A stretch of 64,000 nt of DNA. It comes from Mycobacterium branderi (GTDB lineage: Bacteria; Actinomycetota; Actinomycetes; Mycobacteriales; Mycobacteriaceae). Positions 1 to 64,000 of the stretch are shown here, piece after piece. Numbering within the stretch: the stretch's first letter is position 1; every line of letters begins with the position of its first letter. The notes below the pieces were generated by a model, which had not been told where the DNA came from, made no database searches, and saw only the letters and a list, made by a program, of their open reading frames with translations. Both the position numbers and the translations under genes were made by a program. The stretch lies in assembly GCF_010728725.1 (NCBI RefSeq), contig NZ_AP022607.1, positions 372,001 through 436,000 on the forward strand. Reading direction: 5' to 3'.

Positions 1-2222
1 GAGCGGGCCAGCGAGGACAACGCCAGCCCGACCATGGCCGAGACGATCGCGGTCAGTGCCAGTGTCAGCCACAGCTCGGCGTCGGCGTTGCCGAGCACCA
101 CCGCACCGCGCACCGGCCCGCCCTTGCCGGCGATGGCGATGGCGACCACGACCGCGGTCTGAATGGCCGCGGCGACGCTGTAGACGACGACCTTGGCGCC
201 CAGATACGCCGAGGCGGACAGACCCACCGCCTGCTCACGGCGGAAGATGGAGCGCTCACCTACCAGGTCGCGGATCGTCAGCGCCGCACCCAAGAACACC
301 GCCGCCAGGTTGAGCAGCACCAGGATCTGTTGGGGCTCGTTGGGGGAGCGTCCGTGCGGATCCGCCTGGCCGAGCCCCACACTGCCGGGCACCACCAACG
401 CCAGCGCGCCCAACAGGAACGGCAGGATCGTCAGGAACGCGAAGTAGCCGCGGTCCGCGGCGATCAACCGGGTCTGGCGGCGCGCCACGGTGAAGAACTG
501 ACGCCACAGACTGGTGTGCGGCGGGGTGCCCACCGCGGCGCTGCCCGGCGGCAGCTGCTCGGGCGGCGGGGGCGCCGGGTGGCGCGCCAGGTATTCGCGG
601 TGCACCCCGTCGGGATCGGTGCTGACCCGGGCGAAGATGTCGGCCCAGTCGGTGGTGCCCATCGCTGCTTCGATGCCGTTGGGCGGCCCGGCGAACGCGG
701 TCTTGCCGCCCGGCGCCAGCAATAGCACCTGGTCGCACATGTTTAGGTAGGTCAGCGAGTGGGTGACCACGATGACCACCCGCCCGGCGTCGGCCAGGCG
801 GCGCAGCATCGTCATCACCTGCCGGTCCAGCGCCGGGTCCAGGCCCGAGGTGGGTTCGTCGAGGATCAGCAGCGACGGGCCGGTCAGCAGTTCCATCGCC
901 ACCGACGCCCGTTTGCGCTGCCCGCCGGAGAGCTTGTCGATCCGTTTCTTTTTGTGTTCGGTGAGTTCCAGCTCGGCCAGCACCCGCTCGACCACATTGC
1001 GGCGATCGGCGCGCGAGGTGTCCGGCGGTAGCCGCAGCTGCGCGGCGTAGCGCAGCGCCTGATCGACGGTCAGCGAACTGTGCACGACGTCGTCCTGGGG
1101 CACCAGGCCGATCCGGGAGCGCATCGAGGCGTATTCGGTGTGCACGTCGTGACCGTCGAAGGTGACCATTCCGGTGCTGGGCGGGGTGGAGCCGCCGACC
1201 AGCTTGATCAGCGTCGACTTGCCGGCCCCGGAGGGGCCGATCACCGCGGTGAGGGTTCCGGGCCGGGCGGTGAACGTCACGTCGGTCATCAGCGGGCGGC
1301 CGTCGATCACCAGGCCCAGGCCATATGCCTGCACTCCGCCGATGCGCGGCGGGGCCGGGCGGGGCACCAGGGTGGTGCCGGACACCGCCAGGTCGGTGTT
1401 ACCGACGGTGACGATGTCTCCTTCGCGCAGCAGGGCGCTGGTGATGCGCTGACCGTTGACGAATGTGCCGTTGCTGCTGCGGTTGTCGCGGATTTCCAGA
1501 CCGGCGGGGGTTACCTGCAGCAGTGCGTGGACCCGCGACGCGAGGGCGTCGTCGAGCACGATGGCGTTGGACTCGCCGCGCCCGATCGTGGTGAATCCCG
1601 ACGGCGTCGGCGCCAGCCGGAGCGGCACCATCTTTTTCACGACGCCGCTGAGCCGCTCCACCAGATCCTGTTCGCTCGGGGCCGGTTGGACCGGTCGCGC
1701 TCGTCCGATCGGCGCGGGCGGTGCCGGCGGCGCCGGGGGTCGGCCGGGCGGTGCACCGGCGGCGGGTGGCGGCGCGGAGGCCGGCCGCCCGGTGGACGTC
1801 CCCGCCGGGGGTGCTGCCGGTGGGGGAGTCTGCGGCGCGGCGCGGCGTGGCTGCGACGCCGCAGGAGACGGTGCCGCGGGCGCGGGCCGGCCCGCTGCCG
1901 CCGGCGGCGCGATCCGGAAGGCCAGCTTCGGCCCGGCCGGGTTGCCCACGGTGATCTGTGTGCCGTCGCGGATCGGCGCGGTGTCCACTTTCTTTCCGTC
2001 GACGAAGATGCCGTTACGACTACGGTCGACGGCCACCCACTGCGCGCCCTCAACGCGCAGCTCGGCGTGTACCCGCGATATCCATCCCGCGACTTCCGGG
2101 TCGTCGAGGCAAATGTCGCATTGGCGGCTGCGACCGATGGTGGCCTCCCGATCCGACGGGAAGGTGTACATCGCTGATCCCAGCCACACCGTCAACGGCG
2201 GCGCGGTGGTGTCCGTCACCAT
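1..2222 (-). CDS. ABC transporter ATP-binding/permease with two FHA domains (Rv1747-like), 3' end outside window
   Basis: The frame is open from an ATG at 2222 to the window edge (740 codons seen), with a GAAAGGA ribosome site about 10 nt upstream. Order of parts: FHA domain 1 (about residues 15-95, SR-H core at 49-52), a Pro/Ala-rich linker (105-180), FHA domain 2 (205-285, RDNRSSNGTFVNG), then an ABC ATPase with Walker A GPSGAGKST at 328-336, signature LSGGQ near 430 and Walker B LLILDEPTSGLD near 450. The ABC2-type permease begins near residue 570. The family member Rv1747 exports a cell-envelope component and is phosphorylated by PknF; here no kinase is adjacent. The remaining roughly 120 residues should lie beyond base 1. 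The upstream neighbour is whiB6 on the same strand, 205 bp away. Confidence 0.93.
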   Translation of the reverse strand, partial: MVTDTTAPPLTVWLGSAMYTFPSDREATIGRSRQCDICLDDPEVAGWISRVHAELRVEGAQWVAVDRSRNGIFVDGKKVDTAPIRDGTQITVGNPAGPKLAFRIAPPAAAGRPAPAAPSPAASQPRRAAPQTPPPAAPPAGTSTGRPASAPPPAAGAPPGRPPAPPAPPAPIGRARPVQPAPSEQDLVERLSGVVKKMVPLRLAPTPSGFTTIGRGESNAIVLDDALASRVHALLQVTPAGLEIRDNRSSNGTFVNGQRITSALLREGDIVTVGNTDLAVSGTTLVPRPAPPRIGGVQAYGLGLVIDGRPLMTDVTFTARPGTLTAVIGPSGAGKSTLIKLVGGSTPPSTGMVTFDGHDVHTEYASMRSRIGLVPQDDVVHSSLTVDQALRYAAQLRLPPDTSRADRRNVVERVLAELELTEHKKKRIDKLSGGQRKRASVAMELLTGPSLLILDEPTSGLDPALDRQVMTMLRRLADAGRVVIVVTHSLTYLNMCDQVLLLAPGGKTAFAGPPNGIEAAMGTTDWADIFARVSTDPDGVHREYLARHPAPPPPEQLPPGSAAVGTPPHTSLWRQFFTVARRQTRLIAADRGYFAFLTILPFLLGALALVVPGSVGLGQADPHGRSPNEPQQILVLLNLAAVFLGAALTIRDLVGERSIFRREQAVGLSASAYLGAKVVVYSVAAAIQTAVVVAIAIAGKGGPVRGAVVLGNADAELWLTLALTAIVSAMVGLALSSLAR

Positions 2223-2427
2223 GTCGTGCGTCGTCCTTTCTTCGCCGGGCGGGGCCGGTCGCCCGTCAACTCTGCATCATCGGCGCCCGCTTCGCCCGCC
2301 AAATCCACGGGCGGACAAAGCTCGCCAGACCACGCGTTGCGGCGAACACATCCTGACATCGAGCACCGCGACGTAGTGCGTGGGCCGCCGAGTTCGGCGT
2401 ACCGGCGCGGTGCGGGCCGATGGCGTA

Positions 2428-2748
2428 CTAGTCGGCGATCGGCAGGTGCCGCCGGGAGCGACGCCAGGGCCGCACCGGATAGCCGCCATGTTCGGCCAGG
2501 GTGCGCAACCGGCGCAGTGCGAATTCGCGCGGACGCCCCGACTCCGGTATCACCACACCCGCCCACAGCCCGAAGGCACCCGGTGTCTCCCAGGCCTCGC
2601 GGGCGCACAACCAGCGCAGCGGGCAGACCCGGCAGAGCGCCTTGGCCTCTTCGTCGGCCTCGGTGGTCGTCCAGCGCTCCGGGTCGCTCGTGCAGGCAGG
2701 CACGTATTCCTCGACCGGCCGCGATCGCAGCGCGACACTTGCAGTCAT
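2428..2748 (-). CDS. whiB6: WhiB6-like iron-sulfur transcription factor
   Basis: A 106-residue Wbl protein. Four cysteines that would hold a [4Fe-4S] cluster are visible: one in VPACTSDPERW, two in ALCRVC and one in RWLC. They are followed by the Wbl turn GLWAGV and the WhiB6-type continuation VIPESGRPREFALRRLR. The start ATG at 2748 is preceded by AGAGGAAAG; longer readings of this frame run into the promoter. WhiB6 is known to control ESX-1 genes and to respond to redox and NO. It is divergent from the espM-like gene 364 bp away, which is the arrangement seen in M. tuberculosis and M. marinum, where EspM represses whiB6. The C-terminus is basic (RPWRRSRRHL). Confidence 0.92.
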   Translation of the reverse strand: MTASVALRSRPVEEYVPACTSDPERWTTTEADEEAKALCRVCPLRWLCAREAWETPGAFGLWAGVVIPESGRPREFALRRLRTLAEHGGYPVRPWRRSRRHLPIAD

Positions 2749-3112
2749 AGCTCTTTCCTCTCGCTTTCGGTGCACTTGCACCGGTATGCGACGACTGTAA
2801 CCAAAGCATCGCTGCAATGCAACAACTAAAGCGGAGCGCGCTACGGTGATACGGGAGCGCCGCTGCGTGAGTCGTGGTTCCATGGCTATGAGCTGCGGCG
2901 ATAGCTGCGAAGAGCGATGGGTGCCGGTCCCGGAGGCTCCACCTCGCCACGCTTCACCGCCGTCACGGTCCCTCCAGGCGGAGCGGAAACCGAAGCGAAT
3001 CCGTGACTGCCGGCCGCACCAAATGCCGTGCCGAAGATGTAGCATCTAGGAGGACTTGGGTAAGCCGGGCTGTAGCGACGAACCGGATATGGCATAGCTG
3101 AGGGAGCACACA
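2749..3112. promoter_or_regulatory. whiB6-espM divergent intergenic region
   Basis: A 364-bp space between divergent starts with no convincing gene. It holds the whiB6 promoter at 2794-2822. The espM side ends in a GGGAG ribosome site just before the GTG at 3113. EspM is known to bind the equivalent region in M. marinum; I could not pick out its site by eye. Confidence 0.6.
2794..2822 (-). promoter_or_regulatory. Likely whiB6 promoter
   Basis: On the minus strand a -35 box TTGCAT (2822-2817) is separated by exactly 17 nt from a -10 box TACAGT (2799-2794). This would start transcription near 2787, about 40 nt before the whiB6 ATG. Spacing and -10 sequence fit mycobacterial housekeeping promoters; inferred from sequence only. 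Confidence 0.5.
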
Positions 3113-4228
3113 GTGACGACGACTGATCACCCCGTTTCCGCGCCGGCGCCGACATTGGCGGTACGCATCGGACACGAGTCGCGGACCCTCGACCCGGTGG
3201 CCGGCGTGGCCGTGCTGGGCCGGGACGCCACGGCCACGGTGCGGCTCAACGACGACCGGATCTCGCGCTCGCACCTTCGGCTGGAGCCATACCGCGACGG
3301 CTGGCAGGTGATCGACACCAGCAGCAACGGCATGTTCGTGGACGGCGTGCGGCGCAGCTCGGTGTTCGTCACCGCCGCCACCACCATCCACCTGGGAGCC
3401 CCGGACGGGATCCCGGTGACTCTGACGCCCAGTGATCCGCTCGAGGCGACGGGGCTCGCACCGGGGGCACCGGGCCTGGCGCCCGAGGCCGACGAAGAGG
3501 AACGGTGGGACGAGCAGGGCGAGATCGATCCCGACGTTGCCCGGGCCGGTCGCGCGGTAGCCGCCCGGCGACGGGAGCTCGACATCACCCAGCGCAGCCT
3601 GGCCAGGGACAAGATCATTAACGCCGGCACCCTGATCGCGTTCGAGAAGGGTCGCAGTTGGCCGCGCCGGGGGACGCTGGCCAAGCTGGAAGAAGTGCTG
3701 AATTGGCCGCCGGGCACCATCGCGCGCATCAGAAACGGGGCGCCGCCGGCCGCCCAGGACCCTGAGAGCACCGAGGTGATGACCGACACGGTCCAGGCGC
3801 CGCTGATGGCCGAAGCGGTGGACTTGGCGATGCACACCATCAGCGCCGCTCTGGCCGCATTACCGAAGCCGACGGACCCCGACTTCACGCCGAAAGCCAG
3901 CACCATCCTGGCGGACCTGCGCAAGCTCGAGACGGTGGCCGCCAACGCTGCACGGGGCGCCAAGGGGGCTCCGTCGGTGGTGCTCGCGTTGAGCACCGTG
4001 CGCCGCACCTACAACGAGCTGATGTTGCGCGCCGCGCGGTCGCCGGCGGCCACGTTGGGTCAGCGGCTCTACGGGGCGCGGCACAGCGCGGAGCTGAACA
4101 TCGAGGAGGCCGCCAACGCCGCCGGTTTACCGGTCGCCGTCCTGCAAGACGCCGAATCGGAGCGCCCGATTCCCCCCGACGCCGCGAGGGCGCTGGAGAC
4201 CCTGATCGCGCAGTTGTCGATCAATTGA
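3113..4228 (+). CDS. espM: EspM-like FHA/HTH regulator
   Basis: 371 residues. The N-terminus is an FHA domain (about residues 15-105: GRDATATVRLNDDRISRSHLRLE, then TSSNGMFVDG). A helix-turn-helix-like segment follows (about 140-205: RRRELDITQRSLARDKIINAGTLIAFEKGR split over two helices), then an Ala-rich helical C-terminus with a second XRE-like stretch near 325-365. This order and the divergent whiB6 neighbour match EspM (Rv3863 family), the repressor of whiB6 that links ESX-1 status to gene expression. The GTG start at 3113 has GAGGGAG upstream. Unlike the M. tuberculosis locus, the next genes are not espE/espF, so the pair sits here without adjacent ESX-1 genes inside this window. Confidence 0.85.
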   Translation: MTTTDHPVSAPAPTLAVRIGHESRTLDPVAGVAVLGRDATATVRLNDDRISRSHLRLEPYRDGWQVIDTSSNGMFVDGVRRSSVFVTAATTIHLGAPDGIPVTLTPSDPLEATGLAPGAPGLAPEADEEERWDEQGEIDPDVARAGRAVAARRRELDITQRSLARDKIINAGTLIAFEKGRSWPRRGTLAKLEEVLNWPPGTIARIRNGAPPAAQDPESTEVMTDTVQAPLMAEAVDLAMHTISAALAALPKPTDPDFTPKASTILADLRKLETVAANAARGAKGAPSVVLALSTVRRTYNELMLRAARSPAATLGQRLYGARHSAELNIEEAANAAGLPVAVLQDAESERPIPPDAARALETLIAQLSIN

Positions 4229-4253
4229 CGTCACCATACGAATAGTTCGCTGG

Positions 4254-4469
4254 TCAGGTTTGCCGCGGATGCTCGTATTCGGTGCCTGAAATATCGTCCC
4301 AGAATTTCGGCGAGACTTCGCTCGCACGATCGTCGGGAAAAACAGCGTCTATTCGCTGCTGGAATCGGTCGAATAATCTTCGCGCCCGCGCCAGCTCCGC
4401 GTCGGTCGGCGGATGAACACCGGCCTCTTCCGGTGTTGAGAAAGTCTTTCCGGCTTTCTTCTCACTCAC
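4254..4469 (-). CDS. Small hypothetical protein (71 aa)
   Basis: Unrecognised. The GTG at 4469 is chosen because GGAG lies 5 nt upstream; longer readings start in unlikely sequence. The protein is charged and hydrophilic (MSEKKAGKTFSTPEEAG at the N-terminus, ARARRLFDRFQQRID amphipathic helix in the middle), with no signal peptide or membrane segment. It is 42 bp downstream of another small gene on the same strand and probably shares its transcript. Convergent with espM. Confidence 0.6.
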   Translation of the reverse strand: MSEKKAGKTFSTPEEAGVHPPTDAELARARRLFDRFQQRIDAVFPDDRASEVSPKFWDDISGTEYEHPRQT

Positions 4470-4511
4470 GGCGACTCCAGTGTGTTTTGCCCCACCGCGC
4501 CACAACCGAGG

Positions 4512-4775
4512 CTACCTCGGGGTTCCCCGATCCGTTCCGGGCGTGAAAACCAGTAGATCGTCGTGCTCACGCCGACGGCAGGCCTCAGCGAATTCGAACG
4601 CTAAATCCTGGTTTTCGGCAAAGCTTCGGTATTGCGCGTCGTTGATCCAGTAGAACTCTATGTAATCAACCATCCTGTTCGAGATCGGGATTCCCAGATA
4701 AGACCGGCCCGAATCGGTCTCCTTTCCAAGCCAGTACCTGCCTTCCCTCGAGAAATGAGTGTCGGTGAAGTTCAT
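4512..4775 (-). CDS. Small hypothetical protein (87 aa)
   Basis: Unrecognised. The ATG at 4775 has a strong ribosome site GGGAGGAAAC. The sequence is rich in aromatic and acidic residues (EFYWINDAQYRSF, EFAEACRRREHDD) and looks like a compact cytoplasmic domain of the size of many immunity-type or accessory proteins, but no family could be named. It precedes the 71-residue gene and follows the lpqM-like gene by 70 bp on the same strand. Confidence 0.65.
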   Translation of the reverse strand: MNFTDTHFSREGRYWLGKETDSGRSYLGIPISNRMVDYIEFYWINDAQYRSFAENQDLAFEFAEACRRREHDDLLVFTPGTDRGTPR

Positions 4776-4845
4776 ATGTTTCCTCCCGCTCGCGCAGGGT
4801 GTCGCCGATCAACCCATGCCGCGGCTCACCGGCCCGACCGCGGGG

Positions 4846-6357
4846 TTAGCCGGTGTCGTCACGGAAGCGGGCGTAGCACAGCTGCTCATCACCGGTCACG
4901 CCGGAACGGAAGGCGGTGATCCGGGTGAACCCGGCGGGCACGGTTGCCCCGTTGACGTCGCTGGCGACCAACCGATTGGTGAGCAGACCGGCAACCGCCT
5001 CGTCGAGGTCACCCGCGGTCAGCACGAAGCTTTTGCCCGACGGCAGCTCGACTTTGTCGGCCATTTTGCGGTGCGCCACCCCGGTCAGGCATGCGGTGCG
5101 CAGCGCTGCTGTCGCCGAGTCGAGCGGCACACCGCGCTCGTGCTCCAGGGCCAGCACATAGCGCGACATGACCACAGATAAGGCGGTGTCATCACCTTGA
5201 ACCAGGACGTAGTCGGATTCATTGGCGGGTTTGCCCAGCTTCTGCAGGGCCGGCAGGTCGGCGGTGATCGTGTTGGTGGCCGGGCAGTACGCCGCCGGAG
5301 ACCCGCCGTGCGCGTCGGGGCAATCGGCCGCTTTGAGCGACAGCGTCGGCGGCTTGGCCGGAGAGAAGATCTTGTTCAGCACTTCCAGCAGAGTCGACAG
5401 GGTCTCCTCGTTGATCGGCACCTCACCGGTCTGCAGGAACCCTTCCGGGTCGGGCTGCAGGGCCAAGGGCAGATCGCCGCGTCGCTGCTTGATCTCGTCC
5501 ATGTCGATGCCGGCACACGCCGTGGCGCCGTTGACGAAGCCCACCTGAAAGGCGCTGACGCGATCAAGCGCCGTTCCGTGCCCCTGTTTGATCAGGGCTT
5601 TGTACTTGGGAGTGATCACCGGGTCACGGCTGCTGATGACGCCGGCGAGCACGTGATCGAGGCCGTCGCCGGTGCTCACGATGAAGCGGGGGGACTGCCC
5701 CTCGGCGACCCAGCGCAGATAGACGCCGCCGAAGCAGTCGGCCTGCTCCTCGAAGACGATGCCGGGTGTTTTTTTGCCGACCAGCTTGGCCATGTGCTGT
5801 ACGGCGTGGCCATACTCGTGCCCGATCAGACCGGCGACGGTGATGTCGCCGAAGTAGCGACGTGCGATCGGCACGAACACGCCGCGGTCCCACGCCATCA
5901 GGTCTTCGGGAGGACAGTAGAAGGCATTGGGCTCCTTGTAGGTGTCTTCGCCGCAGACCTTCTTGCCGGTTTTCACCCTGGAGTCATAGGAGAGCAAATT
6001 CGCAACGGGAGAAAAGCTGCCCTTCAACGAGTCGCTGTAGTACTGCTTCCAAAACTCCGCAACGTCGTTGACCGCCAACACCGCTAGCTTGTCGTTGTCA
6101 CCGTGATCGGTATTGCGCACGTCGCCGGTTGGTTGCGGAGCGTTGTCGCGGACGCCGCTGGGCCCGTCCTGCGCGGGCAATCCGCCAACCTCGAACGGGT
6201 CATACAGCGGCGACAGTGCCCGGCCCACGACCATGGTCTGGCAACCGGCCAGCACGAGTACTGCACAGGCGCAACAGATTATTGCGGTGATGACGCCGAA
6301 CCGCCGGCGCGGCCGGGCATCGCGTGCAGGGCCGCGCTGCTCACGGCGATGATTCAT
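4846..6357 (-). CDS. lpqM: LpqM-like lipoprotein zinc metallopeptidase
   Basis: 503 residues. The N-terminus is basic, then hydrophobic, with a lipobox LAGC (Cys39), so the mature protein should be membrane-anchored outside the cytoplasm. A zincin motif HEYGH is at 180-184 and a downstream acidic cluster EEQADC near 203-208 can supply the third metal ligand. This fits the putative neutral zinc metallopeptidase family and LpqM (Rv0419), a lipoprotein peptidase reported to be needed for conjugal DNA transfer in M. smegmatis. The ATG at 6357 has GAGG 8 nt upstream. Whether this is the LpqM orthologue or a paralogue cannot be settled from sequence alone. Confidence 0.82.
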   Translation of the reverse strand: MNHRREQRGPARDARPRRRFGVITAIICCACAVLVLAGCQTMVVGRALSPLYDPFEVGGLPAQDGPSGVRDNAPQPTGDVRNTDHGDNDKLAVLAVNDVAEFWKQYYSDSLKGSFSPVANLLSYDSRVKTGKKVCGEDTYKEPNAFYCPPEDLMAWDRGVFVPIARRYFGDITVAGLIGHEYGHAVQHMAKLVGKKTPGIVFEEQADCFGGVYLRWVAEGQSPRFIVSTGDGLDHVLAGVISSRDPVITPKYKALIKQGHGTALDRVSAFQVGFVNGATACAGIDMDEIKQRRGDLPLALQPDPEGFLQTGEVPINEETLSTLLEVLNKIFSPAKPPTLSLKAADCPDAHGGSPAAYCPATNTITADLPALQKLGKPANESDYVLVQGDDTALSVVMSRYVLALEHERGVPLDSATAALRTACLTGVAHRKMADKVELPSGKSFVLTAGDLDEAVAGLLTNRLVASDVNGATVPAGFTRITAFRSGVTGDEQLCYARFRDDTG

Positions 6358-6697
6358 CTGCCAACCTCGTCTCGACCGGCCTGGACAGCGCCGTGACCGC
6401 CAACTAACGGACTCAGAATACTGTCACACCGCCGAGCTTCTGAGCATCAGTTTCGCGCCGACGACGGCCCCTGGCAGCGGGATCCCTTCGGCCGCAGCTA
6501 TGACCGACCTAACCGGTCGTGCTCGGATCTGGCAGTGTTGCACCGTCGCTCACGTACTGGCCCAATCGGCAATCTCGATCAGCTCCAGCACCGGTTCGAC
6601 CGGCCCGCCTTGGGGCACTGGCAGCCGTGCGGGTCATTCCAATGCCGGGAAGCCTCATGAGCGATGAAGCCGTCCGCTGGCAGACGCGTCGTTCACG
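6358..6697. other. Intergenic, no gene seen
   Basis: About 340 bp between the lpqM-like start and the end of the SUKH-like gene. Only short overlapping open frames with no ribosome site or coding bias; it should contain the lpqM-like promoter. Confidence 0.5.
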
Positions 6698-7351
6698 CTA
6701 TTCGAGCAAGTCTGACCAGAACGCGACGGTCGGTCGCGGACGCCAGCGCGGATCGCTCCGCTCGATGCCCGGCCCGACGCCGAATTCCTGGAACACGTAG
6801 TCGACGAGGTCGGTGCCGTAGCAGATGACGTCCGTCTGGTGGATCGACAAGACGGGATGACCGAATGTTTCGCGCCCTGCAGGTAAGTACCGATGTGAGT
6901 AAACCGGCACCATTTGCGGGGCGTCGGCAAGCGCGGCAGCCGCCAGCTTCACCGCGCCGGCATTATCGGCGGGTCGCTCGCCCCATCTGCAATCCCAGAA
7001 GGCGTTGTTCTCGACATCGAACAGCACCCCGGTGACGGGCCAGCTCAGTGCTTTGCGCAAGTCGTCAGCGTTTCCGCCTCGCCAATCCGGCCAGTGCTCA
7101 CCGGTCGGCAACCCGGCCGACAAAAGCGCCCGATGGTCATCAGCGAACTCAAATCCGAACCGGTCTTCGGTACGCCGGATTTCCGCGTCAGTCAGCGCCG
7201 GTTGAATCACGACGCCGCGCAGTTTCGTGAGCCGGGTTTGTGCACGCGTGCCCTCGACGTCAGCGCGTGGCGGGCGAGCCTCGAGGCCATCGCATTTCGC
7301 GAGCCGGCGCGCGGCTTCGGCGCCAAGCCACTGACCATCGCGGTGCTCCAC
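6698..7351 (-). CDS. SMI1/KNR4 (SUKH)-like protein
   Basis: Up to 217 residues. From about residue 47 the sequence VIQPALTDAEIRRTEDRFG followed by FADDHRALLSAGLP resembles the N-terminal core of SUKH (SMI1/KNR4) proteins. The family often serves as immunity proteins against polymorphic toxins, but stand-alone members also exist. The first 45 residues are Arg-rich and may not be translated; a start at the GTG of VIQPAL (7210) is an alternative. No toxin gene is adjacent, so any immunity role is speculative. No signal peptide or membrane segment. Confidence 0.6.
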   Translation of the reverse strand: MEHRDGQWLGAEAARRLAKCDGLEARPPRADVEGTRAQTRLTKLRGVVIQPALTDAEIRRTEDRFGFEFADDHRALLSAGLPTGEHWPDWRGGNADDLRKALSWPVTGVLFDVENNAFWDCRWGERPADNAGAVKLAAAALADAPQMVPVYSHRYLPAGRETFGHPVLSIHQTDVICYGTDLVDYVFQEFGVGPGIERSDPRWRPRPTVAFWSDLLE

Positions 7352-7533
7352 GAGGCTCAGGTTACCCAGAGTCGAACACGCGCGCGGTCGAAAAAGTGTT
7401 CTGCCGCAAAGAAAGCCAAGATAGAGACTTCTACTGGCCAGCCCACTGCTGGCTCTGCATTCACGAACTTCGTTGAACCACCAGCGATGTCAGCCGTGGT
7501 GAAGCATTCCAATGACGTCGGGCGATTACGGAG

Positions 7534-7980
7534 TCAGGGGACCGGTACTCCCTGTCTGAGGAAGAACAAGCCTGCGATGGTGCCGTCGGGGTGCACAGTC
7601 AGTCGGAATTGACCGGGTGCGTGTGCCATCTGTAAGGGCACGTTGACCACGGTCAGATCGCCGCGCTGAAGGTCCTCGGGGTCACCGTGGGATTGGTAGG
7701 GACCCAACGTTTGTTGGTAGTTCGTCCATGCCTGCCCGAGGGCCTGGGCCGGCAGAGCCGCTTGCATCCTCGGGTCGAAATGGGCGGTGGCCGCGGTGTC
7801 GTCGCCCTGCACGATGTTGTCCAACGTTGCCAGCGCGAGCTCATCTGGGGTAGGGGAGGCGATCGCGACCGGTGCGGCGCTGATCCCGATCAAGGTCAGG
7901 CCGCCGGCGAACACCACAGCGCCGGCTGCCAGCCTAAGTGCGCTGCTCCGCTGATATCCATCCCCATCACGTAGCCCCAT
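7534..7980 (-). CDS. Secreted DUF3887-like protein
   Basis: 148 residues from an ATG at 7980. The N-terminal signal region is LAAGAVVFAGGLTLIGISAA followed by an Ala-X-Ala type cleavage region (VAIAS). The mature part (DELALATLDNIVQGDDTAATAHFDPRMQAAL split over two helices) resembles the DUF3887 fold seen in small secreted mycobacterial proteins; it ends in GLFFLRQGVPVP, typical of that family. Probably exported by Sec. No clear ribosome site was found for this start. The neighbours do not suggest a pathway. Confidence 0.7.
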   Translation of the reverse strand: MGLRDGDGYQRSSALRLAAGAVVFAGGLTLIGISAAPVAIASPTPDELALATLDNIVQGDDTAATAHFDPRMQAALPAQALGQAWTNYQQTLGPYQSHGDPEDLQRGDLTVVNVPLQMAHAPGQFRLTVHPDGTIAGLFFLRQGVPVP

Positions 7981-8130
7981 GGGCAAATCATAGTCGGATG
8001 CCTGGCCGTTTATTCGGCGCTGTGCAGATCCGCTGCGCGGTAGCTGTTTTCAGGTGGCCGTTCGATAGAGGTTTCTCTGCTGCGTGCCGGGCCTCCGAAA
8101 AGACACTACGAAGCTTTTCGTGACTTCAAC

Positions 8131-8655
8131 TCACCACAGCGGCGCGGTTTCGCCCGTGCCCGGCGCAGGCTTTCGAACCCGCCGCCTCGATGATTTGGTT
8201 GCTAACCCTCGAAGTTCGTCTAAACGCTCGTCTATCTCGATCTCGCGGAACGTGGTCCGCGTCGCGGAGACGATCAATGGGCCATTCCGGTCGTGCAGAG
8301 CCTCGATCTGCCGCCATTGGCTCATGGCAATCTCTAGCTGGCCCCACTTGTCGCTACCGTCCCTACCGCTTAGGGTGACCAGTCGCAGACGGTGCGTCTT
8401 CACCGCTTCGAGCAAGCTCAGGTGATCCAGGATGTTGCTATCGCGGGTTATCGCTATCCAGCCTTGCTCTGCAACAACCGGAATCCATTCGCGATCTTTG
8501 GCTTTCGGCGTTTCGACGACACAAGCGGGTCGCGTTCGGCGTTTGATGGTCGCGCCGGGGTCGCCAGGATAGCTACAGTCGGGGCGGAGCGCGCAGATAA
8601 CGTGCGCTAAGCCGAGGATGTCCGCGTCGAAGTAGAAGCGGACGGTCGCCGTCAT
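8131..8655 (-). CDS. VapC45-type PIN-like toxin
   Basis: 174 residues. It begins RFYFDADILGLAH, an Asp-rich first motif, and continues with AITRDSNILDH near residue 70, an arrangement found in the PIN-like domain of VapC45 (Rv2019 type). PIN toxins are metal-dependent RNases. The start lies 5 nt after the stop of the antitoxin-type gene upstream, so the two are co-translated in antitoxin-toxin order. The C-terminal 40 residues are basic (SSRRRVRKP). Longer than the annotated M. tuberculosis Rv2019, with an extra C-terminal tail. Confidence 0.75.
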   Translation of the reverse strand: MTATVRFYFDADILGLAHVICALRPDCSYPGDPGATIKRRTRPACVVETPKAKDREWIPVVAEQGWIAITRDSNILDHLSLLEAVKTHRLRLVTLSGRDGSDKWGQLEIAMSQWRQIEALHDRNGPLIVSATRTTFREIEIDERLDELRGLATKSSRRRVRKPAPGTGETAPLW

Positions 8656-8660
8656 GCGAG

Positions 8661-9332
8661 TTAGGCAGCTTTACTTGACAACTCGTATGCCACCGCCATC
8701 TCGACCTCACGCACGGTCAAGCCGAACTCATCTGCGATCTCTTGATAGCTGTAGCCACCGTCGGAGTATTCCTTGAGGACTGACGTGCTGATACCGCCCA
8801 CGGACGGCAGACCGAATCGCTGCTGGGGATCGATCACAACCGGTGAACGTTCTCCTTCAGGACGCCACAGGACGGCTTCGTCGTTCTCGAACTTCACACG
8901 ATCGAGGAAGTCCTTTGCGGGCGGAAGCATCACCGGCTGGTCGCCAACCGGAGCGTACAGCCAGTACTGCGCGGGCAAATGGGCGGCCTTTTGTGCCTCG
9001 ATCACCAATCGCCGACTGATGACCCAGGGTCGTGCTGTGGCGAGCGGGTAGGGTACGCCGGTCTGCTCGCGCAGGATCGCGATAAATCGGCGCACCTCGT
9101 CAAGCGGCACGCTTTGACGGCGGTACTGAGCGAGCAGACCGGCTTCTACGAACTCCGCCCAGGTCACGGTCTTCTTGCCAGTCGGCTCTTCACGAATGAC
9201 AGGGGCATACTCACGCCCGCGCCACTTCTTGCCCTCAAGCCAATAGTGCAGCGTCGGCTGGTGAACTCGAAGCAGTCGCGCCGCTTCTGCTTCCGAGTAC
9301 ATCTCGCGCTCAAGCAGGCTGACCGTTGACAT
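8661..9332 (-). CDS. VapB45-type antitoxin with MerR-like and DUF433-like parts
   Basis: 223 residues from the ATG at 9332 (MSTVSLLEREMYSEAEAARL). The N-terminal 60 residues form a MerR/excisionase-like helix-turn-helix (AARLLRVHQPTLHYWLEGKKWRG in two pieces); the C-terminal 60 residues (GISTSVLKEYSDGGYSYQEI, ADEFGLTVREVEMAVAYEL) are a DUF433-type antitoxin module. Matches the VapB45 (Rv2018) layout. There is no clear ribosome site; a TTGACG box about 50 nt upstream and a TACCCT box suggest a promoter very close to the start. A TTG at 9380 would lengthen it by 16 residues but would overlap this promoter. Confidence 0.75.
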   Translation of the reverse strand: MSTVSLLEREMYSEAEAARLLRVHQPTLHYWLEGKKWRGREYAPVIREEPTGKKTVTWAEFVEAGLLAQYRRQSVPLDEVRRFIAILREQTGVPYPLATARPWVISRRLVIEAQKAAHLPAQYWLYAPVGDQPVMLPPAKDFLDRVKFENDEAVLWRPEGERSPVVIDPQQRFGLPSVGGISTSVLKEYSDGGYSYQEIADEFGLTVREVEMAVAYELSSKAA

Positions 9333-9476
9333 GTCGCGATTGTCGCAGAGGGTAGCGACGTTCGGAGCTAGGCTCGTCAAAACGATGCTGACCTGCGAGG
9401 TAGGCGCACCGGCGAATCCGTCACCGCGTCGCCGTCTGAGTGGCGGTCAGGCGTGGTAACGCCGATCTCGGCGGCT

Positions 9477-11504
9477 TCAATGGATTTGGTTGCTGAGCTT
9501 GGCGATGAGCGCGGTGTTGAGGTAGGTGGTGGCTGCCGGACCGCCGGTGTTGAGCGCGGTGATGGTGGCGGGGTCGTCGACGATGACCAGGGTGCCACCG
9601 AAGCTGCTGTATCTGGCGGGCAGGCCGGCATAGCCTCCGCCGCCGGCCGCGGGATCGGTGCGCAGCAGCAGCATGATGTCGGTGCGCTGAACGGCGTAGT
9701 CGACGTCGTTGATGTTGAACGGCACGGCCGGCGGGCCGCCGGGGCTGCGTTTGAAGTGGGTGCTGTAAGTGAAGCCGATACCTTGCAAGTAGCTGCTCGG
9801 CGGTGATGGAGTCGCGTCGGCGGTTGTGGTGTCGCCGGTGTAATTCACCACGATGATGGATTTCCCGGAGAAGCTGCGATGCTCGGAGCGGATCGTCGCC
9901 TGCTCGGATTGCGCCTTAGCGAGGAGGGTTTTGGCGGCACCGGTGCGCCCGAGGGCGGTGGCGATCCAGTTCAGCTGCGTCTGCCAGGACCAGTCTTCGG
10001 TGGTGTCGGCGGGCTGGGCGAGGGTAGGTGCGATCGCCGCCAACGAGTCGTAGGTGTGTTGGTCGATGTCTGCGGTGTCGATGATCAGGTCAGGTTTGGC
10101 GGCAGCGATCGCGCCGGTGTCGGCTGCGGCGAATACCGGTGGAGATGAGTGGATTAACGGCTGCAGCCAGGTGGGCACACTCGCGTTGGGTGCGTTGATG
10201 AGAACCGGTTGGGTGCCCAGTGAGAGCACCGCGTCGGCATCACCGGGCCCGAGCGCAGCGATCGCCACCGGCCGGTGCTGAAGTTTGATGGTGCCGAATT
10301 TGGTGCTCAGCGTTTGTGGTTCGTAGGGGCCCGGCCCGCCGCCGGTGCGGCCGACCAGCTGGATTCCCGCGACCGTCGCGGCGACCAGCGCGGCCACGCC
10401 AACAGTTATGCCTACCATGAGGCGAATACGCTTGCGGCGCTTAAGTTTAGCCCCATCGTGGGGTACGCCGCCCGGCGGCAGCGCAGGGGGCGCGCCGATG
10501 ACCTGTTGCGGCGCACCGCCGTTCGGCGGTGCGCCGCCGCCGCGCGGGTCGTAGCCCGGCCACACCGCAGGGCCCGCCGGCGGCACGGTTGGTGGATAGG
10601 TCAGGGTGGGATTGGTCGGGTTGGTTGCTTTCGGCTCGCCAGGACCGGTGGTGGTCGACGGCGCATGCTCGTCGGTCAGCGCGGCGCGGGTGGCGGCGGC
10701 GAGTTCGTTAGCGGTTTGGAAGCGATCGGCGGGATCTTTGGCCATCGCGTGGGCGATCACGTCGTCGATCTCATCCGGCAGGGCGGGGTTGAACTCACTG
10801 GGCCGGGGGACAGGCCGCATCAGGTGCCCGGCCAACACCGCAGACAGTGAATTATCCGCATAGGGGGCGCGGTCGGTCAGTAGCCGAAACAGCGCGCATC
10901 CCAGCGAGTAGATGTCGGTGCGGTGGTCGGCCGGTCGGCCCTCGATGGTCTCCGGTGCGGTGTAGGCGGCGGTGCCGACCATGGCGCCCGTCGCCGTGAG
11001 GCTGGTGGCGTCGTCAAGCGCGCGCGCGATCCCGAAGTCCGCCAACAATACTCGTTCGTGGTCGCTGCCCGGCGCCGACACCAGGAAGTTGCCGGGTTTG
11101 ATGTCGCGGTGTAACACCCGCCGCGAGTGCGCGTAGTCGAGTGCGGCGGCGACGTCGGTGATGATGCGCACGATGCGCACCGGAGTGAGATCGGCGCGGG
11201 CCAAATCGATTGCTGCGGTTCCCTCGACGTACTCCATGGCGATCCACAGGTGCCCGTCGTCGGTTTCGCCCCGGTTGTACACCCGCACGATGTTGGGGTG
11301 GTTCAGGGTGGCGGCCAGGTCGGCTTCGCGGGTGAAACGCGTCCTGAACTGGCGGTCCACCGACAGCTCGGCGGACAGAATTTTCAGCGCATCGCTGCGG
11401 GGCAGCGTCGGGTGGCGGGCCCGATAGACCGTGCCCATCCCGCCCGAACCCAGCACGCCTTCGATGCGGTATCCCGCGATCATGGTTCCTACGGCCAGCG
11501 GCAT
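9477..11504 (-). CDS. Receptor Ser/Thr kinase with periplasmic-binding-protein-like sensor domain
   Basis: 675 residues. Kinase domain 1-280: Gly loop GSGGMGTVY, catalytic Lys41, HRDIKPGN at 132-139, DFG at 156-158, APE near 183. A Pro/Gly-rich juxtamembrane linker (285-352) and a basic patch KLKRRKRIR precede one membrane helix (about 362-385). The outside domain (about 397-675) reads as a class III substrate-binding protein (TroA/FecB/FhuD type): RPVAIAALGPGDADAVLSLG, AAKPDLIIDTADID, then a long helix with TQLNWIATALGR. Such domains bind ferric siderophores, haem, cobalamin or metals. None of the eleven M. tuberculosis kinases has this sensor, to my knowledge. The start lies 7 nt after the stop of the adjacent lipoprotein, so it is the last gene of a four-gene operon. 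Confidence 0.9.
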   Translation of the reverse strand: MPLAVGTMIAGYRIEGVLGSGGMGTVYRARHPTLPRSDALKILSAELSVDRQFRTRFTREADLAATLNHPNIVRVYNRGETDDGHLWIAMEYVEGTAAIDLARADLTPVRIVRIITDVAAALDYAHSRRVLHRDIKPGNFLVSAPGSDHERVLLADFGIARALDDATSLTATGAMVGTAAYTAPETIEGRPADHRTDIYSLGCALFRLLTDRAPYADNSLSAVLAGHLMRPVPRPSEFNPALPDEIDDVIAHAMAKDPADRFQTANELAAATRAALTDEHAPSTTTGPGEPKATNPTNPTLTYPPTVPPAGPAVWPGYDPRGGGAPPNGGAPQQVIGAPPALPPGGVPHDGAKLKRRKRIRLMVGITVGVAALVAATVAGIQLVGRTGGGPGPYEPQTLSTKFGTIKLQHRPVAIAALGPGDADAVLSLGTQPVLINAPNASVPTWLQPLIHSSPPVFAAADTGAIAAAKPDLIIDTADIDQHTYDSLAAIAPTLAQPADTTEDWSWQTQLNWIATALGRTGAAKTLLAKAQSEQATIRSEHRSFSGKSIIVVNYTGDTTTADATPSPPSSYLQGIGFTYSTHFKRSPGGPPAVPFNINDVDYAVQRTDIMLLLRTDPAAGGGGYAGLPARYSSFGGTLVIVDDPATITALNTGGPAATTYLNTALIAKLSNQIH

Positions 11505-11511
11505 CGGTGGC

Positions 11512-12726
11512 TCATTTCCCGGTCAGCATGCGGTATTGGGCGGCCATCATTTGGTGCAGAGCGTTTTCTTGCTCGTTTTGCATCTGGTAGGCGTAACGCT
11601 CTGCGCTGGCCACACACCAGTAAGCCAATGTTTCGTTGAAGCATTTCGCCTGGGGCATGCCGCTGATCCCGGCCACTTGGTGCGGCCCGGTCATGTCGGC
11701 CACAATGCGCGCCGCCGCGGCGCTGTCGGGGGTTCGGTACACCCTGGTTTCAAGTAGCACCGCAGCCTGCTGCACACCAGTGGATTTGAACAGCGCTTGC
11801 AGGTGCACCGGGTCGTCGCTGGCCAGGTGCAGCGCCCCGTGCGCGTCATAGATCCCGTCGCTGACCGTCTCGTTTTCGGCTCTGGGCGCCATCGTGCGTG
11901 CCATCAGCCCGTCGGGATCCAGCGGCAGCTGGGGCAACTGATTGACCGGGGTGGGCTTGAACGTGTCGATCAGTGGCTGCTGCAGATCCAGTGTGGTGGC
12001 GATCAATTGGGCCGCGGCGTCGGCATTGTCTGCCGAGACCGCCGTCTGCGCCAGCACGTATTGGCCGTGCGCGGTCAGGGCAGTCACCGCGAAGCGGGGG
12101 CCGCCCGGCGCGGGGTATTGTTCGGTCCAGCTGTAGGTCAGCGCGGTTGTTGCGGGGTAACGGGGAATCGAAAACTGTTGTGTCGGCACCGGGTTGGTGT
12201 CGAGGGGCAGTGTCAACGCGCCGCTTTTGGCGGCCATGGCGGCCACCGCCTCGGTGGCGTCGGCCGGGCCGGCCATTTCCAGCACCATGTTGAGCAACGT
12301 TTTGTAGGTACCTTTTTCGGTGTGTCGCGAGCTGGAAAATCCGGCCACAAAGTGGTGTCCGTCGAGGGCCGCGCCCAACGGCGCGCCCAGCAGCGCGTTC
12401 ACCGAGTCGGTGTTTTTCACCACGCCGGACTCGAACTGGGAGTAATCGATCAGGTCGGCATCGGCCTCCCAGGGACCCAGTAGCGCGCTGGCCAGGCGGC
12501 GCGCCTCGGCCCACCCGCCGCGCACCGCGTCGCCGGCCGCCCCCAGCGGCGGGCGCGGGGCGGTGGGGAAGTTGCCGGCATCGAGCAGGGCGACATCGAC
12601 GCCGTCGGAGCCACCCGCCGCCGGCTCTTTGCCAGGGGTGCCCGCGATTGTGGTACTGCACGCCAGCGTCGCCGCCGCGGCGGCGGCCGCGGCGGCGAGG
12701 GCCCATCGGCGGGGGTGGCGGGTCAT
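11512..12726 (-). CDS. Lipoprotein, paralogue B of the tandem pair (probably DUF7373-type)
   Basis: 404 residues. The ATG at 12726 overlaps the stop of the upstream gene as ATGA. A poly-Ala signal region ends in a lipobox TLAC (Cys23). The mature part shares with the neighbouring lipoprotein the pattern VALLDAGNFPTAPRPPLG, a GHHFVAGFSS segment, a central TAHGQYV segment and a C-terminal AAQYRMLTGK. Four or more cysteines near the C-terminus (AKCFN, AYWCVAS) could form disulfides. Function unknown; the family is common in mycobacteria (I recall it as DUF7373, not checked). Position between a paralogue and a receptor kinase suggests a role in presenting or sensing a ligand. Confidence 0.85.
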   Translation of the reverse strand: MTRHPRRWALAAAAAAAAATLACSTTIAGTPGKEPAAGGSDGVDVALLDAGNFPTAPRPPLGAAGDAVRGGWAEARRLASALLGPWEADADLIDYSQFESGVVKNTDSVNALLGAPLGAALDGHHFVAGFSSSRHTEKGTYKTLLNMVLEMAGPADATEAVAAMAAKSGALTLPLDTNPVPTQQFSIPRYPATTALTYSWTEQYPAPGGPRFAVTALTAHGQYVLAQTAVSADNADAAAQLIATTLDLQQPLIDTFKPTPVNQLPQLPLDPDGLMARTMAPRAENETVSDGIYDAHGALHLASDDPVHLQALFKSTGVQQAAVLLETRVYRTPDSAAAARIVADMTGPHQVAGISGMPQAKCFNETLAYWCVASAERYAYQMQNEQENALHQMMAAQYRMLTGK

Positions 12727-14021
12727 GGGGCGGTCAGCATCAGGTATTGGGCGGCGATGATCTGGTGGGCTTCGAGCTCTTGGGCGGCAGTGGCTTTGAA
12801 TGCGTAGCGGTCGGCGGTGGCGATGCACAGGTAGCGTACGGCTCCCAAGTCGGTGATGTCGGGTCCGCGGTCAAAGCAGCGCGCCGAGGGCAGCCCGTTG
12901 ATGCCGGGTGCGGAGTGGTAGCGCAAGAAGGGCACGTCCATGCGTACGAGCCCGTCGGCGGCCCGCTGGGCGCCGGTGGCGTCGACTGCCTCGTAGACGG
13001 TGGTGCGTTCGGCGGCCACGTGGGTGATGCCCGCGTCGTTGTACATCGCCACGGTGGCCACCGGGTCGGCCCGAAAGTGCAGGGAGCCGTGCGCACCATA
13101 GACCGCGGCCTGGTTGACGCCGGGGTCGGTGGCGGGCACGGTGCGGGCCAGCAGCCCGGTCGGGTCGGCGGGCAGGGTGGCCAGATGGTCCAACGGCGTG
13201 GCTTGGAAGTGGTCGGCCATCGGGCCTTGCAGGTCAAGGGCTTTGGCGATCATGTCGGCGACCGCGTCGGCGCTCTCCTTGGAGCCGGCGAACTGGAAAA
13301 ATACGTAGGGGCCGTGGGCGGTGAAGGCTTCGGCTTCAAAACCTCCCGACAGCGGTGCCACATTGGCCACCGTGTCGGGGTGGCGGGGGATGGGCAGCCG
13401 GGTCGCCGGCACGTCGCCCGGGCGGATGGTGGCCATGTCGGATGCGGCCATGGCCGCGGCAGCGTCGGTGGCCTCTTGCGGGCTGGGAAAGCGAAACACC
13501 CCGTTATCGAGAACCTTGGGGCTCTCGGCGGAACCGGGCTGCCCGCGAGGTGGTGGCGGGGTGGCGCGCCCGCTGACGAAGCCGGCGACGAAGTGATGAT
13601 CAGCGGCCAGGGTGGCGATGGTCTCGCCCCGCACCAGCACCGACAGCCGCCCGGGGTCGGGGAAGGCGGTCGTGGGTGCAACTTCGGCCTGCGTCGGGCT
13701 TTTCAACGCCCCGTCGACCTCCCAGGGTCCGGCCACCATCTCGGCCATCCGCTGGGCTTCGACGCGGCGCCCCGCGGCCTCGTCGGCGACGTTTCCCAGT
13801 GGTGGTCGGGGTCGGCGCGGGTAGTTGCCGGGGTCCAGCAGCGCCACGTTGGCCGCCTCCGGGCCCGGGCCGCCGGACTTCATGGCGCTGCCGGTTACCA
13901 CCGTCGAGCAGCCGCCGCTCAGCGCGATCGCCACGGCGATGACCGCGATCCGCAGCGCCGCCGAGGTCCGGCGCGCACACACGCCGCCAACGCGAGGCAG
14001 GCGTCGGTGTTCCGTTTTCAC
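12723..14021 (-). CDS. Lipoprotein, paralogue A of the tandem pair (probably DUF7373-type)
   Basis: 432 residues from a GTG at 14021 that overlaps the upstream stop as GTGA. The signal region AALRIAVIAVAIALSGGC gives a lipobox at Cys38. The body is colinear with the next lipoprotein: VALLDPGNYPRRPRPPLG, ADHHFVAGFVSG, TAHGPYVFFQ, and a C-terminus IIAAQYLMLTAP. A longer reading upstream of 14021 would run back through the preceding gene and is rejected. Lipid-anchored and extracytoplasmic; ligand unknown. The pair probably arose by tandem duplication. Confidence 0.85.
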   Translation of the reverse strand: MKTEHRRLPRVGGVCARRTSAALRIAVIAVAIALSGGCSTVVTGSAMKSGGPGPEAANVALLDPGNYPRRPRPPLGNVADEAAGRRVEAQRMAEMVAGPWEVDGALKSPTQAEVAPTTAFPDPGRLSVLVRGETIATLAADHHFVAGFVSGRATPPPPRGQPGSAESPKVLDNGVFRFPSPQEATDAAAAMAASDMATIRPGDVPATRLPIPRHPDTVANVAPLSGGFEAEAFTAHGPYVFFQFAGSKESADAVADMIAKALDLQGPMADHFQATPLDHLATLPADPTGLLARTVPATDPGVNQAAVYGAHGSLHFRADPVATVAMYNDAGITHVAAERTTVYEAVDATGAQRAADGLVRMDVPFLRYHSAPGINGLPSARCFDRGPDITDLGAVRYLCIATADRYAFKATAAQELEAHQIIAAQYLMLTAP

Positions 14022-14392
14022 CGGGAGGCTCTCTGAGCCGGCACTGATTGACTTCGGCGCGCGCTGGTTGTTTTGCCCGACCAGCGGCGCAACCGCATGC
14101 GATCCACGAAGGTTGCGCGGGCGACCCACCGTTCGGAGAAGATCTTGTCGGCGACTGACATCACCGCCAGCGGTCGTACCCGGGCGCGAATTCTTTTCTC
14201 CTCTTGCTGAATTCGGCGCCATTCGGCCCCGGCGGTGTTCAAGTCGGCTGTGTCGCACAGAAGGTGGATCGCGGCGTCGACGGCGCACTGCTGCAAGTCG
14301 GGATTTGTCGGATACGGCAGCGCTGCATCCCGTGCCGCGCGTTGCAGGCGGGCCCGCGGTTGGCTCATGAGCCCGGCCACCGGTTCACTCAC
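14018..14392 (-). CDS. Hypothetical protein, first structural gene of the kinase-lipoprotein operon
   Basis: 124 residues, unrecognised. Highly basic with helices (QRAARDAALPYPTNPDLQQC; EWRRIQQEEKRIRARVRPL). No signal peptide or membrane segment is seen, so it should be cytoplasmic. The GTG at 14392 overlaps the stop of a 10-codon leader as GTGA, and its own stop overlaps the next start as GTGA, so all members of this operon are translationally linked. An ATG at 14368 is an alternative start. The location suggests a cytoplasmic partner or substrate of the kinase, but this is inference. Confidence 0.6.
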   Translation of the reverse strand: MSEPVAGLMSQPRARLQRAARDAALPYPTNPDLQQCAVDAAIHLLCDTADLNTAGAEWRRIQQEEKRIRARVRPLAVMSVADKIFSERWVARATFVDRMRLRRWSGKTTSARRSQSVPAQRASR

Positions 14393-14421
14393 CGACCCCT
14401 CGGGACGGGCTGCGTTCCCAT
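14389..14421 (-). CDS. Putative 10-residue leader peptide
   Basis: The ATG at 14421 is preceded by AAGAAGGATTGAAC, the best ribosome site in this operon. It reads MGTQPVPRGR and stops with a TGA that overlaps the next GTG start by 4 nt (GTGA). The downstream GTG has no well-spaced ribosome site of its own, so coupling through the leader is plausible. Confidence 0.4.
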   Translation of the reverse strand: MGTQPVPRGR

Positions 14422-15299
14422 GTTCAATCCTTCTTTTTGTGTGCCCCGCGCCGGTACCTGTGGCGATCCCGACCAGACCAGAAAGATGGTAGTCGCTGCT
14501 ACCAGGGCGTCAGCTTCGTTCACGGGTTTTCTCGGTCATCTGTCCGGCAACGTTGTTCGCGCCATTCCGGCGAATACCGGAATGTCCTGCATCCGTTGTT
14601 CCACGGTGGCCTCCGGGACGGAACCGGCGACGCCCACATCGCTGATCTCACTGTGGAAGCCCGGGTCGGCTGTCGGTGCTGCGGCCATGTCTGACCTCGA
14701 CGAACGGCACTGAGCGGCACCAACAAACAATTATTGAATTCCGGAATGTACTGCGGCAACTAGTGATCAGCAATGTGCCCCGACACCACCTTAGCCTCGC
14801 GACGTGGTCGGATATCGCATGTCGTGTTACCTCGGACAAGTTGCTACACCGCCCGCTTCGCCGCGCGAGGTGAGCACGGGTCCATTTCGGCAGGTGCTGG
14901 GGAGAACTGCAGGAGTGATGGATTAGCCGCATATTATTCGTAAGTCGTTGCGGTACAACAGCCGTCAGGCTGAGTCTCCAGCGTAGTAACGGTCACGGCG
15001 CTCGATGCGCGAAATGCCTGGCTAAGCATCGGTGCGCTTAATGTTTCGTCGCCAACAGCCGTGAACGGCTCGCGTCCAACCGGAGCGACGGTCCCGGCGG
15101 CTCTGTTACGGCAGAGCGTAAACATCGGAGCGACGGCAAAATAGATCGAGATAGAACCGAATTTCATGCCAGGCCGCTGTTGCCGTGCTCGGCGGCGACT
15201 CCGGTGCACCCGACAAGAGCGGACTGGCCCACGTTGCCCGCCGCTGCACGCCGTCCCGGTGACGGGATCTAGGACCCCCCAATAAGCCGATGGTTACGT
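14422..15299. other. Mostly non-coding 0.9-kb region
   Basis: No convincing gene apart from one weak candidate at 14536-14688. It should hold the promoter of the kinase-lipoprotein operon (minus strand). Open frames at 14934-15209 and on the plus strand lack ribosome sites and family resemblance. AT content is higher around 14720-14940 than in flanking genes. Confidence 0.45.
14536..14688 (-). CDS. Possible 50-residue protein
   Basis: An ATG at 14688 with CGAGGT 8 nt upstream opens a 50-codon frame (MAAAPTADPGFHSEISDVGV at the N-terminus). Codon third positions are GC-rich and the residue composition is ordinary, but there is no recognised family. Its TGA overlaps another ATG (ATGA) that runs only nine codons. 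It could be a true small protein or a gene remnant. Confidence 0.25.
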   Translation of the reverse strand: MAAAPTADPGFHSEISDVGVAGSVPEATVEQRMQDIPVFAGMARTTLPDR

Positions 15300-15336
15300 T
15301 TGACGTTACTAACTAGCCACGTTACCATTGGGGAGG
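15300..15336 (+). promoter_or_regulatory. higBA promoter, apparently leaderless, with palindromic operator
   Basis: A -35 box TTGACG (15300-15305), a 17-nt spacer and a -10 box TACCAT (15323-15328) end 7 nt before the GTG of higB at 15336, so transcription should begin at or next to the start codon. A 9-bp palindrome GTTACTAAC (15305-15313) sits in the spacer, and GTTAC recurs at 15294 and 15321, which would suit autorepression by HigA. Confidence 0.6.
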
Positions 15337-15617
15337 TGATCCGCTCCTTTAAGGACAGGGATAGCGAGAAAGTGTGGAACCTGACCTTTGCGAAGTGCTT
15401 CAGCAAAGAAACCGCGAAGAAAGCTCGCGAAAAGATGCAGCTCATCGATGCGGCGGAAAACCTCAACGATCTGCGGGTGCCTCCCGGAAATCGCTTGGAG
15501 AAGCTCGCAGGCGACAGCGAAGGCCAACACAGTATTCGCGTCAACGACCAATGGCGGGTGTGCTTCGTATGGGCCAACGACGGTGCCGAGCAGGTCGAAC
15601 TGACCGACTACCACTAA
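15336..15617 (+). CDS. higB: HigB-like RelE-superfamily toxin
   Basis: 93 residues from a GTG at 15336 (MIRSFKDRDSEKVW). The pattern RSFKDRDSEKVW, then LIDAAENLNDLRVPPGNRLE, then HSIRVNDQWRVCFVW and a final LTDYH is characteristic of HigB (plasmid maintenance killer) mRNA interferases that cut mRNA on the ribosome. The gene lies before its antitoxin, the usual inverted order of higBA. The start was chosen by homology and by the promoter 7 nt upstream, which implies a leaderless mRNA. Confidence 0.88.
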   Translation: MIRSFKDRDSEKVWNLTFAKCFSKETAKKAREKMQLIDAAENLNDLRVPPGNRLEKLAGDSEGQHSIRVNDQWRVCFVWANDGAEQVELTDYH

Positions 15618-15631
15618 GTGAGGGAAAAGCC

Positions 15632-15919
15632 ATGGGAGATTTCATGCCGACCCACCCGGGCGTGATCCTCCTGACGGAGTTCATGGAGCCACTTGGGATC
15701 ACGCAGTACAGACTGGCGAAGGCGATCGACGTGCCACTGCCGCGGGTCCACGAGATCGTGCACGGCCGGCGAGCGATTACTGCCGACACCGGGCTCCGTC
15801 TTTCGCGCGCGTTCGGGCTTACTGACATGTTCTGGATCAACATGCAGGCCCGCTACGACGCTGACATAGCACGGCTCGGCCTCGGCGACCAACTCAGCCG
15901 GATCGAAAGCATCGCTTGA
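15632..15919 (+). CDS. higA: HigA-like XRE antitoxin
   Basis: 95 residues; the ATG at 15632 has GAGGG 8 nt upstream and lies 14 nt after the higB stop. Helix-turn-helix: ITQYRLAKAIDVPLPRVHEI, followed by GRRAITADTGLRLSRAFG, and the family segment FWINMQARYDADIA. HigA neutralises HigB and represses its own promoter. Both genes look intact. Confidence 0.9.
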   Translation: MGDFMPTHPGVILLTEFMEPLGITQYRLAKAIDVPLPRVHEIVHGRRAITADTGLRLSRAFGLTDMFWINMQARYDADIARLGLGDQLSRIESIA

Positions 15920-16138
15920 GTCGCTCCGATCTCGTTCCCAGATCGGTTACCTGGACGCTTCTGGAAACGTCTACCCTTGGCGCAGCAACCTCCAAAACCG
16001 TCGAATGGTGAACTGGCGGTGTGGATCCGCCAATCGTTACCGGTCGCGGGGGGTACAAGTCCTTAGCAAATCTCGGAAGTGTTGGTGCGAAAAGACGGCC
16101 TCCGAAGGTTAGTTGGGCTGCCGTACCTGGAAGCCACG

Positions 16139-16960
16139 CTATTCCGGCGGATGGGCTGGCGGTGGGTAGACGCCCCGTAGGATCCAGGGAAACCAGCTGA
16201 TGCCGAACTCGAGTTCGTCGCTGGCATCGTAGTCGGGGCTGGGATCGAGCGGAATGTTTTCCGATTGGCCAGGTGCGGCGGCCATAGGCGAAGTTTCGGC
16301 TCTCCTTCTGGGCGGGTCGACGAGTTGCTGTGGCCGTCCGTAGACGGCCACCACGACCGTGCGATCCGGACTATTTTCTGACCACACTCCGATCTGGGAG
16401 TTAGCGCAGTTAGACATGATGGCGAAATGCGCTGGGTTGTAATACCACTGGTTGATCAGCTCAACGCCACTGATTGCCGCCGCTGGGTTGATCGCCACTG
16501 TTTCGCCCACCTGACCGTGGAAGCCGGCTGCGTTCGCGCGGTCTTGCGGGCCCGACCCATCTGAGCCAATGTCATCAACGAGGTTGCGGTTGTTCAGCAC
16601 ATCTTTCGCGTGCCACTCGGCGGCGAGTTGTAGTTGGGGATTGATTTTGACGTCGTTGGTGCAGCCCGCTTGATGCTGGGCCGTGTAGACGTTCGCGACT
16701 ACTGCATCGTTGAGGCGCTTGTTGTCGGCGCGCGCGGCTGGCGTCGCGACGAACGCGACAATCACCCCGGCCAAGGCGATTGTCTGGATCCCACGTCGCA
16801 CAATCATGGACGCGAGCTGTCTTCGATCGGGGTCTACCACGATCCCGTGGACAGATCCGCCACCGGGTCGGCGCGCGTTCGCCGGACGCCCCCCACCGTG
16901 ATAGGGCCACTCAGCCGTGCCGTCCACGCGATGATCGCCGCCGCCGCTACCGGTATTCAT
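16139..16960 (-). CDS. Exported CAP-domain protein at the end of the mce operon
   Basis: 273 residues if started at the ATG at 16960, which has GAGGG 6 nt upstream. A classical signal peptide (VRRGIQTIALAGVIVAFVAT then PAARA) begins only after an inner ATG at 16807; if that is the true start the protein has 222 residues with the signal at its N-terminus. The mature part is a CAP/SCP domain (LQLAAEWHAKDVLNNRN; VGETVAINP; INQWYYNPAHFAIMSNC). The tail is Pro-rich. It follows the Mce-associated gene by 18 nt at most on the same strand, so it is probably co-transcribed and works in the cell envelope. CAP proteins often bind lipids or sterols, which would suit an Mce locus. Confidence 0.75.
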   Translation of the reverse strand: MNTGSGGGDHRVDGTAEWPYHGGGRPANARRPGGGSVHGIVVDPDRRQLASMIVRRGIQTIALAGVIVAFVATPAARADNKRLNDAVVANVYTAQHQAGCTNDVKINPQLQLAAEWHAKDVLNNRNLVDDIGSDGSGPQDRANAAGFHGQVGETVAINPAAAISGVELINQWYYNPAHFAIMSNCANSQIGVWSENSPDRTVVVAVYGRPQQLVDPPRRRAETSPMAAAPGQSENIPLDPSPDYDASDELEFGISWFPWILRGVYPPPAHPPE

Positions 16961-16978
16961 GAATGCCCTCATTTCCAG

Positions 16979-17665
16979 TCATACCGGCGTGAAGTCCGAG
17001 ATAAGCCACTGTCCACCAAGCTTTTCCAACGTCACTCGGACGCTTGAGGCGGAATTGGTCGGGGCATCGTTGCCGACAACAGTTGTCTGGTTTACGAAAA
17101 CGATGACGACTGCGTGATTGCCGGTTGCCGACACCGACGCGGCGGCTGGGACGGTGGCGACCGCCGAGATGTCCTTTTGCCTGGAACCGGGGATCACCAC
17201 GTCATCGATCAGCGAGGAGTAGGCGTTCCGAAAGTTGCCGGTGAGACGGTCCTGAGCGGCGTGCAGGTCCTTGTCCACGCTATCGGGGCGGTAGGACAAC
17301 ATCGCGATCGTGCTGTCAATGGCCGCATGCACGGATTGGCTTCGGCCGAGCGCTGTTTCACGAACTGCACCATCCTGCCATTTCAGATATCCTGCTGCCA
17401 GCGCTAATAGCAGGGCAAGCGCTGGTAGGGCACCGAAGCCGACCACGCGACTCCATTTCTGCCGGCGGGTCTTTTGTTGAGATTCGTTCGTGGCAGGTTC
17501 GCCGGCCGCTGCGTGAGCATCGTCGGCCTCGTGGGTGGATTCAAGCCGATGGCAGTCGGATTCGTGGCTATCGTCGCTGTCAACGACCGGAGTCTCGACG
17601 GCCCGACCGGTTGGATCGGCATCGGCGGCAGCGCCGTCGATGACGAACGCCGAGCTTTTAGGCAC
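16979..17665 (-). CDS. Mce-associated membrane protein 2
   Basis: 228 residues from a GTG at 17665, chosen for the strong ribosome site GGGAGGAG 5 nt upstream. An acidic N-terminal 70 residues precede a basic stretch (KTRRQKWSR), one membrane helix (GFGALPALALLLALAAGYLK) and an outside domain with LSYRPDSVDKDLHAAQDRLT and a C-terminal GGQWLISDFTPV. This is the usual plan of Mce-associated (Mam/DUF-type) proteins that stabilise Mce complexes. Codon use and operon position agree. Confidence 0.85.
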   Translation of the reverse strand: MPKSSAFVIDGAAADADPTGRAVETPVVDSDDSHESDCHRLESTHEADDAHAAAGEPATNESQQKTRRQKWSRVVGFGALPALALLLALAAGYLKWQDGAVRETALGRSQSVHAAIDSTIAMLSYRPDSVDKDLHAAQDRLTGNFRNAYSSLIDDVVIPGSRQKDISAVATVPAAASVSATGNHAVVIVFVNQTTVVGNDAPTNSASSVRVTLEKLGGQWLISDFTPV

Positions 17666-17700
17666 CGCAACTCCTCCCGTCGTCATGCGATGTCGGGTAC

Positions 17701-18348
17701 TCATGGCACGAATTGGACGTTGGACACTTTGGCGGTGTTGCCGACCTTCCGCACGGTGATACGCATTCGTCACAGGCGCGGTTGTTGTTCAGCGGCGCCA
17801 GCGTTAGAGGTTTTCACCGATATGGTCGCTAGCACCTTGGCCTCGTCGCTCTGCACCGACTCAAGCCCGGCTGCGGTGACCGTGCCTTCCGATTTTGATT
17901 GCGCCTTTTTGACCACGTCGATAAACGACTGTGAGCGCCTTTGGAAGTCGTCGTAGAATTCGCCGGTCGAGGAATCGAGAATTCGTTGCACATCGGAGTC
18001 TGCTTCGGTGTAGCTGATGGTGGTCAGGTTCAGGGCCCCTTGTCTGGCGGCCTGGAGAAGTAGCGCGTCCCGCGCTTGATCGCGATGAGATTGGTAAAAG
18101 CGAAATCCGAGCCAACCGACGACAACTGCCAACACAACAACCATGGCGGCGCCTAAAGTCACCGCGGATCGAACCTCGGAAGTGGCGCGAAGCGCGGACT
18201 GCTCATCGACGCAAGCCTCGGCCTCAGCCGGATCGGGAACGCTGGCTCGGCTGTTCGGGTCGATGTCGCTGCCGGTATCGGTGCAGTCCACATCCGATTC
18301 CACCAGGACGGTCAGCGGGCCGTAGGAGGTATCAGCATCGACTGCCAT
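17701..18348 (-). pseudogene. Mce-associated membrane protein 1, cut by an in-frame TGA
   Basis: The ATG at 18348 has GAAGGAGC upstream and overlaps the end of mceF by 37 nt. The protein has an acidic N-terminus, a membrane helix (VTLGAAMVVVLAVVVGWLGF) and the typical outside domain (NLTTISYTEADSDVQRILDS; YDDFQRRSQSFIDVV). The frame stops at 17772-17770 (TGA), but continuing past that codon gives 22 more residues that fit the family C-terminus (RMRITVRKVGNTAKVSNVQF), then a TGA at 17703-17701 that overlaps an ATG as ATGA. Family members generally have Trp at the position of the first TGA (recalled). So one base change TGG to TGA, or a sequence error, removes the last strand. The 192-residue form (17770-18348) may still be made. 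Confidence 0.75.
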
Positions 18349-19775
18349 GTCTGCTCCTTCGGTGCGGTTTGGGCGAGGTTGGACTGGGTGTACACGTTGC
18401 CGTCCGGACCGACGTAGCTGCCGGTAGCGGGGTCGTATTCGGCTGCTGCGATCGGCGATGGTGCCGGGCCGTTGGGCGGAAGTTGCTGTGCGGGCGTTGA
18501 TCCCGGAGGCAACTGCGGGATGTCTTGTCCGGACAGCGTGGCGTTGGGGTCGCCCTTCCAGTTGAAGCCGTCGTTTAGTGGGACATAGCTCTCGTCGCTT
18601 TCGCATAACTTGACGGTTGGGGCTCGTTTGCCGGGCCGGGTCACGCAGGGGTAGTTACGGGCGCCGCGCACGTTGAACATCGAGTCCTGCGGCACGCGGC
18701 AATACACATCGCCTGCCGGGCGGTCCGGGTAGTCCTCGTAGGTGGGGACCCGCTGTTGCTGGATCGGCAGGTAGCCGGTCGTGCAGGGCGGGGGGAGGTT
18801 GAAATTGAGGTTGAAGCTCAGATAGGCGCCCCTGTAGTCCTGCTTAGTGTTTTGGTTGGCGACGGTCACCGCTTGCATGGCCGCTGTCCCCAGAGGGACG
18901 AGCACCAAGATTTGCTCGAGACCGGCGTGATAGGTGACCAGCACTGGAGCGATGCTGGCCAGGTTGGCCATCACGATCGGCAGCGTCGGTTGCAGCCGGT
19001 CGAAGAGATCCCGTACTTCCTCCATGGCTCCGGAGCCCTTGTGCAGCACATTTCGGACTGCCACGTCGTTGTCCTTGAGCTGCCGAGTGATATCGGCCAT
19101 GTGGGCCGCCCATGCCTGGACGGATTCCGACGTGTCGGTTTGGGTGTTCAGCACCGGTGCGACGTTGTCGATGACATTGGTCAGCTCGTCCAAATTCTTG
19201 CGTGCGTCTATGGCCAGCCGTGTGGATCCCTTTACGATGCGCGAGAGCTCCGGTCCAAGGCCACCTATCGCTGTGTAGGACTCGTCGATCACGGTCTTGA
19301 GGTTCTCACCTGGGATCGCCTGCAAACCGCGGTTGGTGGCATTGAGAAGTTCGTTGACATCGGGTGGGACAGATGAGTGGCTGAGCGGGATGACATCGCC
19401 AGTTTTGAGGGGCGCGGATTCGCCTGCGCGCGGTAGCAACTCGACGTACTGCTCTCCGACAGCGGAGGTGCTGTGGACTCGGGCGTCGAGGTTGGCGGGT
19501 ATTTTTACGTCGGAGCGCAGGGAGAGCACCGCATTGATGCCGCTATCGGTAAGTTCGACCGACTTAACCTGACCTACCTCGGTGCCTAAATAGGTCACGT
19601 TGGCTCGCTCGTAGAGGCCTGCAGCTTCTGGCAATTGCACCGTGACCCGATAGTGGCCGACACCGAATAGCAGGGTTGGCAGCCGCATGTAACCGAACGC
19701 CATGAACATGAAAGCGGTCGCGGTGATCGCGATCAGGACGGTGAGTTGAGTCCAAATCCGTCTGTTCATTCGCAT
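18312..19775 (-). CDS. mceF: Mce family protein MceF
   Basis: 487 residues. The ATG at 19775 begins 1 nt after the mceE stop. An N-terminal membrane helix (LTVLIAITATAFMFMAFGY) anchors it; the MlaD/Mce domain follows (VTVQLPEAAGLYERANVTYL, KIPANLDARVHSTSAVGEQY), then a long helical region and a C-terminal tail with Cys-rich and Pro-rich segments (PPPCTTGYLP, QDIPQLPPGST). Last of six Mce proteins; the hexamer forms a lipid-conducting tube across the envelope. Its 3' end overlaps the next gene by 37 nt. Confidence 0.93.
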   Translation of the reverse strand: MRMNRRIWTQLTVLIAITATAFMFMAFGYMRLPTLLFGVGHYRVTVQLPEAAGLYERANVTYLGTEVGQVKSVELTDSGINAVLSLRSDVKIPANLDARVHSTSAVGEQYVELLPRAGESAPLKTGDVIPLSHSSVPPDVNELLNATNRGLQAIPGENLKTVIDESYTAIGGLGPELSRIVKGSTRLAIDARKNLDELTNVIDNVAPVLNTQTDTSESVQAWAAHMADITRQLKDNDVAVRNVLHKGSGAMEEVRDLFDRLQPTLPIVMANLASIAPVLVTYHAGLEQILVLVPLGTAAMQAVTVANQNTKQDYRGAYLSFNLNFNLPPPCTTGYLPIQQQRVPTYEDYPDRPAGDVYCRVPQDSMFNVRGARNYPCVTRPGKRAPTVKLCESDESYVPLNDGFNWKGDPNATLSGQDIPQLPPGSTPAQQLPPNGPAPSPIAAAEYDPATGSYVGPDGNVYTQSNLAQTAPKEQTWQSMLIPPTAR

Positions 19776-19776
19776 G

Positions 19777-20910
19777 TCAGCGGCCCTGGTCCCGGTGGTA
19801 TGGCACGACCAGCGGATTACCGGCGGTGTAGGGGCTTGGCATTTGTCCAATCGTGCGGCCCCACTGCATTTCGAGCTCGGTCAGGTTGCCTTCCCAGCGG
19901 GTGCCGGTGAACAACCCGGCGTCGATGCGGCTCAGGGTAAGGTCGAAAATAGCGGTGAGGTTGGCGTAGTCACCGCGGAACCACTTCTCCAAAGTCTCGT
20001 TTGGCCACGGGAACGTGGCGAAGAAGCTCAGCGATCGAGTCAGATCCGGGCCGGCATTGGCCAGCGATTCAAGCACGGGCCCAATGCCTTTCAGTTCCGT
20101 GACCAGGTTATCCTTGGTCTTGTTCACGGAATCGGCAGCCACTGCGCTGAACTTGCCCAGTGAATCAAGTGCGTCGGCCAACGTCTTTCGTTCGTCTTTC
20201 AGGACGGCCAGTGCATCGGGGATAGTCTTGAAAGCCTTGTCGAGCACCGGCTTCTGGTCGGCGACCTGGCCGGCAAAGTTGTTGAGACTCTCGGTGGCGT
20301 CGATGATGTCTTCGGTCTGGTTGTTGACGTAGCCGATAAACCTATCCAGCTGCTTGATGAGGCTTCGCAGATCGTTCTCGCGGCCGGCCAACGCGGTGCT
20401 CAGTGCCTGAGTGATGTCTTGGATCTGACCGATCCCGCCACCGTTGAGAACCAGCGACAGTGCGGCCAGCGTCTTCTCCGTAGTGGGATACGAGCTCCCC
20501 GACGCCAACGGAATCAACGATCCGGCATGTAATTTGCCCTCGGGCGCGACCATTTTCGGCGGCGCCAGCTCGATGTGTTTGGAACCGAGCAGGCTAGTTT
20601 GTCCAACCTTGGCCGTCGCGTTGGCGGGCAATTCCACGTCGCCGTTGATGGTCATGGTGAGTAATGCGTGCCAGCCTTGCCGTTCTATCTTGCTGACGGT
20701 GCCGACGGTGACGTCACCGACTCGGACCCGGGAGTTTCGCTCTATGTTGTCCACATCCGGCAATTGCGCCTGGATGGTGAACGAACCCGGGCCACGGCCT
20801 TGCGTGCCGGGCAGCGGCAGGGAATTCGCACCGCGCCATCCGCAGCCCGATATCGCAATGGCCATGCCCAAAACCGCCGCGATGACCGCCGTCTGGTTTT
20901 TCGACTTCAT
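19777..20910 (-). CDS. mceE: Mce family lipoprotein MceE
   Basis: 377 residues; ATGA overlap with mceD. Signal peptide with lipobox AISGC (Cys23), as expected for the E subunit (LprK-type). The Mce domain (QAQLPDVDNIERNSRVRVGD, PANATAKVGQTSLLGSKHIE) is followed by long helices that form the tunnel. Ends VVPYHRDQGR. Confidence 0.93.
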   Translation of the reverse strand: MKSKNQTAVIAAVLGMAIAISGCGWRGANSLPLPGTQGRGPGSFTIQAQLPDVDNIERNSRVRVGDVTVGTVSKIERQGWHALLTMTINGDVELPANATAKVGQTSLLGSKHIELAPPKMVAPEGKLHAGSLIPLASGSSYPTTEKTLAALSLVLNGGGIGQIQDITQALSTALAGRENDLRSLIKQLDRFIGYVNNQTEDIIDATESLNNFAGQVADQKPVLDKAFKTIPDALAVLKDERKTLADALDSLGKFSAVAADSVNKTKDNLVTELKGIGPVLESLANAGPDLTRSLSFFATFPWPNETLEKWFRGDYANLTAIFDLTLSRIDAGLFTGTRWEGNLTELEMQWGRTIGQMPSPYTAGNPLVVPYHRDQGR

Positions 20911-22241
20911 GTCCCACCGCCGGGCGGCAACATCATTCCCTGTAGGCCGTCCGCCGGCTTTGTCGGCGCCGGCGCCACCTGGGTCGGCTCGGGCGCTTCA
21001 GCAGCCGTCCTTTCGCCAACAGACGCGGCCGGACCGGCAGGGTGGGGAGCCGCTGCCGAACCAGACGGCGGAACGTAATCCGGGCGCAGCCAGTCTTCGC
21101 TGTACGTGAGCTCATTAGGGCGCGCCGCCGCCCCGACGAACAGGTTTTCGCCCAGCGGCAAGAAGTTGTACTGACGGTTCTTGATGATCGGGGCGAGATA
21201 TTGCACGCAGAGCTTGGCTGCGTCCTTCCCGCCCAGTCGAGAGGCGGCTTGGATTGCGCCGCACAAAAACGTGAGGGGATTAGCGAAGTTGTTGAGCGCC
21301 AAAACTCCGGTTAGGGCCCCTTGGGCTGGCTGGTAGATGTTGGTGAAGTTTTGCAGGACGTTCGGCAGGATGTGCAGCGTCTGCTTGACGTCATCGAGGC
21401 TCTGGTTCAGCGCCGTCGTAACCGACGCGAGTTTGTCGGAGGTCGTGCCCATTGCGTCTCGGTTTTCTGCCACAAAGGTTTTCAGATGGTCGACCACATC
21501 GTTGATGGCAGATACTGCGTTGCTGATTTCGTTCGGGTCGTCCGACAGTAGAGCGGTTACTGCGGCTAGATTCTGGTTTAGCTGACGCAGTACGTCCTTG
21601 CTGTCTTGCAAGGCCGATACCAGGGTGGAGACGTTTTTGACCGTGGAGAACAGATCGGTGCTGTGGTCACCGAGTGCGGAAAACGCTTGCGACAGTTTGA
21701 TCAACGTGTCGCGGATATTGGGTCCTTCGCCGCGCAGATTTTCCGCAGCGGTGTTGACGGCTACCCCTAGCGTGCTTACTCCACCGGGCTGCGTTGGCTG
21801 CAGCATCTCGGTGAGTTTCTGCAGCTGCGCGCGCAGGTCGTCCCATTCGACCGGAACCGCGGTGCGCTCCAGTGGGATCACAGCACCGTTTTGCATGGCG
21901 GGTCCCTGAGTGTAGGCGGGTGTCAGTTGGATCGCCCGGACTGCGACGAGTGAAGGGGAGATGATCACCGCGTTGGCGTTCGCCGGCACCGGGTACTTGT
22001 CGTCGTACCAGAACGAGATCTTTGCCCGTTGCTGCTGCGGTTCGATTCGGTCGATCTTGCCGACGGGGATACCCAAGATCCGCACCTCATCGCCGGCGTA
22101 AATGCCGTTGCTGCTGGCGAAGTATGCGGTCACATGTGTGCGGTGGACCGTAGCTGTGGTTCGCAATGCGACGAATGACCCGACAAACAAGGTTGCGGTC
22201 AGGGCGACTGCCAGTCCGATCCGTGTTGTGCGTTTGGTCAT
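20907..22241 (-). CDS. mceD: Mce family protein MceD
   Basis: 444 residues; ATGA overlap with mceC. One N-terminal helix (RIGLAVALTATLFVGSFVAL), Mce domain (THVTAYFASSNGIYAGDEVR), helical region with NLRGEGPNIRDTLIKLSQAF, and a Pro/Ala-rich C-terminus ending MMLPPGGGT. Typical length for MceD. Confidence 0.93.
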   Translation of the reverse strand: MTKRTTRIGLAVALTATLFVGSFVALRTTATVHRTHVTAYFASSNGIYAGDEVRILGIPVGKIDRIEPQQQRAKISFWYDDKYPVPANANAVIISPSLVAVRAIQLTPAYTQGPAMQNGAVIPLERTAVPVEWDDLRAQLQKLTEMLQPTQPGGVSTLGVAVNTAAENLRGEGPNIRDTLIKLSQAFSALGDHSTDLFSTVKNVSTLVSALQDSKDVLRQLNQNLAAVTALLSDDPNEISNAVSAINDVVDHLKTFVAENRDAMGTTSDKLASVTTALNQSLDDVKQTLHILPNVLQNFTNIYQPAQGALTGVLALNNFANPLTFLCGAIQAASRLGGKDAAKLCVQYLAPIIKNRQYNFLPLGENLFVGAAARPNELTYSEDWLRPDYVPPSGSAAAPHPAGPAASVGERTAAEAPEPTQVAPAPTKPADGLQGMMLPPGGGT

Positions 22242-23548
22242 TGACCACCTCTGGGGCCTGGCGACGCTTCACTCGGCGCGGGGACGTATATGGGGGATGG
22301 GGTGGGCTCAGGAAGGGAGTGCAGGCCGGGCGGTGGCAGCGCCGGCGGTCCGGGCGGTGGACCACCCGGAGGCGGGGCAGGCAGCGGTTCGCGATACGGG
22401 TAGCGCGGATCGCCGGGTTTGCCCGTGATGGCGTCGGGGAGGGTGCGGTTGGGCTCACCGCCCTGGCCGGTACGTGGGTAGGGAACCGGCAGCGGCGGGG
22501 TGCCTGGTTGTCCGACTTGTGGATCGGTTCGCTGCGACGGCAACAGGACGGCAGGATCCAGTCCCAGATCGGAGAACGCCGCTTCGATGAATGGCTGAAC
22601 GAACTGGCCGGGCAACAGGTTAACGAGATAGGCCTTGAAGAACGGTCCTGAGGCGACGGACTCACCAAGCGACATCACGTAGGCGTTGAGTTTCTTGATC
22701 GCCTGCTGGACACGCTCCTTGTGGTTATCCAGGATGTCCAGCACACCATTGAGCTTGTCCAACATAGGTTTAAAGGTGTCGCTGTTTTCCGCGATGAACC
22801 CCTCGAGCTGGCGGGCGGCCGAGGTGATGTTGTGGGAGATCTGGTCTAGAGCGCCGCTTTGACTTTGCAGTTGGGCCAGGAGAGCGTTGGTGTTGGCGAG
22901 CAGGGTGACGATCTTGTCGCTGTCCTCGGCCAGTATTCCGGTCACTTTGTTGGCGTTGGCTAAGAGGTTGCGCAACTGTGCATCACGTTGGTCCAAGGTG
23001 TCGGAGAATCGCCCTACACCGCCGATGGCCAGCCTCAGCGCTGGCGGGGTGTCCTTGAAGGTGTCTGAAAGTACGGCCAGCGAGTGGGACAGCTGATCGG
23101 TGTTGAGCCCGCTGATCGTTGACGTGAGATCCCCGAGCGCATCGGGCAGCTGGTAGGGCGAGCGGGTGCGGTCGATCGGGATGGGGCCGCGCTGTTGGCC
23201 ATCACCGCGCGGGGTGACTTCAAGGATCTTTGCGCCCAACAGAGTTTTTGTCTTGATCGCCGCCTCGCTGCGGTCGCCCAAGTGGATGTTCTTGCCTACG
23301 TTGAACTTCACCAGGACGCGGGGGCCGTCTAAGCCGAGGCTTTCTACTTTGCCCACCTGGTAGCCGGAAACCTGCACTGCGGCACCGGTTATCAGCCCGC
23401 CGGCATCACCGAAGTATGCCGAATAGTGTTTGTTTTGATTGATGAAGGGCACTTTGTCGTAGTTGAGGGCAACCGCCGCTATGGCCACGGTGAAGGCGAC
23501 GCCAACGACGCAGAGGACGAGAGGTTTGCGTTCGGCGAAGGTTTTCAT
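22238..23548 (-). CDS. mceC: Mce family protein MceC
   Basis: 436 residues. The ATG at 23548 overlaps the mceB stop as ATGA, which decides it over a start 12 nt upstream. N-terminal helix (LVLCVVGVAFTVAIAAVALN), Mce domain (YSAYFGDAGGLITGAAVQVS, IKTKTLLGAKILEVTPRGDG), helical region and a C-terminal tail of about 110 residues that is extremely Pro-rich, as usual for MceC. Confidence 0.93.
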   Translation of the reverse strand: MKTFAERKPLVLCVVGVAFTVAIAAVALNYDKVPFINQNKHYSAYFGDAGGLITGAAVQVSGYQVGKVESLGLDGPRVLVKFNVGKNIHLGDRSEAAIKTKTLLGAKILEVTPRGDGQQRGPIPIDRTRSPYQLPDALGDLTSTISGLNTDQLSHSLAVLSDTFKDTPPALRLAIGGVGRFSDTLDQRDAQLRNLLANANKVTGILAEDSDKIVTLLANTNALLAQLQSQSGALDQISHNITSAARQLEGFIAENSDTFKPMLDKLNGVLDILDNHKERVQQAIKKLNAYVMSLGESVASGPFFKAYLVNLLPGQFVQPFIEAAFSDLGLDPAVLLPSQRTDPQVGQPGTPPLPVPYPRTGQGGEPNRTLPDAITGKPGDPRYPYREPLPAPPPGGPPPGPPALPPPGLHSLPEPTPSPIYVPAPSEASPGPRGGQ

Positions 23549-24573
23549 TTGGGCGCGCACCTTCCGCTGGCCTGACCGGCCAGCTTGATGTAAACCGGCT
23601 GGCCGCCCTTGCCGTTGACTTTCAGGATTGCGTCACACAGATAGAAGCTGAAGAAGTCGCCGTAGATGCCTTGCCGGGCGAGAAGCTGGAATTTGTCGGG
23701 CAGGGTTTGCAGCAAGTTGTCCATGTAGGGCCGGTCGGCCACGATCAGACCGGCTGTGCGGTCGGCCTCGCGAACGATCTTTTGGAACGGGGGACGTCCC
23801 TGGGCCAGTAGGTCGGTGAGCGAGGAGGTAGCCGCGTTTGTGTAGGCGACCGAATTGCTGATGTCGTGCTTGCGTTCGGCCAGAGTGGTTACCAGCTGGG
23901 ACAGAGAGTCGATGGCTTTATGGAATTGAGTCCGTTGCTCGCCGAGTGAACCCACGACGGTGTTGAGGTTGGTGATGACCTGTCCGACGAGCTGATCCCG
24001 GTCGGCGAGGGTGCGGGTCAGTGCCGCGGTGTGTTCGAAAAAGGAGGCGATGGTGTCACCCTGGCCTTCGAATGCGCTAATCAGCTGTCCGGTAAGCGCA
24101 TTGACCTGGTCGGGGTCGAGTGCACGGAACAAGGGTCGGAAACCGCCGATCAGCGCATCGAGGTCCAGCGCTGGTGAGGTGTTGGACAGCGCAATTGTGT
24201 CTCCTTGGTGGAGTTTCGTGGTTCCGCCTACTCCTTCCTCGAGTGCCAGGTAGCGCCCGCCGATTAGGTCGTCGTAGCGGATGACGGCCCGGGTGCCCTG
24301 CGTCAACACGACCGAATCGTCGGCGCTGAACGCGACTCGCACCGTTGTATCGGGCTGGACCGCAATACTTTTGACCTTGCCGACTTCCACACCGGCTATG
24401 CGGACGAACTGACCTTCTTTCAATCCAGTCACGTTGGTGAAGTCGGCGTTATAGACCTTCTCCGACTGGAACCGAAGCTGGCTGAAGATCGCGAACATCG
24501 CGAACATAAAGAAAAGGCAGACAGCCACGAATGCAGTGAGACGCCAGATGGTGCCTGGCAGTTTACTTCTCAC
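23545..24573 (-). CDS. mceB: Mce family protein MceB
   Basis: 342 residues; GTG at 24573 with GAAAGGTC upstream, 38 nt after the mceA stop. N-terminal helix (LTAFVAVCLFFMFAMFAIFS), Mce domain (YNADFTNVTGLKEGQFVRIA, VIRYDDLIGGRYLALEEG), helical region and a C-terminus with two cysteines (FYLCDAIL, GRCAPK). Shortest Mce subunit, as normal. Confidence 0.93.
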   Translation of the reverse strand: MRSKLPGTIWRLTAFVAVCLFFMFAMFAIFSQLRFQSEKVYNADFTNVTGLKEGQFVRIAGVEVGKVKSIAVQPDTTVRVAFSADDSVVLTQGTRAVIRYDDLIGGRYLALEEGVGGTTKLHQGDTIALSNTSPALDLDALIGGFRPLFRALDPDQVNALTGQLISAFEGQGDTIASFFEHTAALTRTLADRDQLVGQVITNLNTVVGSLGEQRTQFHKAIDSLSQLVTTLAERKHDISNSVAYTNAATSSLTDLLAQGRPPFQKIVREADRTAGLIVADRPYMDNLLQTLPDKFQLLARQGIYGDFFSFYLCDAILKVNGKGGQPVYIKLAGQASGRCAPK

Positions 24574-24611
24574 GCGGTGACCTTTCGATCTTACTAGGGG
24601 CTATGAAGTGG

Positions 24612-26066
24612 TCAGGGTGATGGGAGGGCGGGCGTGGGGAGCGGCGGCAGCGGAGTCGGCTGTTGGGAGGCTGGTGCGGGCACCGAGAACGGCTCCGAAC
24701 CTGGGGGCGGCGGGCCAGGTTCTTTCGGGGCACCGGGCGCAGGTGCGGGCGGCAGACCGGGATACAGCGGCGTGCCATCGGGCGCGTACATCGGCGCCCC
24801 GTAGGGCGGGGCCCCGGGGTAGGGCATTGGGCCAGGGGCCGGACCTCCGGGGTGGCGGATGCTCGGCGGTTTGGGTGCTCCGCGCGTGACCGGGAAGTAG
24901 TCGGCCCAGCCGGGGAAGCCGATGCCGGGATTGGGGCGCCAATCGATACCGGTTCCCCAACCGGTGTTGGTGATGAGTTGGCGGAGCGGCCAGTTCTTTG
25001 CGACGTCGGGCAGTGAGCCGCATCCCGGCTGGCCGCCTGGGCCGCCCTTGGCGCCGACCACAGGCAGATTGTCGGGGTACCTGTAAGGGTCGTCGCCGAG
25101 CAGAATCGCGGCGTCGACGATCGTTGACTTTCCATCCCCGCCGCCTGCGGCGTCATAGCCACCGTGGTCGAGGAAGTATTTCCCGCCGACGATCAGGCAG
25201 GTCAATTCAGGGTTGTACTTAAAGAGCAGGCTCGTTGTGGGTTCAAGAGAATTGACCGCATTCACCAGATTGTCCTTGCTGGACGCGATTAGGTTGACGC
25301 CGCTTTGCGCCAACCCGATGACGTTGACCAGAGCGGCGTCTAAATCCCGGGAGTTGTCTGTGATGGCGGAACTAGTTGTACTCGCCGAATCGAGCACGGC
25401 GAGGATGTCGCGGGCTGCTGCACTGTAGGTGTCACTGAATCCCGATACCGACTGCCAGTCATTACGCATTGTTTCGGCGCGGGGATTGAGTGCCAGCAGT
25501 ACTTCGTTGGCATCGGAGGTCGCTTGTCCGATGGTGGGGCCCTCGCCCCGCAGACCCTGCGACAGCGCCGTCAGTACGCTGTTCAGCTTGGCCGGGTCGA
25601 TCCGGTTCAACAGATCAGTAAGGTTCTGAAAGACCGTGTTTACCTCGGTGCTGACATTCTCCGAAGTAATCACTGATCCCGCTGAGATCCGTTTGGCGCT
25701 AGGGTGTTTGGGATAGACGAGGTCGACATATTTCGCCCCGAAGACGGTGGTGGCCCGGATCCGAGCCTGCACATTGGCGGGAATGTGTCGGATCTGATCC
25801 GGGTAGAGCTGCAAGGTCAACGTGACTGGCTTATTTCCTCCGTGAATCGTTCCGACACGACCTACCTGCACGCCGCGCATCTTGACCTTGGCCCCGAGCT
25901 CCATGACCAGCCCCGACCGGTCTGCGGTCAGCGTGACCGGAACATACGAGGCGAATGTTCCGGCGAATAACGAAAACGTGACGAATGCGAACAATCCGAT
26001 GACAGCGAGCAAGATCAGCGTGCACAGTGCGGGGTGGAGTCGCCTTTCTCCTGGTCTTGCTTCCAT
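24612..26066 (-). CDS. mceA: Mce family protein MceA
   Basis: 484 residues. The ATG at 26066 lies 5 nt after the yrbEB stop; longer readings overlap yrbEB and are rejected. N-terminal helix (LCTLILLAVIGLFAFVTFSL), Mce domain (VPVTLTADRSGLVMELGAKV, RIRATTVFGAKYVDLVYPKH), helical region, and a C-terminal 100 residues rich in Pro/Gly/Tyr (GAPPYGAPMYAPDGTPLYPG). Such disordered tails are common in MceA but this one is long. Which numbered mce operon this corresponds to could not be decided. Confidence 0.93.
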   Translation of the reverse strand: MEARPGERRLHPALCTLILLAVIGLFAFVTFSLFAGTFASYVPVTLTADRSGLVMELGAKVKMRGVQVGRVGTIHGGNKPVTLTLQLYPDQIRHIPANVQARIRATTVFGAKYVDLVYPKHPSAKRISAGSVITSENVSTEVNTVFQNLTDLLNRIDPAKLNSVLTALSQGLRGEGPTIGQATSDANEVLLALNPRAETMRNDWQSVSGFSDTYSAAARDILAVLDSASTTSSAITDNSRDLDAALVNVIGLAQSGVNLIASSKDNLVNAVNSLEPTTSLLFKYNPELTCLIVGGKYFLDHGGYDAAGGGDGKSTIVDAAILLGDDPYRYPDNLPVVGAKGGPGGQPGCGSLPDVAKNWPLRQLITNTGWGTGIDWRPNPGIGFPGWADYFPVTRGAPKPPSIRHPGGPAPGPMPYPGAPPYGAPMYAPDGTPLYPGLPPAPAPGAPKEPGPPPPGSEPFSVPAPASQQPTPLPPLPTPALPSP

Positions 26067-26071
26067 TGCCG

Positions 26072-26926
26072 CTATCCCGCCAGGTGGAAGTTTCCGGACT
26101 GGCCGTAAATGGCCAGGGAGACAAAGACGGTGACGAACACCGCGGTGACCAATGATGCCCGTACGGCTCGGCCGACCGCCTCGCCGACCCCGGCGGGTCC
26201 CCCGGAGGCGGTGAATCCGTAGTAGGTGTGTATCAGCATGACCACGACGGCCATTGCTATGGCCTGCAAGAACGACCACATCAAGTCGGTGGGGTTCAAG
26301 AAGGTGTTGAAGTAGTGATCGTAGACGCCGGTCGACTGGCCATAGATGGCTGTGGTGCCGAAACGTGTGGCCAGAAAAGCCATCAGCACGGCGACGCAGT
26401 ACAACGGAATTACCACGATCACGCCGGCGACCAATCGTGTCGACGTAAGGTAGGCCACTGAACGGATAGCCATCACCTCAAGCGCATCGATTTCTTCGCT
26501 GATTCGCATGGCCCCCAGCTGTGCGGTGGCTCCGGCGCCGATGGTGGCAGCCAGGCCGATACCTGCGACCAGCGGTGCGATCAGTCGCACGTTGAGGAAC
26601 GCCGATCCGAACCCGGCCAGTGCTCCAACGCCGATCTGCTGGAGATAGCTATACGCCTGTACTGCGACGAGCGAGCCGCCCGACAACATCAGGAAGCCAA
26701 CGATGGCCACTGAGCCGCCTACAAGAACCAATGCGCCGGTGCCAAGGCTCATCTGGGCGATCAATCGAACTAGCTCCACTTTGTAGTGCGCGAAGACAGT
26801 TCCAATGCCTCGCACAGTCTGTCCGTAGAACTGTGCTTGTGCACCGAGTCGATTCCAGCTGCTCACCACGCCGTGAGCAGTGCGGTAAAGCCTGGGGTGG
26901 AGTCCGCTTGGTTGGGTGGTGTTCAT
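26072..26926 (-). CDS. yrbEB: YrbE family ABC permease B
   Basis: 284 residues, ATGA overlap with yrbEA. MlaE-type permease with about five membrane helices. The family core is clear: GFGSAFLNVRLIAPLVAGIG, then AQLGAMRISEEIDALEVMAI (the EQ-loop-like segment that contacts the ATPase MceG/Mkl, which is encoded elsewhere). The permease pair forms the inner-membrane base of the Mce importer. Confidence 0.94.
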   Translation of the reverse strand: MNTTQPSGLHPRLYRTAHGVVSSWNRLGAQAQFYGQTVRGIGTVFAHYKVELVRLIAQMSLGTGALVLVGGSVAIVGFLMLSGGSLVAVQAYSYLQQIGVGALAGFGSAFLNVRLIAPLVAGIGLAATIGAGATAQLGAMRISEEIDALEVMAIRSVAYLTSTRLVAGVIVVIPLYCVAVLMAFLATRFGTTAIYGQSTGVYDHYFNTFLNPTDLMWSFLQAIAMAVVVMLIHTYYGFTASGGPAGVGEAVGRAVRASLVTAVFVTVFVSLAIYGQSGNFHLAG

Positions 26927-27732
26927 GTCGCCACCTTCACACCGACTGCGGTGGCGATCACATTGATGACGAAGAGCGCTAGGAAAGTAAACACAACGGT
27001 CTCGTTGACCGCGTTGCCGACAGCCTGCGGACCGCCGCCGACGTGGGTGCCTTTGTAACAGGCGATGAGACCGGCGACCAGGCCGAAAATGGCGGCCTTC
27101 GCCAGGGACACAACCACTTCGGGCGTTCCGACTAACAGGGTGAGGCCGGCCGCGAATGCACCGGGAGTGACGTGCTGGAAGTAAACGGCGAAGAAGAATC
27201 CGCCGACAACACCCGTGACGGTCACCACCGACGACAGCAGCAGCGAGACGAGTGTGGCCGCCAGCACCCGCGGTACCACGAGCGCCTGAATCGGGTCAAT
27301 GCCCATCACGCGCAGGGCATCCAGTTCGTCGCGGATCGTCCGAGCCCCGAGATCTGCGCACATCGCGGTGGCGCCCGCGCCAGTGATCACGAGAACGGTC
27401 ACCACTGGGCCACTTTGGGTAACCGTCCCCAGTGCCGTGCCGGCGCCTGAGAAATCCGCTGCGCCGATCTCAACCAGGAGTACGTCAACGTCAAACGTCA
27501 ACAGCACGCCGAACGGGATACACAACAAGGCGGTCGGAAGCATGGAGACCCGTGCCACGAACCACATTTGGAAGAGGAACTCTCGCCATGCCCATGGCGG
27601 CCGGAACATCTGGACAACGGTGTCCAGGCACATCGCGAAGAATGCGCCGAGTGCATTGGCCGGTTTGGTGACCGCGTCCATCGTCACCAGGGGCAGCCAG
27701 CCGCCGTACTCGCTGCGAACCGGGATGGACAA
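26923..27732 (-). CDS. yrbEA: YrbE family ABC permease A
   Basis: 269 residues from a TTG at 27732, chosen because AAGAGGAG lies 4 nt upstream; an ATG at 27747 would add five residues but has no ribosome site. Membrane permease with the family segments AADLGARTIRDELDALRVMG and VPRVLAATLVSLLLSSVV, and a C-terminal GGPQAVGNAVNETVVFTFLA. First gene of the mce operon; its promoter region contains the 50-bp inverted-repeat element at 27835-27884. Confidence 0.93.
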   Translation of the reverse strand: MSIPVRSEYGGWLPLVTMDAVTKPANALGAFFAMCLDTVVQMFRPPWAWREFLFQMWFVARVSMLPTALLCIPFGVLLTFDVDVLLVEIGAADFSGAGTALGTVTQSGPVVTVLVITGAGATAMCADLGARTIRDELDALRVMGIDPIQALVVPRVLAATLVSLLLSSVVTVTGVVGGFFFAVYFQHVTPGAFAAGLTLLVGTPEVVVSLAKAAIFGLVAGLIACYKGTHVGGGPQAVGNAVNETVVFTFLALFVINVIATAVGVKVAT

Positions 27733-27834
27733 TTGGCTCCTCTTCATTGCTGAATCGATTGCTCGTGGTCGTCCGCTGTGACATAGCGACACAGTCAGTT
27801 TCGAAAACGGTAGGTCACTCTTCATCGGTCGAGC

Positions 27835-27884
27835 ATTGGCTGATCCGTCAAAAGCGGACATCGGACTTTGACTGCGCTATCAAT
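27835..27884. promoter_or_regulatory. 50-bp inverted-repeat element, copy A (mce operon / amidohydrolase)
   Basis: Arms ATTGGCTGATCCGTCAAA (27835-27852) and TTTGACTGCGCTATCAAT (27867-27884) are separated by 14 nt; 12 of 18 arm positions pair. Copies with the same arm length and spacer occur at 42692-42741 and 44868-44917. It lies between the divergent starts of yrbEA and the M20 amidohydrolase, about 100 bp from yrbEA and 140 bp from the other. Probable binding site of an unidentified regulator. Confidence 0.65.
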
Positions 27885-28026
27885 TGCCCTCGCGTAATCG
27901 TTTGGTGCACTGGGCCTTGCGAACGTGCTGCGCCAGCCACCTACCTACTTTCAGCTCGAAGCTTCGTGGTGCGGTCGGTGCCGTTGCACACGAATTAACA
28001 CTGCCCAACCCGGGACGGATCGCCGC

Positions 28027-29238
28027 ATGAACCTGAGAAGTGATGCTCGGGCGCTGCAAGATGACCTTGTCGCGTTCCGTCGCGACCTGCATCGCGAACC
28101 AGAGGTCGGCCTACACCTGCCGCGCACCCAGGAACGTGTGCTGGGTGCAGTGGGGGGTCTTCCTCTAGAGATCGGGGTCGGCGAGACGGTGTCTTCGGTG
28201 ACGGGGGTCTTGCGCGGAGGCCGACGGGATGCAAATCGCCCTAAAACTGTGTTGTTGCGCGCCGACATGGACGCCCTGCCGATCGGCGAGCAGACCGACG
28301 AGGACTTTGCATCGCGCAACGGCGCGATGCATGCCTGCGGCCACGACTTGCACACGGCTGCCTTGGTTGGTGCCGCACACTTGCTAGCAGCGCATCGTGA
28401 CGGCATCGCTGGCGACGTGGTCTTCATGTTCCAGCCAGGCGAGGAGGGCTGGGACGGCGCACAGGCGATGATTGCTGAAGGAGTGTTAGACGCCGCCGGA
28501 CGTCGAGTGGACTTCGCGTACGGGATGCACGTGTTGTCGAACACGATGCCTGCGGGAGTTTTCTGTAGCAAGCCCGGCCCGATGCTGTCGGCCTCGCACA
28601 CACTGTCGGTCACCGTCCGCGGTGCCGGCGGGCATGGTTCTGCACCCCACTCGGCTAAGGACCCGGTGGTTGCCGCCGCTGAAATGATCACCTCACTACA
28701 GACCATGGTCACCCGGGGGTTCGATGCCTTCGATCCGGTTGTGGTCACCGTCGGGGTCGTGCAGGCCGGGGCGCGCGCCAACATCATTCCCGATATCGCG
28801 ACGTTCGAGGCAACCGTGCGACGGTATTCGGCCGAGAATGCGGAACGGTTGGCGACCTTAATCCCGCGGGTTCTGCAAGGAGTTGCTGCCGCCCACGGCG
28901 TCGAGGTAGACGTCGATTTTCATGTCGAATATCCACTTACCGTCAACAACGCGGGCGAAGTCGCGTTTGCACAGCGCGTTGTCCAGGAAATGATCGACGA
29001 GGATCGCTATGCGCCAATGGATAGGCCGCTCAGCGGTTCGGAAGACTTCTCCAGAGTGCTCGACATCGTTCCTGGCGCGTTCGTGGGCCTTGGTGCATGC
29101 ATGCCTGATCTGGATCCCGTATCCGCGCCGATGAATCACTCCCCGCGCGCGCGGTTTTCCGACGACGTTCTGGCCGACGCAGCGGCCGTGTATGCGGCGC
29201 TCGCCGTCGAACGGCTCGACGTCGAAGCTTCGAGTTAG
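28027..29238 (+). CDS. M20 family amidohydrolase
   Basis: 403 residues from the ATG at 28027. Metal-binding segments of the M20D family are present: LLRADMDALPI, then HACGHDLHTAAL, then PGEEGWDGA and a C-terminal SGSEDFS. Related enzymes hydrolyse N-acyl amino acids (hippurate, IAA-amino acid conjugates). Divergent from the mce operon with the shared inverted-repeat element between. Its stop overlaps that of the convergent TetR gene by 4 nt. No clear ribosome site precedes the start. Substrate unknown. Confidence 0.85.
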   Translation: MNLRSDARALQDDLVAFRRDLHREPEVGLHLPRTQERVLGAVGGLPLEIGVGETVSSVTGVLRGGRRDANRPKTVLLRADMDALPIGEQTDEDFASRNGAMHACGHDLHTAALVGAAHLLAAHRDGIAGDVVFMFQPGEEGWDGAQAMIAEGVLDAAGRRVDFAYGMHVLSNTMPAGVFCSKPGPMLSASHTLSVTVRGAGGHGSAPHSAKDPVVAAAEMITSLQTMVTRGFDAFDPVVVTVGVVQAGARANIIPDIATFEATVRRYSAENAERLATLIPRVLQGVAAAHGVEVDVDFHVEYPLTVNNAGEVAFAQRVVQEMIDEDRYAPMDRPLSGSEDFSRVLDIVPGAFVGLGACMPDLDPVSAPMNHSPRARFSDDVLADAAAVYAALAVERLDVEASS

Positions 29239-29888
29239 CTGGATCCGCCGATATGCAGGGCGCCGCACCACATGTCGGTAAGCAGGTCCAAGACGTGCTC
29301 GCGATCACTGTCCATAACCTGCTGAACGATGGTCCGAAACCAGAAACTGTCGAGCATGAGGACTAGATGCACGACCCTTAGGCGGGCGTCCTCGCGCTCC
29401 TGCGGCGTCTCGAATCGTGCTAGGTAACCACGCATTTCGTTGGCGAGGCCACCCAACTGGAATGCCAATCGACCCGCGATCGTGCGGTCGACGGCAAGTG
29501 CCTCCTCCCAGGCCGGTAGCAGCGCGGCATGCTGCTCCCACCAATGCACCGCCTGGGCCAGCCACTCCCGCATGGCGGCCGGCGTGTCTGCCAGTAGTGC
29601 CTTGTCGAGTCCGCGCCAGTATTCCGCCGATTGAGCGATCACTCCGTCGAGAACGGCCAGGAAACACTCGGCCTTATCGGTGAAGTGGATGTAAAACGTG
29701 GCGCGGTGGATCTGGCATTCGGCGGTGATATCGGCGATCGACGCTGCACCGTACCCGCGGGTCTCGAACACCGTTCGCGCGGCCTCGACCAGCCGCTCGC
29801 GGGTGCGCTGCTTCTGTTCGGCGCGAACCGAGCCGCCCTGCCAACCACGTCGGCTGGTGGTTGCCAGATCGTCGGCGGACATCCTCAT
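29235..29888 (-). CDS. TetR family regulator
   Basis: 217 residues. N-terminal HTH: LVEAARTVFETRGYGAASIA, then IHRATFYIHFTDKAECFLAV. The ligand domain (VHWWEQHAALLPAWEEALAV) resembles actinobacterial TetRs of lipid or small-molecule catabolism. The first ATG (29888) has AGGA very close upstream; an inner ATG at 29882 is possible. It lies 211 bp downstream of ribBA on the same strand, so it may regulate the flavin-monooxygenase cluster, or the convergent amidohydrolase. Confidence 0.85.
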   Translation of the reverse strand: MRMSADDLATTSRRGWQGGSVRAEQKQRTRERLVEAARTVFETRGYGAASIADITAECQIHRATFYIHFTDKAECFLAVLDGVIAQSAEYWRGLDKALLADTPAAMREWLAQAVHWWEQHAALLPAWEEALAVDRTIAGRLAFQLGGLANEMRGYLARFETPQEREDARLRVVHLVLMLDSFWFRTIVQQVMDSDREHVLDLLTDMWCGALHIGGSS

Positions 29889-30099
29889 ATCCTAGATAAT
29901 TCAATGCGGTGCAGCGTGCTCACTCCTCTACATACGGCTTGCCGAGAGCGCCGGCCTGCCCCTGGTCCTCCGCCGGCCCTGCGTTTCAGTACAGGCGAGG
30001 ATCGCGCCAACGTTGTCCGACCACACCGGTGCCGGGCCACAATCACAGCACCGAGACCAGTGTGTGTCGACGATCCGCGACCGTGCACAATCGCCCCCG

Positions 30100-31377
30100 T
30101 CACGGCGCCGTCAACGCTGAGGGCATGTTGTGTCCCATCCGGTCTCGCTTGGTGCGAAGGTAGTGAAGGTTGTGGTCTGTTACCGCGGTGGGCAGGCCGA
30201 CGCGCCCGACGATAGAGAGCGAGAACCCTTCGAGGCCACCGTACTTGGCCGGGTTGTTGGTGATGAGCCGCAGCCGGCGGACACCGAGATCGGACAGGAT
30301 CTGAGCGCCGATTCCGTATGTGCGGGCATCCACCGGCAGGCCCTGCGCGATGTTGGCTTCGACCGTGTCCAACCCGCCATCCTGCAGGGCATACGCGCGG
30401 ATCTTGTGCGCCAACCCGATTCCGCGGCCCTCGTGGCCACGCAGATACACCAGGACTCCGCAGCCTTCGTCGGTGATGGCTTGCAGTGCACACTCCAGCT
30501 GGTCTCCGCAGTCGCACCGAAGCGAGCCAAGGACGTCGCCGGTGAGACATTCGCTGTGCACCCGTACCAGTACACCTTCAGGCGACCGCCCGGCGGCGGC
30601 GACGTCGCCGAGCACCAGGGCCAGATGCTCAAGACCATCGACAGCGCTTCGGTACGCCACGGCCCGGAACAAGCCCGCGCGGGTAGGCAGGGCCGACTCG
30701 GCGATCGGTTCGATCGTCCGCTCCGTGGCTTTGCGGTAGCGGACCAGATCTGCGATAGCCACGAGCGGCAAACCGTGCTCGGCGGCAAAGTTTCGCAAGC
30801 TCGCACCGCGTCTCATCGAGCCGTCGTCATCGATGATTTCGCTGATCACGGCCACCTCGGGACGTCCTGCCAGCCGCAAGAGATCGATGGCGGCCTCGGT
30901 GTGTCCTTGCCGCACGAGCACGCCTCCGGCTCGCGCACGCAACGGAAAGATATGTCCCGGCCGGCGTAGATCCGTGGGGGTCGTGCTCGGATCGGCGAGC
31001 GCACGCGCGGTGCGGGTGCGGTCACGCGCGGACACGCCGGTCCCGGTCTCGACGTGGTCGACCGAGACCGTAAACGCTGTTCCGTGCCTGTCCTCGTTGT
31101 GCGCAACCATGAGCGGCAGCTCAAGCCGGTCGGCTCGGTCCTCGCCAACTGGCACGCATACGATTCCTGTGGTATGCGCGACCAGGAAGGCCATCTGCTC
31201 AGCCGTCACGAGGTCGGCGGCCACCACGAGGTCGCCTTCGTTTTCGCGGTTCTCGTCGTCGACGACGACGACCATGCGGCCCTGCGCGAGTGCGGAGACC
31301 GCGTCGTCGACGGTGGCCGCCGGTCCGATGTACTGGGATTGTTCCGACATTTGCGCTAGCGCCTTCGGTTGGCTCAC
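30100..31377 (-). CDS. ribBA: Bifunctional DHBP synthase / GTP cyclohydrolase II (RibBA)
   Basis: 425 residues from a GTG at 31377 that overlaps the flavin reductase stop as GTGA; an ATG at 31350 is the alternative. The RibB half makes dihydroxybutanone phosphate (VVVVDDENRENEGDLVVAAD; HIFPLRARAGGVLVRQGHTE). The RibA half opens GTP (HSECLTGDVLGSLRCDCGDQ, with the Cys-Cys-Cys zinc site; RGHEGRGIGLAHKIRAYALQ). Both halves look intact. It is the last metabolic gene of a flavin monooxygenase operon rather than of a rib operon, so it is probably a second copy dedicated to flavin supply. Confidence 0.92.
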   Translation of the reverse strand: MSQPKALAQMSEQSQYIGPAATVDDAVSALAQGRMVVVVDDENRENEGDLVVAADLVTAEQMAFLVAHTTGIVCVPVGEDRADRLELPLMVAHNEDRHGTAFTVSVDHVETGTGVSARDRTRTARALADPSTTPTDLRRPGHIFPLRARAGGVLVRQGHTEAAIDLLRLAGRPEVAVISEIIDDDGSMRRGASLRNFAAEHGLPLVAIADLVRYRKATERTIEPIAESALPTRAGLFRAVAYRSAVDGLEHLALVLGDVAAAGRSPEGVLVRVHSECLTGDVLGSLRCDCGDQLECALQAITDEGCGVLVYLRGHEGRGIGLAHKIRAYALQDGGLDTVEANIAQGLPVDARTYGIGAQILSDLGVRRLRLITNNPAKYGGLEGFSLSIVGRVGLPTAVTDHNLHYLRTKRDRMGHNMPSALTAP

Positions 31378-31892
31378 GCGGCCGCGAGCCGACGGAACTG
31401 GCTGGCATGGAATACCAGTGGGGCAGCTTCGGGGTCGCACCGCACCCCGTGAATCTCGAGTAAGACGATCACATGGTCACCGGCGGGCACCTCGGCGTGG
31501 ACGGAGCAGTCCAGCCAAGCGGCCGCGCCGTGGACCAATACGGCACCCTGCGACGTTGGGGCCCAGTCGATGTCGGCAAATCGATCGCCGTTCTTCATAG
31601 CCAGGGCGCGGCATTGCAGATCCTGGTCCTCGGCGAGGACGCTCAACCCCAGCCGAAGTCTTCCACGCAACCTCGGCCAGGTGGTCGAGGTGTTTTGCAC
31701 GCACACTGATACCAGTGGCGGGCTGACCGATACCGGGGTGAATGAACTGGCGGCGATACCCACCGGTTTGCCATCGACGAGCGCACATACTGCGGTCACG
31801 CCGGATGGGAAGCAGCCGTAAGCATTTCGGAGTTTCGACGGGTCGGTCGGAACCGGGTCGACGTCGATCGTCTGGGCTGTGGAAGCGGTCAT
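31374..31892 (-). CDS. Flavin reductase (HpaC/RutF type)
   Basis: 172 residues; ATG at 31892 with GACGAGGA upstream, 13 nt after the esterase stop. Flavin-reductase-like fold: LRNAYGCFPSGVTAVCALVD, then GIAASSFTPVSVSPPLVSVC, NTSTTWPRLRG and a DHVIVLLEIHGV strand. It should supply reduced FMN or FAD to the luciferase-like monooxygenase encoded upstream in the operon. Cytoplasmic, NAD(P)H dependent by family. Confidence 0.9.
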   Translation of the reverse strand: MTASTAQTIDVDPVPTDPSKLRNAYGCFPSGVTAVCALVDGKPVGIAASSFTPVSVSPPLVSVCVQNTSTTWPRLRGRLRLGLSVLAEDQDLQCRALAMKNGDRFADIDWAPTSQGAVLVHGAAAWLDCSVHAEVPAGDHVIVLLEIHGVRCDPEAAPLVFHASQFRRLAAA

Positions 31893-31905
31893 CGATGGGT
31901 CCTCG

Positions 31906-32853
31906 TCAGTTCGTGGCCGGCGCGGTGGCGAACGCATGCGCGAGCTGTGCGGCCGCATCATCGAGTGCCTCGGCGGTGCGGTTGAGCATCCCCACCATTG
32001 AGAGGAATCCATGGAATACACCGGGGTAACGTTTGACGGTCACGTCGACGCCGGCGTCACGCAGCCGTTGGCCGTATTGCTCGCCGTCGTCGCGGACGGG
32101 ATCGTGCTCGGCAGTAAGGATGTACGCGGGCGGCAATCCGGCCAATGACGACGCATTCGACGGTGTCGCGCGCGGATCGGTGCGGTCGGCCTGATCCCGT
32201 AGATACTGTGCCCAGAACCAGGTGACGTCGTCGACGGTCAGCAGGGGAGCGGAGGCGTGCTCACGCCACGACGGACGCTCCACCGCGTATTCGGTGACCG
32301 GGTATGCCAGAAGTTGGAAGGCCAACGGTGGGCCGCCGCTATCGCGGGCCAGGAGGGTGGTGGCGGCCGCGAGGTTGGCGCCGGCGCTCTCGCCGCCGAT
32401 TGCGATCCGGTTGGAGTCTGCGCCGATTTCGTCGGCATGGTTCGCGACCCACTGCACCGCGGCGTAGCAGTCGTTGACCGCCGCGGGGAATTTGTGCTCC
32501 GGAGCGAGCCGGTAGTCGACCGAAACCACCACGCAGCCAGCCTTGTCCGACAGGGAACGGCAAAGTGCTTCGCTCGCGTCGAGTGTGCCCATCGCCCACC
32601 CGCCGCCGTGCAGGTGGATCAGAACAGGTAGATCGTTCTCAGGGCCGGGGCGGTACACCCGGGTCTGCAAGGGGCCGGCTGGGCCGCCAACGGTGTGGTC
32701 TTCGACCGAATGTAGTGGCGGCGGTGGCGGGCTCTGCTCACTGAGCCCGGCGAGGACTGCGCGTGCGCCTTCGACGCCGAGCGTGTGCAACGGTCCGGGC
32801 AGCAGACCCGCGAGCGCGTCGGTCAACTGCTGAGCATCAGGATCGAGTGTCAT
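31906..32853 (-). CDS. HSL-family alpha/beta hydrolase (esterase)
   Basis: 315 residues; AAAGGAG 7 nt before the ATG at 32853. Hormone-sensitive-lipase-type motifs: oxyanion HGGGWAMG, nucleophile elbow GGESAGAN, acid AEHDPVRDDG and catalytic His in PGVFHGF. Likely opens an ester, lactone or carbamate product of the pathway. Confidence 0.92.
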   Translation of the reverse strand: MTLDPDAQQLTDALAGLLPGPLHTLGVEGARAVLAGLSEQSPPPPPLHSVEDHTVGGPAGPLQTRVYRPGPENDLPVLIHLHGGGWAMGTLDASEALCRSLSDKAGCVVVSVDYRLAPEHKFPAAVNDCYAAVQWVANHADEIGADSNRIAIGGESAGANLAAATTLLARDSGGPPLAFQLLAYPVTEYAVERPSWREHASAPLLTVDDVTWFWAQYLRDQADRTDPRATPSNASSLAGLPPAYILTAEHDPVRDDGEQYGQRLRDAGVDVTVKRYPGVFHGFLSMVGMLNRTAEALDDAAAQLAHAFATAPATN

Positions 32854-32871
32854 CGCGAAACTCCTTTCTGC

Positions 32872-33660
32872 TCACCCGAGGAATTCAAGGACGCGGCGGC
32901 TGACCGCTTCCCGCTGCTCGACATACGGGTAATGGCATGCGTGCTCGATGATTTCGACTTGGGCGTCATCGATGCGGGAACGGAACTCCTCGGCATACAC
33001 GGCCGGGACCAACAGATCTTCGGCGCCCCAGACCAGCAGCGTGGGCGCCGTAACGCGCCGCAGCCGTTTGGACAACCCCCGCTCCGGGATCGGGGCGGTG
33101 AAATGCGCAGCGCTCGCGATCGTCGAGAACCGGTGGATCACCTGCGCCTGAGCCTCGGCTGGGTCGTCGCTGAGTGTGGTGCGCTCCTTGACTTCCGGTT
33201 TGTCGAAGTCCAACCATAGCTGCGCGGCAAGTGCCTCGGGGGCGACGGTGACGAAGTCACCGACCGGTGCGTCGTCCAGCCACAGGCCCATGCTGTCGAT
33301 CAGCACCAGCTTGCGAACTTTCCGGGGATACGTCGCGGCATATTCGGCCGCGACCATCCCGCCGTAGGAGTGCCCGACCAGATCGAACGGGACGCCGATG
33401 CCCAGGTTGTCGAACAACTCGTCGTAGTAGAGAACAAGGTCATGCATACCGTCGAGCAGGTCGAGTTCGGCGGGTTCGTCGATGCCCGGGTTGGCCGGCG
33501 CGAAGACTCGGTGGTCCGCAGCCAAGTCGTCGAGGAATCCGGACCATTCCTGGCCGAGCGGACCGTGCAAGAACACCACTGGATCGCCCTGTCCCTCGGC
33601 GATCACCGGATTTGACGAGAAGGGACTGCTGAGTGCGACGGGGTTGGGCGCGGTGGTCAT
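32872..33660 (-). CDS. Alpha/beta hydrolase
   Basis: 262 residues. The ATG at 33660 overlaps the monooxygenase stop as ATGA. Motifs: VVFLHGPLGQEWSGF (oxyanion), VGHSYGGMVAAEYA (Ser nucleophile), WGAEDLLVPA (acid), EHACHYPYVE (His). Translational coupling to the LLM enzyme suggests that it acts on that enzyme's product. Confidence 0.92.
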   Translation of the reverse strand: MTTAPNPVALSSPFSSNPVIAEGQGDPVVFLHGPLGQEWSGFLDDLAADHRVFAPANPGIDEPAELDLLDGMHDLVLYYDELFDNLGIGVPFDLVGHSYGGMVAAEYAATYPRKVRKLVLIDSMGLWLDDAPVGDFVTVAPEALAAQLWLDFDKPEVKERTTLSDDPAEAQAQVIHRFSTIASAAHFTAPIPERGLSKRLRRVTAPTLLVWGAEDLLVPAVYAEEFRSRIDDAQVEIIEHACHYPYVEQREAVSRRVLEFLG

Positions 33661-34892
33661 TTCGCCTCCTTGGTGGCGAGGGCGGTGGCTGCGGATTGGT
33701 TGCGGGTTGCACCGGTCGGCCACCAACGGTCTTCGTAGTCGGGCCAGAGCTCACGCAGTCTCGGCATGACTTTTTCGGCATACAGTTTGGTGCTGTGCTT
33801 GGTCAGCTCGGTCGGCATGGATTGGATCTGCATGAGGGCGATGAGATGACCGATGCGTAGATCCTTCGCCGCCTGGATGAGCCGTTCGGCGACGGTGTCC
33901 GGGCTGCCGGCGATCACCGAACCCGATTCGATCGCGTGGGCGTAGGAGGTCTCGAGCTTCGCGAAGGCATTCACATCGCCCGCTTTCTCGGCTATGGCCG
34001 CCAGGCTCTTCTTGCTCATGTAGCCGGGCACCATGATGTAGTGCGGGGGGATGTGCCAGGCCTTGTTGAAGAAGTTCTCGATGTGCTTGCCGTACAAGCG
34101 TTCCGCCTCGCTGTCGGTATCGGCGACGGCGAGGAATTGCGCGAATCCCGCGCGGTACGGGTTGTCATCGAGGCCGGCTTTTTCGATCACCTCCCAGAAT
34201 CCATCCATCTGCGCCTTGGCTATCTTGGCCCCCTGGAAACTGAGGTAGTTGTAAGGCAGGTCGTACTTGGCGGCGTAGTCGTAGGTCTCCAGCGATCCCC
34301 CGCCCAATAGCCACATCGGCGGGTGCGGCTTCTGCAACGGCACGGGCCACGGGTTGACATACCGGACCTTGTTGAACCGCCCGTTGAACGGAAACGGCCC
34401 AGGTCGCGTCCAGGCCTGCCGGATCAGCTCCATGCCCTCGTACCAGCGCGGGCGCACGTGAGTCGGAGGTAGACCCGCGACGCCGCAGGTGTCCATTGGG
34501 ATACCGACCGGCATGCCCGCGACGAGTCGCCCGCCGCTCATGCAGTCCACCCAGGCCATCTCCTCGGCCACCCGCACCGGTGTGGTCGTCGCCAACGTCG
34601 AGCCGAGTATGCAGATCGCGGCGTCGGATTTGCGGCGAGCCAGCGTCGCCGCGGTGATTAGCGGCATCGGGAAGCCGTAGATATTGGAGTGGTGCTCATT
34701 GGTGCCGATGCCGTCGAACCCGAGATCATCGGCGTATTCGAGCTCATCGAGGTTCCAATTGATGTACTTGTGCACCTGCTCGGGATCGCATAACTCCCGG
34801 TTGGGCACTGTCACCCAGCTGCTTTCGTACCGCTGGGCGAAATCGTCGGGCAGGTCCCGGTAGCCCTGCATGTGGAACCAGATTGTCTTCAT
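33657..34892 (-). CDS. Luciferase-like (LLM) flavin-dependent monooxygenase
   Basis: 411 residues; AGAGGAC upstream of the ATG at 34892. TIM-barrel LLM core: DLGFDGIGTNEHHSNIYGFP, then ILGSTLATTTPVRVAEEMAW, SGGRLVAGMPVGIP, and GGGSLETYDYAAKYD. The EHH segment and long insert near 260-300 resemble FMN-dependent two-component monooxygenases rather than F420 enzymes. With flavin reductase and RibBA in the same operon it is probably FMNH2 dependent. Related enzymes cleave N-heterocycles or ring ketones; the substrate is unknown. Confidence 0.9.
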   Translation of the reverse strand: MKTIWFHMQGYRDLPDDFAQRYESSWVTVPNRELCDPEQVHKYINWNLDELEYADDLGFDGIGTNEHHSNIYGFPMPLITAATLARRKSDAAICILGSTLATTTPVRVAEEMAWVDCMSGGRLVAGMPVGIPMDTCGVAGLPPTHVRPRWYEGMELIRQAWTRPGPFPFNGRFNKVRYVNPWPVPLQKPHPPMWLLGGGSLETYDYAAKYDLPYNYLSFQGAKIAKAQMDGFWEVIEKAGLDDNPYRAGFAQFLAVADTDSEAERLYGKHIENFFNKAWHIPPHYIMVPGYMSKKSLAAIAEKAGDVNAFAKLETSYAHAIESGSVIAGSPDTVAERLIQAAKDLRIGHLIALMQIQSMPTELTKHSTKLYAEKVMPRLRELWPDYEDRWWPTGATRNQSAATALATKEAK

Positions 34893-34987
34893 GGATGACG
34901 TCCTCTCTTGTCGACGGCCGGTGCGGGCCTGTCCCGGCCGGTCGGTTAGCAGGGCTCTTAGTGGCTTGCTGTGATGCGGGTCGCATC

Positions 34988-35051
34988 AGCATCTCGCACG
35001 ACACTATGTCGTGTCAATAGCGTGATGTTGAGTCACCCACGACACGTCGTG
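34988..35051 (-). promoter_or_regulatory. Operator palindromes and possible promoter of the monooxygenase operon
   Basis: Two related palindromes: CACGACA CTA TGTCGTG (34997-35013, perfect 7-bp arms) and CACGAC AC GTCGTG (35038-35051), with starts 41 bp apart. On the minus strand a TTGACA box (35017-35012) leads into the first palindrome, with GATGCT 18 nt later as a weak -10. Typical layout for a TetR-type repressor site. The second copy lies inside the end of the DUF1028 gene. Confidence 0.55.
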
Positions 35052-35979
35052 TAACTTTGGGTGAGTGGGCCAGCGCGCGGGCCGTGGCCTCGGACACGAT
35101 TCCCGCCGCGGCCAAGCGCGCCCCCATGTCGTGCAGTTGTGGCCGGCAGTTGACCATGGCGCGAAACTCGGCATGTGCCTCGTCGAGGCGTCCGCCGCGT
35201 GCCAGCAACACCGCGCGCCACAAGTGGATTTCGGGATTATCCGGTCCGAGCGCCGATGCGGACTGGTGCGCGTCGGCGAGGGCGTCGTCGAGCAACGCGG
35301 CGGACGCGTTCTGGTCGCCGCTGACGATCAGACCGACCGCGGCGCCCAGCTTCGTGGTGGCTTCGTGCACGCCCAGCAGGCGGTCGAGTTCGCCCACCGG
35401 ATTATGCGAGTCGTCCACGCGCAGATTGACCAGCACCTCGTTGTCCGGCGGAGGGCGCCGTGCACCGCTGACCACGAGCATCGCCGCCGACTGGGAGCCA
35501 CGGACGTCACCGCCGCCGTCCTCGGCCGCCTGCAGTGCCGCCAGCAGCCGGTGCGGCAGCGCAGGATTGGCGGCCGAATCGGCGACGGTTGCGGCCATCG
35601 CGTCGAGGACGTGCTCGGAGTCGAGGAGGTTTCCTTGCACGCTCCACCCGTCGCCGGTGCGGCCGCCGGCGGCCGGTATGCACCGCGCACCGGAGTGCAC
35701 CGCGACATTGCCCCGGGCGTCGAGCATCGCGATTTGGCGCCATTGCGGTCGGCTGTCGACGGCCAGCAGCGCCTGCAGCGTGTCGGCCGCGCTCGTGCCG
35801 GCTCTCATGGCGTCCAAACCGCGCGCTCCATAGCGCGGGTCGGGAACGAATTGTGTTGCCACTGCGCCGACTCCGGCCTCAGCCCAGGGCACCACCGCGC
35901 CGACAGCGAAGAAGTGTGACTGTACGGCGACACCGAGGTCGCCGGTGACCGGATCGCGGATAAGGACCGAGTAGGTCAT
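35014..35979 (-). CDS. DUF1028 family Ntn-hydrolase-like protein
   Basis: 321 residues; ATG at 35979 overlaps the upstream stop as ATGA. The DUF1028 core starts at residue 1: MTYSVLIRDPVTGDLGVAVQ, then AGVGAVATQFVPDPRYGARG and WSVQGNLLD. The Ntn-hydrolase fold and the C-terminal helical (TPR/peptidoglycan-binding-like) extension of about 90 residues fit the longer family members. Biochemical role unsettled; family members are often found in amide or amino-acid catabolism clusters. Confidence 0.88.
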   Translation of the reverse strand: MTYSVLIRDPVTGDLGVAVQSHFFAVGAVVPWAEAGVGAVATQFVPDPRYGARGLDAMRAGTSAADTLQALLAVDSRPQWRQIAMLDARGNVAVHSGARCIPAAGGRTGDGWSVQGNLLDSEHVLDAMAATVADSAANPALPHRLLAALQAAEDGGGDVRGSQSAAMLVVSGARRPPPDNEVLVNLRVDDSHNPVGELDRLLGVHEATTKLGAAVGLIVSGDQNASAALLDDALADAHQSASALGPDNPEIHLWRAVLLARGGRLDEAHAEFRAMVNCRPQLHDMGARLAAAGIVSEATARALAHSPKVTRRVVGDSTSRY

Positions 35980-36797
35980 CGCGGCGCCTCCTGCGCGTCG
36001 AGGAAGTCGCGCACCAATGCGGCGGTCGGCTGCGGTGCTTCCAGCATGGGCAGGTGCCCGATGCCGGGCATCAAGGCGAACGAGGTACCCAACCGTTCGG
36101 CCATCGCTTTGCCCTGGTCGGGTGGGCAGGTGCGGTCGCACTCGCCGGTGACGACGAGCGCGGGTACTGCGATACTTTCGGCGAGGTTGGTGATGTCGGT
36201 GTCGATGGTTGCCCGCCAGATTGCGCTGACGGTAGGCACATCGTTCGGGTTGGTCATGTCGACGATCATCGAAACGATTTGCTGCGGCGTCCCGGGGGCG
36301 ACCGTCACCTCCGGGATGCCGTGCTCGAAGGTCCTGCGGACGCCGTTGTCACGCAGGGCGTCGAGCACGGCTTCCAGGTCGTGGCCCGCCAGGGCCAGTG
36401 CGCTGCCGAACGCGGCGATCGACACCACTCGCTCAGGTGCCCGGTCGGCCAGGGCGACGGCCAGCGTGCCGCCGAGCGACCCGCCCACGACATGGCAGCG
36501 TGTCACGCCGAAGTGGTCGAGGACCGCCAGCAGGTCCTCGACCCAGGCGTCTACTCCGAACGGCCCCTTGGCGGTCGAACGACCGTGGCCGCGCATGTCT
36601 GGCAGCAGACAAAACCGTTCACCGGTCAGTGCCGTCGCCACCTGCGCCCAGGCCAGCCCTTGCAGGTTGATCGGGTGCACGAATAGCACCGGGGTGCGGG
36701 GGCTGTCGGTGACCGCTCCGGCGGTCCAGCCGCGTAACGTCTGCGACGGCGTGGTCAATTCGAACGGCGTCAGCTCGGGTGCCGTCTGGGGGTCCAC
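35976..36797 (-). CDS. Alpha/beta hydrolase
   Basis: 273 residues from a GTG at 36797 with AGGGA upstream. Motifs: VLFVHPINLQGLAW (HP in place of the usual HG at the oxyanion loop), VVGGSLGGTLAVAL (Ser nucleophile), TGECDRTCPPDQ (acid), PGIGHLPMLEAP (His). Close to enol-lactonase/carboxylesterase-type hydrolases of ring-cleavage pathways. 29 bp after the SnoaL-like gene and coupled to DUF1028. Confidence 0.9.
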   Translation of the reverse strand: MDPQTAPELTPFELTTPSQTLRGWTAGAVTDSPRTPVLFVHPINLQGLAWAQVATALTGERFCLLPDMRGHGRSTAKGPFGVDAWVEDLLAVLDHFGVTRCHVVGGSLGGTLAVALADRAPERVVSIAAFGSALALAGHDLEAVLDALRDNGVRRTFEHGIPEVTVAPGTPQQIVSMIVDMTNPNDVPTVSAIWRATIDTDITNLAESIAVPALVVTGECDRTCPPDQGKAMAERLGTSFALMPGIGHLPMLEAPQPTAALVRDFLDAQEAPR

Positions 36798-36826
36798 GGG
36801 CCGGTCCCTGTCAGCGTGTCAGAGGG

Positions 36827-37387
36827 CTAGGGGACGAGTTCGCCGCGGCTGCGCGCGGTATCGCCGAAAGCGGGCCGAGGCTCGTCGGCGTCCGGCGCGG
36901 GAGAGCAATGGAAATGCCACATCGTCCACTTGGGCGCGCCCTCACCGTCGTCGCGCAGGTAGCACTCGGTGGAACGGACGCGCATGCTGGTGTCGACGTG
37001 AAATGCGGAGCTGGGGGCCGCCAGACCCTCATCACCGATTTCGGTCAGGGTGAACAACACGTCCGCGGCGATCCAGGCGACGTCGCCTTCAAGCACAAAC
37101 TGGACGATGCGACTGACCGGGACGTCGGGTGAGAAGACCTGCTGGTTGTAGTGCTCCCACAGCTTGACCTTCTCGGCGATCCCGTAGTAGGGGTGGCCCT
37201 GCAGGTTGAACATTACGTAGTTGTTCTCTCCGACAGGGAAATTCGGCACCATGCGCGGAATGTCACCGCCCTGATTGGATATCCACCATTCCCGATGGGC
37301 ATGCAATATCGCGTCGATATCGGCGTCGGGAGTCGAAGAGTTCACCCGTTGGTTGTGTGTGGCGATTTGCCTGTCTACTGCGGGCAT
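36827..37387 (-). CDS. SnoaL-like (NTF2 fold) protein
   Basis: 186 residues; ACAGGAGAA upstream of the ATG. NTF2-like pattern: ADIDAILHAHREWWISNQGG, then GIAEKVKLWEHYNQQVF, RIVQFVLEGDVAWIAADVLF and a C-terminal KWTMWHFHCSP. NTF2-fold proteins of this size act as hydratases, isomerases or small-molecule binders. First gene of the run leading to the LLM enzyme. Confidence 0.8.
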   Translation of the reverse strand: MPAVDRQIATHNQRVNSSTPDADIDAILHAHREWWISNQGGDIPRMVPNFPVGENNYVMFNLQGHPYYGIAEKVKLWEHYNQQVFSPDVPVSRIVQFVLEGDVAWIAADVLFTLTEIGDEGLAAPSSAFHVDTSMRVRSTECYLRDDGEGAPKWTMWHFHCSPAPDADEPRPAFGDTARSRGELVP

Positions 37388-37503
37388 GAGAATTTCTCCT
37401 GTAGTCGAATTTCTATACGTACATCAGCTTTTCAGTATCGTTGCGGCATCTCATTGGTCAGAACGCTGAAAGCGCAACCAGAGATTTGTCTGAGTAGGCA
37501 ACG

Positions 37504-39138
37504 TCAGTGCGCCGAGGCATCAGTGGCTTTCCGGATCATCAACAGCCGCAACTGCATTTCGGTTACCAGGCGGTCCAGGGGATCGTCCAGGTCCAATCCG
37601 CAGATGTCTCGCATCCGTTGCAAGCGATACCGAATCGTGTTGCGGTGCAGGTACATCGCGTTGGCCGCACCGGCCAGATCGCAATTGGCGTCGAAATACG
37701 CCAGCAGCGTCGGGATGTAGGCAGTGTTCTTGGTTTGGTCGAATTCCGCGAGCACCTCAAGAGAGCCGGCGAGCAGGTGCGGTCGTTCCTCGGTTACCTC
37801 GGCCAGCTCGTGCAGGATGCAGTGCAGGCTGATGTCGTCGAGTGTGACGACATTGCCGCCGCCCGCGTGGGCATGGATCCGCAGCGCTCGGTCGATCTCG
37901 GCGCCGGCTCGGCGCAGCTCGGACATTTTGGTCTTGACGCCTCCGATGACAGCGACAAGTTTCACGCCGAGCTGGCGTCCGGCCCTGACCACGATGTCGT
38001 CGGAGAGCGATCGCAGCCCCGTCATCGGGCCGTGTCCCGTGCCGACCAACGCATAGACCGTGTTTCCGATCATTGCGGTGACCGACACGCTGCCGAGGGA
38101 CTGAATGCGCGTTGCCACCAGCGATTCCAGATGGCAGCGATCGACGTGATGCAGCGGAGCGTCGTCATGCGAACCAAACCCGATCACCCGCAGCTGGGTG
38201 GTGTCGGAGGCATCGAGGACGGTCGAGAGCGCGTCTGCGACCAGCCGGCCATCGAGCACGCCGCGCAAAAGGTCCGAGGCGTGTCGTTGCCGGTCGGCGA
38301 CGACGGCGCGCGCCAGCCTGCCGGCGAAGACGCGGGCAATATCGCGAGCGGTCTCCGTCGCGGAGTCGTCCAGGGAGCCGGAGAACGGCAGCAGCCAGAG
38401 ATAGCCGATCACCTCGGGCCCCGCCCTCAGCGGCATTGCCAGCCGTGGGCGGTGCCCCGGCGGCACAATCGGCACCGGTTCGGTCGCTCTGATCAGCCGG
38501 GTCAGTTGCCCGTTGGCGCGAAGCCAGGCGCCCACCTCCTCGGGGACTCGACGGTGCAGGATTGTCTTCACGCGCAGCTGGTCATCAAGCTCCTCACAGG
38601 CTTCATCCATCGAGGAGAAAGCCATCAACCGCAGCCGGTGGTCGGTCACGTCCACCGGAGCGCCGAGGGCCAACGCCGCGGCGTCGGCAAGCTCAAACAG
38701 GTCTGTGCCGCCGTCCCATGGATGTCCGTCCTGCTGGTCACCGCTGGCGGCGAGTGCTGCCCGGACTAACGCCGCTGCCCGATCCCAGGTGATGCCCGAG
38801 CCCGGCGCGAGCACCCACAGTCCGGACTCGGCGGCACGTTGCGCCAGCCCGGTTTCGGTTGCGCGGACAACGATCGCCGCCGCGCTGGCGCTCTCGCACG
38901 CCGACAGCAACCGCTCGACTTCATGCCTGGAGGGCCCAACCGCGAACACCATCGCACCGGCCGCGACGCCGGTGTCACATTCGGGTTCCCATATCTGAAC
39001 GGTCGTGACCTCTTGCTGCGGTTCCCGCGGCGTCACGACTACGTCGAGAACACCTGGCGCCAGGTCAGCGAGCAAAGTGCTGAGCGGCATGCCGGTAGAG
39101 CCACGTTGGTCCATCGCATCGACGGTGCTCACGTCCAT
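37504..39138 (-). CDS. PucR/CdaR-type transcriptional regulator
   Basis: About 544 residues from an ATG at 39138 (ATGs at 39114 and 39090 are alternatives; none has a good ribosome site). An N-terminal PucR-like sensor (about 20-130) is followed by a GAF/GGDEF-like middle and the C-terminal PucR helix-turn-helix: LAGAANAMYLHRNTIRYRLQ, then MRDICGLDLDDPLDRL. This family activates purine, amino-acid or aromatic catabolism genes. It is upstream of, and parallel to, the SnoaL-to-RibBA genes and divergent from a LuxR-type regulator. Confidence 0.88.
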   Translation of the reverse strand: MDVSTVDAMDQRGSTGMPLSTLLADLAPGVLDVVVTPREPQQEVTTVQIWEPECDTGVAAGAMVFAVGPSRHEVERLLSACESASAAAIVVRATETGLAQRAAESGLWVLAPGSGITWDRAAALVRAALAASGDQQDGHPWDGGTDLFELADAAALALGAPVDVTDHRLRLMAFSSMDEACEELDDQLRVKTILHRRVPEEVGAWLRANGQLTRLIRATEPVPIVPPGHRPRLAMPLRAGPEVIGYLWLLPFSGSLDDSATETARDIARVFAGRLARAVVADRQRHASDLLRGVLDGRLVADALSTVLDASDTTQLRVIGFGSHDDAPLHHVDRCHLESLVATRIQSLGSVSVTAMIGNTVYALVGTGHGPMTGLRSLSDDIVVRAGRQLGVKLVAVIGGVKTKMSELRRAGAEIDRALRIHAHAGGGNVVTLDDISLHCILHELAEVTEERPHLLAGSLEVLAEFDQTKNTAYIPTLLAYFDANCDLAGAANAMYLHRNTIRYRLQRMRDICGLDLDDPLDRLVTEMQLRLLMIRKATDASAH

Positions 39139-39168
39139 GATCGCGAGTATTTGGGCACGAGCACGTCT

Positions 39169-39203
39169 CCGACAATCACGGAAAGTACTTAGGGTGTACG
39201 TAG
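39169..39203 (+). promoter_or_regulatory. Repeated promoter element, copy 1
   Basis: The sequence CAATCACGGAAAGTACTTA and its flanks match 20 of 23 positions with 51084-51106. It is followed by a TACTTAG to TACGTAG segment that also has a similar copy at 51121-51140. It lies 27-60 nt upstream of the LuxR-type gene start and could be its promoter or operator. Confidence 0.4.
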
Positions 39204-39229
39204 ACCGACGGTCGCTTGGAGGCAATCCG

Positions 39230-41536
39230 TTGAGCACACCGGGCAACTTGCCCCCGAACTTAACGAGTCTTATTGGGCGCGACGACGAGGTCCGTCAGCT
39301 ACGAGCGCTGATCCGCCGGGCCAGGCTTACGACCTTGACCGGCCCGGGCGGGGTTGGCAAGACGCGCCTGTCCCTGCACGTTGGCCATAGCGTGCTCTCC
39401 GGGTTCCCGGACGGCGTGTGGTTCGTCGAGTTGGCTTCGATACGCGACGCCGGGCTGCTCGAGCCGGCAATAGCCTCGACCCTCGGCGTGGATGACAGCC
39501 GGGCCCGCGGCGAGAGTTCCTCCCTCGGCGACAAGATTGCCGGCTGGCGGGCCCTGGTCATCCTGGATAACTGCGAACACCTCGTCCAGTCCTGCGCGGC
39601 GATGGCGGGTCGACTGCTGCACCTTGCTCCTCACTTACACATACTGACCACCAGCCGCGAACCGCTGCGCATGACCGGCGAGCAAGTGTTGCCCCTCTAT
39701 CCGCTGCAAACCCCCTCGCTTGAATCGGCGGACACCCCGCAACAGGTCACCCAGTATCCAGCCGTGCAGTTGTTACTCGATCGCGCACGGGCGGTCGAGC
39801 CCGCGTTCATCGTGGACCGCGATAACGTTGAAGCCGTCAAGGTGCTCGTGCATCAACTTGACGGACTGCCGCTGGCGATAGAGCTGGCCGCGGCGCGGCT
39901 GCGGTCGCTGTCGGCCGGTGATATTGTGCGCCGCCTGGACAACCGGTATCGATTGTTCACCTCGCAGGTGCGGGACGCGCCCGCGCGTCATTACGACTTG
40001 GAATCGCTGGTCGGCTGGAGCTACGACTTGTGCGGCGGCGCAGAGCGCAGGCTTTGGGAGCGGATGAGTGCTTTCGCGGGCCCTGCTGATCTTGATGCGA
40101 TCGAGACGGTCTGCTGCGGCGACGACCTGCAGGTGTACGCGGTCGCCGATTTGGTCGACTCCTTGCTCGCCAAGTCGATCCTCATCCGCACGGCCGGCAG
40201 CAGCAACTCATACCGGATGCTGAGCCTGGTGCAGGAATACGGCCGCGCCAAGCTGGCCGAGCACGGCGAAACCACAGAGGTATTGGCCCGCCACGCCGCC
40301 TATTACCGCGACCTGGTGATGGCTGTCGCGCGAGACTGGTTCGGCCCGGACCAGGCGACGTTGGCACAGCGCTTGCTGGAGAACCTGCCAAACTTGCGCG
40401 CCGCCATGGACTTCTACCTTGATGGTCCACGCGACGGGGCAGCTGGCACAATGATGGCCGCCGAATTGTGGCGGTTGTGGACCGCGCAGGGCATGGTGCG
40501 TCAAGGGCACCTGCGGCTGCGGCAGGCGCTGGAAGCACAACCGCCTCCGGCAGCGCGGCGCAAGGCGATGTGGGTTTTGGGCTGGATCGAGCTAGCGGAA
40601 GGGCAGCTCGATGACGCCATGTCGCTGCTGCAGTGCTGCGCTGAGGATGCAGCGGCGGCCGAGGATGCCGAAGCCCTCGACTATGCCACCATGCTGCTGG
40701 CTGCCGGCCATGCCTTCCTGGACCGATTGGATGCCGCAAGCGACCATATCGGACGTGCCCTGGACGGCCGACGGCGCGCCGGCGACATCCCGGGCATCGC
40801 GATCGCCCTTTACCTCAAGGCTGAGATCGATTGGGGTAAAGGAGATTTCGGCAGTGCTTTCGAGTGCGGGCTGGAGTGCGAGCAGATGTGTGCCCAGTTC
40901 AACGAACGGTGGGCGGCATCGTACGGGCTGTGGATGCAATCGCTGGCGCAGTTCATGCGCGGTAAGTACTCGGCGGCGATCGAGCTCGGCCAACGAAGCA
41001 TCCGGGCCAAACAGCCTCTGCACGACACCGCCGGCGTGCTGCTTGCCGCCGAGGCAGTGTGCTGGGCGTACGCCGCCGAGGGCCATGTCCGCCATGCCGC
41101 TGAACTCGAAGCTGCTATCCAACCGATGTGGGCGACCACCTGCTCGCCGCTCTTGGGGTTCAAGAGCCTCATCGAACAGCGCGATCACTGTAGTGACCGG
41201 GTCCGTGCCGCGCTCGGGGAGCAGCAGTACCGGCGGCTGACAGAAAGTCCAAGCAGGATCAGCCTGGATCGAGTCGTCGAACTGGCGTTGGCCGACGCGA
41301 ACTTAGACGAGCCGCGGCAGTCCGACGCATCCGGCGACGCTGCCGGCACCCAACCACTCACAGATCGAGAGTGGCAGGTGGCACGCTTGATCGCTGAAGG
41401 ACTGGCCAACAAGGAGATTGCCTCACGCCTGCACGTCGCGCGTCGGACCGTCGAAGTCCACGTGGCCAACATCATGCGCAAGCTCGAAGTCAACAGTCGG
41501 GTCCAGATCGCCACCTGGTACGCGACGGCGCACTGA
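39230..41536 (+). CDS. LuxR family regulator with N-terminal ATPase domain
   Basis: 768 residues from a TTG at 39230 with GGAGG 7 nt upstream. An AAA/NB-ARC-like ATPase (P-loop TGPGGVGKTRLSLHVG, Walker B ALVILDNCEHL, TTSREPLR sensor) is followed by TPR-like helices (500-680) and a C-terminal LuxR helix-turn-helix (LTDREWQVARLIAEGLANKE, IASRLHVARRTVEVHVANIM). Same architecture as the ATPase-LuxR proteins of M. tuberculosis (Rv0890c/Rv1358/Rv2488c group). Divergent from the PucR gene; could control the nearby LLM/SDR genes. Confidence 0.9.
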   Translation: MSTPGNLPPNLTSLIGRDDEVRQLRALIRRARLTTLTGPGGVGKTRLSLHVGHSVLSGFPDGVWFVELASIRDAGLLEPAIASTLGVDDSRARGESSSLGDKIAGWRALVILDNCEHLVQSCAAMAGRLLHLAPHLHILTTSREPLRMTGEQVLPLYPLQTPSLESADTPQQVTQYPAVQLLLDRARAVEPAFIVDRDNVEAVKVLVHQLDGLPLAIELAAARLRSLSAGDIVRRLDNRYRLFTSQVRDAPARHYDLESLVGWSYDLCGGAERRLWERMSAFAGPADLDAIETVCCGDDLQVYAVADLVDSLLAKSILIRTAGSSNSYRMLSLVQEYGRAKLAEHGETTEVLARHAAYYRDLVMAVARDWFGPDQATLAQRLLENLPNLRAAMDFYLDGPRDGAAGTMMAAELWRLWTAQGMVRQGHLRLRQALEAQPPPAARRKAMWVLGWIELAEGQLDDAMSLLQCCAEDAAAAEDAEALDYATMLLAAGHAFLDRLDAASDHIGRALDGRRRAGDIPGIAIALYLKAEIDWGKGDFGSAFECGLECEQMCAQFNERWAASYGLWMQSLAQFMRGKYSAAIELGQRSIRAKQPLHDTAGVLLAAEAVCWAYAAEGHVRHAAELEAAIQPMWATTCSPLLGFKSLIEQRDHCSDRVRAALGEQQYRRLTESPSRISLDRVVELALADANLDEPRQSDASGDAAGTQPLTDREWQVARLIAEGLANKEIASRLHVARRTVEVHVANIMRKLEVNSRVQIATWYATAH

Positions 41537-41556
41537 GCGCGGCGTGCTGGGGACCT

Positions 41557-42555
41557 TCAGTCGAGCGCGGTGAGGCCTGGCAACACCGTCTTCGCGACCA
41601 ACTCGAGTTCCTGTTGTGCCGTAGCGGAATTGGCGGGGGAGAGCAGCACACTGGTGGACCCTGCACCGAGTAACGCGCGGATGGCCGCGGCGACGTCATC
41701 GGGATCTCCGGAGACGGTCAACTCGTCTACCCACTCCGCCGGCACCTCTCGCAGGACGGTCTTTTCGCCGCCGCGGCTGGCCATGTTGGCCAGCGCGTCG
41801 CCGTAGCCGTACGGCTTCGTCAGGGAGTTGTGCGGGCCCAAAGCGGAAAGATAATGCGCTAGTAGCGGACGAACCGCCTTCTTGGCAGCCGCCCGATCGG
41901 TGTGGCAGCTGAACATCGCGAACGTGGGGACCAGGTGGGTGGTGCGGCCGGATTCGGCCATGCCACTACGGATGTGCGCCAGTGCCGCCTCGACGTACTT
42001 GCTTCCCGACATACTGCTCAGCACCGTCCCGTCGGCGATCCGCCCGGACAGCTGCAATGATTTCGGGCCCAACACGCCAGTCAGGATCGGCACCTCCTCG
42101 TTTGGCGGATGAGCTAACGCCACGGCGTTAAACGCGAAGCTCTTGCCGACGGTGTTCAATGTTTCACCCGCCAACAGCGCACGAATGCTACCGATGCACT
42201 CGCTGAGCGCCGACAACCGAGATTTCGGGGCCAACCCCATCTGGTCGATCAAGAACGGGGCGCCATGTCCCACTGCCGGCAGAAACCGACCGGGATAGCA
42301 GCGGACCAGCGTGGCGATCTCCATCGCCGTGACCGCCGGATGCCGGACGACCGATGACACCACGCCGACACCGACTTTGACGCGCTCCGTTGCCGCCAGC
42401 GCCACGGCCGCCGCTGCCAGTCCGCCGTGAAAGTAGTAGTCCTCAGCCACCCACACCTCGGAATAGCCGAGCTGTTCGGCGCGGCGGGCAATCGGTGCGA
42501 TTTGCTCCGGGGGGGTCGCCGATGCGATGAAAACGCCGACGGGGATCATAGACAT
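41557..42555 (-). CDS. LLM class F420-type oxidoreductase
   Basis: 332 residues; ACAGGAGCC before the ATG at 42555 decides the start. Barrel motifs: PIARRAEQLGYSEVWVAEDY, GVGVVSSVVRHPAVTAMEIA, YPGRFLPAVGHGAP, then ELTVSGDPDDVAAAIRALLG near the C-terminus. The profile is closer to F420-dependent reductases (MER/FGD type) than to FMN luciferases. Divergent from the SDR with element copy B between. 20 bp after the LuxR stop, convergent. Confidence 0.85.
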   Translation of the reverse strand: MSMIPVGVFIASATPPEQIAPIARRAEQLGYSEVWVAEDYYFHGGLAAAAVALAATERVKVGVGVVSSVVRHPAVTAMEIATLVRCYPGRFLPAVGHGAPFLIDQMGLAPKSRLSALSECIGSIRALLAGETLNTVGKSFAFNAVALAHPPNEEVPILTGVLGPKSLQLSGRIADGTVLSSMSGSKYVEAALAHIRSGMAESGRTTHLVPTFAMFSCHTDRAAAKKAVRPLLAHYLSALGPHNSLTKPYGYGDALANMASRGGEKTVLREVPAEWVDELTVSGDPDDVAAAIRALLGAGSTSVLLSPANSATAQQELELVAKTVLPGLTALD

Positions 42556-42691
42556 GACTGGCTCCTGTGCGATATGCGGTGTGCCCCCACTCTGGTGCGG
42601 AGCGGCGCCCGCCGCCAGAACAATTGCGGCCAAACAGCGGGCATCGACTTGGTCACCGCGCACAACACATTCGCCATCCACACGGTCCGGT

Positions 42692-42741
42692 ATTGGGCGA
42701 ACCGTCAAACGCCGGTGTGGCAGTTTGACGGCGCGATCAAT
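42692..42741. promoter_or_regulatory. 50-bp inverted-repeat element, copy B (LLM / SDR)
   Basis: Arms ATTGGGCGAACCGTCAAA (42692-42709) and TTTGACGGCGCGATCAAT (42724-42741), spacer 14 nt, 14 of 18 arm positions paired, the best of the three copies. It lies 35 bp upstream of the SDR start and 137 bp from the divergent LLM start. Confidence 0.65.
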
Positions 42742-42776
42742 GGTTTGGTGCGTGGCGACGGAGCACTCTACTGGTT

Positions 42777-43622
42777 ATGGGACGCGTGGAACGCAAGGTC
42801 GCGTTTGTTACCGGTGCAGCTCGCGGTCAGGGTCGGTCGCACGCGCTACGCCTGGCACAAGAAGGCGCCGACATCATCGCCGTCGACATCGACGAGCAAG
42901 TCGAAACGGCGATCACGCCGACAGCCACCGCCGATGATCTCGCCCACACAGTCAAGCTTGTCGAGGAGACGGGCCGGCGCATCGTGGCACGCACGGCCGA
43001 CGTGCGTGACCTGACTGCGCTGCAGGATGTCGTGGCCGAAGGAGTCGCCGAGTTGGGCCGGCTTGACATCGTCGTCGCCAACGCCGGCATTGCCAGTTCA
43101 GATCTGCTGCACACCATGGACGAGCGCGTCTGGCAGGAGATGATCGACATCAACCTGACTGGCGTATGGAAAACCACGCGCGCAGCGGTTCCTCTCATGA
43201 TCGAGAAGGGCGAGGGCGGCTCTGTAATACTCATCAGCTCCATCGGCGGATTAGTCGGCTTCTCCCATCTCGGTCATTACACGGCCGCAAAACATGGCGT
43301 GACTGGCCTGATGCGAGCGTTGGCTGTGGAACTCGCTCCGCACCGGATCCGCTGCAACTCCGTGCATCCGGGCACGGTTGACAGCCCGATGCTGAGTAAT
43401 CCGATCGGATACGAGTTCTGGACCGGCGTACCCGGGGCGACTCGAGAGGACGCGGCCAAGCTGCTGGTGGCCATGAATGCGCTGAAGGTGCCCTGGGTGG
43501 ACGAAATCGACATCAGCAATGTCGTGCTGTTCCTGGCGTCAGATGACGCGCGCTACATCACCGGTAGTACCCAGGTGGTCGATGCCGGCGCCACCGCCCC
43601 ATTCAAGATTCCGCACGCCTGA
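42777..43622 (+). CDS. Mycofactocin-coupled SDR family oxidoreductase
   Basis: 281 residues. SDR features: TGAARGQGRSHALRLAQEGA (NAD site), VVANAGIASSD, SSIGGLVG (Ser), YTAAKHG (Tyr-x3-Lys). The insertion TADDLAHTVKLVEETGRRIV is the mark of the mycofactocin-coupled group, in which NAD stays bound and electrons pass to mycofactocin. Followed 14 nt later by a zinc alcohol dehydrogenase. No good ribosome site precedes the ATG at 42777. Confidence 0.9.
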   Translation: MGRVERKVAFVTGAARGQGRSHALRLAQEGADIIAVDIDEQVETAITPTATADDLAHTVKLVEETGRRIVARTADVRDLTALQDVVAEGVAELGRLDIVVANAGIASSDLLHTMDERVWQEMIDINLTGVWKTTRAAVPLMIEKGEGGSVILISSIGGLVGFSHLGHYTAAKHGVTGLMRALAVELAPHRIRCNSVHPGTVDSPMLSNPIGYEFWTGVPGATREDAAKLLVAMNALKVPWVDEIDISNVVLFLASDDARYITGSTQVVDAGATAPFKIPHA

Positions 43623-43636
43623 GCAAAGGTCGATTC

Positions 43637-44686
43637 ATGAAAGCGCTGATCTACAAAGGTATATCGCGTGTCGAGGTCGAAACCGTGGACGATCCGGTCC
43701 TGCCCGGCGATGACGGGGCGATCGTTCGGGTCACGATGTCGGGGATCTGTGGCAGCGATCTGCACCAGTACCACGTGGATCCTGGCGTCGGATCGTACTG
43801 CATGGGTCACGAAGCCGTCGGAATCGTCGTCGAAACTGGCGCAAACGTAGCGTCTTTCAAGAAAGGCGATCGGGTGCTGGTGTCGGCCATCCTGAGCTGT
43901 GGCCGGTGTGCATCGTGCTCGACGGGCAATGTCCAACTCTGCCAGGTTTTCGGCCCGCGGATCTTCGGGCAGGGTATGCACGGCCTGGGTGGATGCCAAG
44001 CGGAATTCGTTGCCGTACCCGAAGCGGATCACAATATGACCGCACTGCCGTCGGCAATCTCTGACGACGTCGGAATCATGCTGACTGACAACCTCGCGAC
44101 GGCGTGGTACCACGCCAAGCGCGCGCGAGTATCGCCGGGAGAATCCGTTGCCGTGATCGGGCTCGGACCGGTTGGCCAGCAATGCGTGTTGGCCGCAGCG
44201 GCGCTGGGCGCGGAACGGATCTTCGCCATCGACCTCCTCGCCGAACGGCGGAAGCGCGCCGCCGCTTTGGGGGCCGAGCCAATCGATGATGGCGATGCGG
44301 TGCAAGGCGTTCTGGGGGCAACCGCCGGCATTGGTGTCGACGTGGTGCTCGACGCGAACGGCGGGCCGACCACCGTGGCGATGGCGCTGGACATGATGCG
44401 GTTTGGTGGTCGCGTCGCCATGATCGGCGTCCCCGAATCTTTGACGATGGACTTCCCGGTCTTCGCCAGCGTTCTCAAATCGCTTGAGTTCCACACCGGT
44501 GCAACCCCGGTGCAGGCTCAACTACCGGAACTGCTCGACGCACTCGAGACCGGGCGCTTGAACGCAAAGACGATCGAATCACTCGTCACCCACCGGATGG
44601 GTTTGACTGAGGCCCAACAGGCCTTCAGGTTGTTCGCCGACCGCAAGGACGATGTCCTCAAGGTGGTTCTCGATCCAGCTCGCTAG
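43637..44686 (+). CDS. Zinc-dependent alcohol dehydrogenase
   Basis: 349 residues; AAAGG upstream of the ATG. Catalytic zinc ligands in GICGSDLHQYH and MGHEAVG; structural zinc cysteines in CGRCASCSTGNVQLC; Rossmann VIGLGPVGQQC. Resembles the formaldehyde/isopropanol-dehydrogenase-like branch of MDR enzymes. Probably co-transcribed with the SDR; together they would oxidise an alcohol or hydroxy intermediate. Confidence 0.92.
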   Translation: MKALIYKGISRVEVETVDDPVLPGDDGAIVRVTMSGICGSDLHQYHVDPGVGSYCMGHEAVGIVVETGANVASFKKGDRVLVSAILSCGRCASCSTGNVQLCQVFGPRIFGQGMHGLGGCQAEFVAVPEADHNMTALPSAISDDVGIMLTDNLATAWYHAKRARVSPGESVAVIGLGPVGQQCVLAAAALGAERIFAIDLLAERRKRAAALGAEPIDDGDAVQGVLGATAGIGVDVVLDANGGPTTVAMALDMMRFGGRVAMIGVPESLTMDFPVFASVLKSLEFHTGATPVQAQLPELLDALETGRLNAKTIESLVTHRMGLTEAQQAFRLFADRKDDVLKVVLDPAR

Positions 44687-45006
44687 ACTATCTACCGCTT
44701 CGCGTCTGGGTACATGAGTGTCGAATCGGCGCGACCACAATGCCCGTTGCTAGGAAGCATCGAGCAGCATGCGGACGGCGCGAAGGTGAGATCGTGGTCG
44801 ACTTCGATCCGGCATACCGCACACGAACTCGCCCATGTGCTCAACAGTTTGGTATTCAGACACGCGTATTGGTTGATCTGTCAAACGCAGACTCTCGGGT
44901 TTGACTGCACCATCAATTGCCAACTGCGTTGTCGCGGCGCAGTGTTGGTGTGTCAAGGCGTGTTGTCAAATAGCGCCACTCCACCGTCACAGCAGTTGGA
45001 GCCGCC
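44687..45006. promoter_or_regulatory. Upstream region of the P450 gene
   Basis: 320 bp without a convincing gene. It holds element copy C (44868-44917) and the ribosome site TTGGAG before the P450 start. Open frames across it have no family resemblance. Confidence 0.5.
44868..44917. promoter_or_regulatory. 50-bp inverted-repeat element, copy C (P450)
   Basis: Arms ATTGGTTGATCTGTCAAA (44868-44885) and TTTGACTGCACCATCAAT (44900-44917) with a 14-nt spacer; 13 of 18 arm positions pair. It lies 89 bp upstream of the P450 start, in the same orientation relative to the gene as copy B. Confidence 0.65.
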
Positions 45007-46269
45007 ATGGACGTCGATACAGCCCACACCGGTCACCCGAGTGTGTTCCAGGCCGGGCTTCCGACCCTCTCTTACGAGCGCGTCGAGAATAGCCATGAGG
45101 GATACCGCCTCCTACGGGAGGCACAGCAGCGGGCGCCGATCGCACTGGGTCCGCACGGACCCGAAGCACTCAGCTACGAGCTGGCCCGATTTGTGCTCCG
45201 CGACGAGCGTTTTGTTTCCCCACGAGGGCTTGGGCTGGACGCCCAAGGCATCACTTCTGGTCCGTTGTGGGAACGCAGCGCCAAGTACATCGTGAGCCTC
45301 GATGGTGCCGAGCATATCCGGCTGCGCCGCTTGGTGGCGAAAGCGTTCACGCCGAGATCGGTGGAACGGCTACGCGATCTGATCAACGAGATCATCACTG
45401 GCCTAGTCGAACCGGTTAGTTCCATCGGCGTCTGCGACGTGGTCGCAGACATCGCTCGCGGATTTCCGACACCGGTAATATGCGCGTATTTCGGTGCACC
45501 CAAGGAGGATTGGCACTTTTTCTCCGCTTGGGCCGACGACCTGGAGAAGATCTTTGGCTGGAACGTCGCCAATGATGGACCGGCGATCCTCGCGGCCTGG
45601 GAGAACCTTGACGCCTACGTCGACGCAATGGTGACTCGCAGGCGCGAAAACCTTACAGACGACCTGCTCTCAGACCTGATCCGCGCAGAAGATGAGGGTG
45701 ATCGGCTGACCCGCGATGAGTTACTGATGTTGGCAGCGGCCCTGCTAACGGCCGGCACCGACACCACGCGTCATCAACTTGCGGCGGCAGTTGGGGCTCT
45801 CCTCGAACACCCGGATCAATGGACGCTGCTGGCGGAACATCCTGAGCTGGCACCCAAAGCGGTCGAAGAGGCCATGCGCCACTCGCCAATCGTGATGGGG
45901 ATAGTGCGTAGAGCGGTCGACGACGTGGGACTGGCCGGGGTTGTGATCCCCGCCGGCACGACCGTCATTGCCAACGTTACAGCCGCCAACCGTGACCCGG
46001 CCGTGTTCGAGAATCCCGACACTTTGGACATCACCCGCGAAGGTGCCCCGGCCGCACTGACCTTCGGTGGCGGAGCGCATTATTGCCTGGGCACACACCT
46101 TGCGAGACTTGAGCTCGCCGAGGCGCTCACCGTCATGGCGCATCGACTGCCCAATCTACGCCTTGCGGCCCCCGTCCAATGGCGACCGAGGATGGTGGGG
46201 ATCAGCGGGCCGACATCGGTTCCCATCGCGTTTGACACCGCTGTGAACGCGGCGGCAGCGTCAGTGTAA
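45007..46269 (+). CDS. Cytochrome P450
   Basis: 420 residues; GGAG 6 nt before the ATG. I-helix AGTDTTRHQL, K-helix EEAMRHSP, haem loop FGGGAHYCLG with the Cys ligand, then RLELAEAL. A soluble bacterial class I P450 that needs a ferredoxin and reductase encoded elsewhere. Located between alcohol dehydrogenase and acyl-CoA ligase genes, so probably part of the same oxidation route; preceded by element copy C. Confidence 0.95.
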   Translation: MDVDTAHTGHPSVFQAGLPTLSYERVENSHEGYRLLREAQQRAPIALGPHGPEALSYELARFVLRDERFVSPRGLGLDAQGITSGPLWERSAKYIVSLDGAEHIRLRRLVAKAFTPRSVERLRDLINEIITGLVEPVSSIGVCDVVADIARGFPTPVICAYFGAPKEDWHFFSAWADDLEKIFGWNVANDGPAILAAWENLDAYVDAMVTRRRENLTDDLLSDLIRAEDEGDRLTRDELLMLAAALLTAGTDTTRHQLAAAVGALLEHPDQWTLLAEHPELAPKAVEEAMRHSPIVMGIVRRAVDDVGLAGVVIPAGTTVIANVTAANRDPAVFENPDTLDITREGAPAALTFGGGAHYCLGTHLARLELAEALTVMAHRLPNLRLAAPVQWRPRMVGISGPTSVPIAFDTAVNAAAASV

Positions 46270-46399
46270 TGAGTCGCATGGTCCTTGAGGCAGGCGCTCA
46301 TGCACTGCCGGGGCGCTGGCCGCGCTGCGGCCGCGGGCGGACGGCGGGCTCAACCTGCCCCGCTCCTAAAAGGATGCACGGAGCAGGCTGCATCGAGCG

Positions 46400-48013
46400 A
46401 TGAAGTCCTACGACGCCGGACCGACGGACACCCCGCTCCTGCAAGAGACGATCGGGGCGAACCTCGAGCGCATCGCGGCGAGAAACCCGAACGCCGAGGC
46501 TCTGGTCGAGGTTGCTCGGCGGCGCCGCTGGACCTATGGCGAGCTTAACGCCGAGGCCGATCTCATTGCGCGGGGGCTGATGGCGCTCGGGGTCGAGCGC
46601 GGTGAGGGGGTTGGCATTTGGGCGCCGAACTGCGCGGAGTGGACGATCGTGCAGTACGCGACGGCGAAAATCGGTGCCATCTTGGTCAACATCAATCCCG
46701 CGTACCGCACGCACGAATTGGCCTATGCACTCAACCAATCAGGCGTTCGAATACTAATCTCGGCGTCGGTATTCAAGTCTTCGGACTACCGCCGTTTGGC
46801 TGAGCGAGCGCGTCTGGAGTGCTCGCACCTGGAAGACGTTGTCTTTCTCGACACTGACGACTGGGAAACGTTACGGAGCCTTTCCGAATTCGTGCCTGAA
46901 CAGGAGCTTTCGGTTCGATCGGCTGCCTTGGTCAACACCGATCCGATCAATATCCAGTACACGTCGGGGACGACGGGATTTCCCAAGGGTGCGACGCTGT
47001 CGCATCGCAATATCCTCAACAATGGCTTTTTTGCTACACAACTGCTCAACCTTGGGTCTCATGATCGGGTGTGCATTCCGGTGCCGTTCTACCACTGCTT
47101 TGGCATGGTGCTGGGCAACCTGGGTTGTACCGCGCATGGCGCCACGATGGTGATCCCTGCGCCGGTGTTCGACGCGGGGGCCACGTTAGCGGCGATCGAG
47201 GCCGAGCGCTGCACGGGTGTCTACGGGGTCCCGACGATGTTCATCGCGATGCTGGGTCATCCCGACTTCGCCGCTTTCGACCTGTCGTCGCTGCGCACCG
47301 GGATCATGGCCGGGTCGGTATGCCCGGTCGAGGTGATGAAACGCTGTGTGGCCGAGATGAATATGACCGAGGTGGCCATCGCCTACGGCATGACGGAAAC
47401 GTCGCCGGTGTCGTGCCAAACCCTCATCGACGACGATCTCGAGCGGCGCACGGCGACGGTCGGCCGGGCGCACCCGCATGTGGAGATCAAGATCGTCGAC
47501 CCGGATACGGGCGAGGTTGTGGAGCGCGGGCAGCCGGGGGAGTTCTGCACTCGGGGCTACTCGGTGATGCTGGGCTACTGGCGCGACGAGGCCCAGACCC
47601 GCGAAGTGATCGACGCCGACGGGTGGATGCACAGCGGCGATCTTGCGGTGATGCGAGAAGACGGCTACTGCAACGTCGTTGGGCGCCTTAAGGACATGGT
47701 GATCCGCGGCGGGGAGAACGTGTACCCGCGAGAGATCGAGGAGTTTCTGCTTACCCATCCAGACATCGACGAGGCGCAAGTGGTCGGCGTGCCCGACGAG
47801 CGCTACGGCGAAGAGATCTGTGCGTGGATTCGGATGAAGCCCGGGCGGTGCCCGCTCGACGCCGGGGCAGTGCGCGCCTTCGCCACCGGCAAGCTGGCGC
47901 ACTACAAGATCCCGCGCTACGTCCACGTCGTCGACGAGTTTCCGATGACCGTCACCGGCAAGATCCGCAAAGGTGACATGCGCGAGGAAAGCATCAGACT
48001 TCTTCGTCTGTAA
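46400..48013 (+). CDS. fadD35: Acyl-CoA synthetase (FadD35-like)
   Basis: 537 residues. ANL-family motifs: [19 protein letters not shown] (P-loop), [49 protein letters not shown] and the C-terminal lysine segment TGKIRKG. Length and sequence pattern match FadD35 (Rv2505c) and medium-chain or 2-methylacyl ligases. Activates a carboxylic acid as its CoA thioester. 130 bp after the P450, same strand. The symbol is given by resemblance. Confidence 0.88.
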
Positions 48014-48134
48014 CAGGCTACTGTGGCCGGCAAAACGCCATGGGAGAAGCAGTCTCGAGGAGATGTGGTGTGCAGCGACAGCGCAACTGGCTGCAGGTCG
48101 CCGCCGCACGGAATACGATGCCACACAGGCGAAT

Positions 48135-49250
48135 CTATGCCAATACCAACTCTCGGTCGGTGAATGCAAGGCTCAGATCGGACGCGACTTGGTGGTTGAG
48201 CAACGCGCCATCGTGGGTTGTAAGCCCCCGCGCGATTACCGGATCGGATTGGCAAGCCACCCGCCAACCCAGGTCAGCCAGTGCAACTACGTACGGGATG
48301 GTCGCGTTGGTCAACGCGAACGTCGAAGTGCTCGGCACCGAGCCGGGCATATTCGCCACACAGTAGAAGATTGCTCCGTGGACGGCGTAAGTAGGGGCTT
48401 CGTGCGTGGTTGCGCATGAGTCCTCAAAACAGCCCCCCTGATCGATCGCGATGTCGACTAGTACTGCGCCCGGTTTCATTTGCTCCACCAGGGAATTCGC
48501 GACCAGCTTGGGTGCTTTGGCGCCGGGTACCAGCACGGCACCGATGACGAGGTCCGCGCGCTTAACCGCAGTTTCCAGTTCTAACGTCGAGGAGTACAGG
48601 GTCTGTGCGCGGCCGCCGAACTTGGCGTCTAGTTCCCGTAACTTGGCGAGGTTGACATCGAGGATGGTGACGTGCGCTCCCATTCCAGCAGCTACCCATG
48701 CGGCGTTGTACCCTGCCGTGCCGCCCCCAATCACTACAACGTCGGCCGGCCGGGCGCCGGGAACTCCACCCATCAGCACACCACAGCCGCCAACCGGTCT
48801 CATCAAGTGGAAAGCCCCGACCTGTGAGGCCAGCCGTCCCGCTACCTCGCTCATCGGGGCCAGCAGTGGCAATGTGCCATCGTCGGCCTGCACAGTTTCG
48901 TAGGCAATCGACGTGGTGCCTGCATTAAGCAGCGCCTCGGTGCACGCGGGGGATGCCGCGAGGTGGAGAAAGGTGAACAGGATCTGGTCGCGCCGCATCA
49001 GTCGGAACTCGTCCTCGACGGGTTCCTTTACCTTCAACAACAAGTCGGCCTGCTCCCAGACCTGCTCGGCGTCTGGGATGATCTCGGCGCCAGCCGATTT
49101 GAACTCGATGTCGCTGATCTGCGACCCCTCGCCGGCGCCTGCCTGGATTAAGACCTGGTGGCCCCGGCGGACCAGTTCGGCAACACCGGCGGGGGTGATC
49201 GCTACCCGGTATTCGTTATTCTTGATCTCAGTCGGGACGCCGACCCGCAT
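48135..49250 (-). CDS. ald: Alanine dehydrogenase
   Basis: 371 residues, same length as M. tuberculosis Ald (Rv2780). MRVGVPTEIKNNEYRVAITP start, catalytic Lys in LLLKVKEP, His in FTFLHLAAS, Rossmann VVIGGGTAGYNAAWVAAGMG, and AVLVPGAKAPKLV. Catalyses the reversible NAD-linked conversion of alanine to pyruvate and ammonium, or glyoxylate to glycine. Convergent with fadD35. The usual divergent aldR regulator is absent here. Two changes from the common pattern are visible (GGG for GAG in the Rossmann motif; a C-terminal DRELVLA). Confidence 0.95.
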   Translation of the reverse strand: MRVGVPTEIKNNEYRVAITPAGVAELVRRGHQVLIQAGAGEGSQISDIEFKSAGAEIIPDAEQVWEQADLLLKVKEPVEDEFRLMRRDQILFTFLHLAASPACTEALLNAGTTSIAYETVQADDGTLPLLAPMSEVAGRLASQVGAFHLMRPVGGCGVLMGGVPGARPADVVVIGGGTAGYNAAWVAAGMGAHVTILDVNLAKLRELDAKFGGRAQTLYSSTLELETAVKRADLVIGAVLVPGAKAPKLVANSLVEQMKPGAVLVDIAIDQGGCFEDSCATTHEAPTYAVHGAIFYCVANMPGSVPSTSTFALTNATIPYVVALADLGWRVACQSDPVIARGLTTHDGALLNHQVASDLSLAFTDRELVLA

Positions 49251-49520
49251 AAGCGCTCCTCCTTGATTGCGGCTACCGGCACAGTCTGAAAAACATTCAG
49301 GCTGACTACAATCCGCTTACGTTAAATTCGAGCGCGCCGGTTTTGTTCGAATGGTCAACCAACCCTGCGATATCGGTTGTCAGTTCGACGGCGCGCTTTG
49401 TCGTTCGGGTTCCAAGCCCGACGCTGTCTGACCGCGTGGATGACCTGGCCGACTTGCCCGGCCACTTCCGGGGCTTCGCAATGGGCGAGATCTCGGTCGC
49501 GACCAAAGTCCGTTCGACGC

Positions 49521-49691
49521 TTAGCCCTCGGCCATCGGGGTGACCAACAGGTCGATCGTGTGACCTCGCGTTGCTCTGCGGGTACGCACGTAGAGCGCCA
49601 GCGCTGCCCGCAACGTATCAACCTCCCCGACGATGTCGGCGCCAGTAGGGGTGCTGTCCCAGATCTCGTAGTGATGCCGATGCGTGGCCAT
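49521..49691 (-). CDS. Small conserved-looking protein (56 aa)
   Basis: MATHRHHYEIWDSTPTGADI starts at an ATG (49691) whose A is the last base of the upstream stop (TGATG overlap), so it is translated with the alpha/beta hydrolase. 56 codons, good GC bias at third positions, a helix EVDTLRAALALYVRTRRATR, then TIDLLVTPMAEG. Unrecognised family; cytoplasmic. Confidence 0.6.
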   Translation of the reverse strand: MATHRHHYEIWDSTPTGADIVGEVDTLRAALALYVRTRRATRGHTIDLLVTPMAEG

Positions 49692-50776
49692 CAGCCATTT
49701 CCTGAATCGACGGTGTAGGCGGCATTGCCGATTGGACTCGAGTAGGCGAGTTTGCCGCGATGGAGTACATGGTTAATTGCGGTGGCGACCAGCTGGAGTG
49801 CCTCGTGCAGGAGCATGTGCCCAGCTTGCGGCTCGTGAATGCGGATAGCACCTGCAATGCCTGCAGCAATGTCTCGCGCGTGAGACGGCGGGGTTAGCAA
49901 GTCGGCTCCACCACTAAGAACAACTGTTGTGGCGGTGACGGATTTGAGGGTTCGATATTGGTCGTAGTGCCTTAGCGCGTGCAGCGCAGCGGCTTTGGTT
50001 GCCAACGGCGTGGCGTTGATCGCCGCGGCTGAGATAGCAGCGAGCGCGTCGTGACGGCGTGTGCCGTACCCCCATTGGCTGACCAATGCCCCGCATAACG
50101 GTCGAGTGAGGAGCCGAAAGGCCCCCTCTGCGATCGAGTGCGGTACGTGCTGTGCCAGTAGGTAGAGGATGTCGATCGCTGGGGTTGCCAGCAGTCGGCC
50201 AAGGCCGCGCTCAGTTAGCTGGCCCGCCGCGGTCGCCACCAATACCAGCCCATGGGGATCGACCGGCCGCAGGCTCGCGGGAAGACCAAGGTAGGCCAGG
50301 CTCGCCATGCCGCCCATGGAATGTCCCACAAGCGTCAACCGCGGTTTCACGTGCAAGGACGTGAGGACATCGCCGAGATCAGCGCCGAGCCGCTCAATTC
50401 GGTAGGTATGCATTGGCGCGCCCGCGGATTTGCCGTGGCCGCGATGGTCGTAGGCGATGATGCGAATATCCGAATTCCATTGGCGGAGAAGCTCGGTGAT
50501 CTGGATGTTCCACGAGTCTTTATTCAGAGAGCATCCATGAAGAAGCACGACGGTGTGGGCGGCGCGGCGAGTGCCGTATTCACGGACCGACAATCGCACC
50601 CCATCGCTGGTCGTTACTGTGTAACCGGTGCCACGAACCGGGTCGCTACCGCGATCGCTCAGCAGCGTTGCTGTGCGCGGGCCCCTTTGCGCTAGCGACG
50701 GATCTAGCGGCTGAGCGCTGACAGCATGATTCGGCTCGGATCGCGCAGCAGCCGCCGCAATCAATGGAATCGTCAT
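49691..50776 (-). CDS. Alpha/beta hydrolase with N-terminal hydrophobic segment
   Basis: About 361 residues from the ATG at 50776 (GTG at 50782 also possible; no clear ribosome site). Motifs: VVLLHGCSLNKDSW (oxyanion), VGHSMGGMASLAYLG (Ser nucleophile), GGADLLTPP (acid), EPQAGHMLLHEA (His). The first 20 residues are short and Ala-rich (IPLIAAAAARSEP), perhaps a degenerate signal. Overlaps the 56-residue gene by one base. Confidence 0.85.
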   Translation of the reverse strand: MTIPLIAAAAARSEPNHAVSAQPLDPSLAQRGPRTATLLSDRGSDPVRGTGYTVTTSDGVRLSVREYGTRRAAHTVVLLHGCSLNKDSWNIQITELLRQWNSDIRIIAYDHRGHGKSAGAPMHTYRIERLGADLGDVLTSLHVKPRLTLVGHSMGGMASLAYLGLPASLRPVDPHGLVLVATAAGQLTERGLGRLLATPAIDILYLLAQHVPHSIAEGAFRLLTRPLCGALVSQWGYGTRRHDALAAISAAAINATPLATKAAALHALRHYDQYRTLKSVTATTVVLSGGADLLTPPSHARDIAAGIAGAIRIHEPQAGHMLLHEALQLVATAINHVLHRGKLAYSSPIGNAAYTVDSGNG

Positions 50777-50782
50777 CGCCAC

Positions 50783-51280
50783 ACCAAGCCGGAACAGAGG
50801 ACATTTGTGCAGAGCGGCCGCGTCATGAATTGCCAGACGACACCCGTCTGGCCAACGATCTCTTGTCGAGTTTGGCGCGTGTCAACGGGTTTCACACTTG
50901 ACCGGCTCGGGCGCTGGATATCCGGCAATAGACAGGTGTAGTCGGCACTGAGACCCGTCGCCGTCCGACTCCACACCAGGGCCGTTGGCCCGGCGGCAGG
51001 GATCGGCGGAAACTGTATGACGACACCTGAGGTGTCCCGGCTGATCACTGCCATGCTGCGAGTGTCAGGCCGCCCGAGAAGTCCCGGCAATCGCGGAAAG
51101 TACCTACTGTGTGTGGAGGCTACTTAGTGCTTACGTAGGCTATGCGCATCGGCGATCAGCGCTGTGTTCGCGGTGGTAAGTTGGCCCGAGCGCTGCGTGA
51201 ACGCGCAGTCGGGTACCGATCGCTGCGGTAGACAATGGCGGGTGTTTCGGCGTGGTCGGACCGGTGATGGGGTGCCGGCG
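50783..51280. other. Intergenic 0.5-kb region with a repeated promoter-like element
   Basis: No confident gene. A minus-strand frame at 50773-51090 lacks a ribosome site and a family. The element at 51084-51106 matches 39169-39191 at 20 of 23 positions, and TACTTAGTGCTTACGTAG at 51121-51138 resembles the segment following copy 1. Confidence 0.45.
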
Positions 51281-51829
51281 ATGGATGAGGCGGGTGCGGT
51301 GAGCGCTGCAGAATCGACGCCGAGTTCTGATGACGGGCTTGCCTTCCGCGGCGAGGTGTTCGTCAACTTCCGGCATAGCCGGCAGTGGGTGGACATCAAA
51401 TTGTTCGCATTGCCGGAAGGCGCCGGCGACGACGCGGTATTAGCGATGCTCATTGGTCACCGTCTGTATCGGGACAGCTATGCCTTGGGCAGTCAAGAGA
51501 AGCACGAGGCACCCATTCACGGTCCGTACCGGTTGGAGGTGCTCACTTCGGCGGCGTATTCGCCGGTGTCGGCCGAGGACGCGGAGGCGTTGTTGCGCAC
51601 CTGGGCCGAATACGAGGTGCCGCTGCCGGATATTCAGCGCGACGAACTGGAACGTGAGCTGTATTCACGGATCAGGGCGGCGAGCAGTTGTTATCAGCTG
51701 GCCAATCTGGGTAGGAGTGCCTGGCACGACTGGGGTGGGGTTGTCGGTTCATCGACTGGCTTTCACGAGTTCGTGTTGATCGACCGCGCGACCGCAAGTG
51801 TGGCGCTGGTGGTGGCCAGCGACGATTAG
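51281..51829 (+). CDS. Hypothetical protein of the putative type VII toxin locus
   Basis: 182 residues from the ATG at 51281 (GTG at 51272 possible). Unrecognised. Contains GEVFVNFRHSRQWVDIKLFA and HDWGGVVGSSTGFHEFVLID; mixed alpha/beta, no signal peptide. Its stop overlaps that of the convergent gene by 4 nt. Position opposite a putative exported toxin suggests an immunity or chaperone role, which is only inference. Confidence 0.65.
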   Translation: MDEAGAVSAAESTPSSDDGLAFRGEVFVNFRHSRQWVDIKLFALPEGAGDDAVLAMLIGHRLYRDSYALGSQEKHEAPIHGPYRLEVLTSAAYSPVSAEDAEALLRTWAEYEVPLPDIQRDELERELYSRIRAASSCYQLANLGRSAWHDWGGVVGSSTGFHEFVLIDRATASVALVVASDD

Positions 51830-52428
51830 CCGCTGCGCTGTGCGTCGCGCACCGCCGCGACGAAGCCGCGATGCACCGCGTCGCTGCGTGCCGTGACAGT
51901 GGCGGCCAGCTGGGCGCGCCAGGCAGTGTCGACGAACATGCCGTGCACGATTAGCCGGCCGGCCAGGGGTTCCTCTGAGCCGATGAGGTAATGGCTGAGT
52001 TGCACCCAAACGCGGCGCTCGCCGAACGTGATGGTGCCGGCGCTGCGCAACGCGGCGACACCCTGAACTGGTGGAACGCGCATCATCTTCGTGGTGATTT
52101 CGGCGGCGTGCAGGTTCCGCAGGGTGCGCGCAGAGTTGCTGAGTAAATCGGCGAACAGCGGCGAGCCGGTGAAGCGGAAAACGCTCAACGTCTCGGCAGC
52201 CTGCCAGCTGCCATCGCTAGGCGTCCCGTGGACGGCAAGGCGCAGCTGCGGGTTGTGGGGCAGCCTGACCGGTTGCCAGGTGGTTACCTCGCTCAGTTGC
52301 TGCAACCAGGTGGGCGTCGCGTCAGCTGGCAGCGCGGCGATGTCCTGCACGTCTTCTTCGTCGCTGAGCAGGTCGGGTACCGACGTCGCCATGGGCTGCA
52401 TGATCGGCGGTAATTCTGCAGAGGTCAT
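51826..52428 (-). CDS. Hypothetical protein, coupled to the toxin-like gene
   Basis: 200 residues; ATG at 52428 overlaps the upstream stop as ATGA. Sequence WQPVRLPHNPQLRLAVHGTP and FGERRVWVQLSHYLIGSEEP suggest a beta-rich fold like LpqN/LpqT or secretion-associated proteins of mycobacteria, but there is no signal peptide or lipobox. The coupling to the WXG-like gene makes a chaperone or immunity function reasonable but unproven. Confidence 0.65.
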   Translation of the reverse strand: MTSAELPPIMQPMATSVPDLLSDEEDVQDIAALPADATPTWLQQLSEVTTWQPVRLPHNPQLRLAVHGTPSDGSWQAAETLSVFRFTGSPLFADLLSNSARTLRNLHAAEITTKMMRVPPVQGVAALRSAGTITFGERRVWVQLSHYLIGSEEPLAGRLIVHGMFVDTAWRAQLAATVTARSDAVHRGFVAAVRDAQRSG

Positions 52429-53339
52429 GGGGTCGGAACCCTTCCGCCGGTGCCGCCGAAGATCCCGCTGAGCAGGCCGCCGGCAATGACCACGACTGTC
52501 CAGATGCCCTTGCCGGCGCTTTCCAGATCGTGTCCTATCTGCGATGCCACCGAGGGGCCTGGTGATTCCGGTGCCGCCGCGGGCGGTGCCGCCGCGGGTG
52601 GTGCTGCGGGCGGTGGCGGTAGCGGCAGGTGGACTTTGGGGAGGCGCTTGGAGTCGGGTGGCGTGAACTCGACGGTGGGGCCGCCGGATTTGCTGTCGGG
52701 CCGCATACCGACCTCGGTGCCGTCGTCAAAAACCTTGCGGGGGAAGCCCGGCGACGGCAGGTCGCCCTTGGCCCCTTTGCTGAGCCAGTCCCAGAAGTCT
52801 TTGATTTCCTCGGGTGTGTCCAGTTGCCGGTGTGGTTTGTTTTCGCCTTTCTGCAGCTGATCCAAGATCTTTTTGATGTCTTCCCAGTTCTTGGGTGGGG
52901 GTTGGTCTTTCCATGGTGGGTCGGGGTTGTCTTTGGGCTGAGGTTCTTGCGGGTCGGGCGCCTGTTTCCACGTTCGGTCGACGGCTTGGATGCCACGGCG
53001 CGCGTCACCATTGATGGTTGACACCTGCGATCGGGCGCCTACCTCCGCGATCTTGGCCGCGTTCTCGGAGTCTTGGGCCTGCAGCCTCGACAGTGCCGCC
53101 TGGGCCGTGGCTTGCAGCTCGGGGCCCTTACCGGCCAGTTGAGTTGACATCGCCGCGATCTTCGTGCGGACGCTGGTAGCCAACGCCTGGGCGGCAGCAT
53201 CGACCGGCGACCCCGACGTCGCGGCGACCGGCGTCGGACCCGGCTGCGCGGCCCGCTCCAGACGCCCGGCCACCGTCGCCGCGGCGTGCATCACATTTTC
53301 GGCATCAACATTGATCGGCTGGCCTGAGACCTGCGCCAT
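52425..53339 (-). CDS. Putative type VII (ESX) exported protein with toxin-like C-terminus
   Basis: 304 residues from the ATG at 53339. The N-terminal 110 residues are helical and Ala-rich (INVDAENVMHAAATVAGRLE), like EspC/DUF2580-type ESX targets. A Pro/Lys-rich linker (PKDNPDPPWKDQPPPKNWED) follows, then a small domain with FDDGTEVGMRPDSKSGGPTV and a final KVHLPLP segment typical of the last domain of polymorphic toxins. It ends with a hydrophobic helix (GIWTVVVIAGGLLSGIFGG) after an Ala/Pro stretch. No nuclease motif can be named. Coupled to the downstream gene by ATGA. Confidence 0.7.
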   Translation of the reverse strand: MAQVSGQPINVDAENVMHAAATVAGRLERAAQPGPTPVAATSGSPVDAAAQALATSVRTKIAAMSTQLAGKGPELQATAQAALSRLQAQDSENAAKIAEVGARSQVSTINGDARRGIQAVDRTWKQAPDPQEPQPKDNPDPPWKDQPPPKNWEDIKKILDQLQKGENKPHRQLDTPEEIKDFWDWLSKGAKGDLPSPGFPRKVFDDGTEVGMRPDSKSGGPTVEFTPPDSKRLPKVHLPLPPPPAAPPAAAPPAAAPESPGPSVASQIGHDLESAGKGIWTVVVIAGGLLSGIFGGTGGRVPTP

Positions 53340-53575
53340 GGGGGCAGTGTATGCACCGCCGACGCGCACGCCGATCACCGCGGGCGGATCGACACAATGG
53401 CCTTGGCTACGGGGCTGTGCCCATCGCAGATCCTCCGGCCGCCATTCGCGGCTCGACTGGGACGGCTGGGCGACCCTGCGGTCAAAGGCCCTGCGGCCGG
53501 CGCGAATGCCTTCGGGCGGTAGGCCTTACACGGGACCCGCAGGGCCCGCCGGTGCAGTACGCGATTTGCGAGACA

Positions 53576-54043
53576 ATGACGGGCATGACCGACACGGTGA
53601 AGGTGACGCTGGACCGCAGCAGCGTCGCGATGGGCGATGATGTCGAGTCCCATCGTGTTTTCTGGATCTTCCCCGAGTCGGCCACCGTCGATGACCTGCT
53701 GGTCGAGATCTCCACCCGCTACGTGCCCGGAATCGCCGGACCGGCCGGGTGGATCGTGCACGTCAATACCGATGACTATGTCCGCCGCCTCGATCTCGGG
53801 CTGATCTACACGCGCGATGACCTCCGGCAAGAGGATCACATCTGCAGATTGGTGAGCGGCAGAACAACTTTGGGAGATCTGGCCCGCCGCGCGAAGGTCC
53901 CGGACCTTGACGTGTACGCGCGGTATCTGACCTGGGACATGGGACGTCCGCTCGCGCTGACTGGATTCGCACGAACATTTTCTCGGCGAAAACGCCACCG
54001 CCGGGGACCAATACGTTCATCGCCCGTAATTTTCACTTTCTGA
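53576..54043 (+). CDS. Hypothetical protein, probably the 5' part of a frameshifted gene
   Basis: 155 residues from the ATG at 53576 (53585 possible). Good coding pattern to about 53975 (DDVESHRVFWIFPESATVDD; DLGLIYTRDDLRQEDHICRL; YARYLTWDMGRPLALT), then the frame turns into an Arg-rich tail (RRKRHRRGPIRSS) typical of out-of-frame GC-rich DNA. The next frame from about 53965 continues sensibly (DWIRTNIFSAKTPPPGTNTF) into the 54067 gene. Divergent from the ESX-like gene. Confidence 0.6.
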   Translation: MTGMTDTVKVTLDRSSVAMGDDVESHRVFWIFPESATVDDLLVEISTRYVPGIAGPAGWIVHVNTDDYVRRLDLGLIYTRDDLRQEDHICRLVSGRTTLGDLARRAKVPDLDVYARYLTWDMGRPLALTGFARTFSRRKRHRRGPIRSSPVIFTF

Positions 54044-54066
54044 CGGACCTGCACTGTCCCGCCAGC

Positions 54067-54507
54067 ATGGATGTTGCCGCACAGCTGCTGGGAACCGACG
54101 AAGCCAGTTACGAAGACCTTCCGGCGATAGTCGATATCGATGAGCGCCCCGCCGCCGTGACTTTGGCGATGGTGCTTGCAGCTTTCGAGTGGAACACCGC
54201 CCAGCGCAGCTGGCGAGCCAGCGGACGTCCCTATTGCAAGCCGTACTTCGAATTCCTTGCCGACCACGGGTATCGGCTCTCACCGATCGAACAGTTCATG
54301 GCCGGCCACCTCAGCCTCGAGCAATTGAAGTTCTCGGGGGACGACTCCGCCAGGCTCGACCGCATCCGGTACCTGCGCGACCAGGAATACCAGCTGCGCA
54401 TACAGCGCTACTACACGAAATCTCTGACTGACGAGCAATACCGGGCAGCCATCGAACCTGTCCACGCAGAACTCTCCGCTCTGGGTGAGCTGCCCGGTCC
54501 CATGTAG
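54067..54507 (+). CDS. Hypothetical protein, probably the 3' part of a frameshifted gene
   Basis: 146 residues if read from the ATG at 54067, which has no ribosome site. The same frame is open and protein-like back to about 53965, so the two pieces probably form one protein of about 307 residues interrupted by a single-base change. Contains AFEWNTAQRSWRASGRPYCK and YLRDQEYQLRIQRYYTKSLT. Family not recognised. Confidence 0.6.
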   Translation: MDVAAQLLGTDEASYEDLPAIVDIDERPAAVTLAMVLAAFEWNTAQRSWRASGRPYCKPYFEFLADHGYRLSPIEQFMAGHLSLEQLKFSGDDSARLDRIRYLRDQEYQLRIQRYYTKSLTDEQYRAAIEPVHAELSALGELPGPM

Positions 54508-54541
54508 CCGCACGGCGCACCGCTAGCCTGCGCTCGCCGGC

Positions 54542-54742
54542 GTGCTCGGCACCGTCCTGGCCGAGGTCACCGCACTGTCGCAAACCGGAAGCTGGGTCAA
54601 GGTCAAAGCCTGCAAAAACTGCCATCACGGCTTCATCGACACCAGCCGCAACCCCTCAGCCACCTTCGGCAGCACCCAATGCAAATCGCAAGCCGGCATG
54701 CGCGCCTACCGAAGCCGCCAACGCGACATCACCGACAGCTAG
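54542..54742 (+). pseudogene. Remnant of a CGNR zinc-finger protein
   Basis: The segment KACKNCHHGFIDTSRNPSAT followed by MRAYRSRQR is clearly derived from the CGNR zinc-finger C-terminus (usual form: Cys pair, then F-x-DTSRN, then a second Cys-containing CGNR knuckle). The second knuckle is degenerate (CKSQ), and the N-terminal domain is missing. Probably a gene fragment. Confidence 0.5.
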
Positions 54743-54770
54743 CACAGCCCTATCCGTCGACCCGAGTTGT

Positions 54771-56621
54771 TCAATGTGGGATTCTCGCGATGATGGCGTT
54801 GGCGAGGTCGACGCCCTGGTTGTTGATGTCGATGCGGCAGGCCCATATGTCGGCGACCACATTGTTGTGGATCTGTAAGGCGCGCTGACACGTACCGCCC
54901 TGTGGCATGACGTTGGCGGGACCGTTCCAGATTTGCTTCATCGATATCGCCGCGTCGGCCTTGGTGAGCGGGCCGAACTTCCACTTCTGCGGGGCCATGT
55001 CCGGGTAGGTCACCGTGAAATCGGTTCCCGAGCAGGCCGACCACTGGGCTGTTTGGTCGGCGAGCAACTTTTGCCCGTCGGCGGCGGTGGCGAATTGCAC
55101 CACGGTTTGGATGATTTCGAATGCCTTTGGGACCGGGCCCGGTTCGTGGATGGCTTGTACGCGCGCGGCGTTCCATCCACTATGCAGATAGACCATGGCC
55201 TGCGCCGGCGCGAAAGCGCCGATGCAGTTTTTCTCGGCGAGTTTCGACGAGTCGTCGATCAAGTTGTCACCCGATACGAAAAGAGCCAACTCAGAAGCGC
55301 CCATGATCTGCGCGACTTGTTCGGGGCTGGGCAGCAGGCCATCAAGCACCTTGGGCGGCAGCGGGGGCACTGGAGTGGGCGGGGCGGTGGTTGTGGTGGT
55401 AGGGGCGGCCGACGGGGCAGGGGGCTCGGGATGTTCACCCGAGCGCCGGCTGAGGGCGGTGGCGCCGACCCCGGCAGCGGCCAGCACGACCACCGCGGCC
55501 ACGGTGGCCAGGATCAGTGTTCGGCGCCGCCGCCGTTGCTTGACCGGGACGGGGGAGAAGACGAAACCCGGTGCGCCCCACTGAGTGGGTGCGGCGGCCG
55601 GGCCCGCATGGGTGGGCAACGCGCCGGTGTGTTGCCACCACTGCGCGCCGGTGCCGTGCGCGTCGGGATAGGAACTCACTTCAGCACCCGCAAGCGGCTG
55701 CCAGGGCACCGTCACCGAGGTGGTGCGGTCGTGCAGCACCGAAGCCGCGGCCGCGGCCAGTTCGCGCGCCGAGGAGAACCGTTGCGCGGGATCTTTGGCC
55801 ATCGCCTTGGCGATCACGGCGTCCAGCGCGCGCGGCAATGCGGGTACCTGGTCGGTGATCCGCGGCGGCGGCGCTTGCAAGTGGGCCATCATCACCGCGC
55901 CCGGCCCGTTCGCGGTGGAGTACGGGGTCTTACCCGTCAGCATCCGAAACAGCGTGCAGCCCAACGAATACAGGTCCGCGCGGCCGTCGAATCCGGCCCC
56001 GGCGAGCACCTCGGGGGCGGCATAGGCGAGCGTGGCCACCAGCGACCCGGTCACCGTCAAACCGACGTCGTCGAGCGCGCGGGCGATCCCGAAATCGCCC
56101 AACAGCACCCGCTCCTCGGCGCCGACGGGCCCCGACAGCAAGAAGTTGGCCGGCTTGACATCACGGTGCACCACGTGGTGCGCGTGCGCGTAATCCAGCG
56201 CCTTGGCGACCTCACCGACGATGTGGACCGCGCGCGCCGGGGTCATCGTCCCCGCCCGCAGCGCCCCGTCGGCGTCGGTGCCATCGACGAACTGCATCGC
56301 GATCCACAGCAGCCCGTCGTCGGTCTGGCCGCGCCGATAGATCGACACAATGTTGGGGTGATCCAGCATCGAGGCAACTTCGGCTTCCCGCGTGAAGCGG
56401 GCCCGAAACTCGTCGTTGTAGGACAACTCGGCGCTAAGAACTTTCAGTGCGTCCCGGCGCGGCAACTCGGGGTTGGCGACCAGATACACCGCGCCCATGC
56501 CGCCCACCCCGAGCAAGCGCTCCACGCGATAGCCCGCCACCACCGACCCGACACCCAGCACAGCCGAGTGCCACGTGCCGGGGCCCGTGCCCGGCCGTGG
56601 ATCGTCTGGCGTGCTCGTCAT
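54771..56621 (-). CDS. PknH-like receptor Ser/Thr kinase
   Basis: 616 residues; GTGAGGA before the ATG. Kinase domain about 28-300: GVGGMGAVY loop, Lys60, HRDVKPAN from 152, DFG at 176-178, APE near 203. A Pro-rich linker with basic KQRRRRR precedes one membrane helix (about 369-391). The outside part has a Thr/Pro-rich spacer and a PknH_C sensor domain (425-616) with four cysteines (EKNC, WSAC, GGTC, IWAC) that match the two-disulfide pattern of PknH. In M. tuberculosis PknH phosphorylates EmbR; no embR is adjacent here. Confidence 0.92.
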   Translation of the reverse strand: MTSTPDDPRPGTGPGTWHSAVLGVGSVVAGYRVERLLGVGGMGAVYLVANPELPRRDALKVLSAELSYNDEFRARFTREAEVASMLDHPNIVSIYRRGQTDDGLLWIAMQFVDGTDADGALRAGTMTPARAVHIVGEVAKALDYAHAHHVVHRDVKPANFLLSGPVGAEERVLLGDFGIARALDDVGLTVTGSLVATLAYAAPEVLAGAGFDGRADLYSLGCTLFRMLTGKTPYSTANGPGAVMMAHLQAPPPRITDQVPALPRALDAVIAKAMAKDPAQRFSSARELAAAAASVLHDRTTSVTVPWQPLAGAEVSSYPDAHGTGAQWWQHTGALPTHAGPAAAPTQWGAPGFVFSPVPVKQRRRRRTLILATVAAVVVLAAAGVGATALSRRSGEHPEPPAPSAAPTTTTTAPPTPVPPLPPKVLDGLLPSPEQVAQIMGASELALFVSGDNLIDDSSKLAEKNCIGAFAPAQAMVYLHSGWNAARVQAIHEPGPVPKAFEIIQTVVQFATAADGQKLLADQTAQWSACSGTDFTVTYPDMAPQKWKFGPLTKADAAISMKQIWNGPANVMPQGGTCQRALQIHNNVVADIWACRIDINNQGVDLANAIIARIPH

Positions 56622-57035
56622 CGATTCCTCACCGGTAACTCAGCATGCCATGCAGTGCCGGCGCGCACGCGCACACCGGCGGTGTCACTCGTCGCCGTCA
56701 CGTGATCGCCCACCCCGGGGCCGGCGGACACACTTCGGCCGCAGCCTTTCGCCCGCAGCCGATCACCCGGTGACCGCGATCACCCGGTGGTGCGGCGATC
56801 GACGCCGGCCACTGACGCGTCTCGGTGCCACATCGACCGGGTCTCAGTGCCAGAAGGGTTGGGGCATCAGCAAGTACGTGCCAGGCGTGGCCGCTCGACG
56901 GTCAGAACGCGCGCGGCACCCGGTTGGTGAGCCGGCCGCCCGCGATGCGACATGCTGGTTTTCAGGTGTGTTATGCACGGTTGCGTGAGAATGTCACGGC
57001 GCCCAAGACCGCCGAGACAGTGAATTGGTAACGGG
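56622..57035. other. Intergenic region with short direct repeats
   Basis: 414 bp, no gene seen. CGATCACCCGGTG occurs at 56760-56772 and 56777-56789, i.e. a 13-bp direct repeat with 17-bp period, about 140 bp upstream of the PknH-like start. Possible regulator site. Confidence 0.4.
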
Positions 57036-57230
57036 CTAGGTGGATTTGGCCTCGCTGAGGTCTTCGACCTTAGCTGTCGGGGCGTGGGTCTTGACCGCCT
57101 CAACACCCTTCTCGGCGCTTGCTTTGGTCTCATAGCCTTGGCTGGCGGCGATGATCTCGCCGTTCGGCGCCTTGAGGTGAAACCGGAACTTGCCCGCGTG
57201 GTCCTTGCTGATCTCGAACTTAGCCGCCAT
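57036..57230 (-). CDS. DUF1508 (YegP-like) small protein
   Basis: 64 residues from the ATG at 57230. DUF1508 pattern: KFEISKDHAGKFRFHLKAPN, then GEIIAASQGYETKASAEKGV. Single-repeat form. Cytoplasmic; function unknown, linked in some bacteria to stress or DNA handling. Confidence 0.88.
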   Translation of the reverse strand: MAAKFEISKDHAGKFRFHLKAPNGEIIAASQGYETKASAEKGVEAVKTHAPTAKVEDLSEAKST

Positions 57231-57674
57231 CGTCTTAGCCTTCCGGTCGGAGACTGTCAGCAATCACGCGCTAGCAACGACGGCGGGCATGCGCTGGTGT
57301 TTGCGGCGGCCGACAAGCACTTACCACGCCGGGCAAACCAGCGGCACCCGCCGCGAACGTGTCCACCAGGCGGCTTGACCCGGCGCGGGCACGGGCCGGG
57401 TCGACTGTGCCGAACCGCTGAGACATCCAGTTCAGACCTGCGGCGCTGAACACGGCAGCCGCCTGTCGGGGGTCCACTTCGAAATGCGGCCACGCGGTCG
57501 GCTCCCACACCTTCGCTCTCCCGGCGGACGGTCGTCCGGTGTCCAGAGGGTTCCGGCGCACAGGTGGCCCGATGGATCGCGGCAGCCGACCATCGTCGTG
57601 GGGCCCGTGGGCCGGTTCGTTCGCTCGTGACTTCACCGCTTCTCGTGGTCGGTCGGGCGGCCTAGGCTCGGTAC
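57231..57674. other. Intergenic region, weak open frame
   Basis: 444 bp. A minus-strand frame at 57271-57636 (121 codons) has some protein-like sequence (HFEVDPRQAAAVFSAAGLNW) but no ribosome site or family; it may be a decayed gene. The last 15 nt hold TAGGCT, a -10-like box 6 nt before the next GTG. Confidence 0.35.
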
Positions 57675-58217
57675 GTGACTTCTGGTCCGGACGCTGATTG
57701 GGATGTGCTCGTGGCCAAATGTGAGGCTCTCGGCCTCACCGGCGACGAGCTACACGAAGAGATCCTGCGCACGGTTACCACGCCGCACATCCGCGGCCCC
57801 TTGCCTCCGCTGCCGCCTGTTCGGACGGGACCGCCCGATCCGGACGAGACGATCGAGTACCCGCTGTCATTGCCGGAATTTGTCGAAATCGCCGATGAGA
57901 ACGGTATTTCCGGGCAATGGCAGATCGTGCGCTACGACGAGCCGAACCTTGCGGGCAAGTCTGCAAGAATCTACCCGAATGGCTTTCGGCTGCTGTGGTC
58001 CGACGCTGGACTGCCCGCGGAACTGCCCGATGGATCGCCGCTACCGGTAGATGCCGGTGAAGTGGTTGTCATCAGCGGACCGTCCGTTTTTGGTGGAGTG
58101 CTGGTGCGCCTGCCCGGTCTACCGGCCCAGCAAGCATGGGTCCGCCACGACCAGTTGGTCGTTCGCCCGACGCTAGCCCAATATGATAGCGAAGATGGAG
58201 ACGTTTTTCGTGGATAA
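57675..58217 (+). CDS. Hypothetical protein (180 aa)
   Basis: Unrecognised, acidic, cytoplasmic. Starts MTSGPDADWDVLVAKCEALG with a GTG at 57675; TAGGCT ends 6 nt upstream and there is no ribosome site, so a leaderless mRNA is likely. The middle (ENGISGQWQIVRYDEPNLAG) looks beta-rich. Its stop codon lies inside the left arm of an inverted repeat (58211-58231) that is also found, in similar form, upstream of the recombinase. Confidence 0.7.
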   Translation: MTSGPDADWDVLVAKCEALGLTGDELHEEILRTVTTPHIRGPLPPLPPVRTGPPDPDETIEYPLSLPEFVEIADENGISGQWQIVRYDEPNLAGKSARIYPNGFRLLWSDAGLPAELPDGSPLPVDAGEVVVISGPSVFGGVLVRLPGLPAQQAWVRHDQLVVRPTLAQYDSEDGDVFRG

Positions 58218-58231
58218 TGTCAAATTATCCA
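58211..58231. repeat. Inverted repeat downstream of the recombinase gene
   Basis: Arms TGGATAA (58211-58217) and TTATCCA (58225-58231) with a 7-nt centre TGTCAAA. Related to the repeat at 59458-59481. It overlaps the stop of the 57675 gene. Could be a recombinase core site or an operator; too AT-rich for a normal terminator. Confidence 0.5.
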
Positions 58232-58303
58232 TGAGCATGCGTGTGGAACGGCTCACCGAGTGTGTCGCTCACTTGCCTTGCATGAGGCCTGGTGTTTTGC
58301 ATC

Positions 58304-59434
58304 TCATTGGCTACCAGTCGTTTCCCCGTCGAGCCGCTTCGGTCGACCCAGCCGGTCGTGAACAATGCCGTAAAGCGGGTTTTGTGCGGCGGCGGTGCGG
58401 GTTTCACGGGCGGCGCCGGCGACGTAGCGCTGCGATGTTGCCATCGACTCGTGGCCCAGCAGCTTCATCAGCGTGTAGACGCTGACCCCCGCGTTGGCCA
58501 GCTCGGTGGCGTAGGTGTGGCGCAGCCCATGGATGAGCGCGCCGCGGACCGGCTGGGCACCCGGCCCGGCGCGGCGGAAAGCGCGCCGGACACGCGACTG
58601 AACGGTGCCGCGGGTGATGCGTTCGCCGTCGCGGCCCACGAACAGTGGAGCGTTCGACGGCCAGCGCGAAAGCCCGGTCGCCCCTGAGGATTTCGTTGTG
58701 GCGGGGAAGCGGGACGCCCGACTGTCCAGGTAGCCTTCGATGATCGCCAACAGCTCGGCCTCGATCGGCACGGAGCGGTCCTTGCTGCCTTTGCCGCGAA
58801 CATGAATGACCGCCCCGCCGTCACTGGTCGTGCGGATGTCGCCGACGTCGGCCCGGCGCAGCTCGTCGGCCCGCAGCCCGGCCAGCAGCCCGGTCAGGAT
58901 CAACGCCAGGTCTCGCTCGGCCCAGTCGGTGCGCCGTGGTGATCCCTGGTCGGCCTCGACCGCCTCGAGCAGCGCTCCGACCGCAGGCTGGGGGAGGGCG
59001 CGGGGAAGTGTTTTGGTCGCTTTGGGCCGGCCGACGAACGGCATCGGGTTGGCCGGTATCAGTTCGGCGGTATAGAGGAAGTCGCACAACACATTCCACG
59101 TCGACCAGCAGCGCCGGATCGAGGCCGGCTCATGTGTCGAGGCATAGGCCGCGAACGCCGCACGCAGCTTGCTTCGCGTTATGTCAGTTAGCGCGATGTC
59201 ACCGGACCTGCCGGCGGTCAGCAGGTCCGCCACCGCGGCGAAGTCCTGACGGTAGGCCTTCATCGTGTGCTCCGAGGGCTTACGCGATGCCCGATCGATC
59301 AAGAAGTCGGCGAACCAGTCCGGAATCGCGGCCGCGGTGGCGCTATCGGTATCTGGCCCGGTCGCCGCGGCCTCGGCACAGGCCGACGCGCCAGCGGGCG
59401 TCGCTGTGGAGCCGAAGTCGTTGCTGCGCACCAT
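58304..59434 (-). CDS. Tyrosine recombinase / integrase
   Basis: 376 residues. N-terminal SAM-like DNA-binding domain (WFADFLIDRASRKPSEHTMK; AYRQDFAAVADLLTAG). Catalytic domain motifs: GLLAGLRADELRRADVGDIR (first Arg), VRGKGSKDRSVPI (Lys), HGLRHTYATELANAG (His-x-x-Arg), LLGHESMATSQRY (His and Tyr nucleophile). Apparently intact. Flanked by similar inverted repeats (58211 and 59458) and next to a P450 gene that lacks its 3' two-thirds, which suggests past integration or excision. No phage genes or tRNA are adjacent. Confidence 0.92.
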   Translation of the reverse strand: MVRSNDFGSTATPAGASACAEAAATGPDTDSATAAAIPDWFADFLIDRASRKPSEHTMKAYRQDFAAVADLLTAGRSGDIALTDITRSKLRAAFAAYASTHEPASIRRCWSTWNVLCDFLYTAELIPANPMPFVGRPKATKTLPRALPQPAVGALLEAVEADQGSPRRTDWAERDLALILTGLLAGLRADELRRADVGDIRTTSDGGAVIHVRGKGSKDRSVPIEAELLAIIEGYLDSRASRFPATTKSSGATGLSRWPSNAPLFVGRDGERITRGTVQSRVRRAFRRAGPGAQPVRGALIHGLRHTYATELANAGVSVYTLMKLLGHESMATSQRYVAGAARETRTAAAQNPLYGIVHDRLGRPKRLDGETTGSQ

Positions 59435-59457
59435 GTCTCACAGTCTGACCGAAAAAA

Positions 59458-59481
59458 GATGGATAATCACGCTTATCCATC
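59458..59481. repeat. Inverted repeat upstream of the recombinase gene
   Basis: Perfect arms GATGGATAA (59458-59466) and TTATCCATC (59473-59481) around a 6-nt centre TCACGC, a layout typical of tyrosine-recombinase core sites. It begins 24 nt upstream of the recombinase ATG, so it could also be an autoregulatory operator. AT-rich sequence follows to about 59520. Confidence 0.55.
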
Positions 59482-59591
59482 AAAAAGTACCGCATATTTC
59501 ATCAGATGAATCAATCCCGCCTCTTCGCGGCACGGCCGCTGAGTCGATCAGCTCACACGAAAACTGGCTTCGAGCAGCTGGTTTGAGGTCA

Positions 59592-60014
59592 TCAGGGCAG
59601 TGCGCGCGTGCGCAGCCGCTCGATGCGCTCGACCACGAAGTCGCGCACCGCGGGCTCGATCGACACCATCTGCTTGGGGGTGAATCCCTTCGCGACCATC
59701 CGGCGGAAGGTGGTGTGCTGCGGCGGATCGAGCATCACCAGCGGAGGATTGTCGGTCAGGCCCAGCCGCTCCATCTCCCCGTAGTCGACGGTCAAACCGT
59801 GAGCGGAGGAGAACGTTTCGTGGTCGCGGGCGGCGGCGCTGACATCGGCGTAGCGAGACAGCACCCAATAGTCCTTCTCCGGCGCATGTGCGGGAACCAC
59901 GTGGTGTACCGGGTCGTGCTCACGCAACTGCGCATACATCGGCCACGGATCACGCCACGAGGCGCCCGAGCGAGGCGTGAACGCCACCCTCTGGTCGTGC
60001 ATGGTCGCACTCAT
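59592..60014 (-). pseudogene. Cytochrome P450, N-terminal fragment
   Basis: 140 residues from an ATG at 60014 with GGAGG 6 nt upstream. It reads as a normal P450 N-terminus (WRDPWPMYAQLREHDPVHHV; YWVLSRYADVSAAARDHETF; PPLVMLDPPQHTTFRRMVAK; GFTPKQMVSIEPAVRDFVVE) and then stops after RTRALP. I-helix, K-helix and haem loop are missing, so it cannot be a functional P450. The break faces the recombinase module. Confidence 0.8.
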
Positions 60015-60024
60015 CACCAACCTC

Positions 60025-60062
60025 CGACGAATATTTGTCGCTCAACCGACGAATAATTGTGC
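60025..60062 (-). promoter_or_regulatory. Two IclR-type operator copies upstream of the P450 fragment
   Basis: CGACGAATATTTGTCG (60025-60040, a near-perfect palindrome) and CGACGAATAATTGTGC (60047-60062) are spaced 22 bp start to start, two helical turns. A third related site lies upstream of the iclR-type gene at 61158-61173. Confidence 0.6.
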
Positions 60063-60223
60063 ATCGACGATCGTACGTCGCGCCGAAACCGCACACAAGG
60101 ACCGCCCCGGTCAGCACAACCCCCGCAGTGCCGACGTCGCCGCACCCCGGTCGGGCCGGAAAAGATATGGCTTGCGACCGGTCGCCCGATCTCTGATTTC
60201 AGCCGGCGGGGCGGCGTGGTCTA

Positions 60224-61117
60224 TTACGCGCTGAGTTTGGCTGCGGTCGCCCAAACTTCGTCGATGTAACGCTTGCGCTCAGCGGCGCTGGCCGAAGATT
60301 GCAGCGGCCCCAGCTGCAGTTCATATGCCGCCTGCCCATCGGCATTGAAGACCGGGGCGATGAGATAACCCACCGACAACCGTTTGCGCGTCGCGAGCTG
60401 ATCTACCGTGTAGGGGTTTGCGCCCAGGCCGATCAACAGCTCGAACACCTGCTGGCGCAAGGCAACTCGGCGTGGATGCTCGGCGAGCAGTTCGGCCACC
60501 TCACCGAGCACATCGAGTACTTTCGGGTCCGATTCGCCAAGACCGAACACGGCAACGCCACGGGTGCGCACCTGCGAGAGCACGTCTTCAAATGCCGGCC
60601 GAAGGGACGTGGGGGCCGAGGCGAGCCACCTCTTGCGTGTCCGGGCATCTCGGTGCGCGATCACCGCGGCGCCCACCGGCGCGGTCAGTGGCAGCCGTAC
60701 TCCGGCACCGACACCGGGCGGCACCCGGCCCTGCCCGCGAACCACGCTCAGGAAGGTCATCTCACCGGTCCCGACCAGCGCCAGCGACGCCCCACATCCG
60801 CTGCGCTGCGCCAACTCCGCGATCGCATCGTCGAAGCGAGCCGGCAGCGGCAGCGATTCGCGGACCGCCTCAGCGACCCCCAGCAGCCCGGGACCAAGTA
60901 CATAGCGCAGATCGGGTCGGCGAACCACCCACCCGGCCCGTTCCAGGGCCACCAAGATCGACGTGACCGTGGACCGGTTCAACTCGAGCCGCGAGACAAT
61001 CGACGCCACCGAACTGGGCTCAGATTGCCGACTCAGCAACTCCAGGATGGCAACCACTCGATCAGTCGGCGGCGACTCGGAGCGCTCGTCCGCATTGTGG
61101 GTTTTGCCGCGTTCCAT
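60224..61117 (-). CDS. IclR family regulator
   Basis: 297 residues from an ATG at 61117, chosen because AGGAG is 4 nt upstream; an earlier ATG at 61174 overlaps the putative operator. N-terminal winged HTH (SVASIVSRLELNRSTVTSIL, VALERAGWVVRRPDLRYVLG) and C-terminal IclR ligand domain (LPLTAPVGAAVIAH; LGANPYTVDQLATRKRLSVG). Same strand as, and upstream of, the P450 fragment, whose promoter carries the same motif. Confidence 0.88.
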   Translation of the reverse strand: MERGKTHNADERSESPPTDRVVAILELLSRQSEPSSVASIVSRLELNRSTVTSILVALERAGWVVRRPDLRYVLGPGLLGVAEAVRESLPLPARFDDAIAELAQRSGCGASLALVGTGEMTFLSVVRGQGRVPPGVGAGVRLPLTAPVGAAVIAHRDARTRKRWLASAPTSLRPAFEDVLSQVRTRGVAVFGLGESDPKVLDVLGEVAELLAEHPRRVALRQQVFELLIGLGANPYTVDQLATRKRLSVGYLIAPVFNADGQAAYELQLGPLQSSASAAERKRYIDEVWATAAKLSA

Positions 61118-61157
61118 CCCGCTCCTGGTGTCGATTACCGCCGGATTACCGATCCTA

Positions 61158-61173
61158 TGACGAATAGTTGACA
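61158..61173 (-). promoter_or_regulatory. IclR-type operator upstream of the iclR-like gene
   Basis: TGACGAATAGTTGACA shares GACGAATAnTTG with both sites at 60025-60062. It lies 41-56 nt upstream of the chosen start, consistent with autoregulation. Confidence 0.55.
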
Positions 61174-61293
61174 TCGGCTCAGATCAGGACCGCGTGGCCT
61201 GCGCGCATTCCGGCGCGGCGCAAAGCGCCGCCTGCCGGAGATGCGGTGGGCGGGTCGGAAATTTGTCACCGCCTGGTCGCCCTAAACCCCTAT

Positions 61294-61346
61294 ATACCCG
61301 CCCGGGTATGCGCTATGCTGTCCTCATGTATACCCCTATGGGTATA
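61294..61346 (+). promoter_or_regulatory. CsoR/CstR-type operator pair around a promoter
   Basis: Two palindromes, ATACCCG CC CGGGTAT (61294-61309) and TATACCC CTAT GGGTATA (61329-61346), flank a -10-like TATGCT (61314-61319). TACCC-N4-GGGTA is the core of known CsoR-family operators. The second site would cover the transcription start. A 5' leader of about 210 nt to the DUF302 start would follow. Confidence 0.65.
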
Positions 61347-61559
61347 TGCGTCAGCGGCCCGCAGAGCGGCCGGCAATACCAGGCGCCTGCCACTCGCAGC
61401 ACCGCGCCCGCCACGCCGGATCGTGGCAGGCGCTCCGGCCGTGCACGGCTGTGCGCCGGTTCACGCGGCGGGCTGCTCACCACGATGAATGCCAACACCC
61501 GTTGGCCGCCAAGCGCTTTGCGTGCGATGAGCACGCAATCGGCACTGAGAAGGGGAAAC

Positions 61560-61964
61560 ATGTCCATCGCGATAGCCACATCGGCCGAGGCCGCCGACTT
61601 CGACAAAGTTGTGTCAAGGACCCGGGAAGTATTGCTGGACAAGGGCTTCGGGGTACTGACCGAGATCGATGTCCAAGCGACCCTGAAAGAGAAGCTCGGA
61701 GAGTCGATGGAGCGCTATGTGATTCTCGGTGCCTGCAACCCCCCGCTGGCGCATCGCGCTTTAACAGCCGACAAGCAGGTCGGATTGCTGCTGCCCTGCA
61801 ATGTTGTGGTTCGCGAAGACGCGGAGAACCGGGTGCACGTCGAAGCGATGAATCCCCAGGTGATGGTGCAGGTCATCGACGAGTCGGCACTCTTGCCCGT
61901 CGCCGAAGAAGCGACACGCCAATTACAGGCGGCGATCAGTGCGCTCGCCAAGGAACTGCAATGA
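61560..61964 (+). CDS. DUF302 domain protein
   Basis: 134 residues; GAGAAGGGG before the ATG. DUF302 pattern: ADFDKVVSRTREVLLDKGFG, VLTEIDVQATLKEKLG, YVILGACNPPLAHRALTAD, LLPCNVVVRED. The domain is usually found with metal, thiol or sulfur response genes. First gene of the operon downstream of the CsoR/CstR-type operators; its TGA overlaps the next ATG (ATGA). Confidence 0.9.
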   Translation: MSIAIATSAEAADFDKVVSRTREVLLDKGFGVLTEIDVQATLKEKLGESMERYVILGACNPPLAHRALTADKQVGLLLPCNVVVREDAENRVHVEAMNPQVMVQVIDESALLPVAEEATRQLQAAISALAKELQ

Positions 61965-62575
61965 CTTCGATCGAGCTCTACGTCGACCCGATATGCCCAT
62001 TCGCCTGGGTGACCTCGCGCTGGTTGCTGGACGCGGCCACGGCGACCGGGCGCCGTGTCGCACTGCGGCAAATGAGCCTGGCTGTGCTCAACGAGGGTCG
62101 CGATGTGCCGCCCGCCCAGCGGGCCAAACTCGACTCGTCGCGTCGGGTGGGGCGGGTGTTCGCCGCCGTCAGCGACCCGGGCGGGCCCGGCACGTTCGGC
62201 GATCTCTACGAGGCCTGGGGTGCCCGGGCACACGACGGGGCGGCCGACGCCACCGACAGTCTGGTCAAGGAGGTGCTCGCGGCGACGAACTGCAGCCCGG
62301 CCCTGCTCGATGCACTCGATGACCCGGGATGGGATGACCTCGTGCGCGCGGCGCACCAACGCAGCCAGGATGCGCTCGGCGGCAATGGCGGCAGCCCGAT
62401 CCTCGCGGTGGACGGCAAAGGATTCTTCGGGCCGGTGCTGACCAGCCTGCCCGCTCCAGTGGCCGGCGCCGCGCTGCTCGACGCCGTGCTGAGCGCGGCG
62501 TCGGTCCCCGGGTTCGCCGTCCTGCAACGCCCCTATAAGGGACCGCCATCGACCGCGACTGCAAAGAGCAGCTGA
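61961..62575 (+). CDS. DsbA-family protein related to mycothiol-dependent nitroreductase Rv2466c, second active-site Cys lost
   Basis: 204 residues. The thioredoxin-fold pattern VDPICPFAWVTSRWLLDAAT, then MSLAVLNEGRD, and GGSPILAVDGKGFFGPVLTS align with Rv2466c, a mycothiol-dependent reductase. In Rv2466c the active site is CPWC; here it is CPFA, so only the first Cys remains, which implies monothiol chemistry. Cytoplasmic, no signal peptide. ATGA-coupled to the DUF302 gene and probably part of a thiol-stress response. Confidence 0.85.
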   Translation: MTSIELYVDPICPFAWVTSRWLLDAATATGRRVALRQMSLAVLNEGRDVPPAQRAKLDSSRRVGRVFAAVSDPGGPGTFGDLYEAWGARAHDGAADATDSLVKEVLAATNCSPALLDALDDPGWDDLVRAAHQRSQDALGGNGGSPILAVDGKGFFGPVLTSLPAPVAGAALLDAVLSAASVPGFAVLQRPYKGPPSTATAKSS

Positions 62576-62941
<366 letters not shown>

Positions 62942-63056
62942 GGCGATCCCCACGCCGCCAGGGAATGGGCCTCGGCGAAAACCGCTGTGCCGCAGTCGAT
63001 CCGCTGACCAAAGCCGTGCAGGCAACCAACCCCCCACATAGCGAAGGGGGACTTCG

Positions 63057-63485
63057 ATGTTCAGCATCCTCAAGCGAGTCTGGGTACCGCTGGTCGTGAT
63101 CGCGGCAATCACCGGCGGCGGCCTTGCTGTCGATCGGCTCCGCGGCGTTTTCGGCTCCGATGAAATATTTTCGACATCGCCCAGCGCGCAGACGCTGGTG
63201 TCGCTGCACGAAAAGCGGGTTACCTACCAGGTTTTCGGGCCGCGCGACACCGCGGGACGGGTGAGCTATCTGAATGAGGATGCCCAGCCGGAGAAGGCGG
63301 ATTTCACCAGCCTGCCCTGGACATTCACCGTCACCACGACGACGCCGGCCGTCATCGCCGACGTCGTCGCACAGGGTGACAGCGACACCATCGGATGCCG
63401 CATCATGGTCAACGGTGAGCTCAAGGATGAGCAGACCTCCACCGGGCACCATGCCCAGACTTTTTGTCTGGTGAAGGCGGCATGA
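63057..63485 (+). CDS. mmpS: MmpS family membrane protein
   Basis: 142 residues. N-terminal basic residues and a membrane helix (WVPLVVIAAITGGGLAVDRL), then the MmpS outside domain (VTYQVFGPRDTAGRVSYLNE; LPWTFTVTTTTPAVIADVVA; CRIMVNGELKDEQTS) with two cysteines. Accessory subunit of the adjacent MmpL transporter; ATGA overlap with it. The family number is not determined. Confidence 0.93.
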   Translation: MFSILKRVWVPLVVIAAITGGGLAVDRLRGVFGSDEIFSTSPSAQTLVSLHEKRVTYQVFGPRDTAGRVSYLNEDAQPEKADFTSLPWTFTVTTTTPAVIADVVAQGDSDTIGCRIMVNGELKDEQTSTGHHAQTFCLVKAA

Positions 63486-64000
63486 ACGGCCCCGACGAGC
63501 CGCGCCCGTTGCTGATGCGGGCGGTTCACCGGTTCGCGGTGCCGATCATCCTGGCGTGGCTGGGCCTGGCGGTCGCGGTGAACGTTCTCGTCCCGCCGAT
63601 CGAGGCAGTGGCGAGAACCCATGCGATCACGATGTCGCCGCGCGATGCGCCGTCAATGATCGCCGCGAAGCGGATCGGCGCGAAGTTCCAGGAATTCGAC
63701 TCCGACAGCATCGTGATGGTCGTCCTGGAAAGCAACCACGGACTCGGCACTGACGCGCACCGCTATTACGCCGGGCTGGTGAAAACACTCGAGGCGGACA
63801 CCAGGCACGTGCAGCACGTGCACGACTTGTGGGGCGACCCGATCACCGCCGGTGGCGCTCAGAGCGGCGACGGCAAGGCCGCATACGTGCAAATCCACAC
63901 GGCCGGCAACCAGGGCAGCACGTTGGGAAACGAGTCCGTCGACGCGGTCGAGAAGATCGTCGACGAGTCATCGCCGCCGGTTGGAATCACGGCCTACGTC
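63482..64000 (+). CDS. mmpL: MmpL family RND transporter, 3' end outside window
   Basis: The first 173 residues of an MmpL protein. Start ATG at 63482 overlaps the mmpS stop. First membrane helix (FAVPIILAWLGLAVAVNVLV) and the start of the first large outside domain (SMIAAKRIGAKFQEFDSDSI; VVLESNHGLGTDAHRYYAGL; HVQHVHDLWGDP) are typical. RND exporters of this family move lipids, siderophores or drugs. Its position in a CsoR/CstR-regulated operon is unusual. Confidence 0.93.
   Translation, partial: MNGPDEPRPLLMRAVHRFAVPIILAWLGLAVAVNVLVPPIEAVARTHAITMSPRDAPSMIAAKRIGAKFQEFDSDSIVMVVLESNHGLGTDAHRYYAGLVKTLEADTRHVQHVHDLWGDPITAGGAQSGDGKAAYVQIHTAGNQGSTLGNESVDAVEKIVDESSPPVGITAYV

Follow-up and report, generated by a model that had tools for sequence, protein, structure and literature searches.

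A 50-bp element that recurs at three promoters of a catabolic gene cluster appears, judged from its sequence, to be a double operator that a single regulator of the cluster would read; the PucR-type protein encoded among the same genes is the most likely one, and for this statement as a whole our confidence is about even. The predicted existence of a regulon confined to the cluster is well supported as far as sequence goes. All positions refer to the window, i.e. the whole stretch of 64,000 nucleotides that was analysed, unless another contig or locus is named (Table 1).

Table 1. Copies of the element and genes of the cluster
Feature	Coordinates	Strand	Remarks
Element S1	27835..27884	.	Flanked by yrbEA-mce (minus) and M20 amidohydrolase (plus), intergenic with the chosen starts; exact match
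Element S2	42692..42741	.	Separates LLM oxidoreductase (minus) from mycofactocin-type SDR (plus)
Element S3	44868..44917	.	5' of cytochrome P450 (plus)
S4, candidate degenerate element (tentative)	37453..37502	.	15/20 specified bases, same 32-bp arm register
YrbEB and six Mce proteins (MlaD, Mce4_CUP1)	18312..26926	minus	
YrbEA (MlaE permease)	26923..27732	minus	First of yrbE-mce series; start TTG after GAGGAG
M20 amidohydrolase	28027..29238	plus	
Gene series behind S4	29235..37387	minus	186-aa protein without Pfam match first, TetR last; also alpha/beta hydrolase, DUF1028, LLM, two alpha/beta hydrolases, flavin reductase, RibBA
TetR-type regulator	29235..29888	minus	Final gene of S4 series; candidate binder
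PucR-type regulator (HTH_30)	37504..39138	minus	Favoured candidate binder; PF13556, 4.8e-20
LuxR-type large regulator (LAL: AAA/TPR/GerE)	39230..41536	plus	TTG start after GGAGG chosen; candidate binder
LLM (luciferase-like) oxidoreductase	41557..42555	minus	F420 or FMN; NCBIfam matches shown all below cut-offs
Mycofactocin-coupled SDR	42777..43622	plus	TIGR03971, 378.7 bits (cut-off 300)
Zn-dependent alcohol dehydrogenase	43637..44686	plus	
Cytochrome P450	45007..46269	plus	
Acyl-CoA ligase (AMP-binding)	46400..48013	plus	

Each of the copies S1, S2 and S3 consists of two facing 18-bp arms of the form ATTGnnnGnnCnGTCAAA separated by a spacer of 14 nt, exactly as the first-pass annotation had described them, coordinates included. 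The arm pattern has 12 specified bases, and all 12 are matched in all six arms. The conservation that had been claimed for the arms beyond TTTGAC is likewise real: 29 of the 36 arm columns are identical across the three copies (14/18 in one arm and 15/18 in the other), against 3/14 in the spacer and 2/60 and 6/60 in the flanks. With conservation confined to the arms while spacer and flanks have diverged, the element looks like a protein-binding site, not a recent DNA repeat.

The core GTCAAA-N14-TTTGAC is not enriched in the window at up to three mismatches (14 matches, 12.2 expected), and its exact occurrences there are S1, S2 and S3 only. Together with the outer ATTG/CAAT the full pattern has 20 specified bases. 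The whole-genome search with this pattern that had been suggested as a check (5,979,623 bases in two contigs) found, at up to three mismatches, only S1-S3, each with zero mismatches, inside 17 kb of the window and all at cluster promoters. The reversed control gave no match across the genome at the same threshold, for which we estimate, assuming equal base frequencies, about 0.2 matches. With no further genomic copy at up to three mismatches, the pattern does not recur at random places within genes. A single arm is matched without mismatch once outside the cluster (C1:1902368, inside a lysS-like class II tRNA-synthetase gene); we took this sole exact match for chance and, judging from exact single arms, set aside a wider regulon.

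That the copies are non-regulatory, a small repeat family or a chance similarity, is very improbable on this evidence: besides the arms-only conservation, all copies are at promoters, and few matches were expected while the reversed control was empty. One point in its favour comes from Lactococcus nasutitermitis, where TTTGAC-N6-GTCAAA double palindromes with a 14-nt gap (L032 7663-7712 and L033 3498-3547) sit between genes without a common theme, one copy between rpsB-like and tsf-like genes and the other after an acyl-ACP thioesterase gene; no regulator gene was found among the scanned neighbours of either. An 18-base version of the pattern matched 14 stretches in the GTDB r220 contigs (from which our own genome was possibly left out), none of them actinobacterial by title; the two Lactococcus sites are among these stretches, which we regard as chance and not as homologous elements.

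The placement of the elements between genes depends on the start codons. The mechanically longest yrbEA and LLM ORFs start within the elements, and S1-S3 are intergenic only with downstream starts chosen from the sequence (TTG 27732 or ATG 27747 for yrbEA, ATG 28027 for M20, ATG 42555 for LLM); with these, the neighbours named by the first-pass annotation (yrbEA-mce / M20, LLM / mycofactocin SDR, and P450) are borne out, and between them S1-S3 would serve the starts of five genes in a single catabolic cluster. The center of S1 lies about 127 bp from the yrbEA start (TTG 27732) and 167 bp from that of M20 (ATG 28027), the center of S2 about 161 bp from the LLM start (ATG 42555) and 60 bp from that of the SDR (ATG 42777), and the center of S3 about 114 bp before the P450 start (ATG 45007). 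Sites 60-167 bp before start codons are suited to an activator. Since S1 and S2 lie between divergent genes, one complex could serve both sides. TTTGAC was also considered as a -35 box and rejected: TANNNT is absent 16-19 bp from TTTGAC in six outward directions (two each at S1 and S2, one each at S3 and S4), and occurs just twice in the outward stretches of S1-S4, 62 and 23 bp past the S1 edges. Nor does a consistent -10 element follow downstream, which makes a -35 role for TTTGAC improbable. No RNA families were found in the region 27000-46500.

The arms are pseudo-palindromic in themselves (TTGR-N8-TCAA), 4-6 of the 9 pairs matching in each (2.4 expected), a property that the first-pass annotation had missed. 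The half-sites of an arm are an inner TTTGAC, present in all six arms, and an outer ATTGR. Because the arms are imperfect palindromes in their own right, the element is best read as two dimer sites; their centers are 32 bp apart, about three DNA helical turns.

A tentative fourth operator copy, S4, ranks fourth in the window by a matrix built from S1-S3 (the next best site has 13/20); the first-pass annotation had not noticed it. On one side it has the pucR stop (37504), on the other the first codon (37387) of a minus-strand gene series. A site as good by count occurred in 3% of 200 random 64-kb sequences, and the matrix score of S4, 8.35, comes no higher than about the 90th percentile of the best random scores. 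When 399,020 positions of natural sequence elsewhere on this contig were scanned as background, one reached 15/20, or about 0.16 expected per window. We keep S4 tentative because this background site (L157 2749-2798) outscores it on the matrix with 16.7; the location of S4 at a cluster promoter raises its odds, leaving it a candidate. The background site, near a ParA-like gene, starts 23 bp upstream of an ORF of 253 aa (minus) that has no Pfam match; we took it as chance.

The PucR-type protein is favoured as binder because of its HTH similarity and the operator architecture. Only 1 bp separates the end of its gene from S4, and S1-S3 are all within 10 kb of it. The HTH aligns with that of MabR (Rv2242, PDB 9f80), with nearly equal recognition helices (LHRNTIRYRLQR versus VHPNTVRYRLKR), and a mabR-like protein of our own genome has a similar one, VHPNTVRYRLRR. 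The recognition sequence of MabR is TTTTGT-N9-ACAAAA (PMC5541348); the operator lies upstream of the fasII operon. Its TTTG/CAAA half-sites are like the arms here (TTTG-N11-CAAA in MabR, TTTG-N10-CAAT in the arms), but the half-sites differ (TTTGAC here, TTTTGT in MabR), the spacing is 1 bp shorter here, and the MabR site, of 21 bp, is one palindrome in the given sequence, whereas the element comprises two. As a positive control, the exact MabR sequence occurs once in our own genome (L143 1964-1984, plus one place with one mismatch), between the stop of the mabR-like gene and a gene with a fabD-type acyl-transferase domain; the order of regulator stop, operator and target is common to this locus and to pucR, S4 and its gene series. 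GGDEF_2 exceeds the Pfam cut-off in the mabR-like protein but is unmatched in the cluster PucR. Against the PucR assignment stand the eight other HTH_30 genes of the genome (nine in total). The 91-bp stretch between pucR and luxR lacks the element, so autoregulation is not visible.

As for architecture, an arm of 18 bp fits an inverted repeat of about 17-24 bp, as would be expected for a PucR-type protein; repeats of 17, 21 and 24 bp are named in one report, the own site of Bacillus subtilis PucR being non-palindromic (PMC7652997). The same source describes the PucR-type GabR of Corynebacterium glutamicum as an octamer with two 21-bp inverted repeats, both within one 55-bp fragment and both required for strong binding, and the characterised PucR-type regulators as activators, with the one exception of B. 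subtilis PucR, which acts in both ways (PMC7652997). GabR is like our case in being a PucR-type activator of catabolic genes with two neighbouring inverted repeats (the gabR-gabT operator); it differs in having 21-bp repeats in one intergenic region, as against 18-bp arms in three or four regions here. MabR is described as dimer and tetramer in solution, but the authors of that work consider the dimer to be favoured by DNA (PMC11617747), an argument against a DNA-bound tetramer in the case of MabR.

Tandem palindromes are also often bound by IclR-family proteins, for which one study gives distances mainly of 18-22 nt, with about three or four turns less strongly over-represented (PMC8222616). 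There, too, two palindromes lie on one DNA face for a tetramer, as in the geometry here, but mostly with 18-22 bp between centers, versus 32 bp in the element. The binder could be envisaged as some other PucR-, IclR- or MarR-type protein whose gene lies outside the cluster, and the genome offers nine HTH_30 genes and the window an IclR gene (60224-61174, about 14 kb past the P450). By eye, the arms do not fit the IclR consensuses GKTYCRYW3-4RYGRAMC and TGRAACAN1-2TGTTYCA of that study (PMC8222616), and the IclR gene lies outside the cluster. With the element restricted to a rare cluster, a cluster-encoded binder is simplest, and we think a binder from elsewhere improbable.

Two further regulators are encoded in the cluster itself. 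The LuxR-type LAL (39230-41536) might bind through its GerE domain, one dimer per arm, and activate the cluster. Its gene is less than 4 kb from S2 and S3, and the protein is 71% conserved in Mycobacterium sp. NPDC051198. Homologues of the P450 in the other genomes of the genus that were compared (60-66% identity) are mostly found beside a different LuxR-type gene: a divergent LAL-type gene adjoins the P450 in 23 of 29 related loci of the genus, and in 7/7 longer stretches around loci from those 29, so that this kind of protein accompanies this kind of P450, a point for LuxR as regulator of the P450. However, the element is absent from all 29 P450 upstream regions, including the 23 with a LAL neighbour (best 9-11/20), and the LALs of those loci are distant (39-46% identity over the N-terminal part). 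Four of the five P450 neighbours found twice have open frames of 1,121-1,187 aa and so may belong to other subfamilies. NarL/DosR-type sites are also not known to resemble an 18-bp arm with conserved bases at its outer ends. Taken together, this makes the LAL an unlikely binder. Several upstream stretches of the related P450 loci share GGATAGTCGAC near the P450 start.

The TetR-type protein (29235-29888) would act as a repressor, two dimers on the palindromic arms keeping the cluster off until ligand release. Palindromes of 18 bp fit TetR operators in general, tetR closes the gene series behind S4, and the identity of TetR to its NPDC051198 relative (76%) exceeds that of PucR and LuxR to theirs. 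The protein is without a close relative of solved structure, the best PDB match having an E-value of 4.6e-8 for the HTH part only, and S4, which would provide TetR autoregulation, is weak. The elements, moreover, lie 60-167 bp before the start codons and show no recognisable promoter core, with which a TetR repressor might be expected to overlap. Little beyond the palindromic arms points to TetR, and we consider it as unlikely a binder as the LAL. The first-pass annotation had proposed that one regulator, perhaps the PucR-, LuxR- or TetR-type protein, controls the genes. Of this, the cluster-specific regulon fits, there being no other genomic copy, and among the three we favour PucR.

Mce1R, Mce2R and Mce3R are local regulators of mycobacterial mce operons and are GntR- or TetR-type, not PucR. 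Local control of mce genes is what they have in common with the cluster here. Mce3R is reported to bind a non-palindrome sequence (PMC11667970). Among titles and opening lines of abstracts in the open-access literature, a scope that most subscription papers fall outside, none presented this motif or this cluster. The GTCAAA/TTTGAC strings in a passage of a paper on the Rv0560c promoter are primers, and were dismissed.

The cluster is rare, as far as sequence searches can tell. At up to two mismatches the full pattern is missing from all 296 further genomes searched in the genus. No PucR relative appeared at E ≤ 1e-60 among the matches listed for 395 other genomes of the genus (up to three candidates scored per genome), and a pattern search of genomes for PucR relatives gave 36 matches, none of them confirmed. 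For LuxR, the best relative in 296 other genomes of the genus (E ≤ 1e-100) has 37% identity, the best in an order sample of 249 genomes (E ≤ 1e-120) 36-39%, and the best by E-value in 51 related genomes (E ≤ 1e-60) 36%, with 44% over part of the protein; no relative was found in one other genus (24 genomes, E ≤ 1e-150), nor among the matches listed for the family of that genus (381 genomes, E ≤ 1e-145, two candidates scored per genome). In plasmid records the only near matches, besides a 100-bp M20 match, were to the AMP ligase, with PucR at no more than 32% and LuxR at no more than 38% identity. A protein database holds closer relatives: in NPDC051198 PucR is 58-59%, LuxR 71% and TetR 76% identical, and the PucR keeps HRNTIRYRLQR unchanged. 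All three are encoded on contigs of 55,913 bp, presumably one and the same, and NPDC051198 was the only relative found with the three regulators on contigs of equal length. Strain SMC-18 has a PucR relative at 57%; its LuxR is absent among the named matches listed, where many matches carry no strain name.

Returning to the PucR-type protein, we infer the identity of the binder, its assembly, the activation, the effector and the shared pathway as follows. One dimer would occupy each 18-bp arm, its two HTH domains reading the inner half-site (TTTGAC-like) and the outer one (ATTGR-like), and the two dimers, on one DNA face three helical turns apart, would probably touch, forming a tetramer or larger assembly. 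With inducer present (the substrate or its CoA ester), the PucR dimers on both arms would cooperate, and the bound complex would most likely activate the genes for the Mce importer, M20 amidohydrolase, LLM, mycofactocin SDR with ADH, and P450; S4 would perhaps give weak activation of the flavin-reductase and LLM genes. Gene content suggests a common substrate for the enzymes of the cluster: the Mce system may import a lipophilic compound, M20 and the alpha/beta hydrolases may cleave amide or ester bonds, oxidation could be carried out by the P450, the LLMs (flavin reductase and RibBA supplying FMN), the mycofactocin SDR and the ADH, and the acyl-CoA ligase would then activate the compound. We put forward only tentatively, below even confidence, the complete picture, in which a PucR master switch, possibly megaplasmid-borne, would recognise four half-sites, arranged as two dyads with 32 bp between them, and so co-express an Mce lipid importer and the enzymes for oxidation by P450, by mycofactocin-linked proteins and by LLM-type proteins using FMN or F420.

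By its sequence the element would be an operator of an ordinary kind, that of a local regulator, with a double-dyad form. For most Mce importers no substrate is known, and an operator tying one Mce system to defined oxidoreductases would be a reporter for the inducer, and hence for the likely substrate. If the PucR reading is true, PucR-type control, which in mycobacteria is known for mycolic-acid synthesis (MabR), would also cover the uptake and catabolism of lipids, and a PucR-controlled Mce system would form a self-contained regulon reporting its imported substrate.

The contig that carries the cluster has 864,257 bp and, in view of its ParA-like and WhiB-like genes, may be a megaplasmid. 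These genes lie at about 267.2-270.9 kb of the contig (C2; ParA-like ATPase at L157 3955-4926, WhiB-like gene at L157 1222-1920), and 539 bp near them are 81% like the YefM/YoeB region of a Mycolicibacterium aubagnense plasmid. The acyl-CoA ligase gene (46400-48013) has 79% DNA identity to a gene of a Mycobacterium dioxanotrophicus plasmid, where the match sits near alcohol and aldehyde dehydrogenase genes. The 64-kb window contains no tRNA genes; a tyrosine-recombinase (phage integrase) gene lies at 58304-59434, about 10 kb past the cluster.
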